A program made the position numbers and the translations under genes. Shown in pieces: positions 1 to 64,000 of a DNA stretch of 64,000 nt (within the stretch, counting starts at the first letter, position 1; every line of letters begins with the position of its first letter). The notes beneath the pieces were generated by a model. The model worked only from the letters and a program-made list of their open reading frames with translations, was not told the DNA's origin and made no database searches. The stretch comes from Trematomus loennbergii (Eukaryota; Chordata; Actinopteri; Perciformes; Nototheniidae). Location of the stretch: positions 109,501 through 173,500 of the forward strand of contig JAAOOA010000280.1 in assembly GCA_012861695.1 (NCBI GenBank), in the 5' to 3' direction.

Positions 1-1545
1 GCACTTGAACCTGAACTCACACATGCACGTGTGCAATATGTGGTGTAATGTGTTTTGGGGCCATAGAATAAAATTACAACAGGATTGTACGGTTATGAAT
101 GCATTATAAGTTACTTATTATGTAGTTAAAACAATATTGGATGATAGTCATTATTTTTGAGTGTTTTGGACTGAAATAAATCATGGGTCAAAATTGACGC
201 GAACACCATGAACGGTAACAGCTTTCAAACACAACACATGGGTTAATGATATTTTCTATATATCAACCATTAAAAAACAACCACGTTTTATAGACTGCTT
301 ACACTAAAATGCTAACTCAAAAATAGTAAATCAAAATAAAACTTTTGCATTGATTTGTTTAGTGAACTTTTTGGCGTTGCAGTTACAACTCTCCGCCAAC
401 AGATGGGGGTGATGCAGCCCCCCTCAGCACCCCCCCTTCCCGCGTCCATGTAAACAAGCATTCATCACAACTTCTGTGATTAATGCTCTATCAAGTTTGG
501 AGTCACGAGTCACTCTAGCATCACAGCTGGCAAACATGTAAAAAAACGTCATTATTAGAGATGCAAATGATAATCAAGATGTATGTTATGGATGTAGGTA
601 TGATGACCTTGAGTTGTTCATGTCAAAGTGCTTCAGATGATAGAGTACTTTAGAAAGACGGAGAAAACTGAGCACAAACAAGTAGACTAAGGAACAGTGA
701 ACCTGCTATATTTACATCAGTATATTTAAGTTTGACAGCTGGAACGTTCAAACAAATGACTTGAGATGCTTTTGTTTCTTTTCAGGCATTCCCACACCCT
801 CACTAACATGTTTGCAATGCCTGCAGTTCACAAACCGCCAGACACCGGCTGCTTTGGTTTTTTTTGTCAGCCTACTTGTCTCTCATATTCACTGTGAGCA
901 TGAGAAGAGTGATCTGTGTTTCTCTTCAATGAGACTGATTCCTGCTGCAGACAGTGAGGGAAAAACTCATTACCGGATTTCTATAAGAATATTTGTGTGT
1001 GAGGATTTGCAGTAGGCCCATTATATAAGTGATGTTGCCAATATTATTATCCTGCTCTTGCATGTGACACATATTTATTTTAGAATACTTAACATGACCT
1101 CTATAAACCTTCATTTTAGATTATTGTTATGAATCATACCGATATCTTCACTTTTGTGGACATAGGGACTAGAAATGTACTGTACATGCATGCATTTTCT
1201 GTATAGCATAGTTCTGTATCAATACACTTACATTTATGTCATGTCTAAATATAAAAAATTTGGCTTTTAGTTTGTAAGAAAATGTTGCATTGATAGAAAA
1301 AAGTTTAAAATTCATAATAAATTGCAATATATATATCCAATCAAATCTAGAACATCATGGTGCCACATTGCATACATAATACAAGCATGGTCACTTTAAC
1401 CGGTCTCTGTCTCACCCTGCTGTCATCTGCAGTTGTTGCAGGACTTTCCCACTCATTTAACATAGAAATATTTGCAATTATGATAACAGCGGCATGAAAC
1501 CCCCCCTCATTACTGATGCATGAGGCCGAAGATGAAGAACGATGG
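1..1545. other. Sparse non-coding sequence, probably 3' flank/UTR of the CTLA-4-like gene
   Basis: I see no convincing coding exon. The short open frames lack family motifs. The stretch lies downstream of the minus-strand stop of the CTLA-4-like gene. A minus-strand AATAAA hexamer at 1074-1079 could be its polyadenylation signal, but AT-rich DNA gives such hexamers by chance. A short C/G-rich patch at about 405-445 resembles one at about 41808-41860 in opposite orientation and may be a dispersed-repeat fragment. Confidence 0.5.
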
Positions 1546-1635
1546 CTACCCACAGTAGATGTCCACAGGTGAACACGGCCGAGGAGCTTTCCTCATTTCT
1601 ACGTATGTGGAGTTCTCAGGATCTGTGTCGCTGCA
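1546..1635 (-). CDS. CTLA-4/CD28-family receptor, last (cytoplasmic) exon
   Basis: Seen: on the minus strand a polypyrimidine-AG acceptor ends at 1636, followed by a 30-codon in-frame exon closing with TAG at 1548-1546. The peptide starts CSDTDPENSTYVEMRKAP. The YVEM motif matches the YVKM motif of CTLA-4 tails and the YMNM motif of CD28, which bind PI3K SH2 domains or AP-2 depending on phosphorylation. The junction is phase 0 and fits the donor of the transmembrane exon at 3073. Known: the family are T-cell co-stimulatory or inhibitory receptors at the plasma membrane. Inference: this is the C-terminus of a fish CTLA-4-like protein. CD28 is the alternative, but the membrane exon looks more like CTLA-4. 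Confidence 0.72.
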   Translation of the reverse strand, partial: CSDTDPENSTYVEMRKAPRPCSPVDIYCG

Positions 1636-2068
1636 CTGAAACACAGAAACAGAAAAGCAGCACATTTATTACTGTTTTATTCTCTTAGTCATGTAACTTA
1701 ATGAGTAAAAACAAGCCCCCAGCAGAGCTAGTGATATAGGAAAAAACAATATATGACTTGGAACTGCCACAAAGAACAACATAGTTCAGTTCAAAAGTGA
1801 GTAGGAAATCAGGTTGACATAGAAAGTAAAACTTGTAGGGAGTAAATTAGTTTTATAGACCATTCTTATTTTGCCAACATTTGGGAGGCATTAGTATTGA
1901 TAATGTGGACTAGTAAATCCTTTATTGCCCTGTCTCTGTGTTTTCCCACTTGTCTGATGGTCTGATTCTTTTCACCTGCTACTCTTGTGTTTCTGCCTGT
2001 CCTCCCCAGCTGTGTCTTGTCTTTGTGATTAGTCCTGTGTGTGTTTATAAGTCTGTCTTGTGTTCTTT

Positions 2069-2451
2069 GGCCGTTTCTCAATCGCGAGGATGCTGGCTTG
2101 GTAGCACAGCCGAGCCGAGCATCTTGCTTCAGAAGCAAGGCAAGAATCCTTCCTGGCATTCGGACAACGAAGAGTGGAACAGGCTAGCAAGTGTGCAGGT
2201 GTGCGTCATATGAGAGGCCCCGCCTTACATCTTCCGCCACAGATTTGGGGAAATTGGTCCATACGCAAAGCATTGTGGGGATTTTAAGGACTCCCATGTG
2301 CAGCCTCGAAATTTCCCCCAAACCAAGGACGCGGCCTCGGTGGAATTCCAAGTATGCTGGAGATTGGAACAGTCCTTCGGTGACACTCGATGACGTAGCA
2401 TCCTTGAAATATTGGCTTGGAAGCCAATATCCTCGTGATTGAGAAACGGCC
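2069..2451. mobile_element. Non-autonomous TIR transposon (MITE), possibly Harbinger-like
   Basis: The two ends are inverted copies for about 23 bases with few mismatches, beginning GGCCGTTTCTCAATC. The element is directly flanked by TTT at 2066-2068 and 2452-2454, consistent with a 3-bp target duplication. It is 383 bp and has no transposase frame. The 3-bp duplication hints at PIF/Harbinger, but TTT is not the canonical TWA. Confidence 0.7.
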
Positions 2452-2536
2452 TTTGTCTGTTCGTTGTCTTTCTTTCTGTCTGGGTCCGGATGTGTGGTGT
2501 TGTTTTGTACCTGCCTGATTCCCTACTATTCAATAT

Positions 2537-2540
<4 letters not shown>

Positions 2541-2569
<29 letters not shown>
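2541..2569. repeat. (TA)n microsatellite
   Basis: About 14 uninterrupted TA units inside the CTLA-4-like intron. Confidence 0.95.
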
Positions 2570-2571
<2 letters not shown>

Positions 2572-3072
2572 TAAAAAATAAACCATGAGCGTATGCATTA
2601 GGTCTTGCATTTAGTTTTTACACTTCAAGTCATATTCACCTCGATGCTAGAAACTCTAGCAAATGTCACAAAAGACTCTCTGGGAATTGCCCTCTACCGG
2701 CTTCACACATGAGTAAAACGTTTCCCAGACTTTTTGTAGCTGTACCTCCTTTTTTTGTCAAAGTTTGCATCATATTTTGCCAAAAAGTGCATCCTGGTAG
2801 CTTGTGCATTTGTTGTGCCAGTAAGGCGTAATGCAGGCAACGACAATGATGACAGATTGATTGATTAACATCTGACACAGGGTGAAAGCCCTCTCTAGCC
2901 TGCCAATGAAATGTGGGAAATCATCTCAATTTGCGTCTGTCACAACTTGGCAAGGCGGGAAAACACAGACACAGGAAGTGAAACAAGATAAGAGAAAATA
3001 CATTTAAAAATAAAACAGGAAACACAATCAACCCCAGGATTATGACAGAAAGACGGTCAGAGAGACAGGTAC

Positions 3073-3221
3073 CGTCAGTCTGATGTAGAAAGCGGTGATC
3101 AGACAGCTGTACAGGAACATCAGAGCCAGCAGACCAATCAGAATCCAGCTGAGCAAATCAGACGGAGGTGAAGATGGAGGCGGAGGTGAAGGCTGAGGCG
3201 GGCAGGTCACTTCCTTTTGAC
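3073..3221 (-). CDS. CTLA-4-like receptor, stalk and transmembrane exon
   Basis: Seen: a 149-nt minus-strand exon with AG acceptor at 3223-3222 and GT donor at 3072-3071. It begins in phase 1, as expected after an Ig V exon, and ends in phase 0. It encodes a Cys-Pro proline-rich stalk (TCPPQPSPPPP...), then SDLLSWILIGLLALMFLYSC and LITAFYIRLT. Known: the Cys-Pro before the membrane is the dimerisation cysteine position in CD28 and CTLA-4, and the spaced SD-L-W-I-L ... YS-L-TA pattern resembles the CTLA-4 membrane segment. Inference: membrane exon of a fish CTLA-4-like gene. Odd: no Ig V exon or signal peptide exon follows within the window; the upstream DNA runs straight into transposon sequence at 3744. 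The gene may be broken, or its 5' exons may lie beyond a very large intron or a misjoin. Confidence 0.72.
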
Positions 3222-3743
3222 CTTACAAAAAAATGTAAATGCATTTCCTGTTTGTATATTACTGGTTTAAACATTGATACAGTGTTGAGGTGTAGTAGCA
3301 CTAACAGCACAGCTTCAGGTTAAAAACATCCTGAATGAACAGAGATGTATTTAGAAAAGGAATATTTTAAATAAACCCCCTAAAGGTTGCTTTCAAATTT
3401 GAGTATTTTTGAGTACTGCTTTGTTTTTCGTTTATTAAAGACAGTTACTTTATAGAATATAAAATAATATGTTAAAGAAAGTATTCAGACATGTCACAGA
3501 AAAAAACATTACCACATTGTAAAAAAAAGTCCTGCATTACTAATGTCACCTGAGTATGTATAATGAAAAGTTAAATCAATCAAAACGATTACACTTTTTC
3601 AAAGGAAAAGCTTGAAATCCTCATATTTAAGAAGCCATGACGAATTTTCAATGAAAGATTACTATAATAAGGGGGGGGGGTGTGGGAGAGAAACTTCCAC
3701 TGGAGGGAACACAGGGATTTTAGCTTTTGCAGACCATTTACAT
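3222..3743 (-). other. Upstream intron of the CTLA-4-like gene, no Ig exon seen
   Basis: AT-rich sequence with a poly-G run at about 3671-3680. No frame longer than about 60 codons and no Ig-fold cysteine/tryptophan spacing on the minus strand. Confidence 0.5.
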
Positions 3744-3943
3744 CACACGTGTCAAACTCAAGGCCCGGGGCCAAATCAGGCCCTTGATGGATTTAATTTC
3801 GGCCCGCAGGATAATTTCTAATGACTATTAGATCTGGCCACCGGTATATTGCATGCACACCTTCACTCCATCCTGAGGATCTCCTCAGCTCAGAGCCTGA
3901 CCCCAAACATTGATGAACCTGCACCCAAGATGAGATGTAATAT
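3744..3943 (+). mobile_element. hAT element fragment with transposase C-terminal remnant
   Basis: The left edge carries the GTGTCAAACTCAAGGCCCGG type terminal repeat of vertebrate hAT elements. Plus-strand sequence at about 3853-3943 reads HLHSILRISSAQSLTPNIDE, which resembles the C-terminal tail of hAT transposases (a recalled family motif, not searched). At about 3938-3943 it changes abruptly into the recombinase-element gene, so one element was inserted into, or joined to, the other. No right terminus is present. Confidence 0.6.
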
Positions 3944-4828
3944 GACAGTCTTCACTGGGCTCTTCACAGGGTTCTTGACCGTACTCTTCCCACCGGAGGC
4001 TACTGCAAGCATGACAGTCTTCACTGGGCTCTTCACAGGGTTCTTTACCGGTCTCTTCCCGGAGGCTACTGCAAGCATGACAGTCTTCACCGGGGTCTTC
4101 ACAGGGGTCTCGCTACCGGAGGTTACTGGGGACTGCATGACAGTCTTCACCGGGGTCTTCACAGGGGTCCCGCTACCGGAGGTTACTGGGGACTGCATGA
4201 CAGTCTTCACCGGGGTCTTCACAGGGGTATTGCTGCCTGAGGCTACTGTGTTTATGCCGGAGGTACTTGGGATTGCCAGGCCCTTAAATCGTATACATTC
4301 GTCCTCTTCCTCAAGAACAGCAGCACTCTGCTTCCTGGGTTTTAGCTCCTTTTTCAGCCTGGAGCGCAGGGTCTTCACCTCATCATTGAGGGCATCCTTC
4401 TGAGCCCTCAATGCCACATTTTCCAGCATCACCTGCCTGCAGTCCTCGTTGTCACACTCGGTATGTGGGGAGAAGGTGGAGGGTGCCCGGGGTATTCCCT
4501 CATTGTCTATATCCAATGATGTAGCCATTCCAATGATGGGGTTAGTCTCACGGAGGTCATGGAGCAACTGCAGTGCCACACTATGCTTCAGCCTTGCCAT
4601 GACCTGCTGTGCCAACTCAGGGTGGTCATGTTTTACATGACGGTCCAGTCTCTTCCCAGCGTACGAACACCCAGCGATGGGACAGGGTTTGGTCCGAACA
4701 TTTATCCTTCCACTGGCTATTTTCAGGAGGATTCCCCTCTCCTCCAAGTTCCGCACTGCATGCTTGTGCTTAAGGTGTTTGTTCAATGCCAGATAGAAGA
4801 GTCTGCACACCGGGCATTCAGATGACAT
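3938..4828 (-). pseudogene. Left copy: finger/TPVK protein of the recombinase element, 3' truncated
   Basis: Seen: one open minus-strand frame from ATG at 4828-4826, just after a TTTCAG acceptor-like site. Residues 5-23 form a Cys-x2-Cys/His-rich finger (CPVCRLFYLALNKHLKHKH). A second one follows (CPIAGCSYAGKRLDRHVKHD), then a helical charged region around KDALNDEVKTLRSRLKKEL, then about five repeats of TPVKTPVKTV/NPVKSPVKTV encoded by a 60-63-bp minisatellite. The frame then runs into the hAT fragment, so the tyrosine recombinase domain of the right copy is missing. Inference: DNA-binding N-terminal half of a recombinase-element protein, truncated. This copy is clean in frame where the right copy is frameshifted, so it is the better guide to the N-terminus. 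Confidence 0.75.
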
Positions 4829-5305
4829 CCTGAAACACACATAATGAATTTGATCAAAATGATGTTATAGTTCTCCGTTTATATGCGTTAGCGTGAGCGG
4901 TGGTTGCGACACTGGGTCCGATGCATCAATTCATGGTGCATGGACGAAGGGAAGTATTGGGTTACCACCGGGTCCCCTTCCGCACCAACGCGGGGCTGGT
5001 GATGGCAACATTGGGTCCGATGCATCATACATGGTGCCCCGACCATGAGAGGGTTTGGGGTACCCCGGAACCAGGCACCACCCCAGCAGGAAACGGGTTG
5101 TATGGTCAAAGGAGGAAAGAGTGATAGAACCGGGGTAAAGCAAAGAAAGTGTCCGACAATAGTGACTTGTGAGGCGGCCAGAGAGTCTGTCATATCTCGG
5201 TCCTATCCTCCAGGCAACGCTGTGGCCAAAACTGGGCTAAAAACTAAAAAAACTAAAAAATATTTCATCCAGGGAAATTTGGGTGAAAATGAAAAAAAAG
5301 TACCC
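4829..5305 (-). promoter_or_regulatory. Leader/promoter region of the left recombinase-element gene
   Basis: Minus-strand TATAAA at 4883-4878, about 50 bp upstream of the start codon, within a module shared with the right arm (TATAAA at 11703 and 11877). Two degenerate copies of a block containing GGGTCCGATGCATCA lie at about 4914-5020. The region is inverted relative to 11320-11935. A minus-strand frame at 5193-4888 (MTDSLAASQVTIVGH...) begins identically on both arms, but I have no evidence that it is translated. Confidence 0.55.
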
Positions 5306-5307
5306 GG

Positions 5308-5742
5308 AAATAGTGCTTCATTAGCCAGCAGCAGTCCCCTGTCGACTCATGTGACATTCCTCCAGGGTTACATAGAACCAGGGTGTGGGGTCCGAGCCAT
5401 CTCCGAGACATCTCTAGTCCGTGTTGATAATGGGGGAAATGTACCCCAAAATAGTCCTTCATTAGCCAGCAGCAGTCCCCTGTCGACTCATGTGACATTC
5501 CTCCAGGGTTACATAGAACCAGGGTGTGGGGTCCGAGCCATCTCCGAGACATCTCTAGTCCGTGTTGATAATGGGGGAAATGTACCCCAAAATAGTCCTT
5601 CATTAGCCAGCAGCAGTCCCCTGTCGACTCATGTGACATTCCTCCAGGGTTACATAGAACCAGGGTGTGGGGTCCGAGCCATCTCCGAGACATCTCTAGT
5701 CCGTGTTGATAATGAGGAAAAAGTACCCCAAAAAAGTGCATC
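5308..5742. repeat. 141-bp tandem array, 3 units
   Basis: The phrase TTAGCCAGCAGCAG recurs at 5321, 5462 and 5603, an exact 141-bp period with nearly identical units. Because 141 is divisible by three, long frames open on both strands; these are repeat artefacts. The array lies between the left leader and the 128-bp array and has no multi-copy counterpart in the right arm. Confidence 0.95.
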
Positions 5743-5761
5743 ATGACTCAGCAATCATCAC

Positions 5762-6850
5762 ACTCAACTTTGGTGATAACCGGGGAAAGGGGTCAAAATG
5801 TAAAAATTATACCCCAAAACAGTGCCTCATGACCCCGCAGGAGTCCCCCGCGGACTCCCCTGACATTCCTCCATGGTCGAATCACCCAACTCAACTTTGG
5901 TGATAACCGGGGAAAGGGGTCAAAATGTAAAAATTATACCCCAAAACAGTGCCTCATGACCCCGCAGGAGTCCCCCGCGGACTCCCCTGACATTCCTCCA
6001 TGGTCGAAATCACCCAACTCAACTTTGGTGAGAACCGGGGAAAGGGGTCAAAATGTAAAAATTATACCCCAAAACAGTGCCTCATGACCCCGCAGGAGTC
6101 CCCCGCGGACTCCCCTGACATTCCTCCATGGTCGAAATCACCCAACTCAACTTTGGTGATAACCGGGGAAAGGGGTCAAAATGTAAAAATTATACCCCAA
6201 AACAGTGCCTCATGACCCCGCAGGAGTCCCCCGCGGACTCCCCTGACATTCCTCCATGGTCGAAATCACCCAACTCAACTTTGGTGATAACCGGGGAAAG
6301 GGGTCAAAATGTAAAAATTATACCCCAAAACAGTGCCTCATGACCCCGCAGGAGTCCCCCGCGGACTCCCCTGACATTCCTCCATGGTCGAAATCACCCA
6401 ACTCAACTTTGGTGATAACCGGGGAAAGGGGTCAAAATGTAAAAATTATACCCCAAAACAGTGCCTCATGACCCCGCAGGAGTCCCCCGCGGACTCCCCT
6501 GACATTCCTCCATGGTCGAAATCACCCAACTCAACTTTGGTGATAACCGGGGAAAGGGGTCAAAATGTAAAAATTATACCCCAAAACAGTGCCTCATGAC
6601 CCCGCAGGAGTCCCCCGCGGACTCCCCTGACATTCCTCCATGGTCGAAATCACCCAACTCAACTTTGGTGATAACCGGGGAAAGGGGTCAAAATGTAAAA
6701 ATTATACCCCAAAACAGTGCCTCATGACCCCGCAGGAGTCCCCGCGGACTCCCCTGACATTCCTCCATGGTCGAAATCACCCAACTCAACTTTGGTGATA
6801 ACCGGGAAAAAGGGGTCAAAATGTAAAAAATACGCCCCAAAATAGTGCCT
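5762..6850. repeat. 128-bp tandem array, 8 near-identical units
   Basis: CCTCATGACCCCGCAGG recurs at 5825, 5952, 6080, 6208, 6336, 6464, 6592 and 6720, a period of 127-128 bp. A decayed unit follows at about 6849. The right arm has a single related block around 11160-11290, so copy number differs between arms. Confidence 0.95.
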
Positions 6851-7420
6851 CATAATCGGGTAGAGTCACCTGGAAAGTGCCCTCGCATTCCTCCATGGCT
6901 CAAAATGTCGAACTTAAACTATTTTGAGAACCAGGAAAATGTAAAAAATACGCCCCAAAATAGTGTCTCATAATCGGGTAGAGTCACATGGAAAGTGCCC
7001 TCGCATTCCTCCATGTCAAACTTAAAGTATTGGGAGAACCAGGCTGGGGGTCCTTGTGCCACAAAATTAGGCCCACTCAGAGTGCTTGGTGAGCGGATAC
7101 ATTCTTCCATGATTTGCAACAGCCGTTTTTTTTCTGAGTGCACCCAAAAACTGGGTTTCCGATTTCGTGCGGACGGTAGTCTGAAAAGTATGGATGAATC
7201 TTTTTCACAGGGTAGGGGAAATGAAGCCCAAGGACCTTTTCCCCTTCTCCGTTGCACCAACCATCGGAGAAGGGGAAAAATCGGCCCGAAGCGCCAAACA
7301 CCTGGCCCCTTCTCCTGTTGACAATTTTTCAAAACTTCATTTTTGATTATTTTAAGATATAATTAAGCGTTTTCTTCACTTTTTTTTGCTTTCCACGGGT
7401 GGGGGCGCCTGGCAGGCCGC
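6851..7420. repeat. Inverted arm of the element core (left)
   Basis: About 6990-7330 is the reverse complement of about 10205-10540 with scattered mismatches. Two degenerate ~115-bp units at 6840-7020 match the 118-bp units of 10560-11040. A perfect-stem hairpin with CCCCTTCTCC/GGAGAAGGGG arms lies at 7237-7279 and is kept in the right arm. Frames on either strand have no family motif. Confidence 0.8.
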
Positions 7421-7805
7421 CTATGAGCACCCAAATTCGGCCTGGATCATCCAGGATTTGTGGGCTAAGCTCCATAAACTGACTAAATCACCCAGAGAGG
7501 TCACCTTTCTAGCCCAAATATATATAATACAAATACATTTAAATAGTAAAAGGTGCACTTGTGCTCTGCATTACCCGGAATTTTATTTTAAAGCCCCATG
7601 ATAGTGATTAAAAATCATTTTCATGGGAAAAAGTGTTAAAACGCCTGATTAAATTATATGCAGGACCCCAGTGAGCTCCAGACGATGTGCATTGTGTTGG
7701 GGAACCATATAAATGATAGAATAAATGCATTTAAATGCAAAAATAATGATTTAAAATCATTTTAGGGGGACAGTGAGCCTGAAAATGACTCTGCAGCAGG
7801 CCGCC
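7421..7805. other. Spacer between core arm and 117-bp array
   Basis: About 80 bp at 7421-7501 (starting CGCCTATGAGCACCCAAATT) recurs as a direct repeat at about 8270-8349, so it brackets the 117-bp array. The AT-rich remainder holds nothing I recognise. Confidence 0.7.
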
Positions 7806-8290
7806 TATGAGCACCCAAATTCGGCCTTCTTCACGGCACCACCACCCCTTCTGTGGAGGGTATTCTCGTGCCCCTGGTGACTCTACAAGGGGGGTGGTTT
7901 TTATGGTGCTTATATGTCCGCCCATCAGCATCCATAGTCGGCCTTCTTCACGGCACCACCACCCCTTCTGTGGAGGGTATTCTCGTGCCCCTGGTGACTC
8001 TACAAGGGGGGTGGTTTTTATGGTGCTTATATGTCCGCCCATCAGCATCCATATTCGGCCTTCTTCACGGCACCACCACCCCTTCTGTGGAGGGTATTCT
8101 CGTGCCCCTGGTGACTCTACAAGGGGGGTGGTTTTTATGGTGCTTATATGTCCGCCCATCAGCATCCATATTCGGCCTTCTTCACGGCACCACCACCCCT
8201 TCTGTGGAGGGTATTCTCGTGCCCTGGTGACTCTACAAGGGGGGTGTTTTTTATGGTGCTTATATGTCCGCCTATGAGCACCCAAATTCG
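7806..8290. repeat. 117-bp tandem array, 4 units
   Basis: GGCCTTCTTCACGGC recurs at 7823, 7940, 8057 and 8174, an exact 117-bp period (39 codons), which keeps frames open on both strands. Two further units occur in inverted orientation at 15240-15440, beyond the right copy of the gene. Confidence 0.95.
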
Positions 8291-8651
8291 GCCTGGATCA
8301 TCCAGGATTTGTGGGCTAAGCTCCATAACTTACTAAATCACCCAGAGAGGTGAAAGAGGACACATTGACCCAGCAGTAAGTGCTTGAAACGTGGGTAAAG
8401 GTGTGTTAAACTGTGGGGTAACATGTTTCAAATGACAGCACGGTGCTGCTTGTTGGCAGGCTGACTCAGTTCACTTGTCTCACACACACCCAGGGGGGGA
8501 AAGATAACACTTGTACCCAGGAATAAGTCTTTGAAAGGCGGGGAAAAGTTGTTTGAAATAGTATAATACCTCCAGGCCGCTTAACTGCACTTTACCACCC
8601 AGAAATAATGTTTAAATGGTCGGGGAAAGTATTTTTAAATGTCTGGAAGAG

Positions 8652-8778
8652 AGTTTTAGACAGTCATTTTGCACGAAATCATTTAACATAGACGCTCTCC
8701 TGAAAATGCACAGAATATGTGCTTTTTCAGGAGACCGTTAATGTTAAATGATTTCGTGCAAAATGACTGACTAAAACT
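8652..8778. repeat. Long hairpin in core, copy 1
   Basis: Arms of about 50 nt, including CATTTTGCACGAAATCATTT and its complement, around a loop of about 20 nt. A few mismatches interrupt the stem. Confidence 0.9.
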
Positions 8779-9893
8779 CCGGAATAAGTGTTTGAAAGGC
8801 GGGGAAAAGTTGTTTAAAATAGGCTGATACCTCCAGGACGCATAACATGGGTAAAAAGTGTGTTAAAAGGTCGGGGAACATGTTTCAAATGACAGCAGAC
8901 TGGTGGTTGTTAGCAGGCTGGCTCAGTTCACTTGTCTCACACACACCCAGGGGGGGAAAGAGGACACATTGACCCAGGAGAAAGTGCTCAAAACGTGGGT
9001 AAAAGTGTGTTGAAAAGTGGGGGTACATGTTTCAAATGACAGCACACTGCTGCTTGTTGGCAGGCTGACTCACTTCACTTGTCTCACACACACCCAGGGG
9101 GAAGAAAGAGGACACATTGGAGCACACATTGACCCAGGAAAGAGTGCTCGAAACGTGGCTAAAGCATAGTCAAACTGTGGGGTAACATGTTTCAAATGAC
9201 AGCACACTGCTGCTTGTTGGCAGGCTGACTCACTTCACTTGTCTCACACACACCCAGGGGGAGAAAGAGGACACATTGGAGCACACATTGACCCAGGAAA
9301 GAGTGCTCGAAACGTGGCTAAAGCATAGTCAAACTGTGGGGTAACATGTTTCAAATGACAGCACACTGCTGCTTGTTGGCAGGCTGACTCACTTCACTTG
9401 TCTCACACACACCCAGGGGGGAGAAAGAGGACACATTGGAGCACACATTGACCCAGGAAAGAGTGCTCGAAACGTGGCTAAAGCATAGTCAAACTGTGGG
9501 GTAACATGTTTCAAATGACAGCACACTGCTGCTTGTTGGCAGGCTGACTCACTTCACTTGTCTCACTCACACCCAGGGGGAAGAAAGAGGACACATTGGA
9601 GCACACATTGACCCAGGAAAGAGTGCTCGAAACGTGGCTAAAGCTGTGTCAAACTGTGGGGTAACATGTTTCAAATGACAGCACACTGCTGCTTGTTGGC
9701 AGGCTGACTCACTTCACTTGTCTCACACACACCCAGGGGGGAAAGATAACACTTGTACCCAGGAATAAGTGTTTGAAATGCGGGGAAAAGTTGTTTGAAA
9801 TAGTATAATATCTCCAGGGCGCATAACTGCACTTTACAAGCCAGAAATAATGTTTAAATGGTCGGGGAAAGTATTTTTAAATGTCTGGAAGAG

Positions 9894-10018
9894 AGTTTTA
9901 GACAGTCATTTTGCACGAAATCATTTAACATAGACGCTCTCCTGAAAATGCACAGAATATGTGCTTTTTCAGGAGACCGTTAATGTTAAATGATTTCGTG
10001 CAAAATGACTGGCTAAAA
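9894..10018. repeat. Long hairpin in core, copy 2
   Basis: Near-identical to the hairpin at 8652-8778, as part of the duplicated core block. Confidence 0.9.
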
Positions 10019-10135
10019 CCCCGGAATAAATGTTTGAAAAGCGGGGAAAAGTTGTTTAAAATAGTCTGATATCTCCAGGGCGCATCACCAAAATGTACAA
10101 GCCAGGGAAGATGCCTGAATCCCGGATACTTTAGG

Positions 10136-11040
10136 TCTGTCCCTTAGGGTGACCGCACCACTCCGACGCTCCCGAGAGCGGACGTCCATTGTTTGTAAGG
10201 CACCTAAGAGGGAGAAGGGGCCAGGTGTTTGGCGCTTCGGGCCGATTTTTCCCCTTCTCCGATGGTTGGTGCAACGGAGAAGGGGAAAAAGTCCCTGGGC
10301 TTCATTTCCACTTCTCTGTCAAAAAGATTCATCCATACTTTTCAGACTACCGTCCTCACGAAATCGGAAACCCAGTTTTGGGTGCACTCAGAAAAAAAAC
10401 GGCTGTTGGAAATCATGGAAGAATGTATCCGCTCAACAAGCACTCTGAGTGGGCCTAATTTTGTGCCTCAAGACCCCCCACCCTGGTTCTCCCAATACTT
10501 TAAGTTTGACATGGAGGAATGCAGGTCACTTGACAGGTGACTCTAGGGTATAATTTTTACATTTTCCTGGTTCTCAAAATAGTTTAAGTACGACATTTTG
10601 AGCCATGGAGGAATGCAAGGGCAGTCGACAGGGGACTCTACCCGATTTTGAGGCACTATTTTGGGGTATAATTTTTACATTTTCCTGGTTCTCAAAATAG
10701 TTTAAGTATGACATTTTGAGCCATGGAGGAATGCAAGGGCAGTCGACAGGGGACTCTACCCGATTTTGAGGCACTATTTTGGGGTATAATTTTTTACATT
10801 TTCCTGGTTCTCAAAATAGTTTAAGTACGACATTTTGAGCCATGGAGGAATGCAAGGGCAGTCGACAGGGGACTCTACCCGATTTTGAAGCACAATTTTG
10901 GGGCATAATTTTTACATTTTCCTGGTTCTCAAAATAGTTTAAGTACGACATTTTGAGCCATGGAGGAATGCAAGGGCAGTCGACAGGGGACTCTACTCGA
11001 TTTTGAGGCACTATTTTGGGGTATAATTTTTTACATTTTC
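10136..11040. repeat. Inverted arm of the element core (right) with 118-bp array
   Basis: About 10205-10540 is the inverted copy of about 6990-7330. It includes the hairpin at 10246-10290, whose 15-nt arms are perfect around a 15-nt loop. TTTCCTGGTTCTC then recurs at about 10562, 10681, 10800, 10918 and 11037, period 118-119 bp. Open frames here are repeat artefacts. Confidence 0.85.
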
Positions 11041-11319
11041 CTGGTTCTCAATATAGTTTAAGCCCGTTTGACCCGGTTCCTTCTGCCGGGGGCACTGCCC
11101 GGTCCCGGGTGCCCCCCCAGGGCTCGCGTACAGCCGTTTCACCCCCCGCATTGACGGATTTTGACCATTTTTGGCCGGCTCTCACAAAAGTTGAGTTTGT
11201 TGATTTTGCCCATGTCAGAATGTCAGGGGAGTCCGCGGGGGACTCTTGCGGGGTCATGAGGCACTATTTTGGGGTACAATTTTTCCATTTTCACCCAAAT
11301 TTCCCTGGATGAAATATTT
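11041..11319. other. Right-arm single-copy counterpart of the 128-bp repeat, plus GC-rich insert
   Basis: About 11160-11290 reads as a reverse-complement relative of the 128-bp unit of the left arm. The GC-rich stretch at about 11070-11150 has no partner I can see on the left. Confidence 0.6.
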
Positions 11320-11935
11320 TTTGTTTTTTTTGTTTTTAGCCCAGTTTTGGCCACAGCGTTGCCTGGAGGATAGGACCGAGATATGACAGACTCTCTGGCC
11401 GCCTCACAAGTCACTATTGTCGGACACTTTCTTTGCTTTACCCCGGTTCTATCACTCGTTCCTCCTTTGACCATACAACCCGTTTCCTGCTGGGCTGGTG
11501 CCTGGTTCCGTGATACCCCAAACCCTCTCATGGTCGGGGCAACATGTATTGATGCATCGGACCCAATGTTGCCATCACCAGCCCCGCGTTGGTGCGGAGG
11601 TGGGACCATCTGACCCGGTGGTAACCCAATACCTCCCTTGGTCCATAAACCATGAATTGATGCATCGGACCCAGTGTCGCAACCACCGATCACGCTAACG
11701 CATATAAACGGGGCACCATGTATTGATGCATCGGACCCAATGTTGCCATCACCAGCCCCGCGTTGGTGCGGAGGTGGGACCATCTGACCCGGTGGTAACC
11801 CAATACCTCCCTTGGTCCATGCACCATGAATTGATGCATCGGACCCAGTGTCGCAACCACCGATCACGCTAACGCATATAAACGGAGAACTATAACATCA
11901 TTTTGATCAAATTCATTATGTGTGTTTCAGTAAGG
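11320..11935 (+). promoter_or_regulatory. Leader/promoter region of the right recombinase-element gene
   Basis: Inverted counterpart of 4829-5300. A 174-bp tandem duplication carries two TATAAA boxes, at 11703-11708 and 11877-11882; the second is about 55 bp upstream of the start codon. A TTTCAG acceptor-like site at 11925-11930 precedes ATG 11936. A possible leader frame at 11383 starts MTDSLAASQ, as on the left arm. Confidence 0.6.
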
Positions 11936-14765
11936 ATGTCATCTGAATGCCCGGTGTGCAGACTCTTCTATCTGGCATTGAACAAACACCTTAAGCACAA
12001 GCATGCAGTGCGGAACTTGGAGGAGAGGGGAATCCTCCTGAAATAGCCAGTGGAAGGATAAATGTTCGGACCAAACCCTGTCCCATCGCTGGGTTTTTGT
12101 ACGCTGGGAAGAGACTGGACCGTCATGTAAAACATGACCACCCTGAGTTGTCCCGACATGAGGCACAGCAGGTCATGGCAAGGCTGAAGCATAGTGTGGC
12201 ACTGCAGTTGCTCCATGACCTCCGTGAGACTAACCCCATCATTGGAATGGCTACATCATTGGATATAGACAATGAGGAGGAATACCCCGGGCACCCTCCA
12301 CCCTTCTCCCCACATACCGAGTGTGACAACGAGGACTGCAGGCAGGTGATGCTGGAAAATGTGGCATTGAGGGCTCAGAAGGATGCCCTCAATGATGAGG
12401 TGAAGACCCTGCGCTCCAGGCTGAAAAAGGAGCTAAACCCAGGAAGCAGAGTGCTGCTGTTCTTGAGGAAGAGGACGAATGTATACGATTTAAGGGCCTG
12501 GCAATCCCAAGTACCTCCGGCATAAACACAGTAGCCTCAGGCAGCAATACCCCTGTGAAGACCCCGGTGAAGACTGTCATGCAGTCCCCAGTAACCTCCG
12601 GTAGCGGGACCCCTGTGAAGACCCCGGTGAAGACTGTCATGCAGTCCCCAGTAACCTCCGGTAGCGGGACCCCTGTGAAGACCCCGGTGAAGACTGTCAT
12701 GCAGTCCCCAGTAACCTCGGTAGCGAGACCCTGTGAAGACCCGGTGAAGACTGTCATGCTTGCAGTAGCCTCCGGTGGGAAGAGACCGGTAAAGAACCCT
12801 GTGAAGAGCCAAGTGAAGACTGCCATGCTTGCAGTAGCCTCCGGTGGAAAGAGACCGGTCAAGAACCCTGTGAAGAGCCCAGTGAAGACTGTCATATTAC
12901 CAGTTTCCTCGGTAGCGAGACCCCTGTGAAGAGCCCGGTGGAAACTGTCATGTTTGCAGTAGCCTCCGGTAGCGAGACCCCTGTGAAGACCCCGGTGGAA
13001 ACTGTCATGTTTGCAGTAGCCTCCGGTAGCGAGACCCCTGTGAAGACCCCGGTGGAAACTGTCATGTTTGCAGTAGCCTCCGGTAGCGAGACCCCTGTGA
13101 AGACCCCGGTGGAAACTGTCATGTTTGCAGTAGCCTCCGGTAGCGAGACCCCTGTGAAGACCCCGGTGGAAACTGTCATGTTTGCAGTAGCCCCGGTAGC
13201 GAGACCCCTGTGAAGACCCCGGTGGAAACTGTCATGTTTGCAGTAGCCTCCGGTAGCGAGACCCCTGTGAAGACCCCGGTGGAAACTGTCATGTTTGCAG
13301 TAGCCTCCGGTAGCGAGACCCCTGTATGCCGGAAGACCCGTGCCTCTAAGCTGGCTAATGACTTGCCCTCTCCCTCAAATTACTGGTCCACTGGGTGTGG
13401 ACGGGGGAATACCATGCGTGAAATCACGTTGCCTAGAAGCATGGAGGCGTACCTTCAGACATACTTGGATCATTGTTTGGGTGTCGCTCCGACAGTAAAA
13501 CAGAAAGACAATGTTGTGTCGAAGATCAGCCGGATAAAGAACTTCATAGTATACATGGCCCATGGTGTTAACCGCCTGTCAGACTGGCTGTTCCTAAGAA
13601 ACATGAAGATGATCCGTGGCTGGAGCGAGTATATTGTAAAGCCGGGCCGGGCAGTCACAACATCAGAGTTCTTCCTGAAGAATGTGCACCAGTTCATGGG
13701 GTACATGTCTGAGTCAAAGCCCCGGGGGTGCAGCTCACCCAGTCTGATATGACCCACATAATGAGAGAGGTGAAAGCCAACATGAAACACTTGAATAAGG
13801 CAGTCACTCTACATCAGTTTAAGGTGAAGAGGAACAAACTGGATCGTCTGCCGAGCCAGGCGGAGCTTCTCGCCGCCATGGCGGCCGCTGAGAAGCGCAT
13901 CCCGGAGCTCCTCGACCTGATGGCCGGCACGCCGACCTCAACCACCCAGAAGCTTCTCTATGGCTATCTCACCCTCCATTGGAGCCTCCTGTATGGCCAC
14001 CGTACGGGCGTGTACGCAAACATGAAAAACAGTGAGGTCTTAGAGGCAGCCATAAGGGGAACTGCTGAGGGCTACATCATCCATGTGCAGGATCACAAGA
14101 CGGCCAAGACATATGGCGAAGCACAGCTGGCGCTTACAGTAGAGGAGTTTAGCTGGGTCATGCGGTGGATGGGGATTAAAGAGGCATTGCTGGGTCCTCA
14201 GAATGAATTCTTCCTTTTCACAAGGGGGAATCGGGCCTCCAAGAACCTGAACGCTCACTTGAAGAGGGCATGGGCTGATGCTGGGCTAGACACAGCCGTC
14301 ACCTTCACAATCCTGCGCACTGCCCTGGCTGACAATATCAAGCATCACCAAGATCCAGAAAGCCGGTCGATTCTCGCCAGGTTTATGTGTCACGACGTAA
14401 CCACGGCGGACCGGTTCTACGCGAATGCGCCGGGAATAAAGGAGGCATTGAGAATCCGCTCCATGTTCAGGGCGTCATCAGATGCGGCAGCAGCTGCATC
14501 ATCATCAGAAGGATGTCTACCGCTGTCAGATGGGGAGACCTCCGAAGAGGGCTGCTATAACAGTACTGCTTCATCATCTTCACCTGATGGGTCATTGGAG
14601 CGGCAGCAGCAGCGGAAGCGGAAGCGGGAGGGAAAGAGGCCAATGAAGTCGGGACCGGGGCTGGTTGACACTCCTGATGATGGGGCAGGGGCCGTGGACT
14701 CAACCTGTTTGCCCTGGTGCACCGTAAGAATTAGACGCCTAATTTGGTCCCCTGAATCCCGCTAA
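11936..14765 (+). pseudogene. Right copy: finger/TPVK/tyrosine recombinase protein of a mobile element
   Basis: Seen: successive plus-strand frames reproduce the left-copy fingers, then about 13 minisatellite-encoded TPVKTPVET/KTV repeats (12546-13330). A conserved domain follows from NYWSTGCGRGN (about 13379) to TAA at 14763-14765. In the last open segment (from 13728) the tyrosine recombinase residues appear in order: R92 in YGHRTGVYA, K124 in DHKTAKTYG, R197 in FTILRTAL, H222 in MCHDVTTADRF and Y231. The usual His of the HxxR box is Thr194. The C-terminus is Ser/Ala-rich then basic (RKRKREGKRP). Inference: a DNA-binding recombinase that moves this element; no reverse transcriptase is visible, so not DIRS/Ngaro as seen. 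Odd: the frame is broken at TAG 12044-12046, near 12280, 12440, 12710, 12905, 13190 and 13725; where the left copy or neighbouring repeat units allow comparison these are mostly one-base losses. Either dead or carrying assembly errors. Confidence 0.78.
12546..13330 (+). repeat. 57-63-bp coding minisatellite (TPVK tract)
   Basis: About 13 units inside the recombinase-element frame, each holding CCTGTGAAGACCCCGGTG. The first three are exactly 60 bp and near-identical; later ones are mostly 57 bp. Unit lengths divisible by three would preserve the frame, but a few units lack one or two bases. The left copy has about five units. Confidence 0.92.
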
Positions 14766-15239
14766 ACATTGTGAATATGTATACCGTGTATATAATTATT
14801 ATTATAATCCTGTGTATACATTTTGTAAATAGTACAATATCTCCAGGGCGCATAACTGCACTTTACAAGCCAGGGAAGGTGCCAGAATCCTGGGCATACA
14901 TTTTGTTAATAGTGCAACACCTTCAGGGCGCATAACTGCACTTTAAAACGTAGGGTAAAACATTTAGTAGTACTGTTATAGCAGTGCTACGTGTAAATAG
15001 TTGATGTTTTAGGCTGTGTGTACTGTGGTTTTTGTTCCTGCAACGTGTAAATAGTTGATGTTTTAGGCTGTGTGTACTGTGGTTTTTGTTCAAAAAAATA
15101 AAAAAAAATAAAAATAAAGTGCCACTTTCCATCAGCACCGGGGTGCTGAACCCTGTGATGAGCGCTCAAGTGTTGGCGGAGGAGGTGTAAGCCAGAGGAG
15201 GGTGAACAAAAGTTAAAGTGTTTGAACCTCCAGCCCAGA
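14766..15239. other. 3' flank of the right recombinase-element gene
   Basis: Two CTCCAGGGCGCATAACTGC-type motifs (14839 and 14919) match motifs of the core, linking this flank to the core. A 54-bp direct duplication starts at 14991 and 15045. An A-rich stretch with AATAAA-like hexamers at about 15090-15118 is a plausible polyadenylation region for the upstream gene. Confidence 0.65.
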
Positions 15240-15440
15240 AGGGGGGTGGTGGTGCCAATAAGAAGGCCGAATTTGGATGCTGATGGGCGGACATAGAAGC
15301 ACCATAAAAACCACCCCCCTTGTAGAGTCACCAGGGGCACGAGAATACCCTCCACAGAAGGGGTGGTGTGCCGTGAAGAAGCCGAATATGGATGCTGATG
15401 GGCGGACATAGAAGCACCACAAAATCCACCCCCTTTAGGG
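15240..15440. repeat. Two inverted units of the 117-bp repeat
   Basis: Reverse-complement matches to the 7806-8290 array, with small deletions. Confidence 0.9.
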
Positions 15441-16106
15441 TCACCAGGGGCACGAGGTTCTGCTGGGTGTGAATACCTGTGTTTAGTCCGTGGGGGAGTG
15501 CTTAAGTGTGGGGGCCCGGGGACTCATGGTGTGCAAGGTTATGGAGGTCCCACTGTTATGGGGACATGCTGGAGGTCTCGAGTCCGTCCTTGGGGGCTCT
15601 GTGAGCGGGCAGAGTGAGGTGATTTCCCCTGGTCTCTCCTGGAGGTGTAGAGTCCCACTGTTATGGGGACATGCTGGAGGTCTCGAGTCCGTCCTTGGGG
15701 GCTCTGTGAGCGGGCAGAGTGAGGTGATTTCCCCCTGGTCTCTCCTGGAGGTGTAGAGTCCCACTGTTATGGGGACATGCGGGAGGTCTCGAGTCCGTCC
15801 TTGGGGGCTCTGTGAGCGGGCAGAGTGAGGTGATTTCCCCTGGTCTCTCCTGGAGGTGTAGAGTCCCACTGTTATGGGGACATGCTGGAGGTCTCTAGTC
15901 CGTCCTTGGGGGCTCTGTGAGAGGGCAGAGAGAGGTGATTTCCCCTGGTCTCTGCTGGAGCTGTGAAATGCACAGAGTCCCACTGTTAGGGAGCCATCCT
16001 GGAGGTCTCTAGTCCGTCCTTGGGGGCTCTGTGAGCGGGCAGAGAGAGGTGATTTCCCCTGGTCTCTGCTGGAGCTGTGAAATGCACAGAGTCCCACTGT
16101 TAGGGA
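15441..16106. repeat. Satellite block 1 (about 105-bp units) with its lead-in
   Basis: GGAGGTCTC recurs at 15571, 15676, 15782 and 15887 (105-106 bp), with one more unit to about 16100. The lead-in at 15440-15560 matches the tail of the spacers at 16700 and 19110. Minus-strand frames (SPQGRTRDLQ...) are artefacts of the repeat. Confidence 0.9.
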
Positions 16107-16699
16107 TATAATTAAATACTGTTTCTTTTTTCAAAAACGCTCAAACACAAATATATTAAGGTAAAGTCGGTACGGATCATCAGAGCGGGGGCTCTGGGTA
16201 AACACTCTATTTTTCCCTATTTGCAAGGTTACCAGGGGCATGAAGTTCTTTCCGGGATGTCCATATGTGTTTAGTCAGAGTGCTGAAGTTTGAGTACACA
16301 GCTTTGCCAGGCGCACCCACCCGTGGAATGAACCAACATGGATTCTTTCCTTCAGCACCGGTGAGGCGCTGTCTACCAGTGCTAAAAAGCTAAAGTGCAC
16401 CTTGAGTCCCCTGACCCCTTGATTTAAGCACAATGCCTAGGACAAAACCCCTATGTGAATAAACTGCCAGACAAGCGTGCCCTGGTAAGCTAAAACTATG
16501 AAGAGTGTCTGGGGGTCAGGAGTTCGCAGTTGAATGCTTAAGGGCGGACGGTAGACCACCACAAAATCCACCCCTTGTTAGTGTACCAGGGGCACGAGGT
16601 TCTTGAGGGTGTGAATATCTGGGTTTAGTCCGTGGGGGAGTGCTTAACTGCGGGGGCCCGGGGACTCACGGTGTGCAAGGTTCTGGAGGTGCCACTGTT
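16107..16699. repeat. Higher-order spacer A of the satellite
   Basis: Unique-looking block of about 593 bp, nearly identical to 18511-19112; the differences are mostly single-base indels. It separates satellite blocks 1 and 2. Confidence 0.9.
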
Positions 16700-18510
16700 A
16701 GGGACTGGTGCTGGAGGTCTCTAGTCCGTCCTTCGGGGCTCTGTGAGCGGGCAAATAGAGGTGATTTTCCCCTGGTCTCTGCTGGAGGTGTGAAATAAAC
16801 AGAGTCCCACTGTTAGGGATGCTGCTGGAGAGTCTCTAGTCCGTCCTTCGGGGCTCTGTGAGCGGGCAAAGAGAGGTGATTTCCCCTCGTCTCTCTGGAG
16901 GTGTGAAATAAACAGAGTCCCACTGTTAGGGACTGCTGCTGGAGGTCTCTAGTCCGTCCTTCGGGGCTCTGTGAGCGGGCAAATAGAGGTGATTTTCCCC
17001 TGGTCTCTGCTGGAGGTGTGAAATAAACAGAGTCCCACTGTTAGGGACTGCTGCTGGAGGTCTCTAGTCCGTCCTTCGGGGCTCTGTGAGCGGGCAAATA
17101 GAGGTGATTTTCCCGGACTCTCTCCTCGAGGTGTGAAATAAACAGAGTCCCACTGTTAGGGACTGCTGCTGGAGGTCTCTAGTCCGTCCTTCGGGGCTCT
17201 GTGAGCGGGCAAATAGAGGTGATTTCCCCTGGTCTCTGCTGGAGGTGTGAAATAAACAGAGTCCCACTGTTAGGGACTGGTGCTGGAGGTCTCTAGTCCG
17301 TCCTTCGGGGCTCTGTGAGCGGGCAAATAGAGGTGATTTTCCCTGGTCTCTGCTGGAGGTGTGAAATAAACAGAGTCCCACTGTTAGGGACTGCTGCTGG
17401 AGGTCTCTAGTCCGTCCTTCGGGCTCTGTGAGCGGGCAAATAGAGGTGATTTTCCCCTGGTCTCTGCTGAAGGTGTGAAATAAACAGAGTCCCACTGTTA
17501 GGGACTGGTGCTGGAGGTCTCTAGTCCGTCCTTGGGGGCTCTGTGAGCGGGCAGAGAGAGGTGATTTTCCCCTGGTCTCTGCTGGAGGTGTGAAATAACC
17601 AGAGTCCCACTGTTAGGGACTGCTGCTGGAGGTCTCTAGTCCGTCCTTCGGGGCTCTGTGAGCGGGCAAATAGAGGTGATTTTCCCTGGTCTCTGCTGGA
17701 GGTGTGAAATAACCAGAGTCCCACTGTTAGGGACTGCTGCTGGAGGTCTCTAGTCCGTCCTTGGGGGCTCTGTGAGCGGGCAGAGATAGGTGATTTTCCC
17801 GGTCTCCGCCCTGGAGGTGTGAAATAACAGAGTCCATGTTAGGGAGTGATGCTGGAGGTCTCTAGTCCGTCCTTGGGGGCTCTGTGAGCGGGCAGAGAGA
17901 GGTGATTTCCCCCTCGTCTCTCCTGGAGGTGTGAAATAAACAGAGTCCACTGTTAGGGACTGCTGCTGGAGGTCTCTAGTCCGTCCTTCGGGGCTCTGTG
18001 AGCGGGCAAAGAGAGGTGATTTTCCCCTGGTCTCTCCTGGAGGTGTAGAGTCCCACTGTTATGGGGACATGCTGGAGGTCTCTAGTCCGTCCTTGGGGGC
18101 TCTGTGAGCGGGCAGAGAGAGGTGATTTCCCCCTGGTCTCTGCTGGAGCTGTGAAATGCACAGAGTCCCACTGTTAGGGAGCCATCCTGGAGGTCTCGAG
18201 TCCGTCCTTGGGGCTCTGTGAGCGGGCAGAGTGAGGTGATTTCCCCCTGGTCTCTCCTGGAGGTGTAGAGTCCCACTTTATGGGGACATGCTGGAGGTCT
18301 CTAGTCCGTCCTTGGGGGCTCTGTGAGCGGGCAGAGAGAGGTGATTTCCCCCTGGTCTCTGCTGGAGCTGTGAAATGCACAGAGTCCCACTGTTAGGGAG
18401 CCATCCTGGAGGTCTCTAGTCCGTCCTTGGGGGCTCTGTGAGCGGGCAGAGAGAGGTGATTCCCCCTGGTCTCTGCTGGAGCTGTGAAATGCACAGAGTC
18501 CACTGTTAGG
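16700..18510. repeat. Satellite block 2 (105-115-bp units, about 16 copies)
   Basis: GGAGGTCTCTAGTCCGTCC recurs about every 114 bp (16713, 16827, 16941, 17056, 17171, 17285 and on). Variants such as TTCGGGG/TTGGGGG and CAAATAG/CAGAGAG interleave, a sign of unequal exchange or gene conversion. Confidence 0.95.
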
Positions 18511-19112
18511 GATATAATTAAATACTGTTTCTTTCTTTTTCAAAACGCTCAAACACACCAATATATATTAAGGTAAAGTCGGTACCGGATCATCAGAGCG
18601 GGGGCTCTGGGTAAACACTCTATTTTTCCCTATTTGCAAGGTTACCAGGGGCATGAAGTTCTTTCCGGGATGTCCATATGTGTTTAGTCAGAGTGCTGAA
18701 GTGCGAGTACACAGCTTTGCCAGGCGCACCCACCCGTGGAATGAACCAACATGGATTCTTTCCTTCAGCACCGGTGAGGCGCTGTCTACCAGTGCTAAAA
18801 AGCTAAAGTGCACCTTGAGTCCCCTGACCCCTTGATTTAAGCACAATGCCTAGGACAAAACCCCTATGTGAATAACTGCCAGACAAGCGTGCCCCTGGTA
18901 AGCTAAAACTATGAAGAGTGTCTGGGGGTCAGGAAGTTCGCAGTTGAATGCTTAAGGGCGGACGGTAGACCACCACAAAATCCACCCCCTTGTTAGTGTT
19001 ACCAGGGGCACGAGGTTCTTGAGGGTGTGAATATCTGGTTTAGTCCGTGGGGGAGTGCTTAACGCGGGGGCCCGGGGACTCACGGTGTGCAAGGTTCTGG
19101 AGGTGCCACTGT
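18511..19112. repeat. Higher-order spacer B of the satellite
   Basis: Second copy of 16107-16699, about 2.4 kb further on. Confidence 0.9.
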
Positions 19113-20735
19113 TAGGGACTGGTGCTGGAGGTCTCTAGTCCGTCCTTCGGGGCTCTGTGAGCGGGCAAAGAGAGGTGATTTTCCCGGTCTCCGCCCTGGA
19201 GGTGTGAAATAAACAGAGTCCCACTGTTAGGGACTGCTGCTGGAGGTCTCTAGTCCGTCCTTCGGGGCTCTGTGAGCGGGCAAATAGAGGTGATTTTCCC
19301 GGACTCTCTCCTCGAGGTGTGAAATAAACAGAGTCCCACTGTTAGGGACTGCTGAGGTCTCTAGTCCGTCCTTCGGGGCTCTGTGAGCGGGCAAAGAGAG
19401 GTGATTTCCCCCTCGTCTCTCCTGGAGGTGTGAAATAAACAGAGTCCCACTGTTAGGGACTGCTGCTGGAGGTCTCTAGTCCGTCCTTCGGGGCTCTGTG
19501 AGCGGGCAAATAGAGGTGATTTTCCCCTGGTCTCTGCTGGAGGTGTGAAATAAACAGAGTCCCACTGTTAGGGACTGGTGCTGGAGGTCTCTAGTCCGTC
19601 CTTCGGGGCTCTGTGAGCGGGCAAATAGAGGTGATTTTCCCCTGGTCTCTGCTGGAGGTGTGAAATAAACAGAGTCCCACTGTTAGGGACTGCTGCTGGA
19701 GGTCTCTAGTCCGTCCTTCGGGGCTCTGTGAGCGGGCAAATAGAGGTGATTTTCCCTGGTCTCTGCTGAAGGTGTGAATAAACAGAGTCCCACTGTTAGG
19801 GACTGGTGCTGGAGGTCTCTAGTCCGTCCTTGGGGGCTCTGTGAGCGGGCAGAGAGAGGTGATTTTCCCCTGGTCTCTGCTGGAGGTGTGAAATAACCAG
19901 AGTCCCACTGTTAGGGACTGCTGCTGGAGGTCTCTAGTCCGTCCTCGGGGCTCTGTGAGCGGGCAAAGAGAGGTGATTTTCCCCTGGTCTCTGCTGGAGG
20001 TGTGAAATAACCAGAGTCCCACTGTTAGGGACTGCTGCTGGAGGTCTCTAGTCCGTCCTTGGGGGCTCTGTGAGCGGGCAGAGATAGGTGATTTTCCCGG
20101 TCTCCGCCCTGGAGGTGTGAAAATAACCAGAGTCCCACTGTTAGGGAGTGATGCTGGAGGTCTCTAGTCCGTCCTTGGGGCTCTGTGAGCGGGCAGAGAG
20201 AGGTGATTTCCCCCTCGTCTCTCCTGGAGGTGTGAAATAAACAGAGTCCCACTGTTAGGGACTGCTGCTGGAGGTCTCTAGTCCGTCCTTCGGGGCTCTG
20301 TGAGCGGGCAAAGAGAGGTGATTTTCCCGGTCTCCGCCCTGGAGGTGTGAAATAAACAGAGTCCCACTGTTAGGGACTGCTGCTGGAGGTCTAGTCCGTC
20401 CTTCGGGGCTCTGTGAGCGGGCAAATAGAGGTGATTTTCCCCTGGTCTCTGCTGGAGGTGTGAAATAAACAGAGTCCCAACTGTTAGGGACTGCTGCTGG
20501 AGTCTCTAGTCCGTCCTTCGGGGCTCTGTGAGCGGGCAAAGAGAGGTGATTTCCCCCTCGTCTCTCCTGGAGGTGTGAAATAAACAGAGTCCCACTGTTA
20601 GGGACTGCTGCTGGAGGTCTCTAGTCCGTCCTTCGGGGCTCTGTGAGCGGGCAGAGAGAGGTGATTTCCCCTTGTCTCTCCTGGATGTGTTAAATAACAG
20701 AGTCCACTGTTAGGGACACCTCTTGGAGGTCTCTA
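19113..20735. repeat. Satellite block 3 (about 114-bp units, about 14 copies)
   Basis: Same unit as block 2, ending with a decayed unit at about 20690-20735. After this the sequence is mostly non-tandem. Confidence 0.95.
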
Positions 20736-21545
20736 GGCCGTCCTCATGATGTGTCCTGGGTCTCTAAGGACCCTGCTAACAGCAGTGACTCTGCTGCCTG
20801 CATTTAAACAGATTCAGCAGTTTAAGACTGCATGACAAATGCATTGTAGTTCTGGCACATGTTCAGATTCTGCTATTCTGCTATTCCTGCTGAAATAGCA
20901 CATTGTGAACTACCATATTTCATTAAATGACTGTCTCCTGAATTAAAACATTTCCCCCGACTTTAAACACTAAAGTGCCCAGGTTTTGAGCACTTACTGC
21001 TGGGTCAATGTGTCCTCTGTCGCCCTGGCTGTGTGTATGTTTAAGCTGCTGAAAGCAGTGATTCTGCAGTTTTTAGTTTATTGTACATTTAATAAATTAA
21101 ATATGATTAATATGAACAGTGTTCAGTCTATACTGACATGTTTATGTACATATATCTCCCTGTTTGTTGACTCCAATGTACACCGTCTAAAAATGACAAT
21201 TATGACTGAATTAAAACAGTTTGATCACTTATGCTGGGTTAATATATTATATTTTCCCCCTGGTGTGTGTGTATGTGTGTGTGGCACAATCTGGTGGAAC
21301 ATTTGTGAATTACACTAAAATCCAAAATATTAATGTTTTTATCTTGGCGAAATAATGGTTTAATGAACCCCAATGTAAAGATCATTTATGATTCTGCAGA
21401 CGTTGTCTACACGTGTATCACAACGGCTTATTTTTAGAGTGATTTGGAAAACTCGGTTAGCCAAGTTTATTTTGTCAATATGAGATGCACTGTTTTCATG
21501 TCCCATGTACATATCTGTACATATGGCCTCACGCACTACTAACGC
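20736..21545. other. Transition region with decayed core-repeat relics
   Basis: About 20980-21035 is an inverted, degraded match to the core phrase GGACACATTGACCCAGGA...GTGCT, and 21210-21290 a weaker one. The large element or its relics therefore extend to about 21300. No coding exon seen. Confidence 0.55.
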
Positions 21546-22205
21546 AGAGTTATGGCAGGAAATTAGCTCCATAGATTACAGCAGCACAATGTAAAGAAGC
21601 AAACAGGGCAGTGTGTTAATGAGGTCACCTGAGAGCAGCTCGTTAACAGCTCTCATTAAGGCCGGAGCTCGTTAGTCCACAGAGTCCAAGCTGCAGCTCA
21701 TTAACAACCACAACATCATTTCATCATCTGCAGGATGTTTTTACCGCCCTGACCTCTGCCCTGCAGGCTTCTCACTTTATGTGAGTGACATCTCAGTACT
21801 TTTGTATGTACATGTACTGTTTGAGAGCATGAGGGCCAATATGTAGTATGTTAAAATGCACTCTCAGTACTGGATGGTGCATCATACCGGTCAAACAGTT
21901 GAGAGGAAACGGCAGACACATCTCACTATCAACAGCATCTCGGCTACGACACTGAAGTTACACAACAAAGTGCGATTGCGGATCCTCTCGTGAACCTAGC
22001 ACCACACAAGCTATACATGTGGGGTGGTTTCTATATTCAAATACTCAGTGTTTCTGCTAGCCGGTATTTGACTGTAAAAATGGTAGAATATAAATCTCTC
22101 GGTCATGTTGTACAGTAAAAATAATTAGCTGTAAGCACAATTGAAAGTGTATCAAAAATACTTTTAATAGACAAGTCAGCACCTACGTACCAAGTTTATG
22201 ATAAA

Positions 22206-23830
22206 GGGCAACTTGCAGGGTTTTTTTTTATACTAGATTTATGCTTAACCTTGCCTGAAAATTACAATTAAAAAGTTAATGCAGGATTTGATATGTTTTA
22301 CGAGACATAAGGGCAGGAATTCAGAGGGGAAAGGAGACGTTTTGAGCTCAGCTACTAAAAACTGCTTTTTTTTAACGTCATACGTCAAACGCCTCATATT
22401 ACGTCACATGGGGGAGCAACTTTCTCGGACTCCTTCTCTGCCCAATCCGCGGTAGTAGTTTGTAGTTGGTTTGAGCGGTTGTGATTTAGTGAGCTGGTAT
22501 TTTTTCGGTAATTTTACATTGCATTTCACCATTTTTAATCATGGTGAGCTATTGTGTTTGTGCAGGTTGCACAAACTCGAGCCTGTCAGGCAGAGTTCCC
22601 GTTAGAATAATTATTTGCCGGTCAACATGTCCGTTACAGTTTAAATCTTCCGGACAAAATTAGAAAAGTACCGGTCAAAGGTCTTCTATGTTATTTATTG
22701 AACTTGAAACAAATTGATATGATTCGATATTAAACAAACTAATTATAGTAGATTAATTAACTATTCAAACGTGTACAGTAATTTACAATAACACGGGAAT
22801 AATACGGAGCGCTCTCCCCCTCTCTGACAACACGCCAGTATCATGCAGCTCGCGGATCCAGTAATGAGTGACCTGACAGTAAAACTAAACATATCTATAA
22901 CTAGTTTAGGTAGTTTGAGAGGTAATTAAAATAGCTACGTGTGATATTCTAACCTGAAGTGTGTGTTTTGTTCCGCTCACCGCTGCAGGTGATCATGCAG
23001 AGATGCGTGTCGACTCGTCAGCAGCAGCTGATCTCTCCCGTCAGATTAGACTTTACTCGCGTTTATCTCCATATCGATCAGATCTAGCTAGTTCTAGCTA
23101 ATGATATGACTACCTGCATATTAAAAGACACCTAAACAATAAGCGTCGCTATGCAACCGGGTGAGGCACAAAGTATAGCGCAGCATTATGCATTTGTTTA
23201 CATGCCCACCGGAACCCAGAGGCATTACCAACAGATCAACGCACAATCAACCCATACAGGACATCTCTTTCTCCACATTAAGTGTAGACATTAGAATTGA
23301 CTATTCTTGTCTGTCACATACTCTTTTGTCTGTCACATAAGTGGCGCAACTGATGCGGTATTGCGCTAAGGGGAAATCATTTTGACCGGATGTAGATTTT
23401 TTTAACGCTGCTGTGTGGACGCTCCGTTATGGATCACTATCAACAGTCTGCCAGTAACGTTACTATATTATCAATACTTTAGTTATAGCCTGATATATGA
23501 TAGCTAACTTTACAAAGTTGTGATGTGACGACGTTAGCTAACATTAACTGTAGCTAATGCGGTCACTCACCAAGGCAGCTGCCCTGTTCTCCACTGGTTC
23601 TCCTCACACCACAGCTCCATTCTCTCCGATGGCCGTTATTTCTTCTAATCCTTGGCTGCTCCTGGTCTCTTGGACGCCCCTTGGTCTTTTTTTATGGGAA
23701 AGTAAAAATGTCTTACAAAAACAGATGTCACTGTAGTGTATATTTATGTTTTCGTTTTTTTTAAATCTAGTGTATACATCATTTTCCTACACATTTATTC
23801 ACTGGTGTCTCTAACCTGCAAGTTGCTCTT
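22206..23830 (+). mobile_element. THAP-type DNA transposon remnant (copy 1)
   Basis: Terminal inverted repeats GGGCAACTTGCAGG / CCTGCAAGTTGCTC are flanked by TAAA at 22202-22205 and 23831-23834. OR unit copy 3 has a single TAAA at 60758-60761 with nothing inserted, so it is the empty site. Inside, ATG 22541 opens MVSYCVCAGCTNSSLSG, the start of a THAP C2CH finger, interrupted at 22591 by a hAT. The internal part has lost about 1 kb relative to copy 2 (hAT right end to mid-Harbinger). The THAP domain and 4-bp duplication suggest Kolobok or P-like; TAAA rather than TTAA leaves this open. Confidence 0.8.
22591..23390. mobile_element. hAT element, 3' truncated (copy 1)
   Basis: Begins CAGAGTTCCCGTTAG next to CTGTCAGG (22583-22590), as in the complete copy at 47467-48316. 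It stops at about 23390 where a deletion joins it to the right end of a Harbinger-like element (about 23395-23426). Confidence 0.8.
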
Positions 23831-23834
23831 TAAA

Positions 23835-25235
23835 CAAATGTTTATGATTCTTATACGTTTAGTTCAGCAGGATCATCTCCACATATTAACACGTCTTTGT
23901 GATTTCTAAAGTAAAAGGCTTATTAAATAAGTGGAATTGTCGTCTTTGTCCAGCACAGTGATTGAGAGAGGGGGTTGAGCTGCCAGTCAGATTACATTAG
24001 AGGCCGTAACGAGGACACAACGGGTATTTTCCCGCGGGACACGAAGAGCTGTCTCCTGGTGTGTTTTAGTCATAATGAGTAATATTGCACAATGACCAAG
24101 AAAGACGGATGATTGAAATATAATAAAATGTCTCTGAGGATCATGTCCATCCCGAATAAGTGAAAGATTGTGTTTTTTTGGTTAATTCAATTTGTGCTCT
24201 TTCATGAATGTTAATTGGATGTCAGTCACACTGGATGTGCTCATGAAGTGAACAGATGCTAACCAGCGGCCCACAGCGCTGCACATGTTCCTCCTTTAAC
24301 ACGTTTAGACTCAAAACCAAACATCATCCAGCAAATAGATGGATATGAGACAATAGATGTTTTGCATCCATTCCCAGACAGTTTGAACCTTTCTATGCGG
24401 TGCGTGGTCGAGGATCTCTTTATTTTGACCTTAAGGGCTATATATGAGGCCCTAAAGACACTGCTCCTGTATCAAATGCACACATTGATGCCACCAAATA
24501 ACACAATGAAAATAGAAAGTATTACAAACAGAACCGTCTTCTTAATAGTTACATTTAACTGGAATTAATTTACATTAATTATTAATATATACACAAATAT
24601 TCAACCTTCAAATTACCATTTCAAATCAACATAGCTCTGCACACTTACCAAAGAACAGTTAAAAGCAACTACATGATTAGTGACTTTATCCTTTCCTTAA
24701 AAGCCGTGCTTTGTATTGGTCGGGCGTATCAGAACATCTTAAAATGTGTGTGTGGAAATCTCAGTTCATTTGGAGGGCTGAGAGATTATGGCCTAAGAAA
24801 CGGCTCCGTGTTACAGGACGGGTGGTTTGCACGGAGGAGCAAAAAAATGAAGTCAACCCATATCGACCCTAAATATAGTCTATGTTAAGAACGAGAAAGG
24901 TTTTAACATATATGTCGTTTTTTGTAAACATATGACAAATATGTGAAGGTGACGAAGTCAGAGCATCCTCCTATGAGCCGGGGCCCAATTTAACCCCTGT
25001 GTGTATCTGATACCTGAACATATTACTAACATAAAACAAAGTACTGAATTAATCAAAGGAACGCTTTAAATATTACTATTTTAAGATGTTTATGTCTATT
25101 TTACATTAACTTGACATTGCCTTCTCAGAACCTGCCATTCCAAACAACATGATATTTGTGATTGGCAGATGACCTTTAATGAATATATAATGAGCTCCGT
25201 GGAGGAAGAAGGATGGTGATAAAAGCAGCATCACA
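23835..25235. other. Conserved non-coding block of OR unit, copy 1
   Basis: Near-identical to 49902-51307 and 60762-62165. The short frames (e.g. MISDFILSLKAVLCIGRAY at 24673) recur in all three copies because the DNA is duplicated, not because of visible coding constraint; they have no family motif. A promoter for the OR gene may lie here or in the following minisatellite, but I cannot point to it. Confidence 0.6.
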
Positions 25236-25645
25236 GCTTCATGTTCACTGAGATGCTGTCTGTCTGTACATGCTTCATCATATCTACATTAATGTTGTAT
25301 TAATGTTTCACCAGCTGGATTCAGGTCAGTTTCTCCTCATGTTCACTGAGATGCTGTCTGTCTGTACATGCTTCATCATATTTACATTAATGTTGTATTA
25401 ATGTTTCACCAGCTGGATTCAGGTCAGTTTCTCCTCATGTTCACTGAGATGCTGTCTCTGTCTGTACATGCTTCATCATATCTACATTAATGTTGTATTA
25501 ATGTTTCACCAGCTGGATTCAGGTCTGTTTCTCCTCATGTTCACTGAGATGCTCTCTGTCTGTACATGCTTCATCATATCTACATTAATGTTATACTAAT
25601 GTTTCACCAGCTGGATTCAGGTCAGTTTCTCCTCATGTTTCGTGT
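25236..25645 (+). repeat. 98-bp minisatellite upstream of OR, copy 1 (4 units)
   Basis: GTTCACTGAGATGCT recurs at 25243, 25341, 25439 and 25539. Each unit contains CACCAG|CTGGATTCAG|GTCAGT, i.e. a 10-nt segment bounded by acceptor-like AG and donor-like GT. Degenerate versions (AACAG|GTGGATTCAG|GTCAG) continue to about 26200. Confidence 0.92.
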
Positions 25646-26591
25646 TCATTGTGATGATTGTCTGCTGGTTTATGACTCATTTCACATATATGTCATATGT
25701 ATAACCACTCTTTAAATCATTGTTATATGCTCATGCTTTTGTTTAACAGGTGGAGGTCAGTTTCTCCTCATGTTTACTGAGATTATGTTTCTGTTTTCAT
25801 GATTAATCATATATTAACATTCTTTAAATGAATGTTATCAATATTAATGTTGTGTGTATATATAACATAATTGTTTAAACAGGTGGATTCAGGTCTTTTC
25901 TCCGCCTGCTTCGTGTTCACTGTAATAATCTTTCTGCCTTTTCCTGATTCATTATGAAACAAAATATGTACTTTATATTAATGCTGTATATATTAATGTT
26001 ATATAAACTGAAGTTAATGTTTAAACAGGTAGATTCAGGTCAGTTTCTCCTCACGTTTCGTGTCCCTTGTGCTAATGTTAGTTTAATATCTCACTTATAA
26101 ATGTTATTTTGAAGTCATATGTATAAATGTTTCTTACATTATTGTTATATATTCACGTTAATGTTTTAACAGGTGGATTCAGGTCAGTTTCTCCTCATGT
26201 TTCGTGTTCCTTGTGATGATTGTTCTGCTGGTTTATGACTAATTTCACATATATTATTGTCATGTTTCTCATTTTTCGTGCTCATTGTGATGATGCTTTT
26301 GCCTGTTTCTGATTCATGATAGATATTTATCATTGACTTATACATTAATGTTCAAGCAGATATTTTAGTATCTGATTGTATACTAATTAACTGTAAATTC
26401 ATATTCTATGAATACACGTTTTAAATATGAATGTTAAATAAATGTGTTTCCTTATTCCTACTGTATACGTCAATGTGATATAAACTAATGTTATCCTTTA
26501 TTTAGATGTTAACAGGTTGGTTAGCTCTGTTGTTGTTACTGTTGTTGTTGTTGACCTGAGGTCACAGCGTGCTGTTTGTTGGGGTCTCCTC
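25646..26591 (+). other. 5' flank of OR gene copy 1
   Basis: AT-rich DNA with decayed minisatellite units. The phrase TTAACAGGTTGG at about 26510 looks like a splice acceptor just upstream of the OR coding exon, fitting the usual OR structure of one coding exon preceded by non-coding exons. Confidence 0.55.
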
Positions 26592-27536
26592 ATGACGTCA
26601 GCAGGGTTTAACGTGACCTCGTCCCTGACGCTGGTCGGTTCTCCTCGCTGTCTGGCCACAGCTCGCTCTTATTCTTCGTGTTTTTGTTGCTGTACCTCTT
26701 CGTGTTGTTCAGTGACTCTCTGGTGATTTATATCATCTGTTCGCAGCGAGCTCTTCACCGGCCCATGTTTGCCTTCGTGGCATCATTTCTGCTGAACTCT
26801 CTCACAGCTAGCACACTGATTTATCCTAAACTTCTGTCAGATATGTTGCTGTCCGGCGCCGGCTTGGTGCAGGTGTCCCGGACTTTGTGTCTGTGCCAGG
26901 GTTTCTTTGTTACCACTCTTGGTGGAGCTAGCTTCATGCTATTGTCGGCCATGGCCTTTGACCGCTACCTGTCCATCTGCCACCCGATGCACTACGCTGT
27001 GCTGGTAACTCCTGCCAAGGTGGTGCTGATGTTGCTTTTCTGCTGGATGCTGCCCTCCATTCTAGTGGCAGTCTATACGCTGCTGGCTAGCCGCTTACCG
27101 CTCTGCAGGGTGCAGCTCAACAGGGTCTACTGCGACCTCTTCAGCATTGTGAGCCTGAGCTGCGGTGGTGCTGAAGCGCAGCTGAGTGGACTATACATTC
27201 TGCTGATCGCAGCAGTTATCTTGTTCCTGCCCGCCACCTTCTTGCTCTTCTCCTACGCTAGGATCCTCTTCATCTGTCTGCGGCGCTCACGTAGCTTCAG
27301 CAGCAAAGCTCTACACACCTGTCTTCCTCACCTGCTCGTCTTCTTTAACTATTCCATCAGCATCTTCTTAGATCTGATGCTTCGCCGCCTGCAGAGCAAC
27401 AGAGAATCTGACACCACCCATCACCTCCATTGTGATTCTAGTACCCACTGTGCTGAACCCCGTGGTGTACGGACTGAAGTTAAAGGAGGTGTTCACGCAT
27501 GTGAAGAGGCTGCTGAGCTGCCGCAGAGACAGCTGA
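26592..27536 (+). pseudogene. Olfactory receptor, copy 1 (frame broken twice)
   Basis: Seen: ATG 26592 opens MTSAGFNVTSSLTLVG, with an N-glycosylation site NVT. A one-base loss near 26640 (GGTTCTCC versus GGTTTCTCC in copy 2) shifts the frame. From 26678 the seven-helix body is open, with LHRPMF in the first intracellular loop, MAFDRYLSICHPMHY after TM3, and FSSKALHTCLPHL before TM6. A second shift near 27395 moves the TM7 signature PTVLNPVVYGLK to another frame, ending TGA 27534-27536. Total about 314 codons, normal for an OR. Known: ORs are odorant G-protein-coupled receptors of sensory neuron cilia. Inference: pseudogene, or an intact gene with indel errors, since each break is private to one copy. 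Confidence 0.88.
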
Positions 27537-27929
27537 TCCCAACACTGTTTGATTGCACCACACAAAGATCCATGCCAGAAGATGGTCCCGTCTCCATCCT
27601 CCCCTAGAGGGTCCTGTCAACTTCTATATCTAATAAAATATGAATAGGTGACATAAAAGAAAAGTACCAAAATGTATGAACAAATACAAAAACTAGAAAT
27701 TAAAAAGTATAAATACGTAAACAAAATATTAAGAATACCGTCAATACCGTTCCAGTGCATAATGTTTAAGGTACTAGAAGATTGTTTACTTATGTTATAC
27801 GTATATTTGAGGTTTGCATTTCTAAGGAAAAGGTTCCCAGAATTCTTCAAACATATTTAGTATTCCAGCGTGTGAGGTGGTCTACTAGGGGCCGTGGTGG
27901 TTGTACAGTCTGACTGCTACAGGAAGGAA
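27537..27929. other. 3' flank of OR copy 1
   Basis: Matches the flank of copy 2 but lacks about 130 bp present there (about 53835-53965). AT-rich; no gene seen. Confidence 0.6.
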
Positions 27930-28350
27930 GGAACTGTGGTATCTCTCCGTGAAACACTGTGGTACAGCAGCCTCACTGAAGGAGCTGTGGTATCTCTCTG
28001 TGAAACACTGTGGTGCAGCAGCCTCACTGAAGGACCTGTGGTATCTCTCTGTGAAACACTGTGGTGCAGCAGCCTCACTGAAGGACCTGTGGTGTCTCTC
28101 TGTGAAACACTGTGGTGCAGCAGCCTCACTGAAGGACCTGTGGTATCTCTCTGTGAAACACTGTGGTGCAGCAGCCTCACTGAAGGACCTGTGGTGTCTC
28201 TCTGTGAAACACTGTGGTGCAGCAGCCTCACTGAAGGACCTGTGGTATCTCTCTGTGAAACACTGTGGTGCAGCAGCCTCACTGAAGGACCTGTGGTTTC
28301 TCTCCGTGAAACACCGTGGTGCAGCAGCCTCACTGAAGGACCTGTGGTGT
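27930..28350 (+). repeat. 51-bp tandem array in LINE tail, copy 1 (8 units)
   Basis: CTGTGGTATCTCTCYGTGAAACAC recurs every 51 bp. As 51 is 17 codons, all frames stay open, explaining three long overlapping open frames. The flanks (GTTGTACAGTCTGACTGCTRCAGGAAGG and CAGACAGGGTGTCCAGCAGG) look like the 3' part of a fish LINE, so a short LINE segment has been amplified in place. Confidence 0.92.
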
Positions 28351-29434
28351 CTCTCTGTGCAGACAGGGTGTCCAGCAGGGAGGACAGCTCAGCCATGTGA
28401 TAGTTATTCTGGTTTAGCACTAGCAGCTTTGTAAATAGTGAGTTGTATTAGAGATCATTCAAAGCTACACTGAGGTGATCGGATGGTTTTACAGCAGTGG
28501 TCACCAACCAGTCGATCGTGCGGGTAGATCGCGCACCGTTTTAAAAGGTTACAAAAGAAAAGTAAAAAAAATATATATTTTTGTTTGAAGTTTTTAGATG
28601 TAAGCCTATCGTCGACCACCCCGTTAGCAGGTGTCACTTGATCAACGTGTCTTTGAGACATTCCCTGTCGCTCCCGAAAATAATAGATTGACTTCAAGTG
28701 ATGCTGCATATTTTAGAACTCACTGCACTTATGGTAGATACCAACTACAACTAAATGAACATATTTTACCATGATTTAATTGTAATACACGTTTCAACAT
28801 GATGCCGGAATAACTACATACTGATACCGGTTAGTATAACCATGAATTAATGCTCTGTCTGCAGACAAGACAGCAGGAGAAAAACCTTTTAAAATGCGTG
28901 TTTTCTGAATGGAGATCGGATCTATCAAGACTAAACTAACGTTGTATAATATATGCTCCGTCCACACTCATAACAACATGATACAGACACAGATACAACA
29001 GCGACTGTATTCGCCATGACACAGACAGTCTGTGGTTTGTACTTGTTTAACTTTTGTCTAGTTTCTGAACAGATATCAGGAGCTGTGAGCTCTGTGTGCT
29101 CACAGCTAACGGCTGATGTTTTGGTTTTCTGATTCAACGTCAGTGACGGCAGGCTGAGATCCTCACCGCTGATTGGCTACCGCGCGAACACGTATTGAAA
29201 GACGTTGCCGTTGACAACAAGGAACACTTCCGGTTTCACGTTAACATCGATTACAGCCGTTAAAATGCATTAAATAAAAAGTAATGAAAGAGTGTATGAG
29301 GAGAAAAGGCGTGTGGAAGTTATACAATGACCACACAACGTCTAAATCCTCTGTTATGTGCGATATCGGACATTGGAGAAAGAGGTGGGAGAACGACGTC
29401 ACCAGCCGCCATTGAAGGAGGAGCGCTGGATCGA

Positions 29435-30533
29435 TAGAGTGGCGAAGTCACGCCCATCTACTTCCGCCCCATGGGACCTTATTTCGGAAAAATAATGTAT
29501 TGAAGTCAATGGAGAGAGAAAACGTATCTTTCGATCCCGTTTGAATTATGCCATGAATTACACATATGATGTTTGTCAATCTTAAAAAATAATTTCCATG
29601 TCAAAAAAGTCACAGTTTGTCGTAAAACTGTTGAAATATAAGACTATGAAAAATACGTAACTACAAAGACTACAAATCCCAGAGTGATGTCACAATTGTT
29701 TTCCTCCACTAAGATCAGCGCCATATAGATATAATCTATCTATATGGCGCTGGCTAAGATAAGATAACTTTAACAAGATGCCTGTGTGCTTAGTACCAGG
29801 TTGTTATCATACCAGCAATGGGTCTTGCTCGTTCTTTCGCTTCCCGTCTGATGAAAGGACCAGGAGTACTCTGGATCATGCTAGCTAGTAGCTAGCACGT
29901 TAGTTAGCGTTACAGCCTTGTCATTTGTATTAGCCTTAACATGAAGTAACATTAAGTAACCCAACATGTTAAACAGTAAGAGTAGTAGTCATATTTCGTG
30001 AACCCTTTGAAGAGTACCGTCACCGGTGTGATCATTCTATAATACACAATTTAAGCCCGGGGAGAAATGCTAACGCTAGCGATCTTCTCTACTTCATGCT
30101 ATCTGCACATTTGGTTGACATTAAAACGACCAGGCAGTTCAGAGAGAGTCAAAGGAAGGCAGGCAGGCAGCTTTGCATGACATTCTTCAGGACGTGTTTC
30201 ATTGTGGTGATAGTGAGGGAAGTCAATCGTTTTGTTGACAAGACAGTAGTGACGGCCATCTTGGTGACGTGTGTTGTTCTGTGAGACCAGAGATGTAGTT
30301 CATTGAGCATTTCACACAAACAAATGTGTTACTTCACAGTTTTACGACACATTTTTTTTTTTTTGACTTGCAAAATTATCTTTTAAATTGACAAACATCA
30401 TATGTGTAATTCGTGGCACAATTCAAACGGGATCGAAAGATAATCTTTCTCTCTCTATTGACTTCAATACATAATTTTTCCGAAATAAGGTCCCAAGGAG
30501 GTCCACTGGAAGGGGAGGGACTTCGCCACTCTA
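29435..30533. mobile_element. Long-TIR THAP-type transposon nested in the hAT
   Basis: About 170 bp at each end (29435-29605 and 30365-30533) are inverted copies, beginning TAGAGTGGCGAAGTC. It contains a THAP start exon at 29778. The remaining internal sequence has no long frame, so it is decayed or deleted. Confidence 0.8.
29778..29888 (+). pseudogene. THAP-domain exon of a transposase, fragment
   Basis: ATG opens MPVCLVPGCYHTSNGSCSFF followed by RFPSDERTRSTLDHAS and a stop. The C-x4-C and FFRFP elements match the start of THAP C2CH fingers found in P-like and Kolobok transposases. The later C-x2-H part is absent, so this is either a first exon or a truncated domain. Confidence 0.65.
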
Positions 30534-30535
30534 TA

Positions 30536-31121
30536 CAGATGGAGGACAACGAGATCTCAAGCACTGCTTCACCCCGCCGCCTCCCCACCACAGCTGTGCT
30601 CCTGTACTCTCTGTTTGTTCCATTACCGCGCTACTAATTAAAGTACCCATTTGAACCTTTTGAGAGACTCCATTAGTCTCCTTATTTAAGCTTCTCTCCT
30701 GGACGCGAGAACAACGAACAGAAATCAACAGCCTCACAGTTAAAATGGCCCTTTATGTTATCTGCTCACTGCAAGATGTTGTTTTTTTTCTTTGTTGTTG
30801 TTGCTGTCAACAAAATAATTTACTCATTCACTCAAACAAATGGAAAATAAGCTACATACATTTACATTTAGGATTGTAATGAAGGAATGAATGAAACTTA
30901 AAATGATGTAAATATTATATTTATCCTTTTTGACATGTTAGTTATGTTGTGTTCTTGGTTTAATCAAATTGGAAGTTGCACCAAATGATTTGATGTAATT
31001 CAGATGCAATTAGCCGACATTAAAGGCCTCTCATAAAAGTACTGTCTGGGCCGTCTTTTTCACTCAATTCTGCAATAGGTAGATCTTGCCTTTCACATGG
31101 CCGAGGTCGGGGATCTTGGGC
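30536..31121. other. Internal hAT sequence without recognisable gene
   Basis: No coding frame with family motifs. The stretch at 30590-30740 ends with sequence reminiscent of an LTR edge, but no partner repeat was found. Confidence 0.4.
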
Positions 31122-31125
31122 TTAA

Positions 31126-31977
31126 GGCGAGACACGGCAGGCAAAAACATCGTTTTTCATGCACTGGTCAATTTTGAGATGTTGTGCTATTTTGATTCCA
31201 TAACATGTTTTCTTTCAGGTTTTGGAAGGAAAACGTACAAAATACACATTTAGGTGTTTATTTGACTAAAGTTTGTCTATTTGCGTCTATAGGTTTCTCC
31301 TAAACTCACCAAAAGTTAGCTTTCTAACGTAACATAAAGTACCGCAACCGCTGTTTGGACCATGTCATCACAGGTATCGTTGGAAAGTTCCGTCTCTCCT
31401 GCACAATCTCATCGGATCCAAATATAGTCATTTCCTTTGTATCAGCAACCAATCGTGAAAGTACAAAGGGGTCTTAAACCCAAAAACGAAATCTCATTGG
31501 CTGGTGTCAATTTCTGACAACGTGATTCGTTCAGATGCGTCACATGGTGTGCTAAAACACTTCCTGGTTCAGCTTTCCGCTGGAAATTTAAATCTCAAAA
31601 TGGCAAAAGAACAGCGATAAAAACGTTCACAGAGAAGACGACAACAATTGTCACTTGCACAAAGCAAGGTTAGACAAAAACAAATGATCCCGAACACGAA
31701 ATACCTTCACGGAGTGCGTTGAGGCGCAAGCTGTCATCCAGAGAACAGGAGGGTTTAGGTAGCGCCTCACAGCAATCTATAAAGGTCGTTTTCTTAAATG
31801 TATTAAAATATGCGCATATTTTATGAGATGATGGCTCATTTGCATATTTAAACATGCTATTTCATAAAACTTGTAATACAAAAAACAATTGTCTTGATGT
31901 AAGTAATTAACTGGAGATATTTCTAGCTGATATCTTTAAGGAAAAAAAATTACCCTATTCCCTCGTAGTGTCTCGCC
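31126..31977. mobile_element. TTAA-flanked MITE (Kolobok-like) nested near hAT right end
   Basis: TTAA at 31122-31125 and 31978-31981 brackets inverted ends GGCGAGACAC.../...GTGTCTCGCC. It is 852 bp with no transposase. The 4-bp TTAA duplication fits Kolobok; piggyBac also uses TTAA, but its ends normally start CCY. Confidence 0.82.
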
Positions 31978-32007
31978 TTAAAAAGGTTGGTGACCACTGT
32001 TTTACAG

Positions 32008-32402
32008 CATCCTCTGTTAGTGACTGCAGGAGGACATATGACTATAACATCTCATATTAGGAAGTGCAGCTGCATTAATTATTTCTTTATCAAATTCAGA
32101 TACAAAAAACACATCAAATTTCTTTGTTTGAGTTTATCTCACTGTAAAAATTGCAAAGTCATCTTCATGGAGCTAATGTACTATCTCTCCTCATATAAAT
32201 GTAAAAAATGCTCCAAACTTACTGAAACTCTCTCTAAAACATGTCCAACTAAAACCACCAGACTCAGGGACAGTTTCATCCCACAGGCCATAAGACTATT
32301 AAACACCTGAACTTTTGAAACAACATCCATAACATTAATCTGGCTGCAATTTAGAAAGTATTGATCTAATATATCATATTCCAATCACTTGTATATAGAC
32401 TC
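32008..32402 (+). mobile_element. LINE 3' end (Rex1/CR1-like), continuation of OR unit copy 1
   Basis: Plus strand from 32167 reads an ORF tail ending TTRLRDSFIPQAIRLLNT and TGA at 32308-32310, resembling the C-terminus of fish CR1/Rex-group LINE proteins. It contains the empty TTAA site (32075-32078) of the element inserted at 54867-56552 in copy 2. Truncated at about 32402, whereas copy 2 continues to its tail at about 57038. Confidence 0.75.
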
Positions 32403-32698
32403 TTATCCTGTTAAGCCCTGAGCCTGTTTTTCAGGTCTCAGGCTCGAAAATGACATTCCCAGAACGAATGACTATATCTTCCTTCTAAAAGGGTTAAATT
32501 AATAATCTTTTTTCACCCACGGATCTATGGGTTGGGGGTATTGTTCCGCACGAACATTTTAGTTAACCGGACTCCTGTTGATGTGAAATCCGAAAACATT
32601 TAAAAAAAAATAATAATACTTTATTCCGAGTTTGCTTGCTTTTCTCTTTGGAGGTCATCACATAACGGCATTGTAATACACGGTGTTGGAGCAGAACA
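32403..32698. other. Unassigned spacer
   Basis: About 300 bp; a short inverted repeat at 32412-32448 (CCTGAGCCTG/CAGGCTC). Nothing else recognised. Confidence 0.5.
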
Positions 32699-35600
32699 CC
32701 TATTGTGGTGGCTGATAGCCACCTCTGCTACGCGCCGTTCGTTGGATGAGGCTGAATCTCTATTAAATAAAGAAAGGAATTGAAAACACCGGAATCAAAA
32801 GTTATAACAATTATCTGAGTTTACTCTGGTAGGAAACCAAACACATATACAAGTTTTACAGAGTACTCCGGACTTCAGGCTTGTGATGCGGTTTTACAGG
32901 TAGACAGACCAGCTTTCAGAAAACGAGAAGTATGGACTCCAGGTTTGTGATGCGGTTTACCGTCTCTAGCACCAGCTTTCAGCAAACCAGAAGCATTTTT
33001 CATACAAAAACAACAGTATTCATATTCATATTTTGGGGCGGAGATGTGTTGACTTTTCCCTTCCCCTTTTACTCCAAAGTGAATGAGAGAGTCCGTGAGG
33101 AGGAGCTGTATGAGCTGCTCACATCCCCCAGGTGTTTTTACTGGTTGGATTCACTCCTGGTCGGGTTCAATACAGCGAATCAGAGTTCTGACCAGAACGT
33201 GAGATTCTAAAGTTTCACAAGGTCAAAGTCAATCTTATCTCTGCCCCGATATCCACTCCCTTACTTTTCCATGGGAGTTTTTCACATAAACTATTCTTTC
33301 TCATACAATTAAACCTTTGTGCACAAATATAATGATGTCCATAAGGACCTTGAGAAGAACATGTGTGTGCGCTGGTGAAAAGGAGGTGTGTGTGAAACAG
33401 GATCTCTGGTCAGTGAGTTGTAAGTGAGAATATCATTTCTATATATGTGATTACTTAAAACAGTTCAAACAATACATGTTCACTAAAATACAATTCAAAA
33501 TAATACATGTTCACTTCAATACAGTGTAGAATCATATATTTTTACTTCAACGGTTCGGCTGCATTAAATATTACATATCTGCCGTAGTTCTGTATTTATA
33601 GAGCCCTGATGAGAAGACTTCCGGACAAACAGGAAGCACTGCCGCCAAAACTGAAAACGTGACGTGGATCATAAATATATCAGCAATTAAACATCTTACA
33701 TTTATTTTCACACAATACGTCTCCTTGCAGTATCAATACTAATTCGGCTGACTTTTATATTTGATCCAATTGGTAGATAGGCTGTATTTACACCATAACG
33801 GTGCACAGCTGATAGAAAGGCACATCTAGTGGTTAAAGCACGTTATTGAATTTTATTATTTTTTACAAAAATGAAACCATCAATAGCAGAAACATAATTA
33901 ACTGTCATTAGTAAACCACCCAAAAAAAAAGATCATAAATGGTTTTGTTTTATATATATTTTAAGGATAATAATAGCAATGTAACACTGTCTATGACACT
34001 TACGGGCCGTCTCCACGGCAGCGTTAAAAAATCTTGAAACGCTTCTGCCCATTCACTTTGAATGGGGTGACGTCACTTTTTTTCGCTTTCGCCGAAATGC
34101 ACTGTGGGCAGGCGAGCGGAGATTCTCAGGATTTTCAAGATCCAAAGTTGAACAATGTTCAACTTTTGAAGCTGAGGAGGAAGCGTCAGCCAATCAAATC
34201 CCGTGTACGCAAATCTGACAGTTCAAGCTCTAGCCAATCAAACGGCGTGTATGCTGGGAGAGAAATACCGCAGGTCATTTCCTCATATTCCAAAACATGG
34301 AGGAGAAATTAGCGGTAGCGAATCAATCACCCGGTGCTTTATGACCAGACCTACCGGGATATAAACCGGAGGAGCCAGGCATGGAGGGAGGTGGCAGAGA
34401 CAGTGGTAGGTTTTCGCCTGTTTTGGGGAGTTTATATCCAGTTTACTTCGGGCTTTTTTGCTTCGTATGTCGCGGGCGGGAGATTCATGTGATTGGTTGC
34501 TCGCAAAAAATCCTCAAGCTTCAGATACGCCCACCTCCAAGATTTTTTTAACGCTGCCGTGGAGACGGCCCGTTACTGATAACACTGATTTGAAAAACAT
34601 ACAGAAAAAACTAATTCACTGCCCTTAATAAAGTATTTAAATATACATTTCAGGTGTGCTGTTTTGTTTAGATCATTGACATCTGGAGCTCTTTTAATGT
34701 CCTTTTGATTATTGTTACACCAGGTCTTGTCAAAACCTTTATTCCATATTCAATATCCATTAATAAACAAAACAGCAATTCTACTTTGCCGCCACACACG
34801 GTTGCCAAGCAGTGCTTATTGTTGTTTAGGCTGGCCACTCATGTGTCGCGAGTGTTGACAGGGGGCGGGGAGCACGCTCATGAACTGTTAGCGCCGGAAC
34901 CTCGCAACGGCTGCGGAGCGCATTTGCACCGCATTTGGGCATAAGATGAGGTTTGAGTCTGCGTGATTTGCGTGTAGGGAGGGGCAGCAGCCATATCATT
35001 AGCTAGATCTGATGGATTTGGACATAAACGCGAGTGAAGTACCGGACGCGAGAGAGAGAGAGATCAGCACCTGCAGCTCTGCCCGCTGTGAGGGACCGGT
35101 GAGCGGAGCAAAACACACCTTTAGACGTCACCTAACACATTTAGCTATGGCACTGTCGTATACATTGAATTATTCAATTTGATAATATGTAATGAAGTAA
35201 AAGAAATGATTCTAAACTGTATTGAAGTAAACATGTATTGTTTGAACTGTTTTAAGTAATCACATATATAATGTCTTCTCACTTACAACTCACTGACACA
35301 GAGATCCTGTTTCACACACACAGCACAGCTCCTTTTCACCAGAGCGCACACACATGTTCTTTTCAAGGTTCAGTATGTTCTTTCTGGGCTCATTATATCT
35401 GTATACAATGTTTAATTGTCTGAGAGTAACAGTTTATGTGAAAGATGCCATGGGAAAATAAGGGAGTGAATACCGGTGCAGAGATAAGATTGACTTTGAC
35501 CTTGTACTTGTAGAACCTTTGAATCTCACGTTCTGGTCAGAACTCTGATTCGCTGTATTGAACCCGGCCAGAGGTGGATCCAACCAGTAAGGACACCTGG

Positions 35601-36029
35601 GGGAGTGAGCAGCTCACACAGCTCCTCCCCACGGACTCTCTGATTCGCTTCGGAGTAAAATGGGAAGGAAGAGTCGACACATCTCCGCCCCAAAATATGG
35701 ATATGAATATTGTTGTTTTTGTATGTAAAAATACTTCTGGTTTGTTGAAGGCTGGTCTAGAGACGTGTAAACCGCATCCCAAACCTGAAGTCTGTACTTC
35801 TCGTTTCCTGAAGGCTGGTCTGTCTACCTGTAAACAGCATCACAAGCCTGAAGTCCGGAGTACTCTGTATAACTAAGTATACGTGTTTTATTTCCTACCA
35901 GAGTAAACTCCGATAATTGTTATAACTTTTGATTCCGGTGTTTTCAATTCCTTTCTTTATTAAATAGAGATCAGCCTCATTCAACGAACGGCGCGCAGCA
36001 GAGGGGGGGCTCTCAGCCACCCTAATAGG
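32699..36029. mobile_element. Long-terminal-inverted-repeat (foldback) element, 3.3 kb
   Basis: About 850 bp at the left (32699-33550) is repeated in inverted orientation at the right (35195-36029) with moderate divergence; the ends begin CCTATT[A/G]. No clear target duplication. The interior holds a Harbinger-like MITE (34003-34572) and, at about 34786-35200, a block repeated at 58030-58434. Frames in the arms, on either strand, have no family motif. No transposase seen. Confidence 0.8.
34003..34572. mobile_element. Harbinger-like MITE, TTA target duplication
   Basis: Inverted ends CGGGCCGTCTCCACGGC / GCCGTGGAGACGGCCCG, flanked by TTA on both sides (34000-34002 and 34573-34575). Related to the elements at 48544-48860 and 48930-49342. 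Confidence 0.85.
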
Positions 36030-36463
36030 AACTTTTTTGGAGGAACTTTCAACTTTATTTTTTATATTCCCATTTATTTAAGGGATTTGTTTATTTTATT
36101 CTACAGAACTATGTGTTAAAGGTTCCAGGAAATATTGAAGGGTTCTTTTGGGACAGACTACTGACATATGTGGGGACCCACAGTTACCATTAAAAACCTA
36201 TCGCTTAAAATCAATCACTAACCAAGTTGGGAGTAACTCCTGTTTTACTTTCCAAATAGGCCCTTTTATCATTACTCAACATCTGGACGAGGGTAGATGT
36301 CTATTTAAATACTCCTCGTACTAAAGAGGGTTTTGGCATATCTGGGTCTCAATCTCCCTCAGGGGGCAGGTTTTGTATTCTGGGAAACCAAGGTACGATC
36401 GCATTGACCATTGGTAATATACGGTTTAAAGATACCAGAAGAATTTGACCTAACAGCATAATT
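36030..36463 (+). other. Possible retroviral flank upstream of env-like frame
   Basis: No open frame above 60 codons on the plus strand. The lack of tandem or inverted repeats and the following env-like frame suggest endogenous retrovirus sequence, but no pol motif could be confirmed. Confidence 0.3.
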
Positions 36464-36919
36464 ATGTACGGGCACTGGAGAATGGTAGTGGGCCTGGGCC
36501 TCCTACTTACAATTATGGTAACGATAATTTTCATTGTCTGTAAAACTAATGATGTTCTTTCTCCAACTCTCGCCCCAGAGGAAGAGATAGAAAGGACCAA
36601 AAGAGGGACTAGAGTAGCGAGCCTTATGTCTCCAAAAAGAACCTTCACTCTCCAAGAAGGTAGCGACGGAATAGTGGACATAGATTTGTGCGCAATCGCC
36701 CCATGTTCCCACTATGACAGATCATACTCAGGTTTCGCTAAATATGTCTGCCTCACCCCAACAGTATGCAATACTCACACCCGAGGATGTAAATGCGAAT
36801 CCTGGTCTTATGTACTAGTTAACTCTGGTCCGAAAGACTGGGGATATACGCCTAAATTCAAATCAGCAAGGATTGTTGCGTCACTAAAACGTAGAATGAA
36901 AGTCATTAGAACTTTATAA
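36464..36919 (+). pseudogene. Endogenous-retrovirus envelope-like fragment (tentative)
   Basis: Seen: a 151-codon frame with an N-terminal hydrophobic segment at about residues 8-26 (signal/anchor), a basic RTKRGTR stretch, then a Cys-rich region with several C-x-C and C-x3-C spacings and a WGYTP motif. The layout resembles the start of a surface subunit in fish endogenous retroviruses; this is inference from layout, not a search. The frame is cut at 36910 by the terminal repeat of the next transposon, whose bases provide the last codons and stop. No transmembrane subunit, LTR pair or pol is visible. It could instead be an unrelated secreted or membrane protein fragment. Confidence 0.38.
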
Positions 36920-39057
36920 CTAAGGAGATTTAAACTATACAGCGATTCTGCACTCGGTCAATCAGCTGCTCTTCATTTTCTTTCCTGCTATATTCAATGA
37001 GTGATACAAATATTTTTTACCATACGTTCTGAATAAAACTGATACTGTTGGACTCGGTACTAGTTGAGTGTTACCAGAAATAAAAGGAAGTACTTTACTG
37101 TGTACTTTGTGAGTAATCCTCTGTCAGAGTCCCCTCCATAGTACATAATGCATGTTTTTTGCTATCTTTGATGAATGATAAAAATAAAATGTTACCATTA
37201 GTTCTTAATGAAATTGATACGGTTTGACTTTGTATTAGTAAGCTACTACTAACAATACATTGAAGTACTTTTACTGTGTACTTTTTGAGTAATCCTCTGT
37301 CAATGTCCCCTCCTGAGTACAATAATGCATGTTTCTCTGCTATTTTGAATAAGCGTTAAAACACCTTTCTTATGAGACTGATATTGTTGGACAGAGTACT
37401 TTAAGAGGATGGTTGACATGATATCAGCAATACTTCCAGTCAGTACTCCAGCAGCAGCAGTTTTACCCCTTGGAAAGTCTTTAGAGTCTGGCCTGGATAG
37501 CTGGTCACAAATATCCTTCAGCAAAGTGACGCACCCTTGTGACTCTTGTTGGCCTCTTATGGGGCTGCTGTATTTTAAATATGATTATTTCTCTGCTCCT
37601 AGTTCATTCCTCTCAGATTCTTCCATCAGTCCCAGTCATTGCATGTCTGTCAATAGAGCTTGGAAAAATGTGTCCAATTCAACAAAATGTTTTTGTGAAG
37701 GTCAGAGCTAAATTATAGATTGTTTGATTGTGTAATTACAAGGTGAGAGAAAATAAATCCACATCCTCCTATTTAACTTATTTTATTTACTTTTCCATGT
37801 TGTACATATACTTACTTGTATTACATGTTGAACCACATGCTGGATATCTTCCCAGCCTCAAGGAAATACAATAAAATTAATGGATTCATAATTTAAAATG
37901 TTTATAAAAATGTATAAATTAATAATGTTGTGTGCAAACATTTCAAATTGAAATATAAAATGAAAAATAAGTTTACTTTTGAAATGATTTCTCTCAAAAA
38001 CCTTTCTAAATTATAGTAAATTATTAAAAAAGGTTTCGTCAATATACGTTTTTCTGCCTAAAATAGTTAAAATTGAACGTAAACTATATCAAACACCACA
38101 TCCATGGCAATTATCCCATTTTTGTTAAGTTAATAACAATATTGATATATATATATACACTGTAGCATATAATTGATGCAGTCTTTCTGAACATTTTTTA
38201 AATACTGCAAATGAAGAATATTTGTAATGTTTTACACAGATAGTTCCTTAACTTGAATTTGAAAACACGTGGCAACTTTATTAATACAGCAGTTGAAAAG
38301 ATTTGTGGAAGGATACATTCTTCATGGGCTTCAATGGCTCTCTAGATAAAGGGTGTTTTATGGTTGCTTGTATTATCCTCAGATAGTGGTTTGTTTAAAT
38401 AACTAGTGACATTTTAATAAATATTGAAAACATTTTTTTTAACGCTTATCAAAAGAAAAACATGCATTCTTGTACTCAGGAGGGGACATTGACAGAGGAT
38501 TACTGGAAAAGTACACAATAAGTACTTCATAGTACTTGTGGGGGTAGTTTCAGTAGTACTGAGTCCAACAGGATCAATCTCACGAAGAACTAATGGCAAC
38601 AAAAAAGAATTCCCTCATCAAACTTAGCAGAAGTGGCTTGATTTTGTTCTCAGCAGGGGACTTTGACAGAGTATTTCTCAAAAAATACACAGTAAAAGTA
38701 CTTCAATGTATTGTTAGTAGTAGGCTTACTAATACAAAGTCAAACCGTATCAATTTCATTAAGAACTAATGGTAACATTTTATTTTTATCATTCATCAAA
38801 GATAGCAAAAAACATGCATTATGTACTATGGAGGGGACTCTGACAGAGGATTACTCACAAAGTACACAGTAAAGTACTTCCTTTTATTTCTGGTAGCAGT
38901 CAACTAGTACCGAGTCCAACAGTATCAGTTTTATTCAGAACGTATGGTAAAAAATATTTGTATCACTCATTGAATATAGCAGGAAAGAAAATGAAGAGCA
39001 GCTGATTGACCGAGTGCAGAATCGCTGTATAGTTTAAATCTCCTTAGTTATAAAGTT
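36910..39057. mobile_element. Long-TIR transposon, 2.1 kb
   Basis: Arms of about 460-600 bp (36910-37370 and 38440-39057) are inverted copies, with ends starting AACTTTATAACTAAGG. Each arm contains 2-3 degenerate internal repeats around AGTAATCCTCTGTCA and a TGTCCCCTCC phrase. The target duplication is unclear (GTCATTAG versus GTCCATTT). The interior has no transposase; 37700-38400 is AT-rich. Confidence 0.85.
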
Positions 39058-39275
39058 GTCCATTTTAGAGAAAGGCTTATTATATTTACAGCCCTAAGAA
39101 CATTCATTTTCTGGGCTCAATATGTGTCTTGGCTGTTTTCGTTGTGATCGCTAAATTCAGATCGCTGGATCGCTAGAAACACCGCTGTCATCAGCTGGCA
39201 AGGGCTGTTCCATGCTCTGCTCAACCTCCCGCCTTCCCAATGGACTCAGTAGTGCCCCCTGCTGCCGTGGAGCAT
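39058..39275. other. Unassigned spacer
   Basis: Non-repetitive, no coding frame. It may continue the sequence interrupted at 36910, but no envelope-like frame resumes here. Confidence 0.4.
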
Positions 39276-39283
39276 GTGTGAGT

Positions 39284-40145
39284 TAGTGATGGGAATTCCG
39301 GCTCTTCTTGGTGAGCCGGATCATTTGGCTCGGCTCACCAAGAAGAGCCGGCTCTTTCGGCTCCCAAACGGCTCTTCAGTTTACCACATATTATACCTTT
39401 TATAATTCAATCAAATGTAGCCCTGTTTTGACTAATGATTTATATGTGTACACATATCACTTAAATTATTCAATACATCCTTTGTACTGAAGTATTCAAA
39501 AGTAAAAATTACATGTTTAATATCAATTATTTGCTGTGGCCAGTTTTCATTGCATTTACAGACCCTTGTATCTCTCTGATACCACCCAATGAATGCACTG
39601 ACTTGCTTGTAGAACCACGCTACACAAAGCAGATAGCAACAACACCTATAAAAACTTAAGCATAGACATTTTAAAAAAGGGGCTACTGTATCGACATTTT
39701 AAAATTATATTTAAAGAAAAGGCCCTGACAAAACAGCAGGGCTCTATTTCAGTATTAACTATAGAAAAAAAGACAGCAACAGCTGACATTAAATCTTTGC
39801 TGAGCCCAAGGATAATCATAAATAAATAACATAGTGAAAATAAATATATTGCAATGCTCAGTACAGCAGCATCCAACCGTCTCTAATCATAAAAAAACAT
39901 AATGCAAATAAATGTATTGCAATGCTCAAAACAGCAGCATCCAACAGTCTCTAATCCTTGGATATTACATGTCACTGCATGCATGCACGGAGCAGCTGTA
40001 GCGCGGAGATCATCATATCATTCTGTCTTGTATTACTTAACAAAAAATAACAAAACCAAAAAAACGGCTCGTTCGTGGGCGGGAGCCGGCTCCCGTCGTT
40101 CACTTAAAAGAGCCGGCTCGCTCGTTCGCGACCGACACATCACTA
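39284..40145. mobile_element. hAT transposon, 862 bp, non-autonomous
   Basis: Ends TAGTGATGGG.../...CACATCACTA with exact 8-bp target duplication GTGTGAGT (39276-39283 and 40146-40153). Subterminal arrays of GAGCCGGCTC/GGCTCTT hexamers are typical hAT transposase-binding repeats. No transposase frame. Confidence 0.93.
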
Positions 40146-40173
40146 GTGTGAGTGTGTATGAGCACAACCACGG

Positions 40174-40234
40174 CGGAATATTACTGCCAAAAGTCACGTG
40201 ACTCACTCACGTGACTTTTGGCAGTAATATTCCG
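40174..40234. repeat. Perfect 28-bp-arm palindrome with two CACGTG boxes
   Basis: 28-nt arms (40174-40201 and 40207-40234) are exactly complementary around a 5-nt loop. Each arm contains GTCACGTGA, an E-box/CLEAR-like core. It could extrude a cruciform. Confidence 0.95.
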
Positions 40235-41790
40235 AAAGTGAGAAGAAAAAGGTTGTACCTGTAAAAAAAAGTGTTGTAGTAAAACCTATGCTGAATTTCT
40301 CTCTGAAACATGATTTATTAGAAAAATGTTATGTGTTTATTTGATAGATACATGTTTTCTTTGCAAAACTAAATGCATTAGTTTGTAGATGGTGTTTTGT
40401 ATTTGCAAACCACATTGTGTTTGTTAGTGAATCATGAGGCATTAGTAAAACCTGTTTAGTTTGTTTGTGGAGTTATGGCAGCAAAATAGCTCCATAGGTT
40501 ACAGCAGCACAATGTAAAGAAGCAAACAGGTCAGTGTGTTAATGAGGTCACCTGAGAGCAGCTCGTTAACAGCTCTCATTAAGGCCGGAGCTCGTTAGTC
40601 CACAGAGTCCAAGCTGCAGCTCATTAACACAAACATCATTTCATCATCTGCAGGATGTTTTTACCGCCCTGACCTCTGCCCTGCAGGCTTCTCACTTTAT
40701 GTGAGTGACATCTCAGTACTTTTGTATGTACGTGTACTGTTTGAGAGCATGAGGGCCAATATGTAGTATGTTAAAATGCACTCTCAGTACTGGATGGTGC
40801 ATCATACCGGTCAAACAGTTGAGAGAAACGGCAGACACATCTCACTATCAACAGCATCTCGGCTACGACACTGAAGCTACACAACAAAGTGCGATTGCGG
40901 ATCCTCTCGTGAACCTAGCACCACACAAAGCTATACATGTGGGGTGGTTTCTATATTCAAATACTCAGTGTTTCTGCTAGCCGGTATTTGACTGTAAAAA
41001 TGGTAGAATATAAATCTCTCCGGTCATGTTGTCAGTAAAAAGAATTAGCTGTAAGCACAATTGAAAGTGTATCAAAAATACTTTTAATAGACAAGTCAGC
41101 ACCTACATACCAAGTTTATGATAAAGGGCAACTTGCAGGTTTTTTTTATACTAGATTTATGCTTAACCTTGCCTGAAAATTACAATTAAAAAGTTAATGC
41201 AGGATTTGATATGTTTTACGAGACATAAGGGCAGGAATTCAGAGGGGAAAGGAGCCGTTTTGAGCTCTGCTACTAAAAACTGCTTTTTTTTAACGTCATA
41301 CGTCTATGGGCATAGATATGTCTCATAATTATTTGTGTGAACAGAAAATAATTTGTGTGTAAATATGTGATTTGTAAATGTAAAACACCATCCACAAATG
41401 CATTTAAAAGATTTGCAAATTTGCAAATGTAAAACGGATCTGCAAATGCGCAAAATATTTTTACAAATAAAAAAAAGATCTTTGAATATCTCTTTAACAT
41501 TTACAACTTTCGATCAGGCATTTGTGAATCCATTTTGTATTTGTCAACCAAAAATGCGCTTGTGGATCTCACGTTTCTGCTTGTGGATCTCAAATCTCTG
41601 CTTGTGGATCGTCTTTTACACACACGGAGTTTTGAGACATACTTTCCGCCGGTCTCGGCTAAAATCTACTCGTGTCACTCGGTTATTTTCGGAAGCCACG
41701 TGATGGCCTGCTGATGACGACATTTCCGCATGGTTTTCAAAGTAAGAGCATGATGGTTTGTTTAAAGCGCTGTTTTTTTAATGAACAGCG

Positions 41791-42051
41791 GAACGTGCCA
41801 TGGCCATGGGGGTAGGGGTGCTGAGGGTGCTGCAGCGCCCCCTGATGGAGGACATGGGAATCTGCACGTCCACAAGATTAATGGAAATATAATACAAATA
41901 TAATACAAAAAAAACTAATTTTCGGCATTGATGTAACAACATTCATAATTAAGTAAAGATAACACCCTTTTCACCCCGGTTACATTTTCCATTTCCCCTG
42001 AGAGGCTCAGTGAGGTAAAGGACTCTGAGGGTTTAGATAGTTCACTTACTC
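41791..42051. other. Interior of the long-TIR element
   Basis: Includes a GGGGTGCTGAGGGTGCTGCA phrase at about 41816-41836, seen in related but inverted form near 405-445. No gene. Confidence 0.4.
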
Positions 42052-42054
42052 TAA

Positions 42055-42807
42055 TGGCGCGTTTCCACTACAGCCCGCAGCCCGGTTTAAGAGGGCTGTG
42101 ACGTCAGCGGCCCGTCTTGGTTGCGTTTCCACTTGGCCTAGTACCGGCCGGGGTCCTAATTCACAGTTTTTCTGGCCTCATAAAATCGTGGGGCCAGGGC
42201 CAGAGACAACGAGGCTGAGTCGGCTGAGTATGCTAAACTAGAGTGAGCGTCGCTGCAAGGGGGCAACAACTACAACAAGATGGACATATTTGACCGTGAT
42301 TTAATTGTAATACACGTTTCAAATGATGCCCGAAGTAACAACATACTGATACCGGTTAGTAAAAACCATGAATTAATGCTTTTGTCAAGTCTGCAGACAG
42401 ACGGCAGGGGAAAAACCTTTTAAAATGCGTGTTTTCTAAATGGAGATTGGCTAAGCTAACGCAGTATATGCCCCGACCGTCCACTCTCACAACAACGGCC
42501 TATACAGACATAAAAAAGCAGCGACTGTATTCACCATGACACAGGCAGTCTGTGGTTTGTACTTGTTTAACTTTTGTCGAGTTTCTGAACATATATGAGG
42601 GCTGTGAGCTTGTGTGCTAACAGCTAACGGCTGTGTTTTTTCTGGGGTCCTCTGAAGATCACGTCACGGCTCCTCCTACACTGCGTTACTATAGATACTG
42701 CCCAGTTCCTAAACTGTAATGGAAATGCGCCATAAAGTGAGCCAGTCCTAACGAGGCCCAGCCATACCGAGCGGGGCCGAGCGAGGCCGTGTAGTGGAAA
42801 CGCGGCA
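42055..42807. mobile_element. Harbinger-like element, TAA target duplication
   Basis: Ends TGGCGCGTTTCCACTAC / GTAGTGGAAACGCGGCA, flanked by TAA (42052-42054 and 42808-42810). Inside, 42290-42620 matches 28768-29115 of the first hAT, so one family has captured or been hit by the other. Confidence 0.82.
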
Positions 42808-42810
42808 TAA

Positions 42811-43797
42811 GTTATCTCAGTGGGTCTCAAACGGTTTGATCACAATTTATGTAAACACATATTTCCAAGGCACAACTTTATAATTATTAGGATAAATAAC
42901 AACAGGTTTGAAATCATTTCAATGTATACTATGGACAGTAAACCAAAAATATCCTTTAAAACTGGAGAGATTAAAAAATATGCATAAATAAATAACTGTT
43001 AACTAGGTAAAATAAGATATAAATGAACAACAAAAATAAAGTATGTTACATTATTTGTTATTGGCTATGGGTTATTGGTTATGTTCACATACTTATTGAT
43101 TATTAAAATGTAAACCCGATCTTCTTCATATGGGTGTTTTAGAGTTGTCCCCCCGAGATCCAGTCTCTGTAATTATGCTCAAAGTGCTCCAGATTGAAGC
43201 ATTTTACTTTAAAATGTTAAAATAATCTTCCCGGGGGGCATACCCCCGGACCCCCCTAGAGGATGTGACGTGTTAAAACATGTTAATACAATACTAAATA
43301 CATTTGAAGCTTTTTATATAAGCTGTCCAACATGTCAATAATGCAGCTTTCACACCAGCACTTTTCCCATTCTAGCTCCTCTAGAGCTTTTCTGGTTCAG
43401 CTCCGGTTTCCCTTTTCTGCTCCCGCTCTGTTCACACCGCCCAGAGCCCGACTGGTGCTGCTGCGTCATGACGTCACCGTTTACATCGCTGATTTGCTCC
43501 CAACGGCGCTCACAACAACAACAACAACAACAGGGGACTGCGTCGGGTCGATGATCGTGTTGCTTTTAATCATACGAAGCCAGATTAAATTAAATAACGA
43601 CTTCTCCAACCTTATACTTTTCTCCAGAGTGCCGTGGTTCATTGTTTATTATGTGTTTCAGCGGCATTTAGCGACCGCGTGCTGGCTGCTCTTCCATGGG
43701 AGTTTATTCTCCCGTTAGCTCGGGTTAGCTCACACGGCTCTAAAGTATTCACTGTCTGACTGTCACACAAGCAGCTGATACATATCCCCAGTTCCCC
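42811..43797. other. Transposon-derived spacer
   Basis: No convincing gene. A poly-purine/pyrimidine patch CCGGGGGGCATACCCCC at 43232-43248 is a small hairpin. (ACA)n run at about 43515-43530. Confidence 0.45.
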
Positions 43798-43801
43798 TTA
43801 A

Positions 43802-44266
43802 GTGGACCTATCATGGTATATTTAAATGATATATTGTAGGGCCATACAAAATGTTTTCAAAATACCAAACAGATCATGCATTTTAGCCATGCCTCATTTC
43901 GCTCAATTTGCACTTTTTTTAGCTCTGCCCTGCAAGGGCAGATTCTGTGAGAACAGCACCATCTACAGGCCTGGCATATGTACTACAGCGTCTCCAGCGC
44001 TTTCGAACGGCAATGGCCGTGACTGTCTCCTCCTGATTGGTGGAGTTGGCCCAATAGCCGTAGCGCCACCGTCCTGACGTCAGGACAGTGTTCAAATCTG
44101 GATCAGTTTTTATCAGATCCGTTGCAGCCCCTTTTTTAGAGATTTGGGTATGGAGGAAAATAGAGAGGTTGTGTTTTCTGATACTTGGTGAGTTCCCTGG
44201 AACACCGGGGACACATATTCATGTATAAAAGACGTACAAAAGTGCATTTTGCATGATAGGTCCCCT
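43802..44266. mobile_element. TTAA-flanked MITE (Kolobok-like)
   Basis: TTAA at 43798-43801 and 44267-44270 brackets ends GTGGACCTATCATG / GCATGATAGGTCCCC. 465 bp, no transposase. Confidence 0.8.
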
Positions 44267-44270
44267 TTAA

Positions 44271-44649
44271 GTTGCAGCCCATGTATTGATTCCATCCGAT
44301 AGCTGCTATAATACAAAACAAAACGTCTGCCTGCTCTCCACAATGATCAATAACAGCGAACGGATGGTCAAAGTAAGGTACAAATAAACAGAATCACACA
44401 AAGCCTGGTTAGTGTTGCCTTCTAGTCACTTTGCTCAGCGCTACTGCTTGTAGGCAGGCATGACGAGACTCTTCAGTCGACCCATGTTCAGGGGAGGTGG
44501 GTTTAGTTTCCTGCACGCCTCGACGGGGGGGGGGGGATGCCAGCTAAAATCTTGCCTAGGGCAGCAAATTGGTCAGAACCGGCCCTGGTGTCATCCCCAC
44601 AGCACCCCCCATTTGAAACATGTTCCCACGGCTATGAGATGCATTCTTT
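44271..44649. other. Spacer with one hAT-type terminus
   Basis: CAGAACCGGCCCTG at 44574-44587 resembles a lone hAT terminal repeat (reverse complement CAGGGCCGGTTCTG). The facing end was not found. A poly-G run lies at about 44525-44536. Confidence 0.4.
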
Positions 44650-44654
44650 ATCAC

Positions 44655-45122
44655 TGTTACGCCCAGATCTAGGGAAACTAGGCGCAGCATAAAATTGCCC
44701 TCTCCCAACTCTTCCCACTCCCAAGAACATGGACACCGAGACAGAGAATGCCGTTTGGTCATTTTAATTACCAACGTTTTTAACAAAGAAACGCAACAAC
44801 CCACAAAACAAACAAATCTCTGAACACATAAATATTGCCTAACAAATAAGAAAATAAACGTACAGGCTTCTTACCTACTCTGACGTATAAACAGGAGAAA
44901 ACGAGAATCAACCAAAAGAAAAGGGTTTCACACTTTTGCATAAATTAAAGCGTGTCCAACAAGGACAGGTTAAAGTAGTTTCTTTTCTGAGGTTTTCAAG
45001 ACAAGCAAGAGGACCAGTATACGGTATAAGTAGGACCACAGCACAACAGGACAGATACAGGAGGAGGGAAAAATATCTACACACAAATGACATAACGACC
45101 CAGGGTCGTAACAATCGTAACA
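44655..45122. mobile_element. Solo LTR, 468 bp, with 5-bp target duplication
   Basis: Starts TGTTACG, ends CGTAACA, and is flanked by ATCAC on both sides (44650-44654 and 45123-45127). TG...CA ends and a 5-bp duplication fit an LTR retrotransposon. No second LTR or internal coding region. Orientation is uncertain. Confidence 0.75.
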
Positions 45123-45123
45123 A

Positions 45124-46755
45124 TCACCATCATGTTATAGTGATACAGTTAGTTTGTGTTAGTTTATTGGTTCAACTTTCTTCATTGTTTTTTGTGTATT
45201 CAGTCAAGCGGGTCAAAGTTACAAAGCACTTCACATCTTGCTTTTCTGCAGATTACCTTACCACTGCACTGGTAAGGTAAAACTAGGCCGATTAATAACG
45301 TATTTAGGCTACATTAAATGCATATATTCCTGTCTATTGCTTTCATTTGTATTTAATGTTATTGTTTCCACACATTTCACAATTTGGGATGAATGAGGTA
45401 TCTATCTATCTATCTATATATCCATCTATCCATCTATCTATCCATATATCCATCCATCCGTCTGTCTGTCTGTCTGTCTGTCTACCTACCTACCTACAGA
45501 TAGATAGATAGATAGATAGCTCTAACATGTAGGGTTTCCCATTAATGCTATGGGCTACAGTGAAATGTTCTACTGCAACACTCCCCACATGCTCATACAG
45601 CTACACCCGCGACTGTTACAATGAAGGCTCGATAATCAGCTCACGGCATATCGGAGAAGATTTTTTTTTAATTATTATTGAAGTTAAAAGCATCAATCTG
45701 GTGCACTTTTGAGAGCAAAATGAAGAGATCTATGGATACATCTCTCAACACCCATGAAACAGAACTGTAAACAGATGTACTTTTTCTTTATGGATATTTT
45801 ACAAATCACTCCCCTTTTAAAACTGTATTCTTGTTTTACTGTCATAGTATTTCATACCTGTTTTTCATTTATTCTCTTATTGTTTTATAACTATAATGAT
45901 CATATAAACTGTGCCTCGGAAATACTTGTTTACATAAATGGTGATCAAACTGTTTTGAGACCCACTGATAACTTAGACTAAAGTGAACTATCTAAACACT
46001 GAGAGTCCTTTAGCTCACTGAGCTGACGTTATCTGACAGGAGAGGACTTTCCTTTCACTTAATTGTAGAAACAGCTTCTAATATCGGTTAGCGCAGCAAC
46101 AACAATCTTGCTCTCTCTCTCTCTCGCTCGCTCACTCGTGCCACAGACACACACGGAGCCGAGCTTGAATGAAACACCCAGAAGTAGGCTACTTGCACTG
46201 TACTGTAGCAGCATATCATTTTCGAATCAATCATTTTTCAATTACGATTTCACATATATAAAAAACGGACGGACGGACGGACAGACAGACATATAGATAG
46301 ATACTTCATTCATCCCAAATTGTGAAATGTGTGGAAACAAGTATAAACATAATAACATGAAATACAAATGAAAGCAATAGACAGGAATATATGCATATAC
46401 AGTAGAAAGGACACGATGAATATTATAACATTTAATGTAGCCTTACTATGAAGGCTGACCTAAATACGGTGCTTTTCTACAGATGACCTTATCTGCACTG
46501 GTAAGGTAAAACTAGGGCGATTAATAATATGTGAAGTGCTTTGTAACTTTGACCCGCTTGACTGAATACACAAAAAACAATGAAGAAGAGTTTCCTCTGG
46601 GCTGCTTCGCTGCCAGCTGCTCCCCCGGGACCCGAAAGTGACGTAGCCTGTACTTCAACATCAATGCCTACGAAAGTGCTCGATATATGCTGTATTGAAC
46701 CAATAAACTAACACAAACTAACTGTATCACTATAACATGATGATGATGGTGATGA
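45124..46755. mobile_element. Foldback element with microsatellite-bordered interior
   Basis: Left arm 45124-45400 and right arm about 46310-46755 are inverted copies (e.g. AGTTAGTTTGTGTTAGTTTATTGG and its complement). Both arms end inwards in tetranucleotide repeats. The right arm has about 100 bp extra (46590-46690). No transposase. Confidence 0.75.
45398..45522. repeat. Compound tetranucleotide microsatellite
   Basis: Runs of TATC, CATC, TCTG, TACC and AGAT. A matching run of GGAC/AGAC/ATAG lies at about 46265-46302. Confidence 0.95.
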
Positions 46756-47416
46756 AGAATGCATCTAACGTTCCGCTGTTCATTATAATAAAAAACAGAG
46801 CATTAAATAAGCCATCATGCTCTTACTTTGAAATCATGCGGAAATGTCGTCATCAGCAGGCCATCACGTGGTTTCCGAAAACAACCGAGTGACACGAGTA
46901 GATTTTTTGCCGAGACCGGCGGAAAGTATGTCTCAAAATTCCGTGTGTGTAAAAAGACGATCCACAAGCAGAGATTTGAGATCCACAAGCGCATTTTTGG
47001 TCGACAAATACAAAATGGATTCACAAATGCCTGATCGAAAGTTGTAAATGTTAAAGAGATATTCACAGATCTTTTTTTTATTTGTGAAAATATTTAGCGT
47101 ATTTGCAGATCCGTTTTACATTTGCAAATTTATTTGTGAGTTTGCAAATCTTTTAAATGCATTTGTGGATGGTGTTTTACATTTACAAATCACATATTTA
47201 CACACAAATTATTTTTCTGTTCACACAAATAATTATGAGACATATCTATGCCCATATACGTCAAACGCCTCATATTACGTCACATGGGGGAGCAACTTTC
47301 TCGGACTCCTTCTCTGCCCAATCCGCGGTAGTAGTTTGTAGTTGGTTTGAGCGGTTGTGATTTAGTGAGCTGGTATTTTTTCGGTAATTTTACATTGCAT
47401 TTCACCATTTTTAATC

Positions 47417-48400
47417 ATGGTGAGCTATTGTGTTTGTGCAGGTTGCACAAACTCGAGCCTGTCAGGCAGAGTTCCCGTCAGAATAATTATTTGCCGGTCA
47501 ACATGTCCGTTTAAATCTTCCGGACAAAATTAGAAAAGTGCCGGTCAAAGGTCTTCTATGTTATTTATTGAGCTTTGAAACAAATTGATATGATTCGATA
47601 TTAAACAAACTAATTATAGTAGATTAATTAACTATTCAAACGTGTACAGTAATTTACAATAACACGGGAATAATACGGAGCGCTCTCCCCCTCTCCTGAC
47701 AACGCGCCAGTATCATGCAGCTCGCGGATCCAGTAATGAGTGACCCGACAGTAAAACTAAACATATCTATAACTAGTTTAGGTAGTTTGAGAGGTAATTA
47801 AAATAGCTACGTGTGATATTCTAACCTGAAGTGTGTGTTTTGTTCCGCTCACCGCTGCAGGTGATCATGCAGAGCTGCGTGTCGACTCGTCAGCAGCAGC
47901 TGATCTCTCCCGTCAGATTAGACTTTACTCGCGTTTATCTCCATATCGATCAGATCCAGCTAGCTCTAGCTAATGATATGACTACCTGCTTATTAAAAGA
48001 CACCTAAACAATAAGCGTCGCTATGCAACCGGGTGAGGCCGCAAAGTATAGCGCAGCATTATGCATTTGTTTACATGCCCACCGGAACCCAGAGGCATTA
48101 CCAACAGATCAACGCACAATCAACCCATACAGGACATCTCTTTCTCCACATTAAGTGTAGACATTATAATTGACTATTCTTGTCTGTCACATACTCTTTT
48201 GTCTGTCACATAAGTGGCGCAACTGATGCGGTATTGCGCTAAGGGGAAATCATTTTGACCGGGAGATTTAGATTTGCCGGTCATAGTCCGGTAATTACCG
48301 GCTAACGGGAACTCTGCTGTCAGGACATCGAGTCCACAGTTTCCCTAACAGGAAAAGGACCGGAGCTAGCTTTCGTTCCTGGGTGCGTTGTGCGAGGTGC
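47417..48400 (+). pseudogene. THAP exon split by a hAT insertion (copy 2)
   Basis: ATG 47417 opens MVSYCVCAGCTNSSLSG; the frame is interrupted at 47467 by a hAT. It resumes at 48317 with the duplicated target, giving HRVHSFPNRKR and then a conserved-type Trp. Cys-rich start, HSFP and W match the THAP domain order. The domain belongs to the host transposon of 41126-49897 and must have been intact before the hAT landed. The continuation is not obvious beyond about 48400. Confidence 0.72.
47467..48316. mobile_element. hAT transposon, 850 bp, in the THAP exon
   Basis: Ends CAGAGTTCCCGTCAG / CTAACGGGAACTCTG, exact 8-bp duplication CTGTCAGG (47459-47466 and 48317-48324). No transposase. A truncated sister is at 22591. 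Confidence 0.93.
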
Positions 48401-48543
48401 ATCCACCTCCCTGCAGCACATACTCTCAATAGCTGAGGCCTATCAAACAAAACGTTTATTTTATCCCCCCCCCTTCACTGCTCTCTCTCTCTCCCCCCCC
48501 CCCCCTTCGCTCTCTCTCTCTCCCCTCCTGTACAGCACCGTAA

Positions 48544-48860
48544 CGGCCCGTCCACACAGCGGCGTGCGTTGTCGCTTGCCGGCGGGCATGTCTGAAGCTA
48601 GACCAACAACCAATCACCTGAATCTCCCGCCCCGGACACACAAGCAGCGGTTTGATTGGCTAGAACTTGTACTGGCATATGATTAGATTGGCTGACGCTT
48701 CCGCCGAAGCTTCAAAGGTTGAACATTGCTCAACTTTTGCAGCGAGCAAAGCTACGCTTCGCTCCCACGATGCAGTTCGGCGAAGCTTGACGTCACCCCA
48801 TTCAAAGTGAATGGGCTGAAGCGTTGAAGCTTTAACGCACACCGCTGTGTGGACGGGCCG
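48544..48860. mobile_element. Harbinger-like MITE, TAA duplication
   Basis: Ends CGGCCCGTCCACACAGCGG / CCGCTGTGTGGACGGGCCG, flanked by TAA (48541-48543 and 48861-48863). 317 bp. Confidence 0.88.
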
Positions 48861-48929
48861 TAAGACGTAGTGTGGAGTTGCATTAGGTAACGCGAGATAC
48901 GGCTGATATTTGCGCATTAGTTTCTGTTA

Positions 48930-49342
48930 CGGCCCGTCCACACAGCAGCGTTAAAAAAATCTTCCAACGCTTCTGCCCATTCACTTTGAATGGGGTGACG
49001 TCACTTTGCCTCACTTTTTGCCGAACTGCATTGTGGGAAGCAGAGCGGAGATTTCCAGGCATCTCAGGATTCAAAAGTTGAGCAATGTTCAACTTTTGAA
49101 GCTGAGGTGGAAGCGTCAGCCAATCAAATCCCGTTTATGCAAATCTGACAGTTCAAGCGCTAGCCAATCAAACGGCGTGTATGCTGGGAGAGACATACCG
49201 CAGGTCATTTCCTCATATTCCAAAACATGGAGGAGAAATGAGCGGTAGGGAATCACCCGGTGCTTTATGACCAGTCCCTATTTACCTACCGGGATACAAA
49301 CCACCTCCAAGATTTTTTTAACGCTGCTGTGTGGACGCTCCG
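48930..49342. mobile_element. Harbinger-like MITE, TTA duplication
   Basis: Ends CGGCCCGTCCACACAGCAG / CTGCTGTGTGGACGCTCCG, flanked by TTA (48927-48929 and 49343-49345). Its right end survives in copy 1 at about 23395-23426. Confidence 0.85.
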
Positions 49343-49901
49343 TTATGGATCACTATCAACAGTCCTGCCAGTAACGTTACTATATTATCAATACTACTTT
49401 AGTTATAGCCTGATATATGTTAGCTAACTTTACAATGTTGTGATGTGACCGACGTTAGCTAACATTAACTGTAGCTAACGCCGGTCACTCACCAAGACAG
49501 CTGCCCTGTTCTCCACTGGTTCTCCTCACACCACAGCTCCATTTCTCTCCGATGGCCGTTATTTCTTCTAATCCTTGGCTGCTCCTGGTCTCTTGGACGC
49601 CTAGCAGGCTCATAATTATAAGGTTGTGGACCGTCATATGCATTCGAATATAAATGTTCAACCTCTTCTGTGTCAAAACTAGCATTGTGAAACATGTTTA
49701 TTAATATGTTAGACCGGCCGCTCTCCCCCATGTGACGTCACACGCGGGTGGTCTTTTTTTATGCGAAAGTAAAAATGTCTTACAAAAACAGATGTCACTG
49801 TAGTGTATATTTATGTTTTCGTTTTTTTTAAATCTAGTGTATACATCATTTTCCTACACATTTATTCACTGGTGTCTCTAACCTGCAAGTTGCTCTTTAA
49901 A

Positions 49902-51307
49902 CAAATGTTTATGATTCTTATACGTTTAGTTCAGCAGGATAATCTCCACATATTAACACCTCTTTGTGATTTCTAAAGTAAAAGCTTATTAAATAAGTGG
50001 AATTGTCGTCTTTGTCCAGCACAGTGATTGAGAGAGGGGGTTGAGCTGCCAGTCAGATTACATTAGAGGCCGTAACGAGGACACAACGGGTATTTTCCCG
50101 CGGGACACGAAGAGCTGTCTCCTGGTGTGTTTTATTCATAATGAGTAATATTGCACAATGACCAAGAAAGACGGATGATTGAAATATAATAAAATGTCTC
50201 TGAGGATCATGTCCATCCCGAATAAGTGAAAGATTGTGTTTTTTTGGTTAATTCAATTTGTGCTCTTTCATGAATGTTAATTGGATGTCAGTCACACTGG
50301 ATGTGCTCATGAAGTGAACAGATGCTAACCAGCGGCCCGCTGCACATGTTCCTCCTTTAACACGTTTAGACTCAAAACCAAACATCATCCAGCAAATAGA
50401 TGGATAATGAGACAATAGATGTTTTGCATCCATTCCCAGACAGTTTGAACCTTTCTATGCGGTGCGTGGTCGAGGATCTCTTTATTTTGACCTTAAGGGC
50501 TATATATGAGGCCCTAAAGACACTGCTCCTGTATCAAATGCACACATTGATGCCACCAAATAACACAATGAAAATAGAAAGTATTACAAACAGAACCGTC
50601 TTCTTAATAGTTACATTTAACTGGAATTAATTTACATTAATTATTAATATATACACAAATATTCAACCTTCAAATTACCATTTCAAATCAACATAGCTCT
50701 GCACACTTACCAAAGAACAGTTAAAAGCAACTACATGATTAGTGACTTTATCCTTTCCTTAAAAGCCGTGCTTTGTATTGGTCGGGCGTATCAGAACATC
50801 TTAAAATGTGTGTGTGGAAATCTCAGTTCATTTGGAGGGTTGAGAGATTATGGCCTAAGAAACGGCTCCGTGTTACAGGACGGGTGGTTTGCAGACTCTT
50901 TGCACGGAGGAGCAAAAAAATGAAGTCAACCCATATCGACCCTAAATATAGTCTATGTTAAGAACGAGAAAGGTTTTAACATATATGTAGTTTTTTGAAC
51001 ACATGACAAATATGTGAGGGTGATGAAGTCAGAGCATCGTCCTATGAGCCGGGGCCCAATTTAACCCCTGTGTGTATCTGATACCTGAACATATTACTAA
51101 CATAAAACAAAGTACTGAATTAATCAAAGGAACGCTTTAAATATTTACTATTTTAAGATGTTTATGTCTATTTTACATTAACTTGACATTGCCTTCTCAG
51201 AACCTGCCATTCCAAACAACATGATATTTGTGATTGGCAGATGACCTTTAATGAATATATAATGAGCTCCATGGAGGAAGAAGGATGGTGATAAAAGCAG
51301 CATCACA
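49902..51307. other. Conserved non-coding block of OR unit, copy 2
   Basis: Near-identical to 23835-25235 and 60762-62165; no gene recognised. Confidence 0.6.
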
Positions 51308-51895
51308 GCTTCATGTTCACTGAGATGCTGTCTGTCTGTACATGCTTCATCATATCTACATTAATGTTGTATTAATGTTTCACCAGCTGGATTCAGGTCA
51401 GTTTCTCCTCATGTTCACTGAGATGCTGTCTGTCTGTACATGCTTCATCATATCTACATTAATGTTGTATTAATGTTTCACCAGCTGGATTCAGGTCAGT
51501 TTCTCCTCATGTTCACTGAGATGCTGTCTGTCTGTACATGCTTCATCATATCTACATTAATGTTGTATTAATGTTTCACCAGCTGGATTCAGGTCAGTTT
51601 CTCCTCATGTTCACTGAGATGCTGTCTGTCTGTACATGCTTCATCATATCTACATTAATGTTGTATTAATGTTTCACCAGCTGGATTCAGGTCAGTTTCT
51701 CCTCATGTTCACTGAGATGCTGTCTGTCTGTACATGCTTCATCATATCTACATTAATGTTGTATTAATGTTTCACCAGCTGGATTCAGGTCAGTTTCTCC
51801 TCATGTTCACTGAGATGCTGTCTGTCTGTACATGCTTCATCATATCTACATTAATGTTATATAATGTTAACAGCTGGATTCAGGTCTGTTTCTCC
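51308..51895 (+). repeat. 98-bp minisatellite upstream of OR, copy 2 (6 units)
   Basis: GTTCACTGAGATGCT at 51315, 51413, 51511, 51609, 51707 and 51805. Same micro-exon-like cassette per unit. Two more units than copy 1. Confidence 0.94.
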
Positions 51896-52853
51896 TCATG
51901 TTTCGTGTTCATTGTGATGATTGTCTGCTGGTTTATGACTCATTTCACATATATGTCATATGAATAACCACTCTTTAAATCATTGTTATATGCTCATGCT
52001 TTTGTTTTAACAGGTGGAGGTCAGTTTCTCCTCATGTTCACTGAGATTATGTTTCTCTGTTTTCATGATTAATCATATATTAACATTCTTTAAATGAATG
52101 TTATAAATATTAATGTTGTGTGTATATATTAACATAATTGTTTAAACAGGTGGATTCAGGTTAGTTTCTCCCTGCTTCGTGTTCACTGTAATAATCTTTC
52201 TGCCTTTTCCTGATTCATTATGAAACAAAATATGTACTTTATATTAATGCTGTGTATATTAATGTTATATAAATTGAAGTTAATGTTTAAACAGGTGGAT
52301 TCAGGTCAGTTTCTCCTCACGTTTCGTGTCCTTGTGCTAATGTTAGTTTAATATTCTTATAAATGTTATTTTGAAGTCATATGTATAAATGTTTCTTACA
52401 TTATTGTTATATATTCACGTTAATATTTTAACAGGTGGATTCAGGTCAGTTTCTCCTCACGTTTCGTGTTCCTTGTGATGATTGTTCTGCTGGTTTATGA
52501 CTAATTTCACATATATTAATGTCATGTTTCTCATTTTTCGTGTTCATTGTGATGATGCTTTTGCCTGTTTCTGATTCATGATAGATATTTATCATTGACT
52601 TATACATTAATGTTCAAGCAGATATTTTAGTATCTGATTGTATACTAATTAACTGTAAATTCATATTCTATGAATACACGTTTTAAATATGAATGTTAAA
52701 TAAATGTGTTTCCTTATTACTACTGTACATGTCAATGTGATATAAACTAATGTTTATCCTTTATTTAGATGTTAACAGGTTGGTTAGCTCTGTTGTTGTT
52801 ACTGTTGTTGTTGTTGACCTGAGGTCACAGCGTGTGTTTGTTGGGGTCTCCTC
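51896..52853 (+). other. 5' flank of OR gene copy 2
   Basis: Decayed minisatellite units with GTGGATTCAGG cassettes, ending with the TTAACAGGTTGG acceptor-like site at about 52773. Confidence 0.55.
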
Positions 52854-53796
52854 ATGACGTCAGCAGGGTTTAACGTGACCTCGTCCCTGACGCTGGTCGG
52901 TTTCTCCTCGCTGTCTGGCCACAGCTCGCTCTTATTCTTCGTGTTTTTGTTGCTGTACCTCTTCCTGTTGTTCAGTGACTCTCTGGTGATTTATATCATC
53001 TGTTCGCAGCGAGCTCTTCACCGGCCCATGTTTGCCTTCGTGGCATCATTTCTGCTGAACTCTCTCACAGTCAGCACACTGATTTATCCTAAACTTCTGT
53101 CAGATATGTTGCTGTCCGGCGCCGGCTTGGTGCAGGTGTCCCGGACTTGTGTCTGTGCCAGGGTTTCTTTGTTAACACTCTTGGTGCATCTAGCTTCATG
53201 CTATTGTCGGCCATGGCCTTTGACCGCTACCTGTCCATCTGCCACCCGATGCACTACGCTGTGCTGGTAACTCCTGCCAAGGTGGTGCTGATGCTGCTTT
53301 TCTGCTGGATGCTGCCTGTTATTTTAGGGGTAGTCTCAACGCTGCTGGCTAGCCGCTTACCGCTCTGCAGGGCGCAGCTCAACAGGGTCTACTGCGACCT
53401 CTACAGCATTGTGAGCCTGAGCTGCGGTGGTGCTGCAGAGCAACTGAGTGGAATATACAGTGTGCTGTTCACAGCAGTTATTGTCTTCCCGGCCACCTTC
53501 TTGCTCTTCTCCTACGCTAGGATCCTCTTCATCTGTCTGCGGCGCTCACGTAGCTTCAGCAGCAAAGCTCTACAGACCTGTCTTCCTCACCTGCTCGTCT
53601 TCTTTAACTATACCATCAGCATCTTCTTAGATCTGATGCTTCGCCGCCTCAGGGCAACAGAGAATCTGACACCACCCTCATCACCTCCATCCTGATTCTA
53701 GTACCCACTGTGCTGAACCCCGTGGTGTACGGACTGAAGTTAAAGGAGGTGTTCACGCATGTGAAGAGGCTGCTGAGCTGCCGCAGAGACAGCTGA
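52854..53796 (+). pseudogene. Olfactory receptor, copy 2 (frame broken twice)
   Basis: Seen: ATG 52854 opens MTSAGFNVTSSLTLVGFSSL, and the frame is open through TM1-TM2 (LHRPMF). It shifts at about 53147, where one T of a run present in copy 1 is missing. The next frame carries MAFDRYLSICHPMHY, the extracellular-loop cysteines and FSSKALQTCLPHL. Near 53650-53690 the frame shifts again, and TM7 PTVLNPVVYGLK follows in another frame to TGA 53794-53796. Length matches copy 1 apart from an in-frame codon loss in TM5. Copy 1 is intact at the 53147 position and copy 2 at the 26640 position. Same alternatives as for copy 1: pseudogene or sequence error. Confidence 0.88.
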
Positions 53797-54340
53797 TCCC
53801 AACACTGTTTGATTGCACCACACAAAGATCCATGCAGCCAGAAGCATTTGTTGCACATCAGGAGAAACAGTGCGGCCCATATTCAGTTGATCACCACAAA
53901 CATAACTGAGAGCGGGAAACATTTTCTAGGCCTCCTTCTCGGCTCCACTCACCATGGGCCATCCCCAAGAGGGTCCCGTCTCCATCCTCCCCTAGAGGGT
54001 CCTGTCAACTATTTCTAATCAAATATGAATAGGTGACATAAAAGAAAAGTACCAAAATGTATGAACAAATACAAAAACTAGATAAATACGTAAACAAATA
54101 TTAAGAATACCGTCAATACCGTTCCGGTGCATAATATGTTTAAGGTACTAGAAGATTGTTATACGTATATTTGAGGTTTGCATTTCTAAGGAAAAGGTTC
54201 CCAGAATTCTTCCAACATATTTAGTCTGTTCCTCAAATATTTTTAGAGACCGTGAAATTCCCCATCAGGGGTATTCCAGCGTGTGAGGTGGTCTACTAGG
54301 GGCCGTGGTGGTTGTACAGTCTGATCGCTGCAGGAAGGAA
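53797..54340. other. 3' flank of OR copy 2
   Basis: AT-rich; contains about 130 bp absent from copy 1. No gene seen. Confidence 0.55.
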
Positions 54341-54660
54341 GGAACTGTGGTATCTCTCCGTGAAACACCGTGGTGCAGCAGCCTCACTGAAGGAGCTGTG
54401 GTATCTCCGTGAAACACCGTGGTGCAGCAGCCTCACTGAAGGAGCTGTGGTATCTCTCCGTGAAACACCGTGGTGCAGCAGCCTCACTGAAGGAGCTGTG
54501 GTATCTCTCCGTGAAACACCGTGGTGCAGCAGCCTCACTGAAGGAGCTGTGGTATCTCTCCGTGAAACACCGTGGTGCAGCAGCCTCACTGAAGGAGCTG
54601 TGGTGTCTCTGTGAAACACCGTGGTGCAGCAGCCTCACTGAAGGACTGTGGTATCTCTCT
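54341..54660 (+). repeat. 51-bp tandem array in LINE tail, copy 2 (6 units)
   Basis: Same unit as 27930-28350. One unit lacks three bases and another lacks two, so frames shift here. Confidence 0.92.
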
Positions 54661-54866
54661 GTGCAGACAGGGTGTCCAGCAGGGAGGACAGCTCAGCCAT
54701 GTGATAGTTCTTCTGGTTTAGCACTAGCAGCTTTGTAAATAGTGAGTTGTATTAGAGATCATTCACAGCTACACTGAGGTAATCGGATGGTTTATAGCAT
54801 CCTCTGTTAGTGACTGCAGGATGACATGACTATAACATCTCATATTAGGAAGTGCAGCTGCATTAA

Positions 54867-56552
54867 AGGTAGGGTAGGTAAGTTTGAGAAACCGGTGTCA
54901 GTACCATATGTGTTCGCCCTACCATATGTGTTCGGGGTCCGTCGCTTACCAATGACGTCACGCATTGTTGGCTGTACGGTAATCGCACGCTGATTGTAAC
55001 TAGGGGAGCTGACTAGGGTATACCTTTATATATACAGTCTATGGGGGTATACCGGGGGTCTGATCAAAGGATGAAGCTGTTAACGTGCTGCTACCATAAA
55101 CTGGCTGTAGCCCACAAACTGAAGCAGAATGATCTAGGGCTGTCCCGAATACCATTTTTCGGGCTCCGGATATTCGGTAGTAATCAGCAGCGAATATTCG
55201 GCCCGCGTGGGGGGGCGTAGTAATCAGCAGCGAACCGCTTCAACACGTGTATTTCGGTGTATTTACGGCATTCATTTTGTTATTCTACAGTATTGTTGTT
55301 TTATAGTTATTTGTTAATGTAACCCAATTTGTGTTCTTAGAAATTGAAAAGGATATTGCATTGTGTTTGTTACTTTCGTTGCAGTTGTATACGTCTTAAG
55401 TGTAATTTGGCTTGGTTTCCTATTTATGGACATGCTTTAGTTTGAAGGAGAGTTAGCGCAGTTGACAGGAAGTTGTTGTTGCTTTGGAAACAACGTGACA
55501 GAGATTAATGGAGAAAAGTAATATCTACATATAAAGACGGAGAAAGTAAACGATAACGTTTATGGTTAAGTGTTAGCACCCCCGAAGAGGCACAAGCTCT
55601 TACGTTGATATTGGAGATTTCAATAAATTCAATTTGAAAAAAAACGGGAAAAAAACAAACAAAACGAATATCCGAATAACGAAATTGAAACCCGAAATAG
55701 TACTCCAACGAACGAATATTCGGGTACAGTAGGGCTGTACCCGAATACTATAATAAAGTTATAGTAAATAATAACAAACTCCAGTGTTAGAATTCCATAA
55801 TTCCATATTCATAAATAAAATGATATGCAAATAACATTTTCTTGGCTGTGGACTTGTACTCTACATAATTATGTTGAGCTCATGGTAATCTAATTCTAAT
55901 TGCAATAACTGCAATGAACAGATAGCATTTTCTGACTCGTAAAATGATTGGATATGGTGTAATTTGGTAAATGATTCTGTGTTGAAAAATGTATATCTTT
56001 AAAAACTGCGTTGGTGTATTAGGGCGGGCCATACTATTTTTTTTTATAAATCAATCGAGAGGGGTGTTCAAATAACGTATTTTGGTGTGTAGAACACACA
56101 TCTATTTAGATTTATTTATTTTGAAGTTGTTGCTATGGAAACAACATGACGGAGAAAAAAGTAATATCTTCTACATATAATAACGGACAAAGTAAAGAAT
56201 GAAGTGTATGTTTAAATGTTAGCATCCCCCGAAGAGGCTCAAGCTCTTACGTTGAGTCTGGAGTTTAAATACATTCGGAATTTGACCGTGTAAAATGTCC
56301 TCTTGGGTTACCGTACAGCCAATGCGTGACGTCATTGGTAAGCGTAAGCGTAAGACCAATCATTGCCGGCCCGGCTAAAATAACTGGATGGCCTACCTGC
56401 CTGTCAGCCTTCCATCTGTGCACAAACTTATCTCGTGCCCTCATTGGTCATTGCGCGTTCGTGTGTGTTGGAGGAGGGGCTCTGTAAGGAAGTGGCAGAT
56501 TTTCTCCGTTGTGTATTTTCAAATTCTAGCGATCTCGAGCCGGTTTCTACCT
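54867..56552. mobile_element. TTAA-flanked element, 1.7 kb (Kolobok-like)
   Basis: Flanked by TTAA at 54863-54866 and 56553-56556; terminal repeats AGGTAG.../...CTACCT, with a nearby GAAACCGG/CCGGTTTC pair. Copy 1 has the empty TTAA at 32075-32078. Subterminal inverted blocks (TTACCAATGACGTCACGCATT and complement) support one element. A second inverted pair with GGGCTGTCCCGAATA-type ends (about 55138-55740) suggests a nested hAT-like element. Confidence 0.83.
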
Positions 56553-56556
56553 TTAA

Positions 56557-57038
56557 TTGTTTCTTTATCAAATTCAGATACAAAAAACACATCACATTTA
56601 TTTGTTTGAGTTTATATCTCACTGTAACTAAAGTGCAAAGTCATCTTCATGGAGCTAATGTACTATTTCTCCTCATATAAATGTAAAAAATGCTCCAAAC
56701 TTACTGAAACTCTCTCTAAAACATGTCCAACTAAAACCACCAGACTCAGGGACAGTTTCATCCCACAGGCCATAAGACTATTAAACACCTGAACTTTGAA
56801 CATCCATAACATTAATCTGGCTGCAACTTAGAAATTATTGATCTAATATATCATATTCCAATCACTTGTATATAGACTCTTATTGCACTATTTTACTTTT
56901 TGTTTACTTGCACTATTTTTTCTGTTTTTCTGTTTTATTGTGTTGCTCTGTTGGAGGAGCCTGTGACCTCAGATTTTCATCGTCATAACTACACTGTAGC
57001 TATGTACGCATTACTAATAAAAGCCTTGAACCTTGAAC
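56557..57038 (+). mobile_element. LINE 3' end (Rex1/CR1-like) with tail, copy 2
   Basis: Continues the ORF tail (RLRDSFIPQAIRLLNT, stop at about 56791) into a 3' UTR ending AATAAAAGCCTTGAACCTTGAA, a short-tandem tail of the kind seen at the end of CR1/Rex1-group LINEs. Confidence 0.75.
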
Positions 57039-57289
57039 ATAGCACCATGCCTACACACGGTAACATCACGTCCTGACCTGTAGAGAGACAGTAAAGTGGA
57101 GCCAGGATTCAGTTAACCCGCCTAACAAGGGACAATGGTACCACATGTAAAGAGTACATAAACAATAAATGTCTTTTATACAACATTTACATTTTTCCAG
57201 AATTTTTTTAATTGTGTGTTATTTGTGATATCGTCTTTTCTACTGTAGAAATGTTCAGTGGCGATCCTAGAGTCGGTGGGGGCCCTAGG
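57039..57289. other. Spacer ending in a hAT-type terminus
   Basis: CAGTGGCGATCCTAGAG at 57256-57272 looks like a hAT end whose partner is lost or lies beyond the nested element. Confidence 0.4.
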
Positions 57290-57529
57290 CAGAGATGGGG
57301 TCGTTACTCAAAAAAAGTAATATATTACATATTACTTTACTTCGTTACTCTCTACATAAAGTAACTCATTACTTTTGCGTTACTCAGCAACAGCCTACCC
57401 AAACAAAAAACGTAGGCCTACATGTGCACACATATAACAATTACTATTGCAATAAGGAAGACATAACACAAGTTAACGTGAAATTCTAGTTTTTGCTGCT
57501 TGTTCGGAGTCGACACTCACTCAACATCA

Positions 57530-57754
57530 TCACTCTGGGTACGGGTCTTTAGCTACTAGCTTGGTGTTAGCATGTTGCCTCTGCAGGTGCTTGGAGAGGT
57601 TTGATGTTGTTGTGTTTGCAGCAGAGCACCTTACCGTCACATTCCTGTCCTTTCTTCTTACACATGTAAAGTAATGGGCATACCTCCACCCCTCGAAAGT
57701 TATAGCTGTTGATGTCTGTCTCAGTCTGCAGCTCAACCCCTGTGACAGCTGCAT
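57530..57754 (-). pseudogene. BED zinc-finger fragment of hAT transposase
   Basis: The frame contains HYFTCVRRKDRNVTVRC and TTSNLSKHLQRQHANTKL: the TSNLxxHLxxxH pattern of BED fingers in hAT/ZBED transposases. The first Cys pair is imperfect in this frame, possibly through a small indel. The catalytic part is absent. Confidence 0.65.
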
Positions 57755-57957
57755 GTGGACAAGTCGCGCAAATGTTACGCAAATATAAACCTGCGGTGGA
57801 AATCCCTCTTGTGACTTGAAATATTTAAAATGTTAAAAGTTAGACAATCTTATCTACCCCTGGAACTAGCTAAACTAGTTATACATGTTTATTATTTACT
57901 GTCATGTTGGGTCACTCATTACTGGATCAGCATGAGACACAGACGGGCTGTCAGGAG

Positions 57958-59086
57958 TAGGGATGGGTATCGTTTGAATTTATCGATTCCGATAAAAAAA
58001 CTAAATCTCTCCTGTCAAAATGTTTATGTACTTTGCCGCCACACACGGTTGCCAAGCAGTGCTTATTGTTGTTTAGGCTGGCCACTCATGTGTCGCGAGT
58101 GTTGACAGGGGGCGGGGGAGCACGCTCATGAACTGTTAGCGCCGGAACCTCGCAACGGCTGCGGAGCGCATTTGCGCCGCATTTGGGCATAAGGAGGTTT
58201 GAGTCTGCGTGATCTGCGTGTAGGGAGGGGCAGCAGCCATATCATTAGCTAGACCTGATGGATTTGGACATAAACGCGAGTGAAGTACCGGACGCGAGAG
58301 AGAGAGATCAGCACCTGCAGCTCTGCCCGCTGTGAGGGACCGGTGAGCGGAGCAAAACACACCTTTAGACGTCACACATTTAGCTATGGCACTGTCGTAT
58401 ACATTAATTATTCAATTTGATGATATGTAATCAATAGGGCTGTCAAGTTAATAACGCGTTAACGCAAAAAAAATTAACGCCACTAATTATTTTAACGCGA
58501 TTAACGCATGTGTATTTTTTGTCCTCGGCCGCCGTAGTTTCAGAGCGCATCGAGTTTAAAATACCATCGACAAGCTGATGCTGACAGCCCCGCTCCTGCC
58601 GTCCGCTTGTGGCAGACCACACTTCCATGCTCACTGGCAGGCCCGGACTGGCCATCGGGAGGACCGGGAGGTAGTGTGTATGTGTGGCGCGATCGCGCGA
58701 GCGAGGCACACCTTACGTGTTGTTGTTGTTGTTAGCATCTGGTGCTAGCTAGCTGCGCTAACGGATATAAGGAGCTGTTTCAATGACATTTCGCCGACAA
58801 CTGCGCCGAGCACTTGACTTTATGCAGGTAGACAGACAGTGGGACATTATACGAAAAGTCAGCACGGATAGTACGCGCAACATGATTGCAGCATCCAGGC
58901 AGCTCCCGTTGGAGCATATATGCCTTGAGCTGCACATAGCTCCAACAATCCATCACAGTGTCTCCACACACACACACATTTAATCGACTGACAGCCCTAG
59001 TAATCAACTTAGGCATCACTCCCAAAAAATTAATAAAAATATTCATAACTCATATTCGAATACCAGAATAATCGTTCCCATCCCTA
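57958..59086. mobile_element. Nested hAT-like element (TAGGGATGGG ends)
   Basis: Ends TAGGGATGGGTATCG / CGTTCCCATCCCTA. Flanks GTCAGGAG and GTACCCGG match at 5 of 8 bases. It includes a block (58030-58434) also present at 34786-35200 inside another element. Confidence 0.65.
58435..58999. mobile_element. hAT transposon, 565 bp, innermost insertion
   Basis: Ends TAGGGCTGTCA / TGACAGCCCTA, exact 8-bp duplication GTAATCAA (58427-58434 and 59000-59007). No intact transposase. Confidence 0.92.
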
Positions 59087-59124
59087 GTACCCGGCATTTT
59101 CTTATCGGTCGGTACCCAAGGAGG

Positions 59125-59445
<321 letters not shown>

Positions 59446-59622
59446 TGAACCCGCCGTGTTATTATCCAAAGTTACTGTACACTTCTGAATAATGTAGTAG
59501 CTACTAGTCTAGTCTGTCAAAGGGAGAATCTAGTCGCGCAATGTTAGTAACTATAGTGTGATTACTGAATTGTTAACAGTAACGCGTCACATTACTCCGT
59601 TACACCCAACTCTGGCCCTCGG

Positions 59623-60134
59623 CAAACATACACTGGGGGGCCCTCGAACCAGCTTTTCATCACCACGCACAGACGCCAGCACCCCCTATATTTTATATAT
59701 ACCCGTTATATTGTGGCTCAAATGACTTAGAATTCTGGTCCTACATTCATCACGTCATTTTTTATTTATTGACAAATGGTACCATGCATACCGATCTGAT
59801 CCGAGACACATTATATAAACAGCAGACAACAAAAGACCTTTCATATGTGTTATAAATGAGATATTGATGATCATTATATTTACAGCTTGGGCCCGTTCAG
59901 AATATGTGCTGCTACTAACACTCACTAGAGCACCTAAAGTGATTATTCTGCCCCTCTGAACAGACCCAAACTGAGTATTTCCTTCAGTGTGTTTTGATAA
60001 AAAAAAATGACAAATAAATAGCACCAAAGGACAGCTTTGACGTTTTTTTTAACAGATTCACTCTTTAATTTGCTTTGATTATTGTTTTGTCTTGTTTGTG
60101 CAGGTTTAGCCTTCTGTGCATTGCGCCTCTGGAT
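59623..60134. other. Unassigned spacer before OR unit copy 3
   Basis: No coding exon or repeat structure recognised. Confidence 0.5.
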
Positions 60135-60761
60135 GTTTACAGCAGCACAATGTAAAGAAGCAAACGGGTCAGTGTGTTAATGAGGTCACCTGAGAGCAGC
60201 TCGTTAACAGCTCTCATTAAGGCCGGAGCTCGTTAGTCCAGAGTCCAAGCTGCAGCTCATTAACCACAAACATCATTTCATCATCTGCAGGATGTTTTTA
60301 CCGCCCTGACCTCTGCCCTGCAGGCTTCTCACTTTATGTGAGTGACATCTCAGTACTTTTGTATGTACATGTACTGTTTGAGAGCATGAGGGCCAATATG
60401 TAGTATGTTAAAATGCACTCTCAGTACTGGATGGTGCATCATACCGGTCAAACAGTTGAGAGGAAACGGCAGACACATCTCACTATCAACAGCATCTCGG
60501 CTACGACACTGAAGTACAACAAAGTGCGATTGCGGATCCTCTCGTGAACCTAGCACCACACAAAGCTATACATGTGGGGTGGTTTCTATATTCAAATACT
60601 CAGTGTTTCTGTTAGCCGGTATTTGACTGTAAAAATGGTAGAATATAAATCTCTCCGGTCATGTTGTACAGTAAAAATAATTAGCTGTAAGCACAATTGA
60701 AAGTGTATCAAAAATACTTTGAATAGACAAGTCAGCACCTACGCACCAAGTTTATGATAAA

Positions 60762-62165
60762 CAAATGTTTATGACTCTTATACGTTTAGTTCAGCAGGAT
60801 AATCTCCACATATTAACACCTCTTTGTGATTTCTAAAGTGAAAAGCTTATTAAATAAGTGGAATTGTCGTCTTTGTCCAGCACAGTGATTGAGAGAGGGG
60901 TTGAGCTGCCAGTCAGATTACATTAGAGGCCGTAACGAGGACACAACGGGTATTTTCCCGCGGGACACGAAGAGCTGTCTCCTGGTGTGTTTTAGTCATA
61001 ATGAGTAATATTGCACAATGACCAAGAAAGACGGATGATTGAAATATAATAAAATGTCTCTGAGGATCATGTCCATCCCGAATAAGTGAAAGATTGTGTT
61101 TTTTTGGTTAATTCAATTTGTGCTCTTTCATGAATGTTAATTGGATGTCAGTCACACTGGATGTGCTCATGAAGTGAACAGATGCTAACCAGCGGCCCAC
61201 TGCACATGTTCCTCCTTTAACACGTTTAGACTCAAAACCAAACATCATCCAGCAAATAGATGGATAATGAGACAATAGATGTTTTGCATCCATTCCCAGA
61301 CAGTTTGAACCTTTCTATGCGGTGCGTGGTCGAGGATCTCTTTATTTTGACCTTAAGGGCTATATATGAGGCCCTAAAGACACTGCTCCTGTATCAAATG
61401 CACACATTGATGCCACCAAATAACACAATGAAAATAGAAAGTATTACAAACAGAACCGTCTTCTTAATAGTTACATTTAACTGGAATTAATTTACATTAA
61501 TTATTAATATATACACAAATATTCAACCTTCAAATTACCATTTCAAATCAACATAGCTCTGCACACTTACCAAAGAACAGTTAAAAGCAACTACATGATT
61601 AGTGACTTTATCCTTTCCTTAAAAGCCGTGCTTTGTATTGGTCGGGCGTATCAGAACATCTTAAAATGTGTGTGTGGAAATCTCAGTTCATTTGGAGGGC
61701 TGAGAGATTATGGCCTAAGAAACGGCTCCGTGTTACAGGACGGGTGGTTTGCAGACTCTTTGCACGGAGGAGCAAAAAAATGTCAACCCATATCGACCCT
61801 AAATATAGTCTATGTTAAGAACGAGAAAGGTTTTAACATATATGTAGTTTTTTGAACACATATGACAAATATGTGAGGGTGATGAAGTCAGAGCATCGTC
61901 CTATGAGCCGGGGCCCAATTTAACCCCTGTGTGTATCTGATACCTGAACATATTACTAACATAAAACAAAGTACTGAATTAATCAAAGGAACGCTTTAAA
62001 TATTTACTATTTTAAGATGTTTATGTCTATTTTACATTAACTTGACATTGCCTTCTCAGAACCTGCCATTCCAAACAACATGATATTTGTGATTGGCAGA
62101 TGACCTTTAATGAATATATAATGAGCTCCATGGAGGAAGAAGGATGGTGATAAAAGCAGCATCAC
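60762..62165. other. Conserved non-coding block of OR unit, copy 3
   Basis: Third copy of 23835-25235; no gene recognised. Confidence 0.6.
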
Positions 62166-62760
62166 AGCTTCATGTTCACTGAGATGCTGTCTGTCTGTAC
62201 ATGCTTCATCATATCTACATTAATGTTGTATTAATGTTTCACCAGCTGGATTCAGGTCAGTTTCTCCTCATGTTCACTGAGATGCTGTCTGTCTGTACAT
62301 GCTTCATCATATCTACATTAATGTTGTATTAATGTTTCACCAGCTGGATTCAGGTCAGTTTCTCCTCATGTTCACTGAGATGCTGTCTGTCTGTACATGC
62401 TTCATCATATCTACATTAATGTTGTATTAATGTTTCACCAGCTGGATTCAGGTCAGTTTCTCCTCATGTTCACTGAGATGCTGTCTGTCTGTACATGCTT
62501 CATCATATCTACATTAATGTTGTATTAATGTTTCACCAGCTGGATTCAGGTCAGTTTCTCCTCATGTTCACTGAGATGCTGTCTGTCTGTACATGCTTCA
62601 TCATATCTACATTAATGTTGTATTAATGTTTCACCAGCTGGATTCAGGTCAGTTTCTCCTCATGTTCACTGAGATGCTGTCTGTCTGTACATGCTTCATC
62701 ATATCTACATTAATGTTGTATTAATGTTTAACAGCTGGATTCAGGTCAGTTTCTCCTCAT
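62166..62760 (+). repeat. 98-bp minisatellite upstream of OR, copy 3 (about 6 units)
   Basis: Same unit and AG-CTGGATTCAG-GT cassette, starting with GTTCACTGAG at 62173. Confidence 0.94.
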
Positions 62761-63684
62761 GTTTCGTGTTCACATACAGTCCATGGTTCTCTGTGGTCAT
62801 GTTTCTGCTCAGTGGTATATATTAATATGTTAACAGGTGGATTCAGGTCTGTTTCTCCTCATGTTTCGTGTTCATTGTGATGATTGTCTGCTGGTTTATG
62901 ACTCATTTCACATATATGTCATATGTATAACCACTCTTTAAATCATTGTTATATGCTCATGCTTTTGTTTTAACAGGTGGAGGTCAGTTTCTCCTCATGT
63001 TTACTGAGATTATGTTTCTCTGTTTTCATGATTAATCATATTTAACATTCTTTAAATGAATGTTATAACTATTAATGTTGTGTGTATATATTAACATAAT
63101 TGTTTAAACAGGTGGATTCAGGTCTGTTTCTCTGCTTCGTGTTCACTGTAATAATCTTTCTGTCTTTTCCTGATTCATTATGAAACAAAATATGTACTTT
63201 ATATTAATGCTGTATATATTAATGTTATATAAATTGAAGTTAATGTTTAAACAGGTGGATTCAGGTCAGTTTCTCCTCACGTTTCGTGTTCCTTGTGCTA
63301 ATGTTAGTTTAATATTTTACTTATAAATGTTATTTTGAAGTCATATGTATAATGTTTCTTACATTATTGTTATATATTCACGTTAATGTTTAACAGGTGG
63401 ATTCAGGTCAGTTTCTCCTCACTTTCGTGTTCCTTGTGATGATTGTTCTGCTGGTTTATGACTAATTTCACATATATAATGTCATGTTTCTCATTTTTCG
63501 TGTTCATTGTGATGATGCTTTTGCCTGTTTCTGATTCATGATAGATATTTATCATTGACTTATACATTAATGTTCAAGCAGATATTTTAGTATCTGATTG
63601 TATACTAATTAACTGTAAATTCATATTCTATGAATACACGTTTTAAATATGAATGTTAAATAAATGTGTTTTAAATATTCCAGT

Positions 63685-63885
63685 TTCCTTATCTGTTTTT
63701 TTTATTTTTTATTTAACCTTTATTTAACCAGATAAAAGCATTGAGATAAAATCTCATTTTCAATGCTGACCTGGCCACGAAGGCAGCAACATTACACATA
63801 ACACAAACATATAAAATACAGAGAACATAACTAAGAAAACAAAAGACGAAAAAGCAGTCACTACATTGTGCACATTATTGTATAT
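63685..63885. mobile_element. Dispersed repeat insertion private to copy 3
   Basis: About 200 bp containing TTTATTTAACCTTTATTTAAC and TTGAGATAAAATCTCATTTT, absent at the matching sites in copies 1 (about 26455) and 2 (about 52715). The sequence resembles a common fish interspersed repeat whose class I cannot settle. Confidence 0.6.
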
Positions 63886-64000
63886 GTCAATGTGATATAA
63901 ACTAATGTTATATCCTTTATTTAAATGTTTTTATAAATAATGTTAACAGGTTGGTTAGCTCTGTTGTTGTTACTGTTGTTGACCTGAGGTCACAGTGTGT

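Follow-up and report, generated by a model that had tools for sequence, protein, structure and literature searches.

The window analysed here, a stretch of 64,000 nucleotides (C280:109501-173500) from an assembly of 1,208,474,268 bases in 3566 contigs (~1.21 Gb), contains long inverted repeats far above chance expectation, including one of 268 nt at 100%, one of 270 nt at 91%, and others. No Rfam match was found within it. The features that carry the following argument are:

3937–10212, minus strand: element copy that starts from a genuine left (5') end at 10212 and breaks off at 3937 within the TPVK tract
3937–4828, minus strand: truncated gene comprising the N-terminal part and the start of the TPVK tract (frames, alignment to P0006)
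4622–4684, minus strand: second CCHH motif, C-x4-C-x9-H-x4-H (C49, C54, H64 and H69 invariant in 12 sequences)
4760–4816, minus strand: first CCHH motif, C-x2-C-x9-H-x4-H (C5, C8, H18 and H23 invariant in 12 sequences)
5296–7043: arrays of 141, 128 and 118 bp in the minus copy (tandem-repeat analysis)
7801–9742: arrays of 117 and 160 bp in the minus copy, with no counterpart in the plus copy of the window
10203–10212, minus strand: terminal CCCTCTTAGG, the left end of the element in the minus copy (end sequence comparison)
10213–10217, minus strand: target core of 5 bp, CTTCT, which remains at the left junction; uninterrupted copies read TGGCCCCTTCTCCTGTTG here
10213–20823, plus strand: host copy, beginning at about C1 position 2773-2780, with its 5' part missing
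10251–10285: two remaining CCCCTTCTCC motifs of the target cluster, facing each other (10251–10260 plus, 10276–10285 minus)
10546–11885: arrays of 118 and 174 bp in the plus copy (tandem-repeat analysis)
11918–14765, plus strand: right gene copy, its frame broken near 12040, near 12440, inside the tract and near 13731
12529–13325, plus strand: 57-bp coding minisatellite corresponding to the TPVK tract (tandem-repeat analysis)
13713–14765, plus strand: open frame with the recombinase catalytic domain (residues R, K, R, H, Y; fold from the close relative P0001)
14001–14003 (R), 14097–14099 (K), 14316–14318 (R), 14391–14393 (H) and 14418–14420 (Y), plus strand: catalytic codons
14307–14309, plus strand: Thr of TxxR, in the position of the HxxR His
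14985–20744: 3' arrays of the plus copy, of 54 bp, 115 bp (15243–15456), 105/114 bp (15547–16106) and a long one of 115 bp (16692–20744) (tandem-repeat analysis)

Alignment with the homologue P0006 (721 aa, from an ENA contig) confirmed that two copies of one gene face outward at this locus, as a preliminary description of the sequence had claimed. Residues 3-240 match the left copy in a single frame of the minus strand with 93% identity, and residues 1-721 match the right copy on the plus strand in several frames. The left gene copy, truncated at 3937 within the TPVK tract, lacks a recombinase domain. The minus-strand segment as a whole aligns, on that strand, to positions 1-5594 of C26 and 461-5378 of C1, two copies described below, and is devoid of the 3' part of both the gene and the element. 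On the other side, similarity to the element ceases near 20823, and the true right end is absent from the window. The shared inverted core proposed earlier stands for about 3.94-7.32 kb, which pairs with 10.21-12.90 kb, and falls for 7.3-10.2 kb, which represents the 5' region of the minus copy and has no partner in the plus copy of the window. Judged from its sequence, the locus consists of two broken copies of a transposon of ~10.3-10.8 kb, the minus copy being inserted in inverted orientation within the plus copy. At 10212/10213 the exact left end of the element is joined to an internal target motif, which points to a nested inverted insertion with later losses.

Complete copies with defined ends, which the preliminary description had proposed to look for, were found in C26 and C1. 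End to end, C26 measures 10,783 bp, has a frame of 932 aa and consists to 55.8% of tandem arrays; C1 measures 10,301 bp, with an interrupted gene frame and 45.0% arrays. Each is single and not palindromic, with one recombinase gene and arrays between defined ends. Six more copies besides the window were compared, with upstream parts for three. The element begins with CCCTCTTAGGTGCC and terminates with CCAGAGCATTCC-CTTAT. When the first and the last 800 bp of C26 were compared, terminal inverted repeats were absent; only subterminal array units recur in inverted form, over 65 bp at 82% identity between the left and the right end regions. Apart from array-derived frames, the recombinase gene is the only long frame in C26 and C1. 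In agreement with the earlier statement that no reverse transcriptase is visible, no such frame was detected among the window frames examined, in C26 or in C1.

The tandem arrays that had been noted are real and belong to the element: they lie inside the defined ends of C26 and C1, and the 115-bp-type array of L031 is common to the window and five other copies compared. Unrelated satellites beside a gene were thus rejected as an explanation. Arrays related to the 3' arrays of the plus copy are held by both L031 and L034. The linked core and arrays, whose absence elsewhere had been named as grounds for abandoning the initial reading, recur at the other gene copies examined. An array frame in L034 (2888-3385) matches MLVIN_C with an E value of 4.3e-5, under its cut-off, and this match is taken as a repeat artefact.

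The element is present in many near-identical copies. The recombinase has 1538 candidate places in the genome; the 116 that were scored are all 97-100% identical and free of stops, and 30 loci share at least 99.7% DNA identity with the window over at least 1033 bases, figures that describe best matches and are biased toward young copies. A search with the left end gave 1101 candidate places (40 scored, all 99-100% identical). Variants counted over six of the 30 loci, after dropping 24 whose match starts one or two bases late, amounted to no synonymous and two non-synonymous changes, too few to judge selection. The frame lengths of 99 of the 116 scored places cluster modulo 19, with 61 of them sharing three remainders, which is what length changes in whole 57-bp units of the coding minisatellite would produce. 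The proposal of a mobile element that encodes a finger/TPVK/tyrosine-recombinase protein is supported.

Based on sequence and modelling, this protein is predicted to be composed of two CCHH motifs, a TPVK linker and a tyrosine recombinase of the Xer/Cre type. Such a fold was found for the close relative P0001, whose catalytic residues are R197, K229, R302, H327 and Y336; the distances from R to H and from H to Y match those of Xer/Cre proteins. Among the alignment rows that contain the respective position, the residues are conserved in 24 of 24 (R), 24 of 24 (K), 22 of 23 (R), 22 of 22 (H) and 21 of 22 (Y). The codon positions in the right gene copy agree with the order R, K, R, H, Y and with the Thr in place of the HxxR His that had been reported for it. 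This histidine is absent from all 23 rows with a residue at that position, where T (16), I (3), M (2), L (1) or K (1) is found. Database matches are sparse. Three window frames gave no firm Pfam match, and a single-sequence search of the PDB with the window frame retrieved no chain. The intact relative P0001 matches PF00589 with an E value of 0.011, under the curated cut-off, and neither it nor P0002 has a firm match in NCBIfam or PHROGs. Zinc-finger matches in Pfam are weak for the window frames and for 24 relatives; the evidence for the CCHH fingers is therefore the conservation of their residues together with a model whose confidence is moderate (pLDDT 77). The TPVK repeats resemble the DNA-binding tails of S/TPKK type that some chromatin proteins carry, and by analogy one may guess that the tract is a linker that holds DNA. 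In a viral library, the structure matches likewise comprise integrases and Vlf-1 proteins, and the fold alone thus cannot separate a transposon from a viral origin.

Relatives of the protein occur in other fish. An earlier search gave at least five and a profile search at least 35 proteins, none of the 35 listed having a precomputed Pfam domain. Every organism-labelled match among the 35 is from a teleost: Gymnodraco, Pseudochaenichthys, Chaenocephalus, Brachyistius, Liparis, Pseudoliparis, Fundulus, Gambusia, Poeciliopsis, Kryptolebias, Epinephelus, Siniperca, Collichthys, Larimichthys, Monopterus, Sinocyclocheilus and Hoplias. Another search, with hits on short contigs, retrieved at least 20 proteins, including two full-length forms (844 and 854 aa) and one protein that is 73% identical. 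Since about 7,990 candidates were scored per protein search, the family may be larger and wider. In a viral-contig collection, 27 stretches fitted the pattern of the family profile; tblastn gave no match.

The outcome of insertion can be read from an empty site. The repeat into which C26 inserted has 102 candidate places (the 40 that were scored are at least 99% identical); one of them, L091, is uninterrupted and reads CAGAGGGTCC-TTACT-CAGGGGCACAGG. At the filled site, CAGAGGGTCC-TTACT is followed by CCCTCTTAGG on the left, and CATTCC-CTTAT by CAGGGGCACAGG on the right. No base was lost or duplicated; the five bases of the target lie on the left and CTTAT of the element on the right. Three one-sided junctions within other element copies likewise match uninterrupted copies. 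For a broader sample, the right windows of 20 copies yielded 12 ends and eight further right windows five; in the left windows of the same 20 copies, exact string matching located 10 ends and BLAST alone an eleventh. The pooled junctions, to which the copies described earlier were added, leave out L070 on the left and, on the right, L054 with its deviant core. The CCCTCTTAGG end is identical in all 16 pooled left junctions because the string search required it; searching in this way selects for intact ends, which affects the element side and not the target side. On the target side, T occupies positions -4 and -1 in 16 of 16 left junctions (expected frequency of both Ts 0.094 per site, from window positions 22001-64000) and position -3 in 13 of 16, and C is found at +1 in 18 of 20 right junctions (14/15 and 4/5). 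The target rule is YTTNT^C.

In L049 the right end of one copy runs directly into the left end of the next (CATTCC-CTTAT-CCCTCTTAGG), forming a head-to-tail chromosomal pair whose joint is the one that a circle would have. No inverted arms were found around this circle joint. We propose that the recombinase circularizes the element, creating the joint CATTCC-CTTAT-CCCTCTTAGG, and that the circle would then recombine with a genomic YTTNT^C site. The exchange of cores, the fold, the catalytic residues and the tandem joint are all consistent with an excised circle being integrated by the recombinase that the element encodes. Copies might multiply by being excised behind a replication fork and reinserted ahead of it, which is one of the usual routes.

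Insertion of the element into itself is frequent among the junctions sampled. Its own sequence forms the flank in five of 16 left and five of 20 right junctions, with the tandem joint L049 included in both counts. Six insertions (the window, C949b, L059, L068, L075 and L089) map to one internal cluster of 75 bp. In C1 three CCCCTTCTCC motifs fall within it (plus 2813, minus 2782 and minus 2847), and C26 has two. The exact motif hit by L059 is inferred, since the seven bases that follow its core are unaligned. The element thus carries as many as three strong target motifs in this short stretch, and new insertions in the examined copies landed there repeatedly. The window would have arisen when a copy inserted in opposite orientation into this cluster of a resident copy, and the 3' part of the insert, the 5' part of the host copy and the outer right end would have been lost afterwards. 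According to the element alignments, the first two of these are what is missing left of 3937. Contig C949 carries a second inverted insert with further breaks, at points unlike those of the window. The two ends of the C768 copy (L075 and L055) map to different places in the element, and thus either rearrangement is common or the pairing is wrong.

The element itself is real, young and unusual; what had been proposed as an inverted dimer consists of two broken copies, one nested in the other. That it is a young, high-copy tyrosine-recombinase DNA transposon of ~10-11 kb with one gene, which would integrate through a circle and inserted into itself in the window, is very probable. A palindrome that is mobile in itself, moving as one inverted dimer, could account for two outward gene copies in long inverted repeats and for another inverted nest on C949. 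However, it is highly improbable and was rejected, because both end-to-end copies are single and non-palindromic, the inversion point of the window is the exact left end of the element on a target motif, and the break points of C949 differ. We likewise give very little credence to a retrotransposon of the DIRS, Ngaro or PAT type, or a non-autonomous one that borrows reverse transcriptase. These elements also have a tyrosine recombinase in a eukaryotic setting and make no target-site duplication, but they carry a reverse transcriptase and inverted or split terminal repeats; C26 and C1 have no reverse-transcriptase frame, the compared ends of C26 show neither terminal inverted nor split direct repeats, and a DIRS-like origin was rejected on these grounds. 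A Crypton family already named in Repbase would have the same kind of machinery, as set out in part in PMC3212892 (one tyrosine-recombinase gene, no reverse transcriptase, a short core at the ends). Such an identity appears improbable, given the consistent loss of the HxxR His and the absence of DUF3504 from the 21 Pfam families to which the 24 relatives gave matches. The titles and abstract openings searched, which did not extend to subscription journals, Repbase Reports or preprints, contained no description of the element.

Less certain is whether self-insertion is directed. Copies were chosen among the best genome matches, some of them on short, element-rich contigs, and the target rule is permissive (each copy contains 20 to 24 occurrences of CTTNTC alone), so that chance or over-sampling might produce the pattern. 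Such untargeted insertion is nevertheless unlikely, since the proportions of element flanks given above compare with ~1.3% of the genome if all 1538 candidates were full length, and six insertions share a single 75-bp cluster. A further-reaching reading, which we put forward tentatively and with more doubt than conviction, is that of a separate teleost lineage, marked by two CCHH motifs, a TPVK tract and Thr instead of the HxxR His and still active in this fish, whose own CCCCTTCTCC landing pad draws insertions, builds direct and inverted nests and spares host genes. If it holds, resident copies divert insertions from host genes. The element offers a case where an internal landing site may steer its destination.

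Tyrosine-recombinase DNA transposons of vertebrates are poorly known, and here a fish genome offers many near-identical copies, of which some retain long open frames. Because the ends are exact, an empty site is available and the target rule can be read, the proposed circle and core-exchange mechanism becomes directly testable in an animal, and a candidate recombinase with a short, loose target is on offer.

Two further kinds of element were compared. Tn916/Tn1549-type integrative elements are bacterial and conjugative and carry transfer genes, none of which is present in the fish element. Starships are large tyrosine-recombinase elements; they inhabit Pezizomycotina fungi, reach up to ~700 kb and carry accessory genes, according to the part of PMC12134995 drawn on here. 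The fish element has arrays and, in C26 and C1, no cargo frame, and no captain-type family is among the Pfam matches of the 24 relatives; that its host is a fish agrees with the relatives of the protein and with olfactory receptors.

A close parallel is with Cryptons, of the groups F, S, A, I and V. The sections of PMC3212892 used here describe terminal direct repeats of 5-6 bp for CryptonF and CryptonS elements, none having been found in animal Cryptons, and low copy numbers of Cryptons in most hosts; medaka is the high-copy exception, with more than 2,700 autonomous and non-autonomous copies that are 59-98% identical to their consensus. A circle has been proposed as Crypton intermediate (excerpt of PMC7599744), and CryptonV families, also treated in a portion of PMC5753468, insert into microsatellites and are reported from cnidarians in a portion of PMC8869645. 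The element described here differs by its two CCHH motifs and TPVK minisatellite, by its size of ~10-11 kb, half of it arrays, and, within our sample, by strong self-insertion. In place of the R-H-R-Y tetrad given in the abstract of PMC3212892, the His between the Args is replaced. With this tetrad altered and DUF3504 unmatched, we do not file the element among the Cryptons. By its single tyrosine-recombinase gene, with no reverse transcriptase in C26 and C1 (frames, and Pfam for C26), and by a short core shared between ends and target with no target-site duplication at the empty site and junctions, it nonetheless appears to work like one.

The minus-strand copy of the element breaks off within its TPVK tract at position 3937, and the sequence past this break (3780–3936) does not belong to the element. 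About 200 bases further left of the break lies a stretch (approximately 3745–3815) that resembles a dispersed repeat (TGTCAAACTCAAGGCCC). This repeat-like stretch may mark what took out the missing part of the minus-strand copy. In L031, another copy of the element from the same genome, approximately 3.8 kb without a match to homologues (L031:1323–5105) lie in the repeat tract and separate the N-terminal part of the gene from the recombinase part. This segment is probably an insertion in the tract.

In the window the element adjoins an odorant-receptor cluster. Two olfactory-receptor frames, located at 26612–27604 and 53093–53692, match Pfam 7tm_4 with E values of 8.5e-24 and 3.4e-16, respectively. 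Both are part of a local duplication, as exemplified by 25239–27575 and 51507–53835, which share 96.6% identity. Two kinds of tandem array occur here:

25239–25639, 51311–51902 and 62170–62763: three occurrences of a 98-bp tandem array, inside duplicated blocks
27927–28359 and 54338–54663: a 51-bp array of 8.5 and 6.5 units, respectively, one after each olfactory-receptor frame

Homologues of the recombinase protein include two full-length forms, P0036 and P0037, with 95% and 100% identity, respectively, to the intact relative P0001 that served as query. They are encoded on contigs of 4–5 kb from ENA and JGI sources, which perhaps represent fish DNA within environmental samples. P0035 (502 amino acids) and P0039 (500 amino acids) are distant relatives that align along part of their length, at 26% and 30% identity, respectively. 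Both lack the N-terminal CCHH pair, differ at the C-terminus and carry TxxR in place of HxxR; perhaps they constitute a second family of such recombinase proteins.
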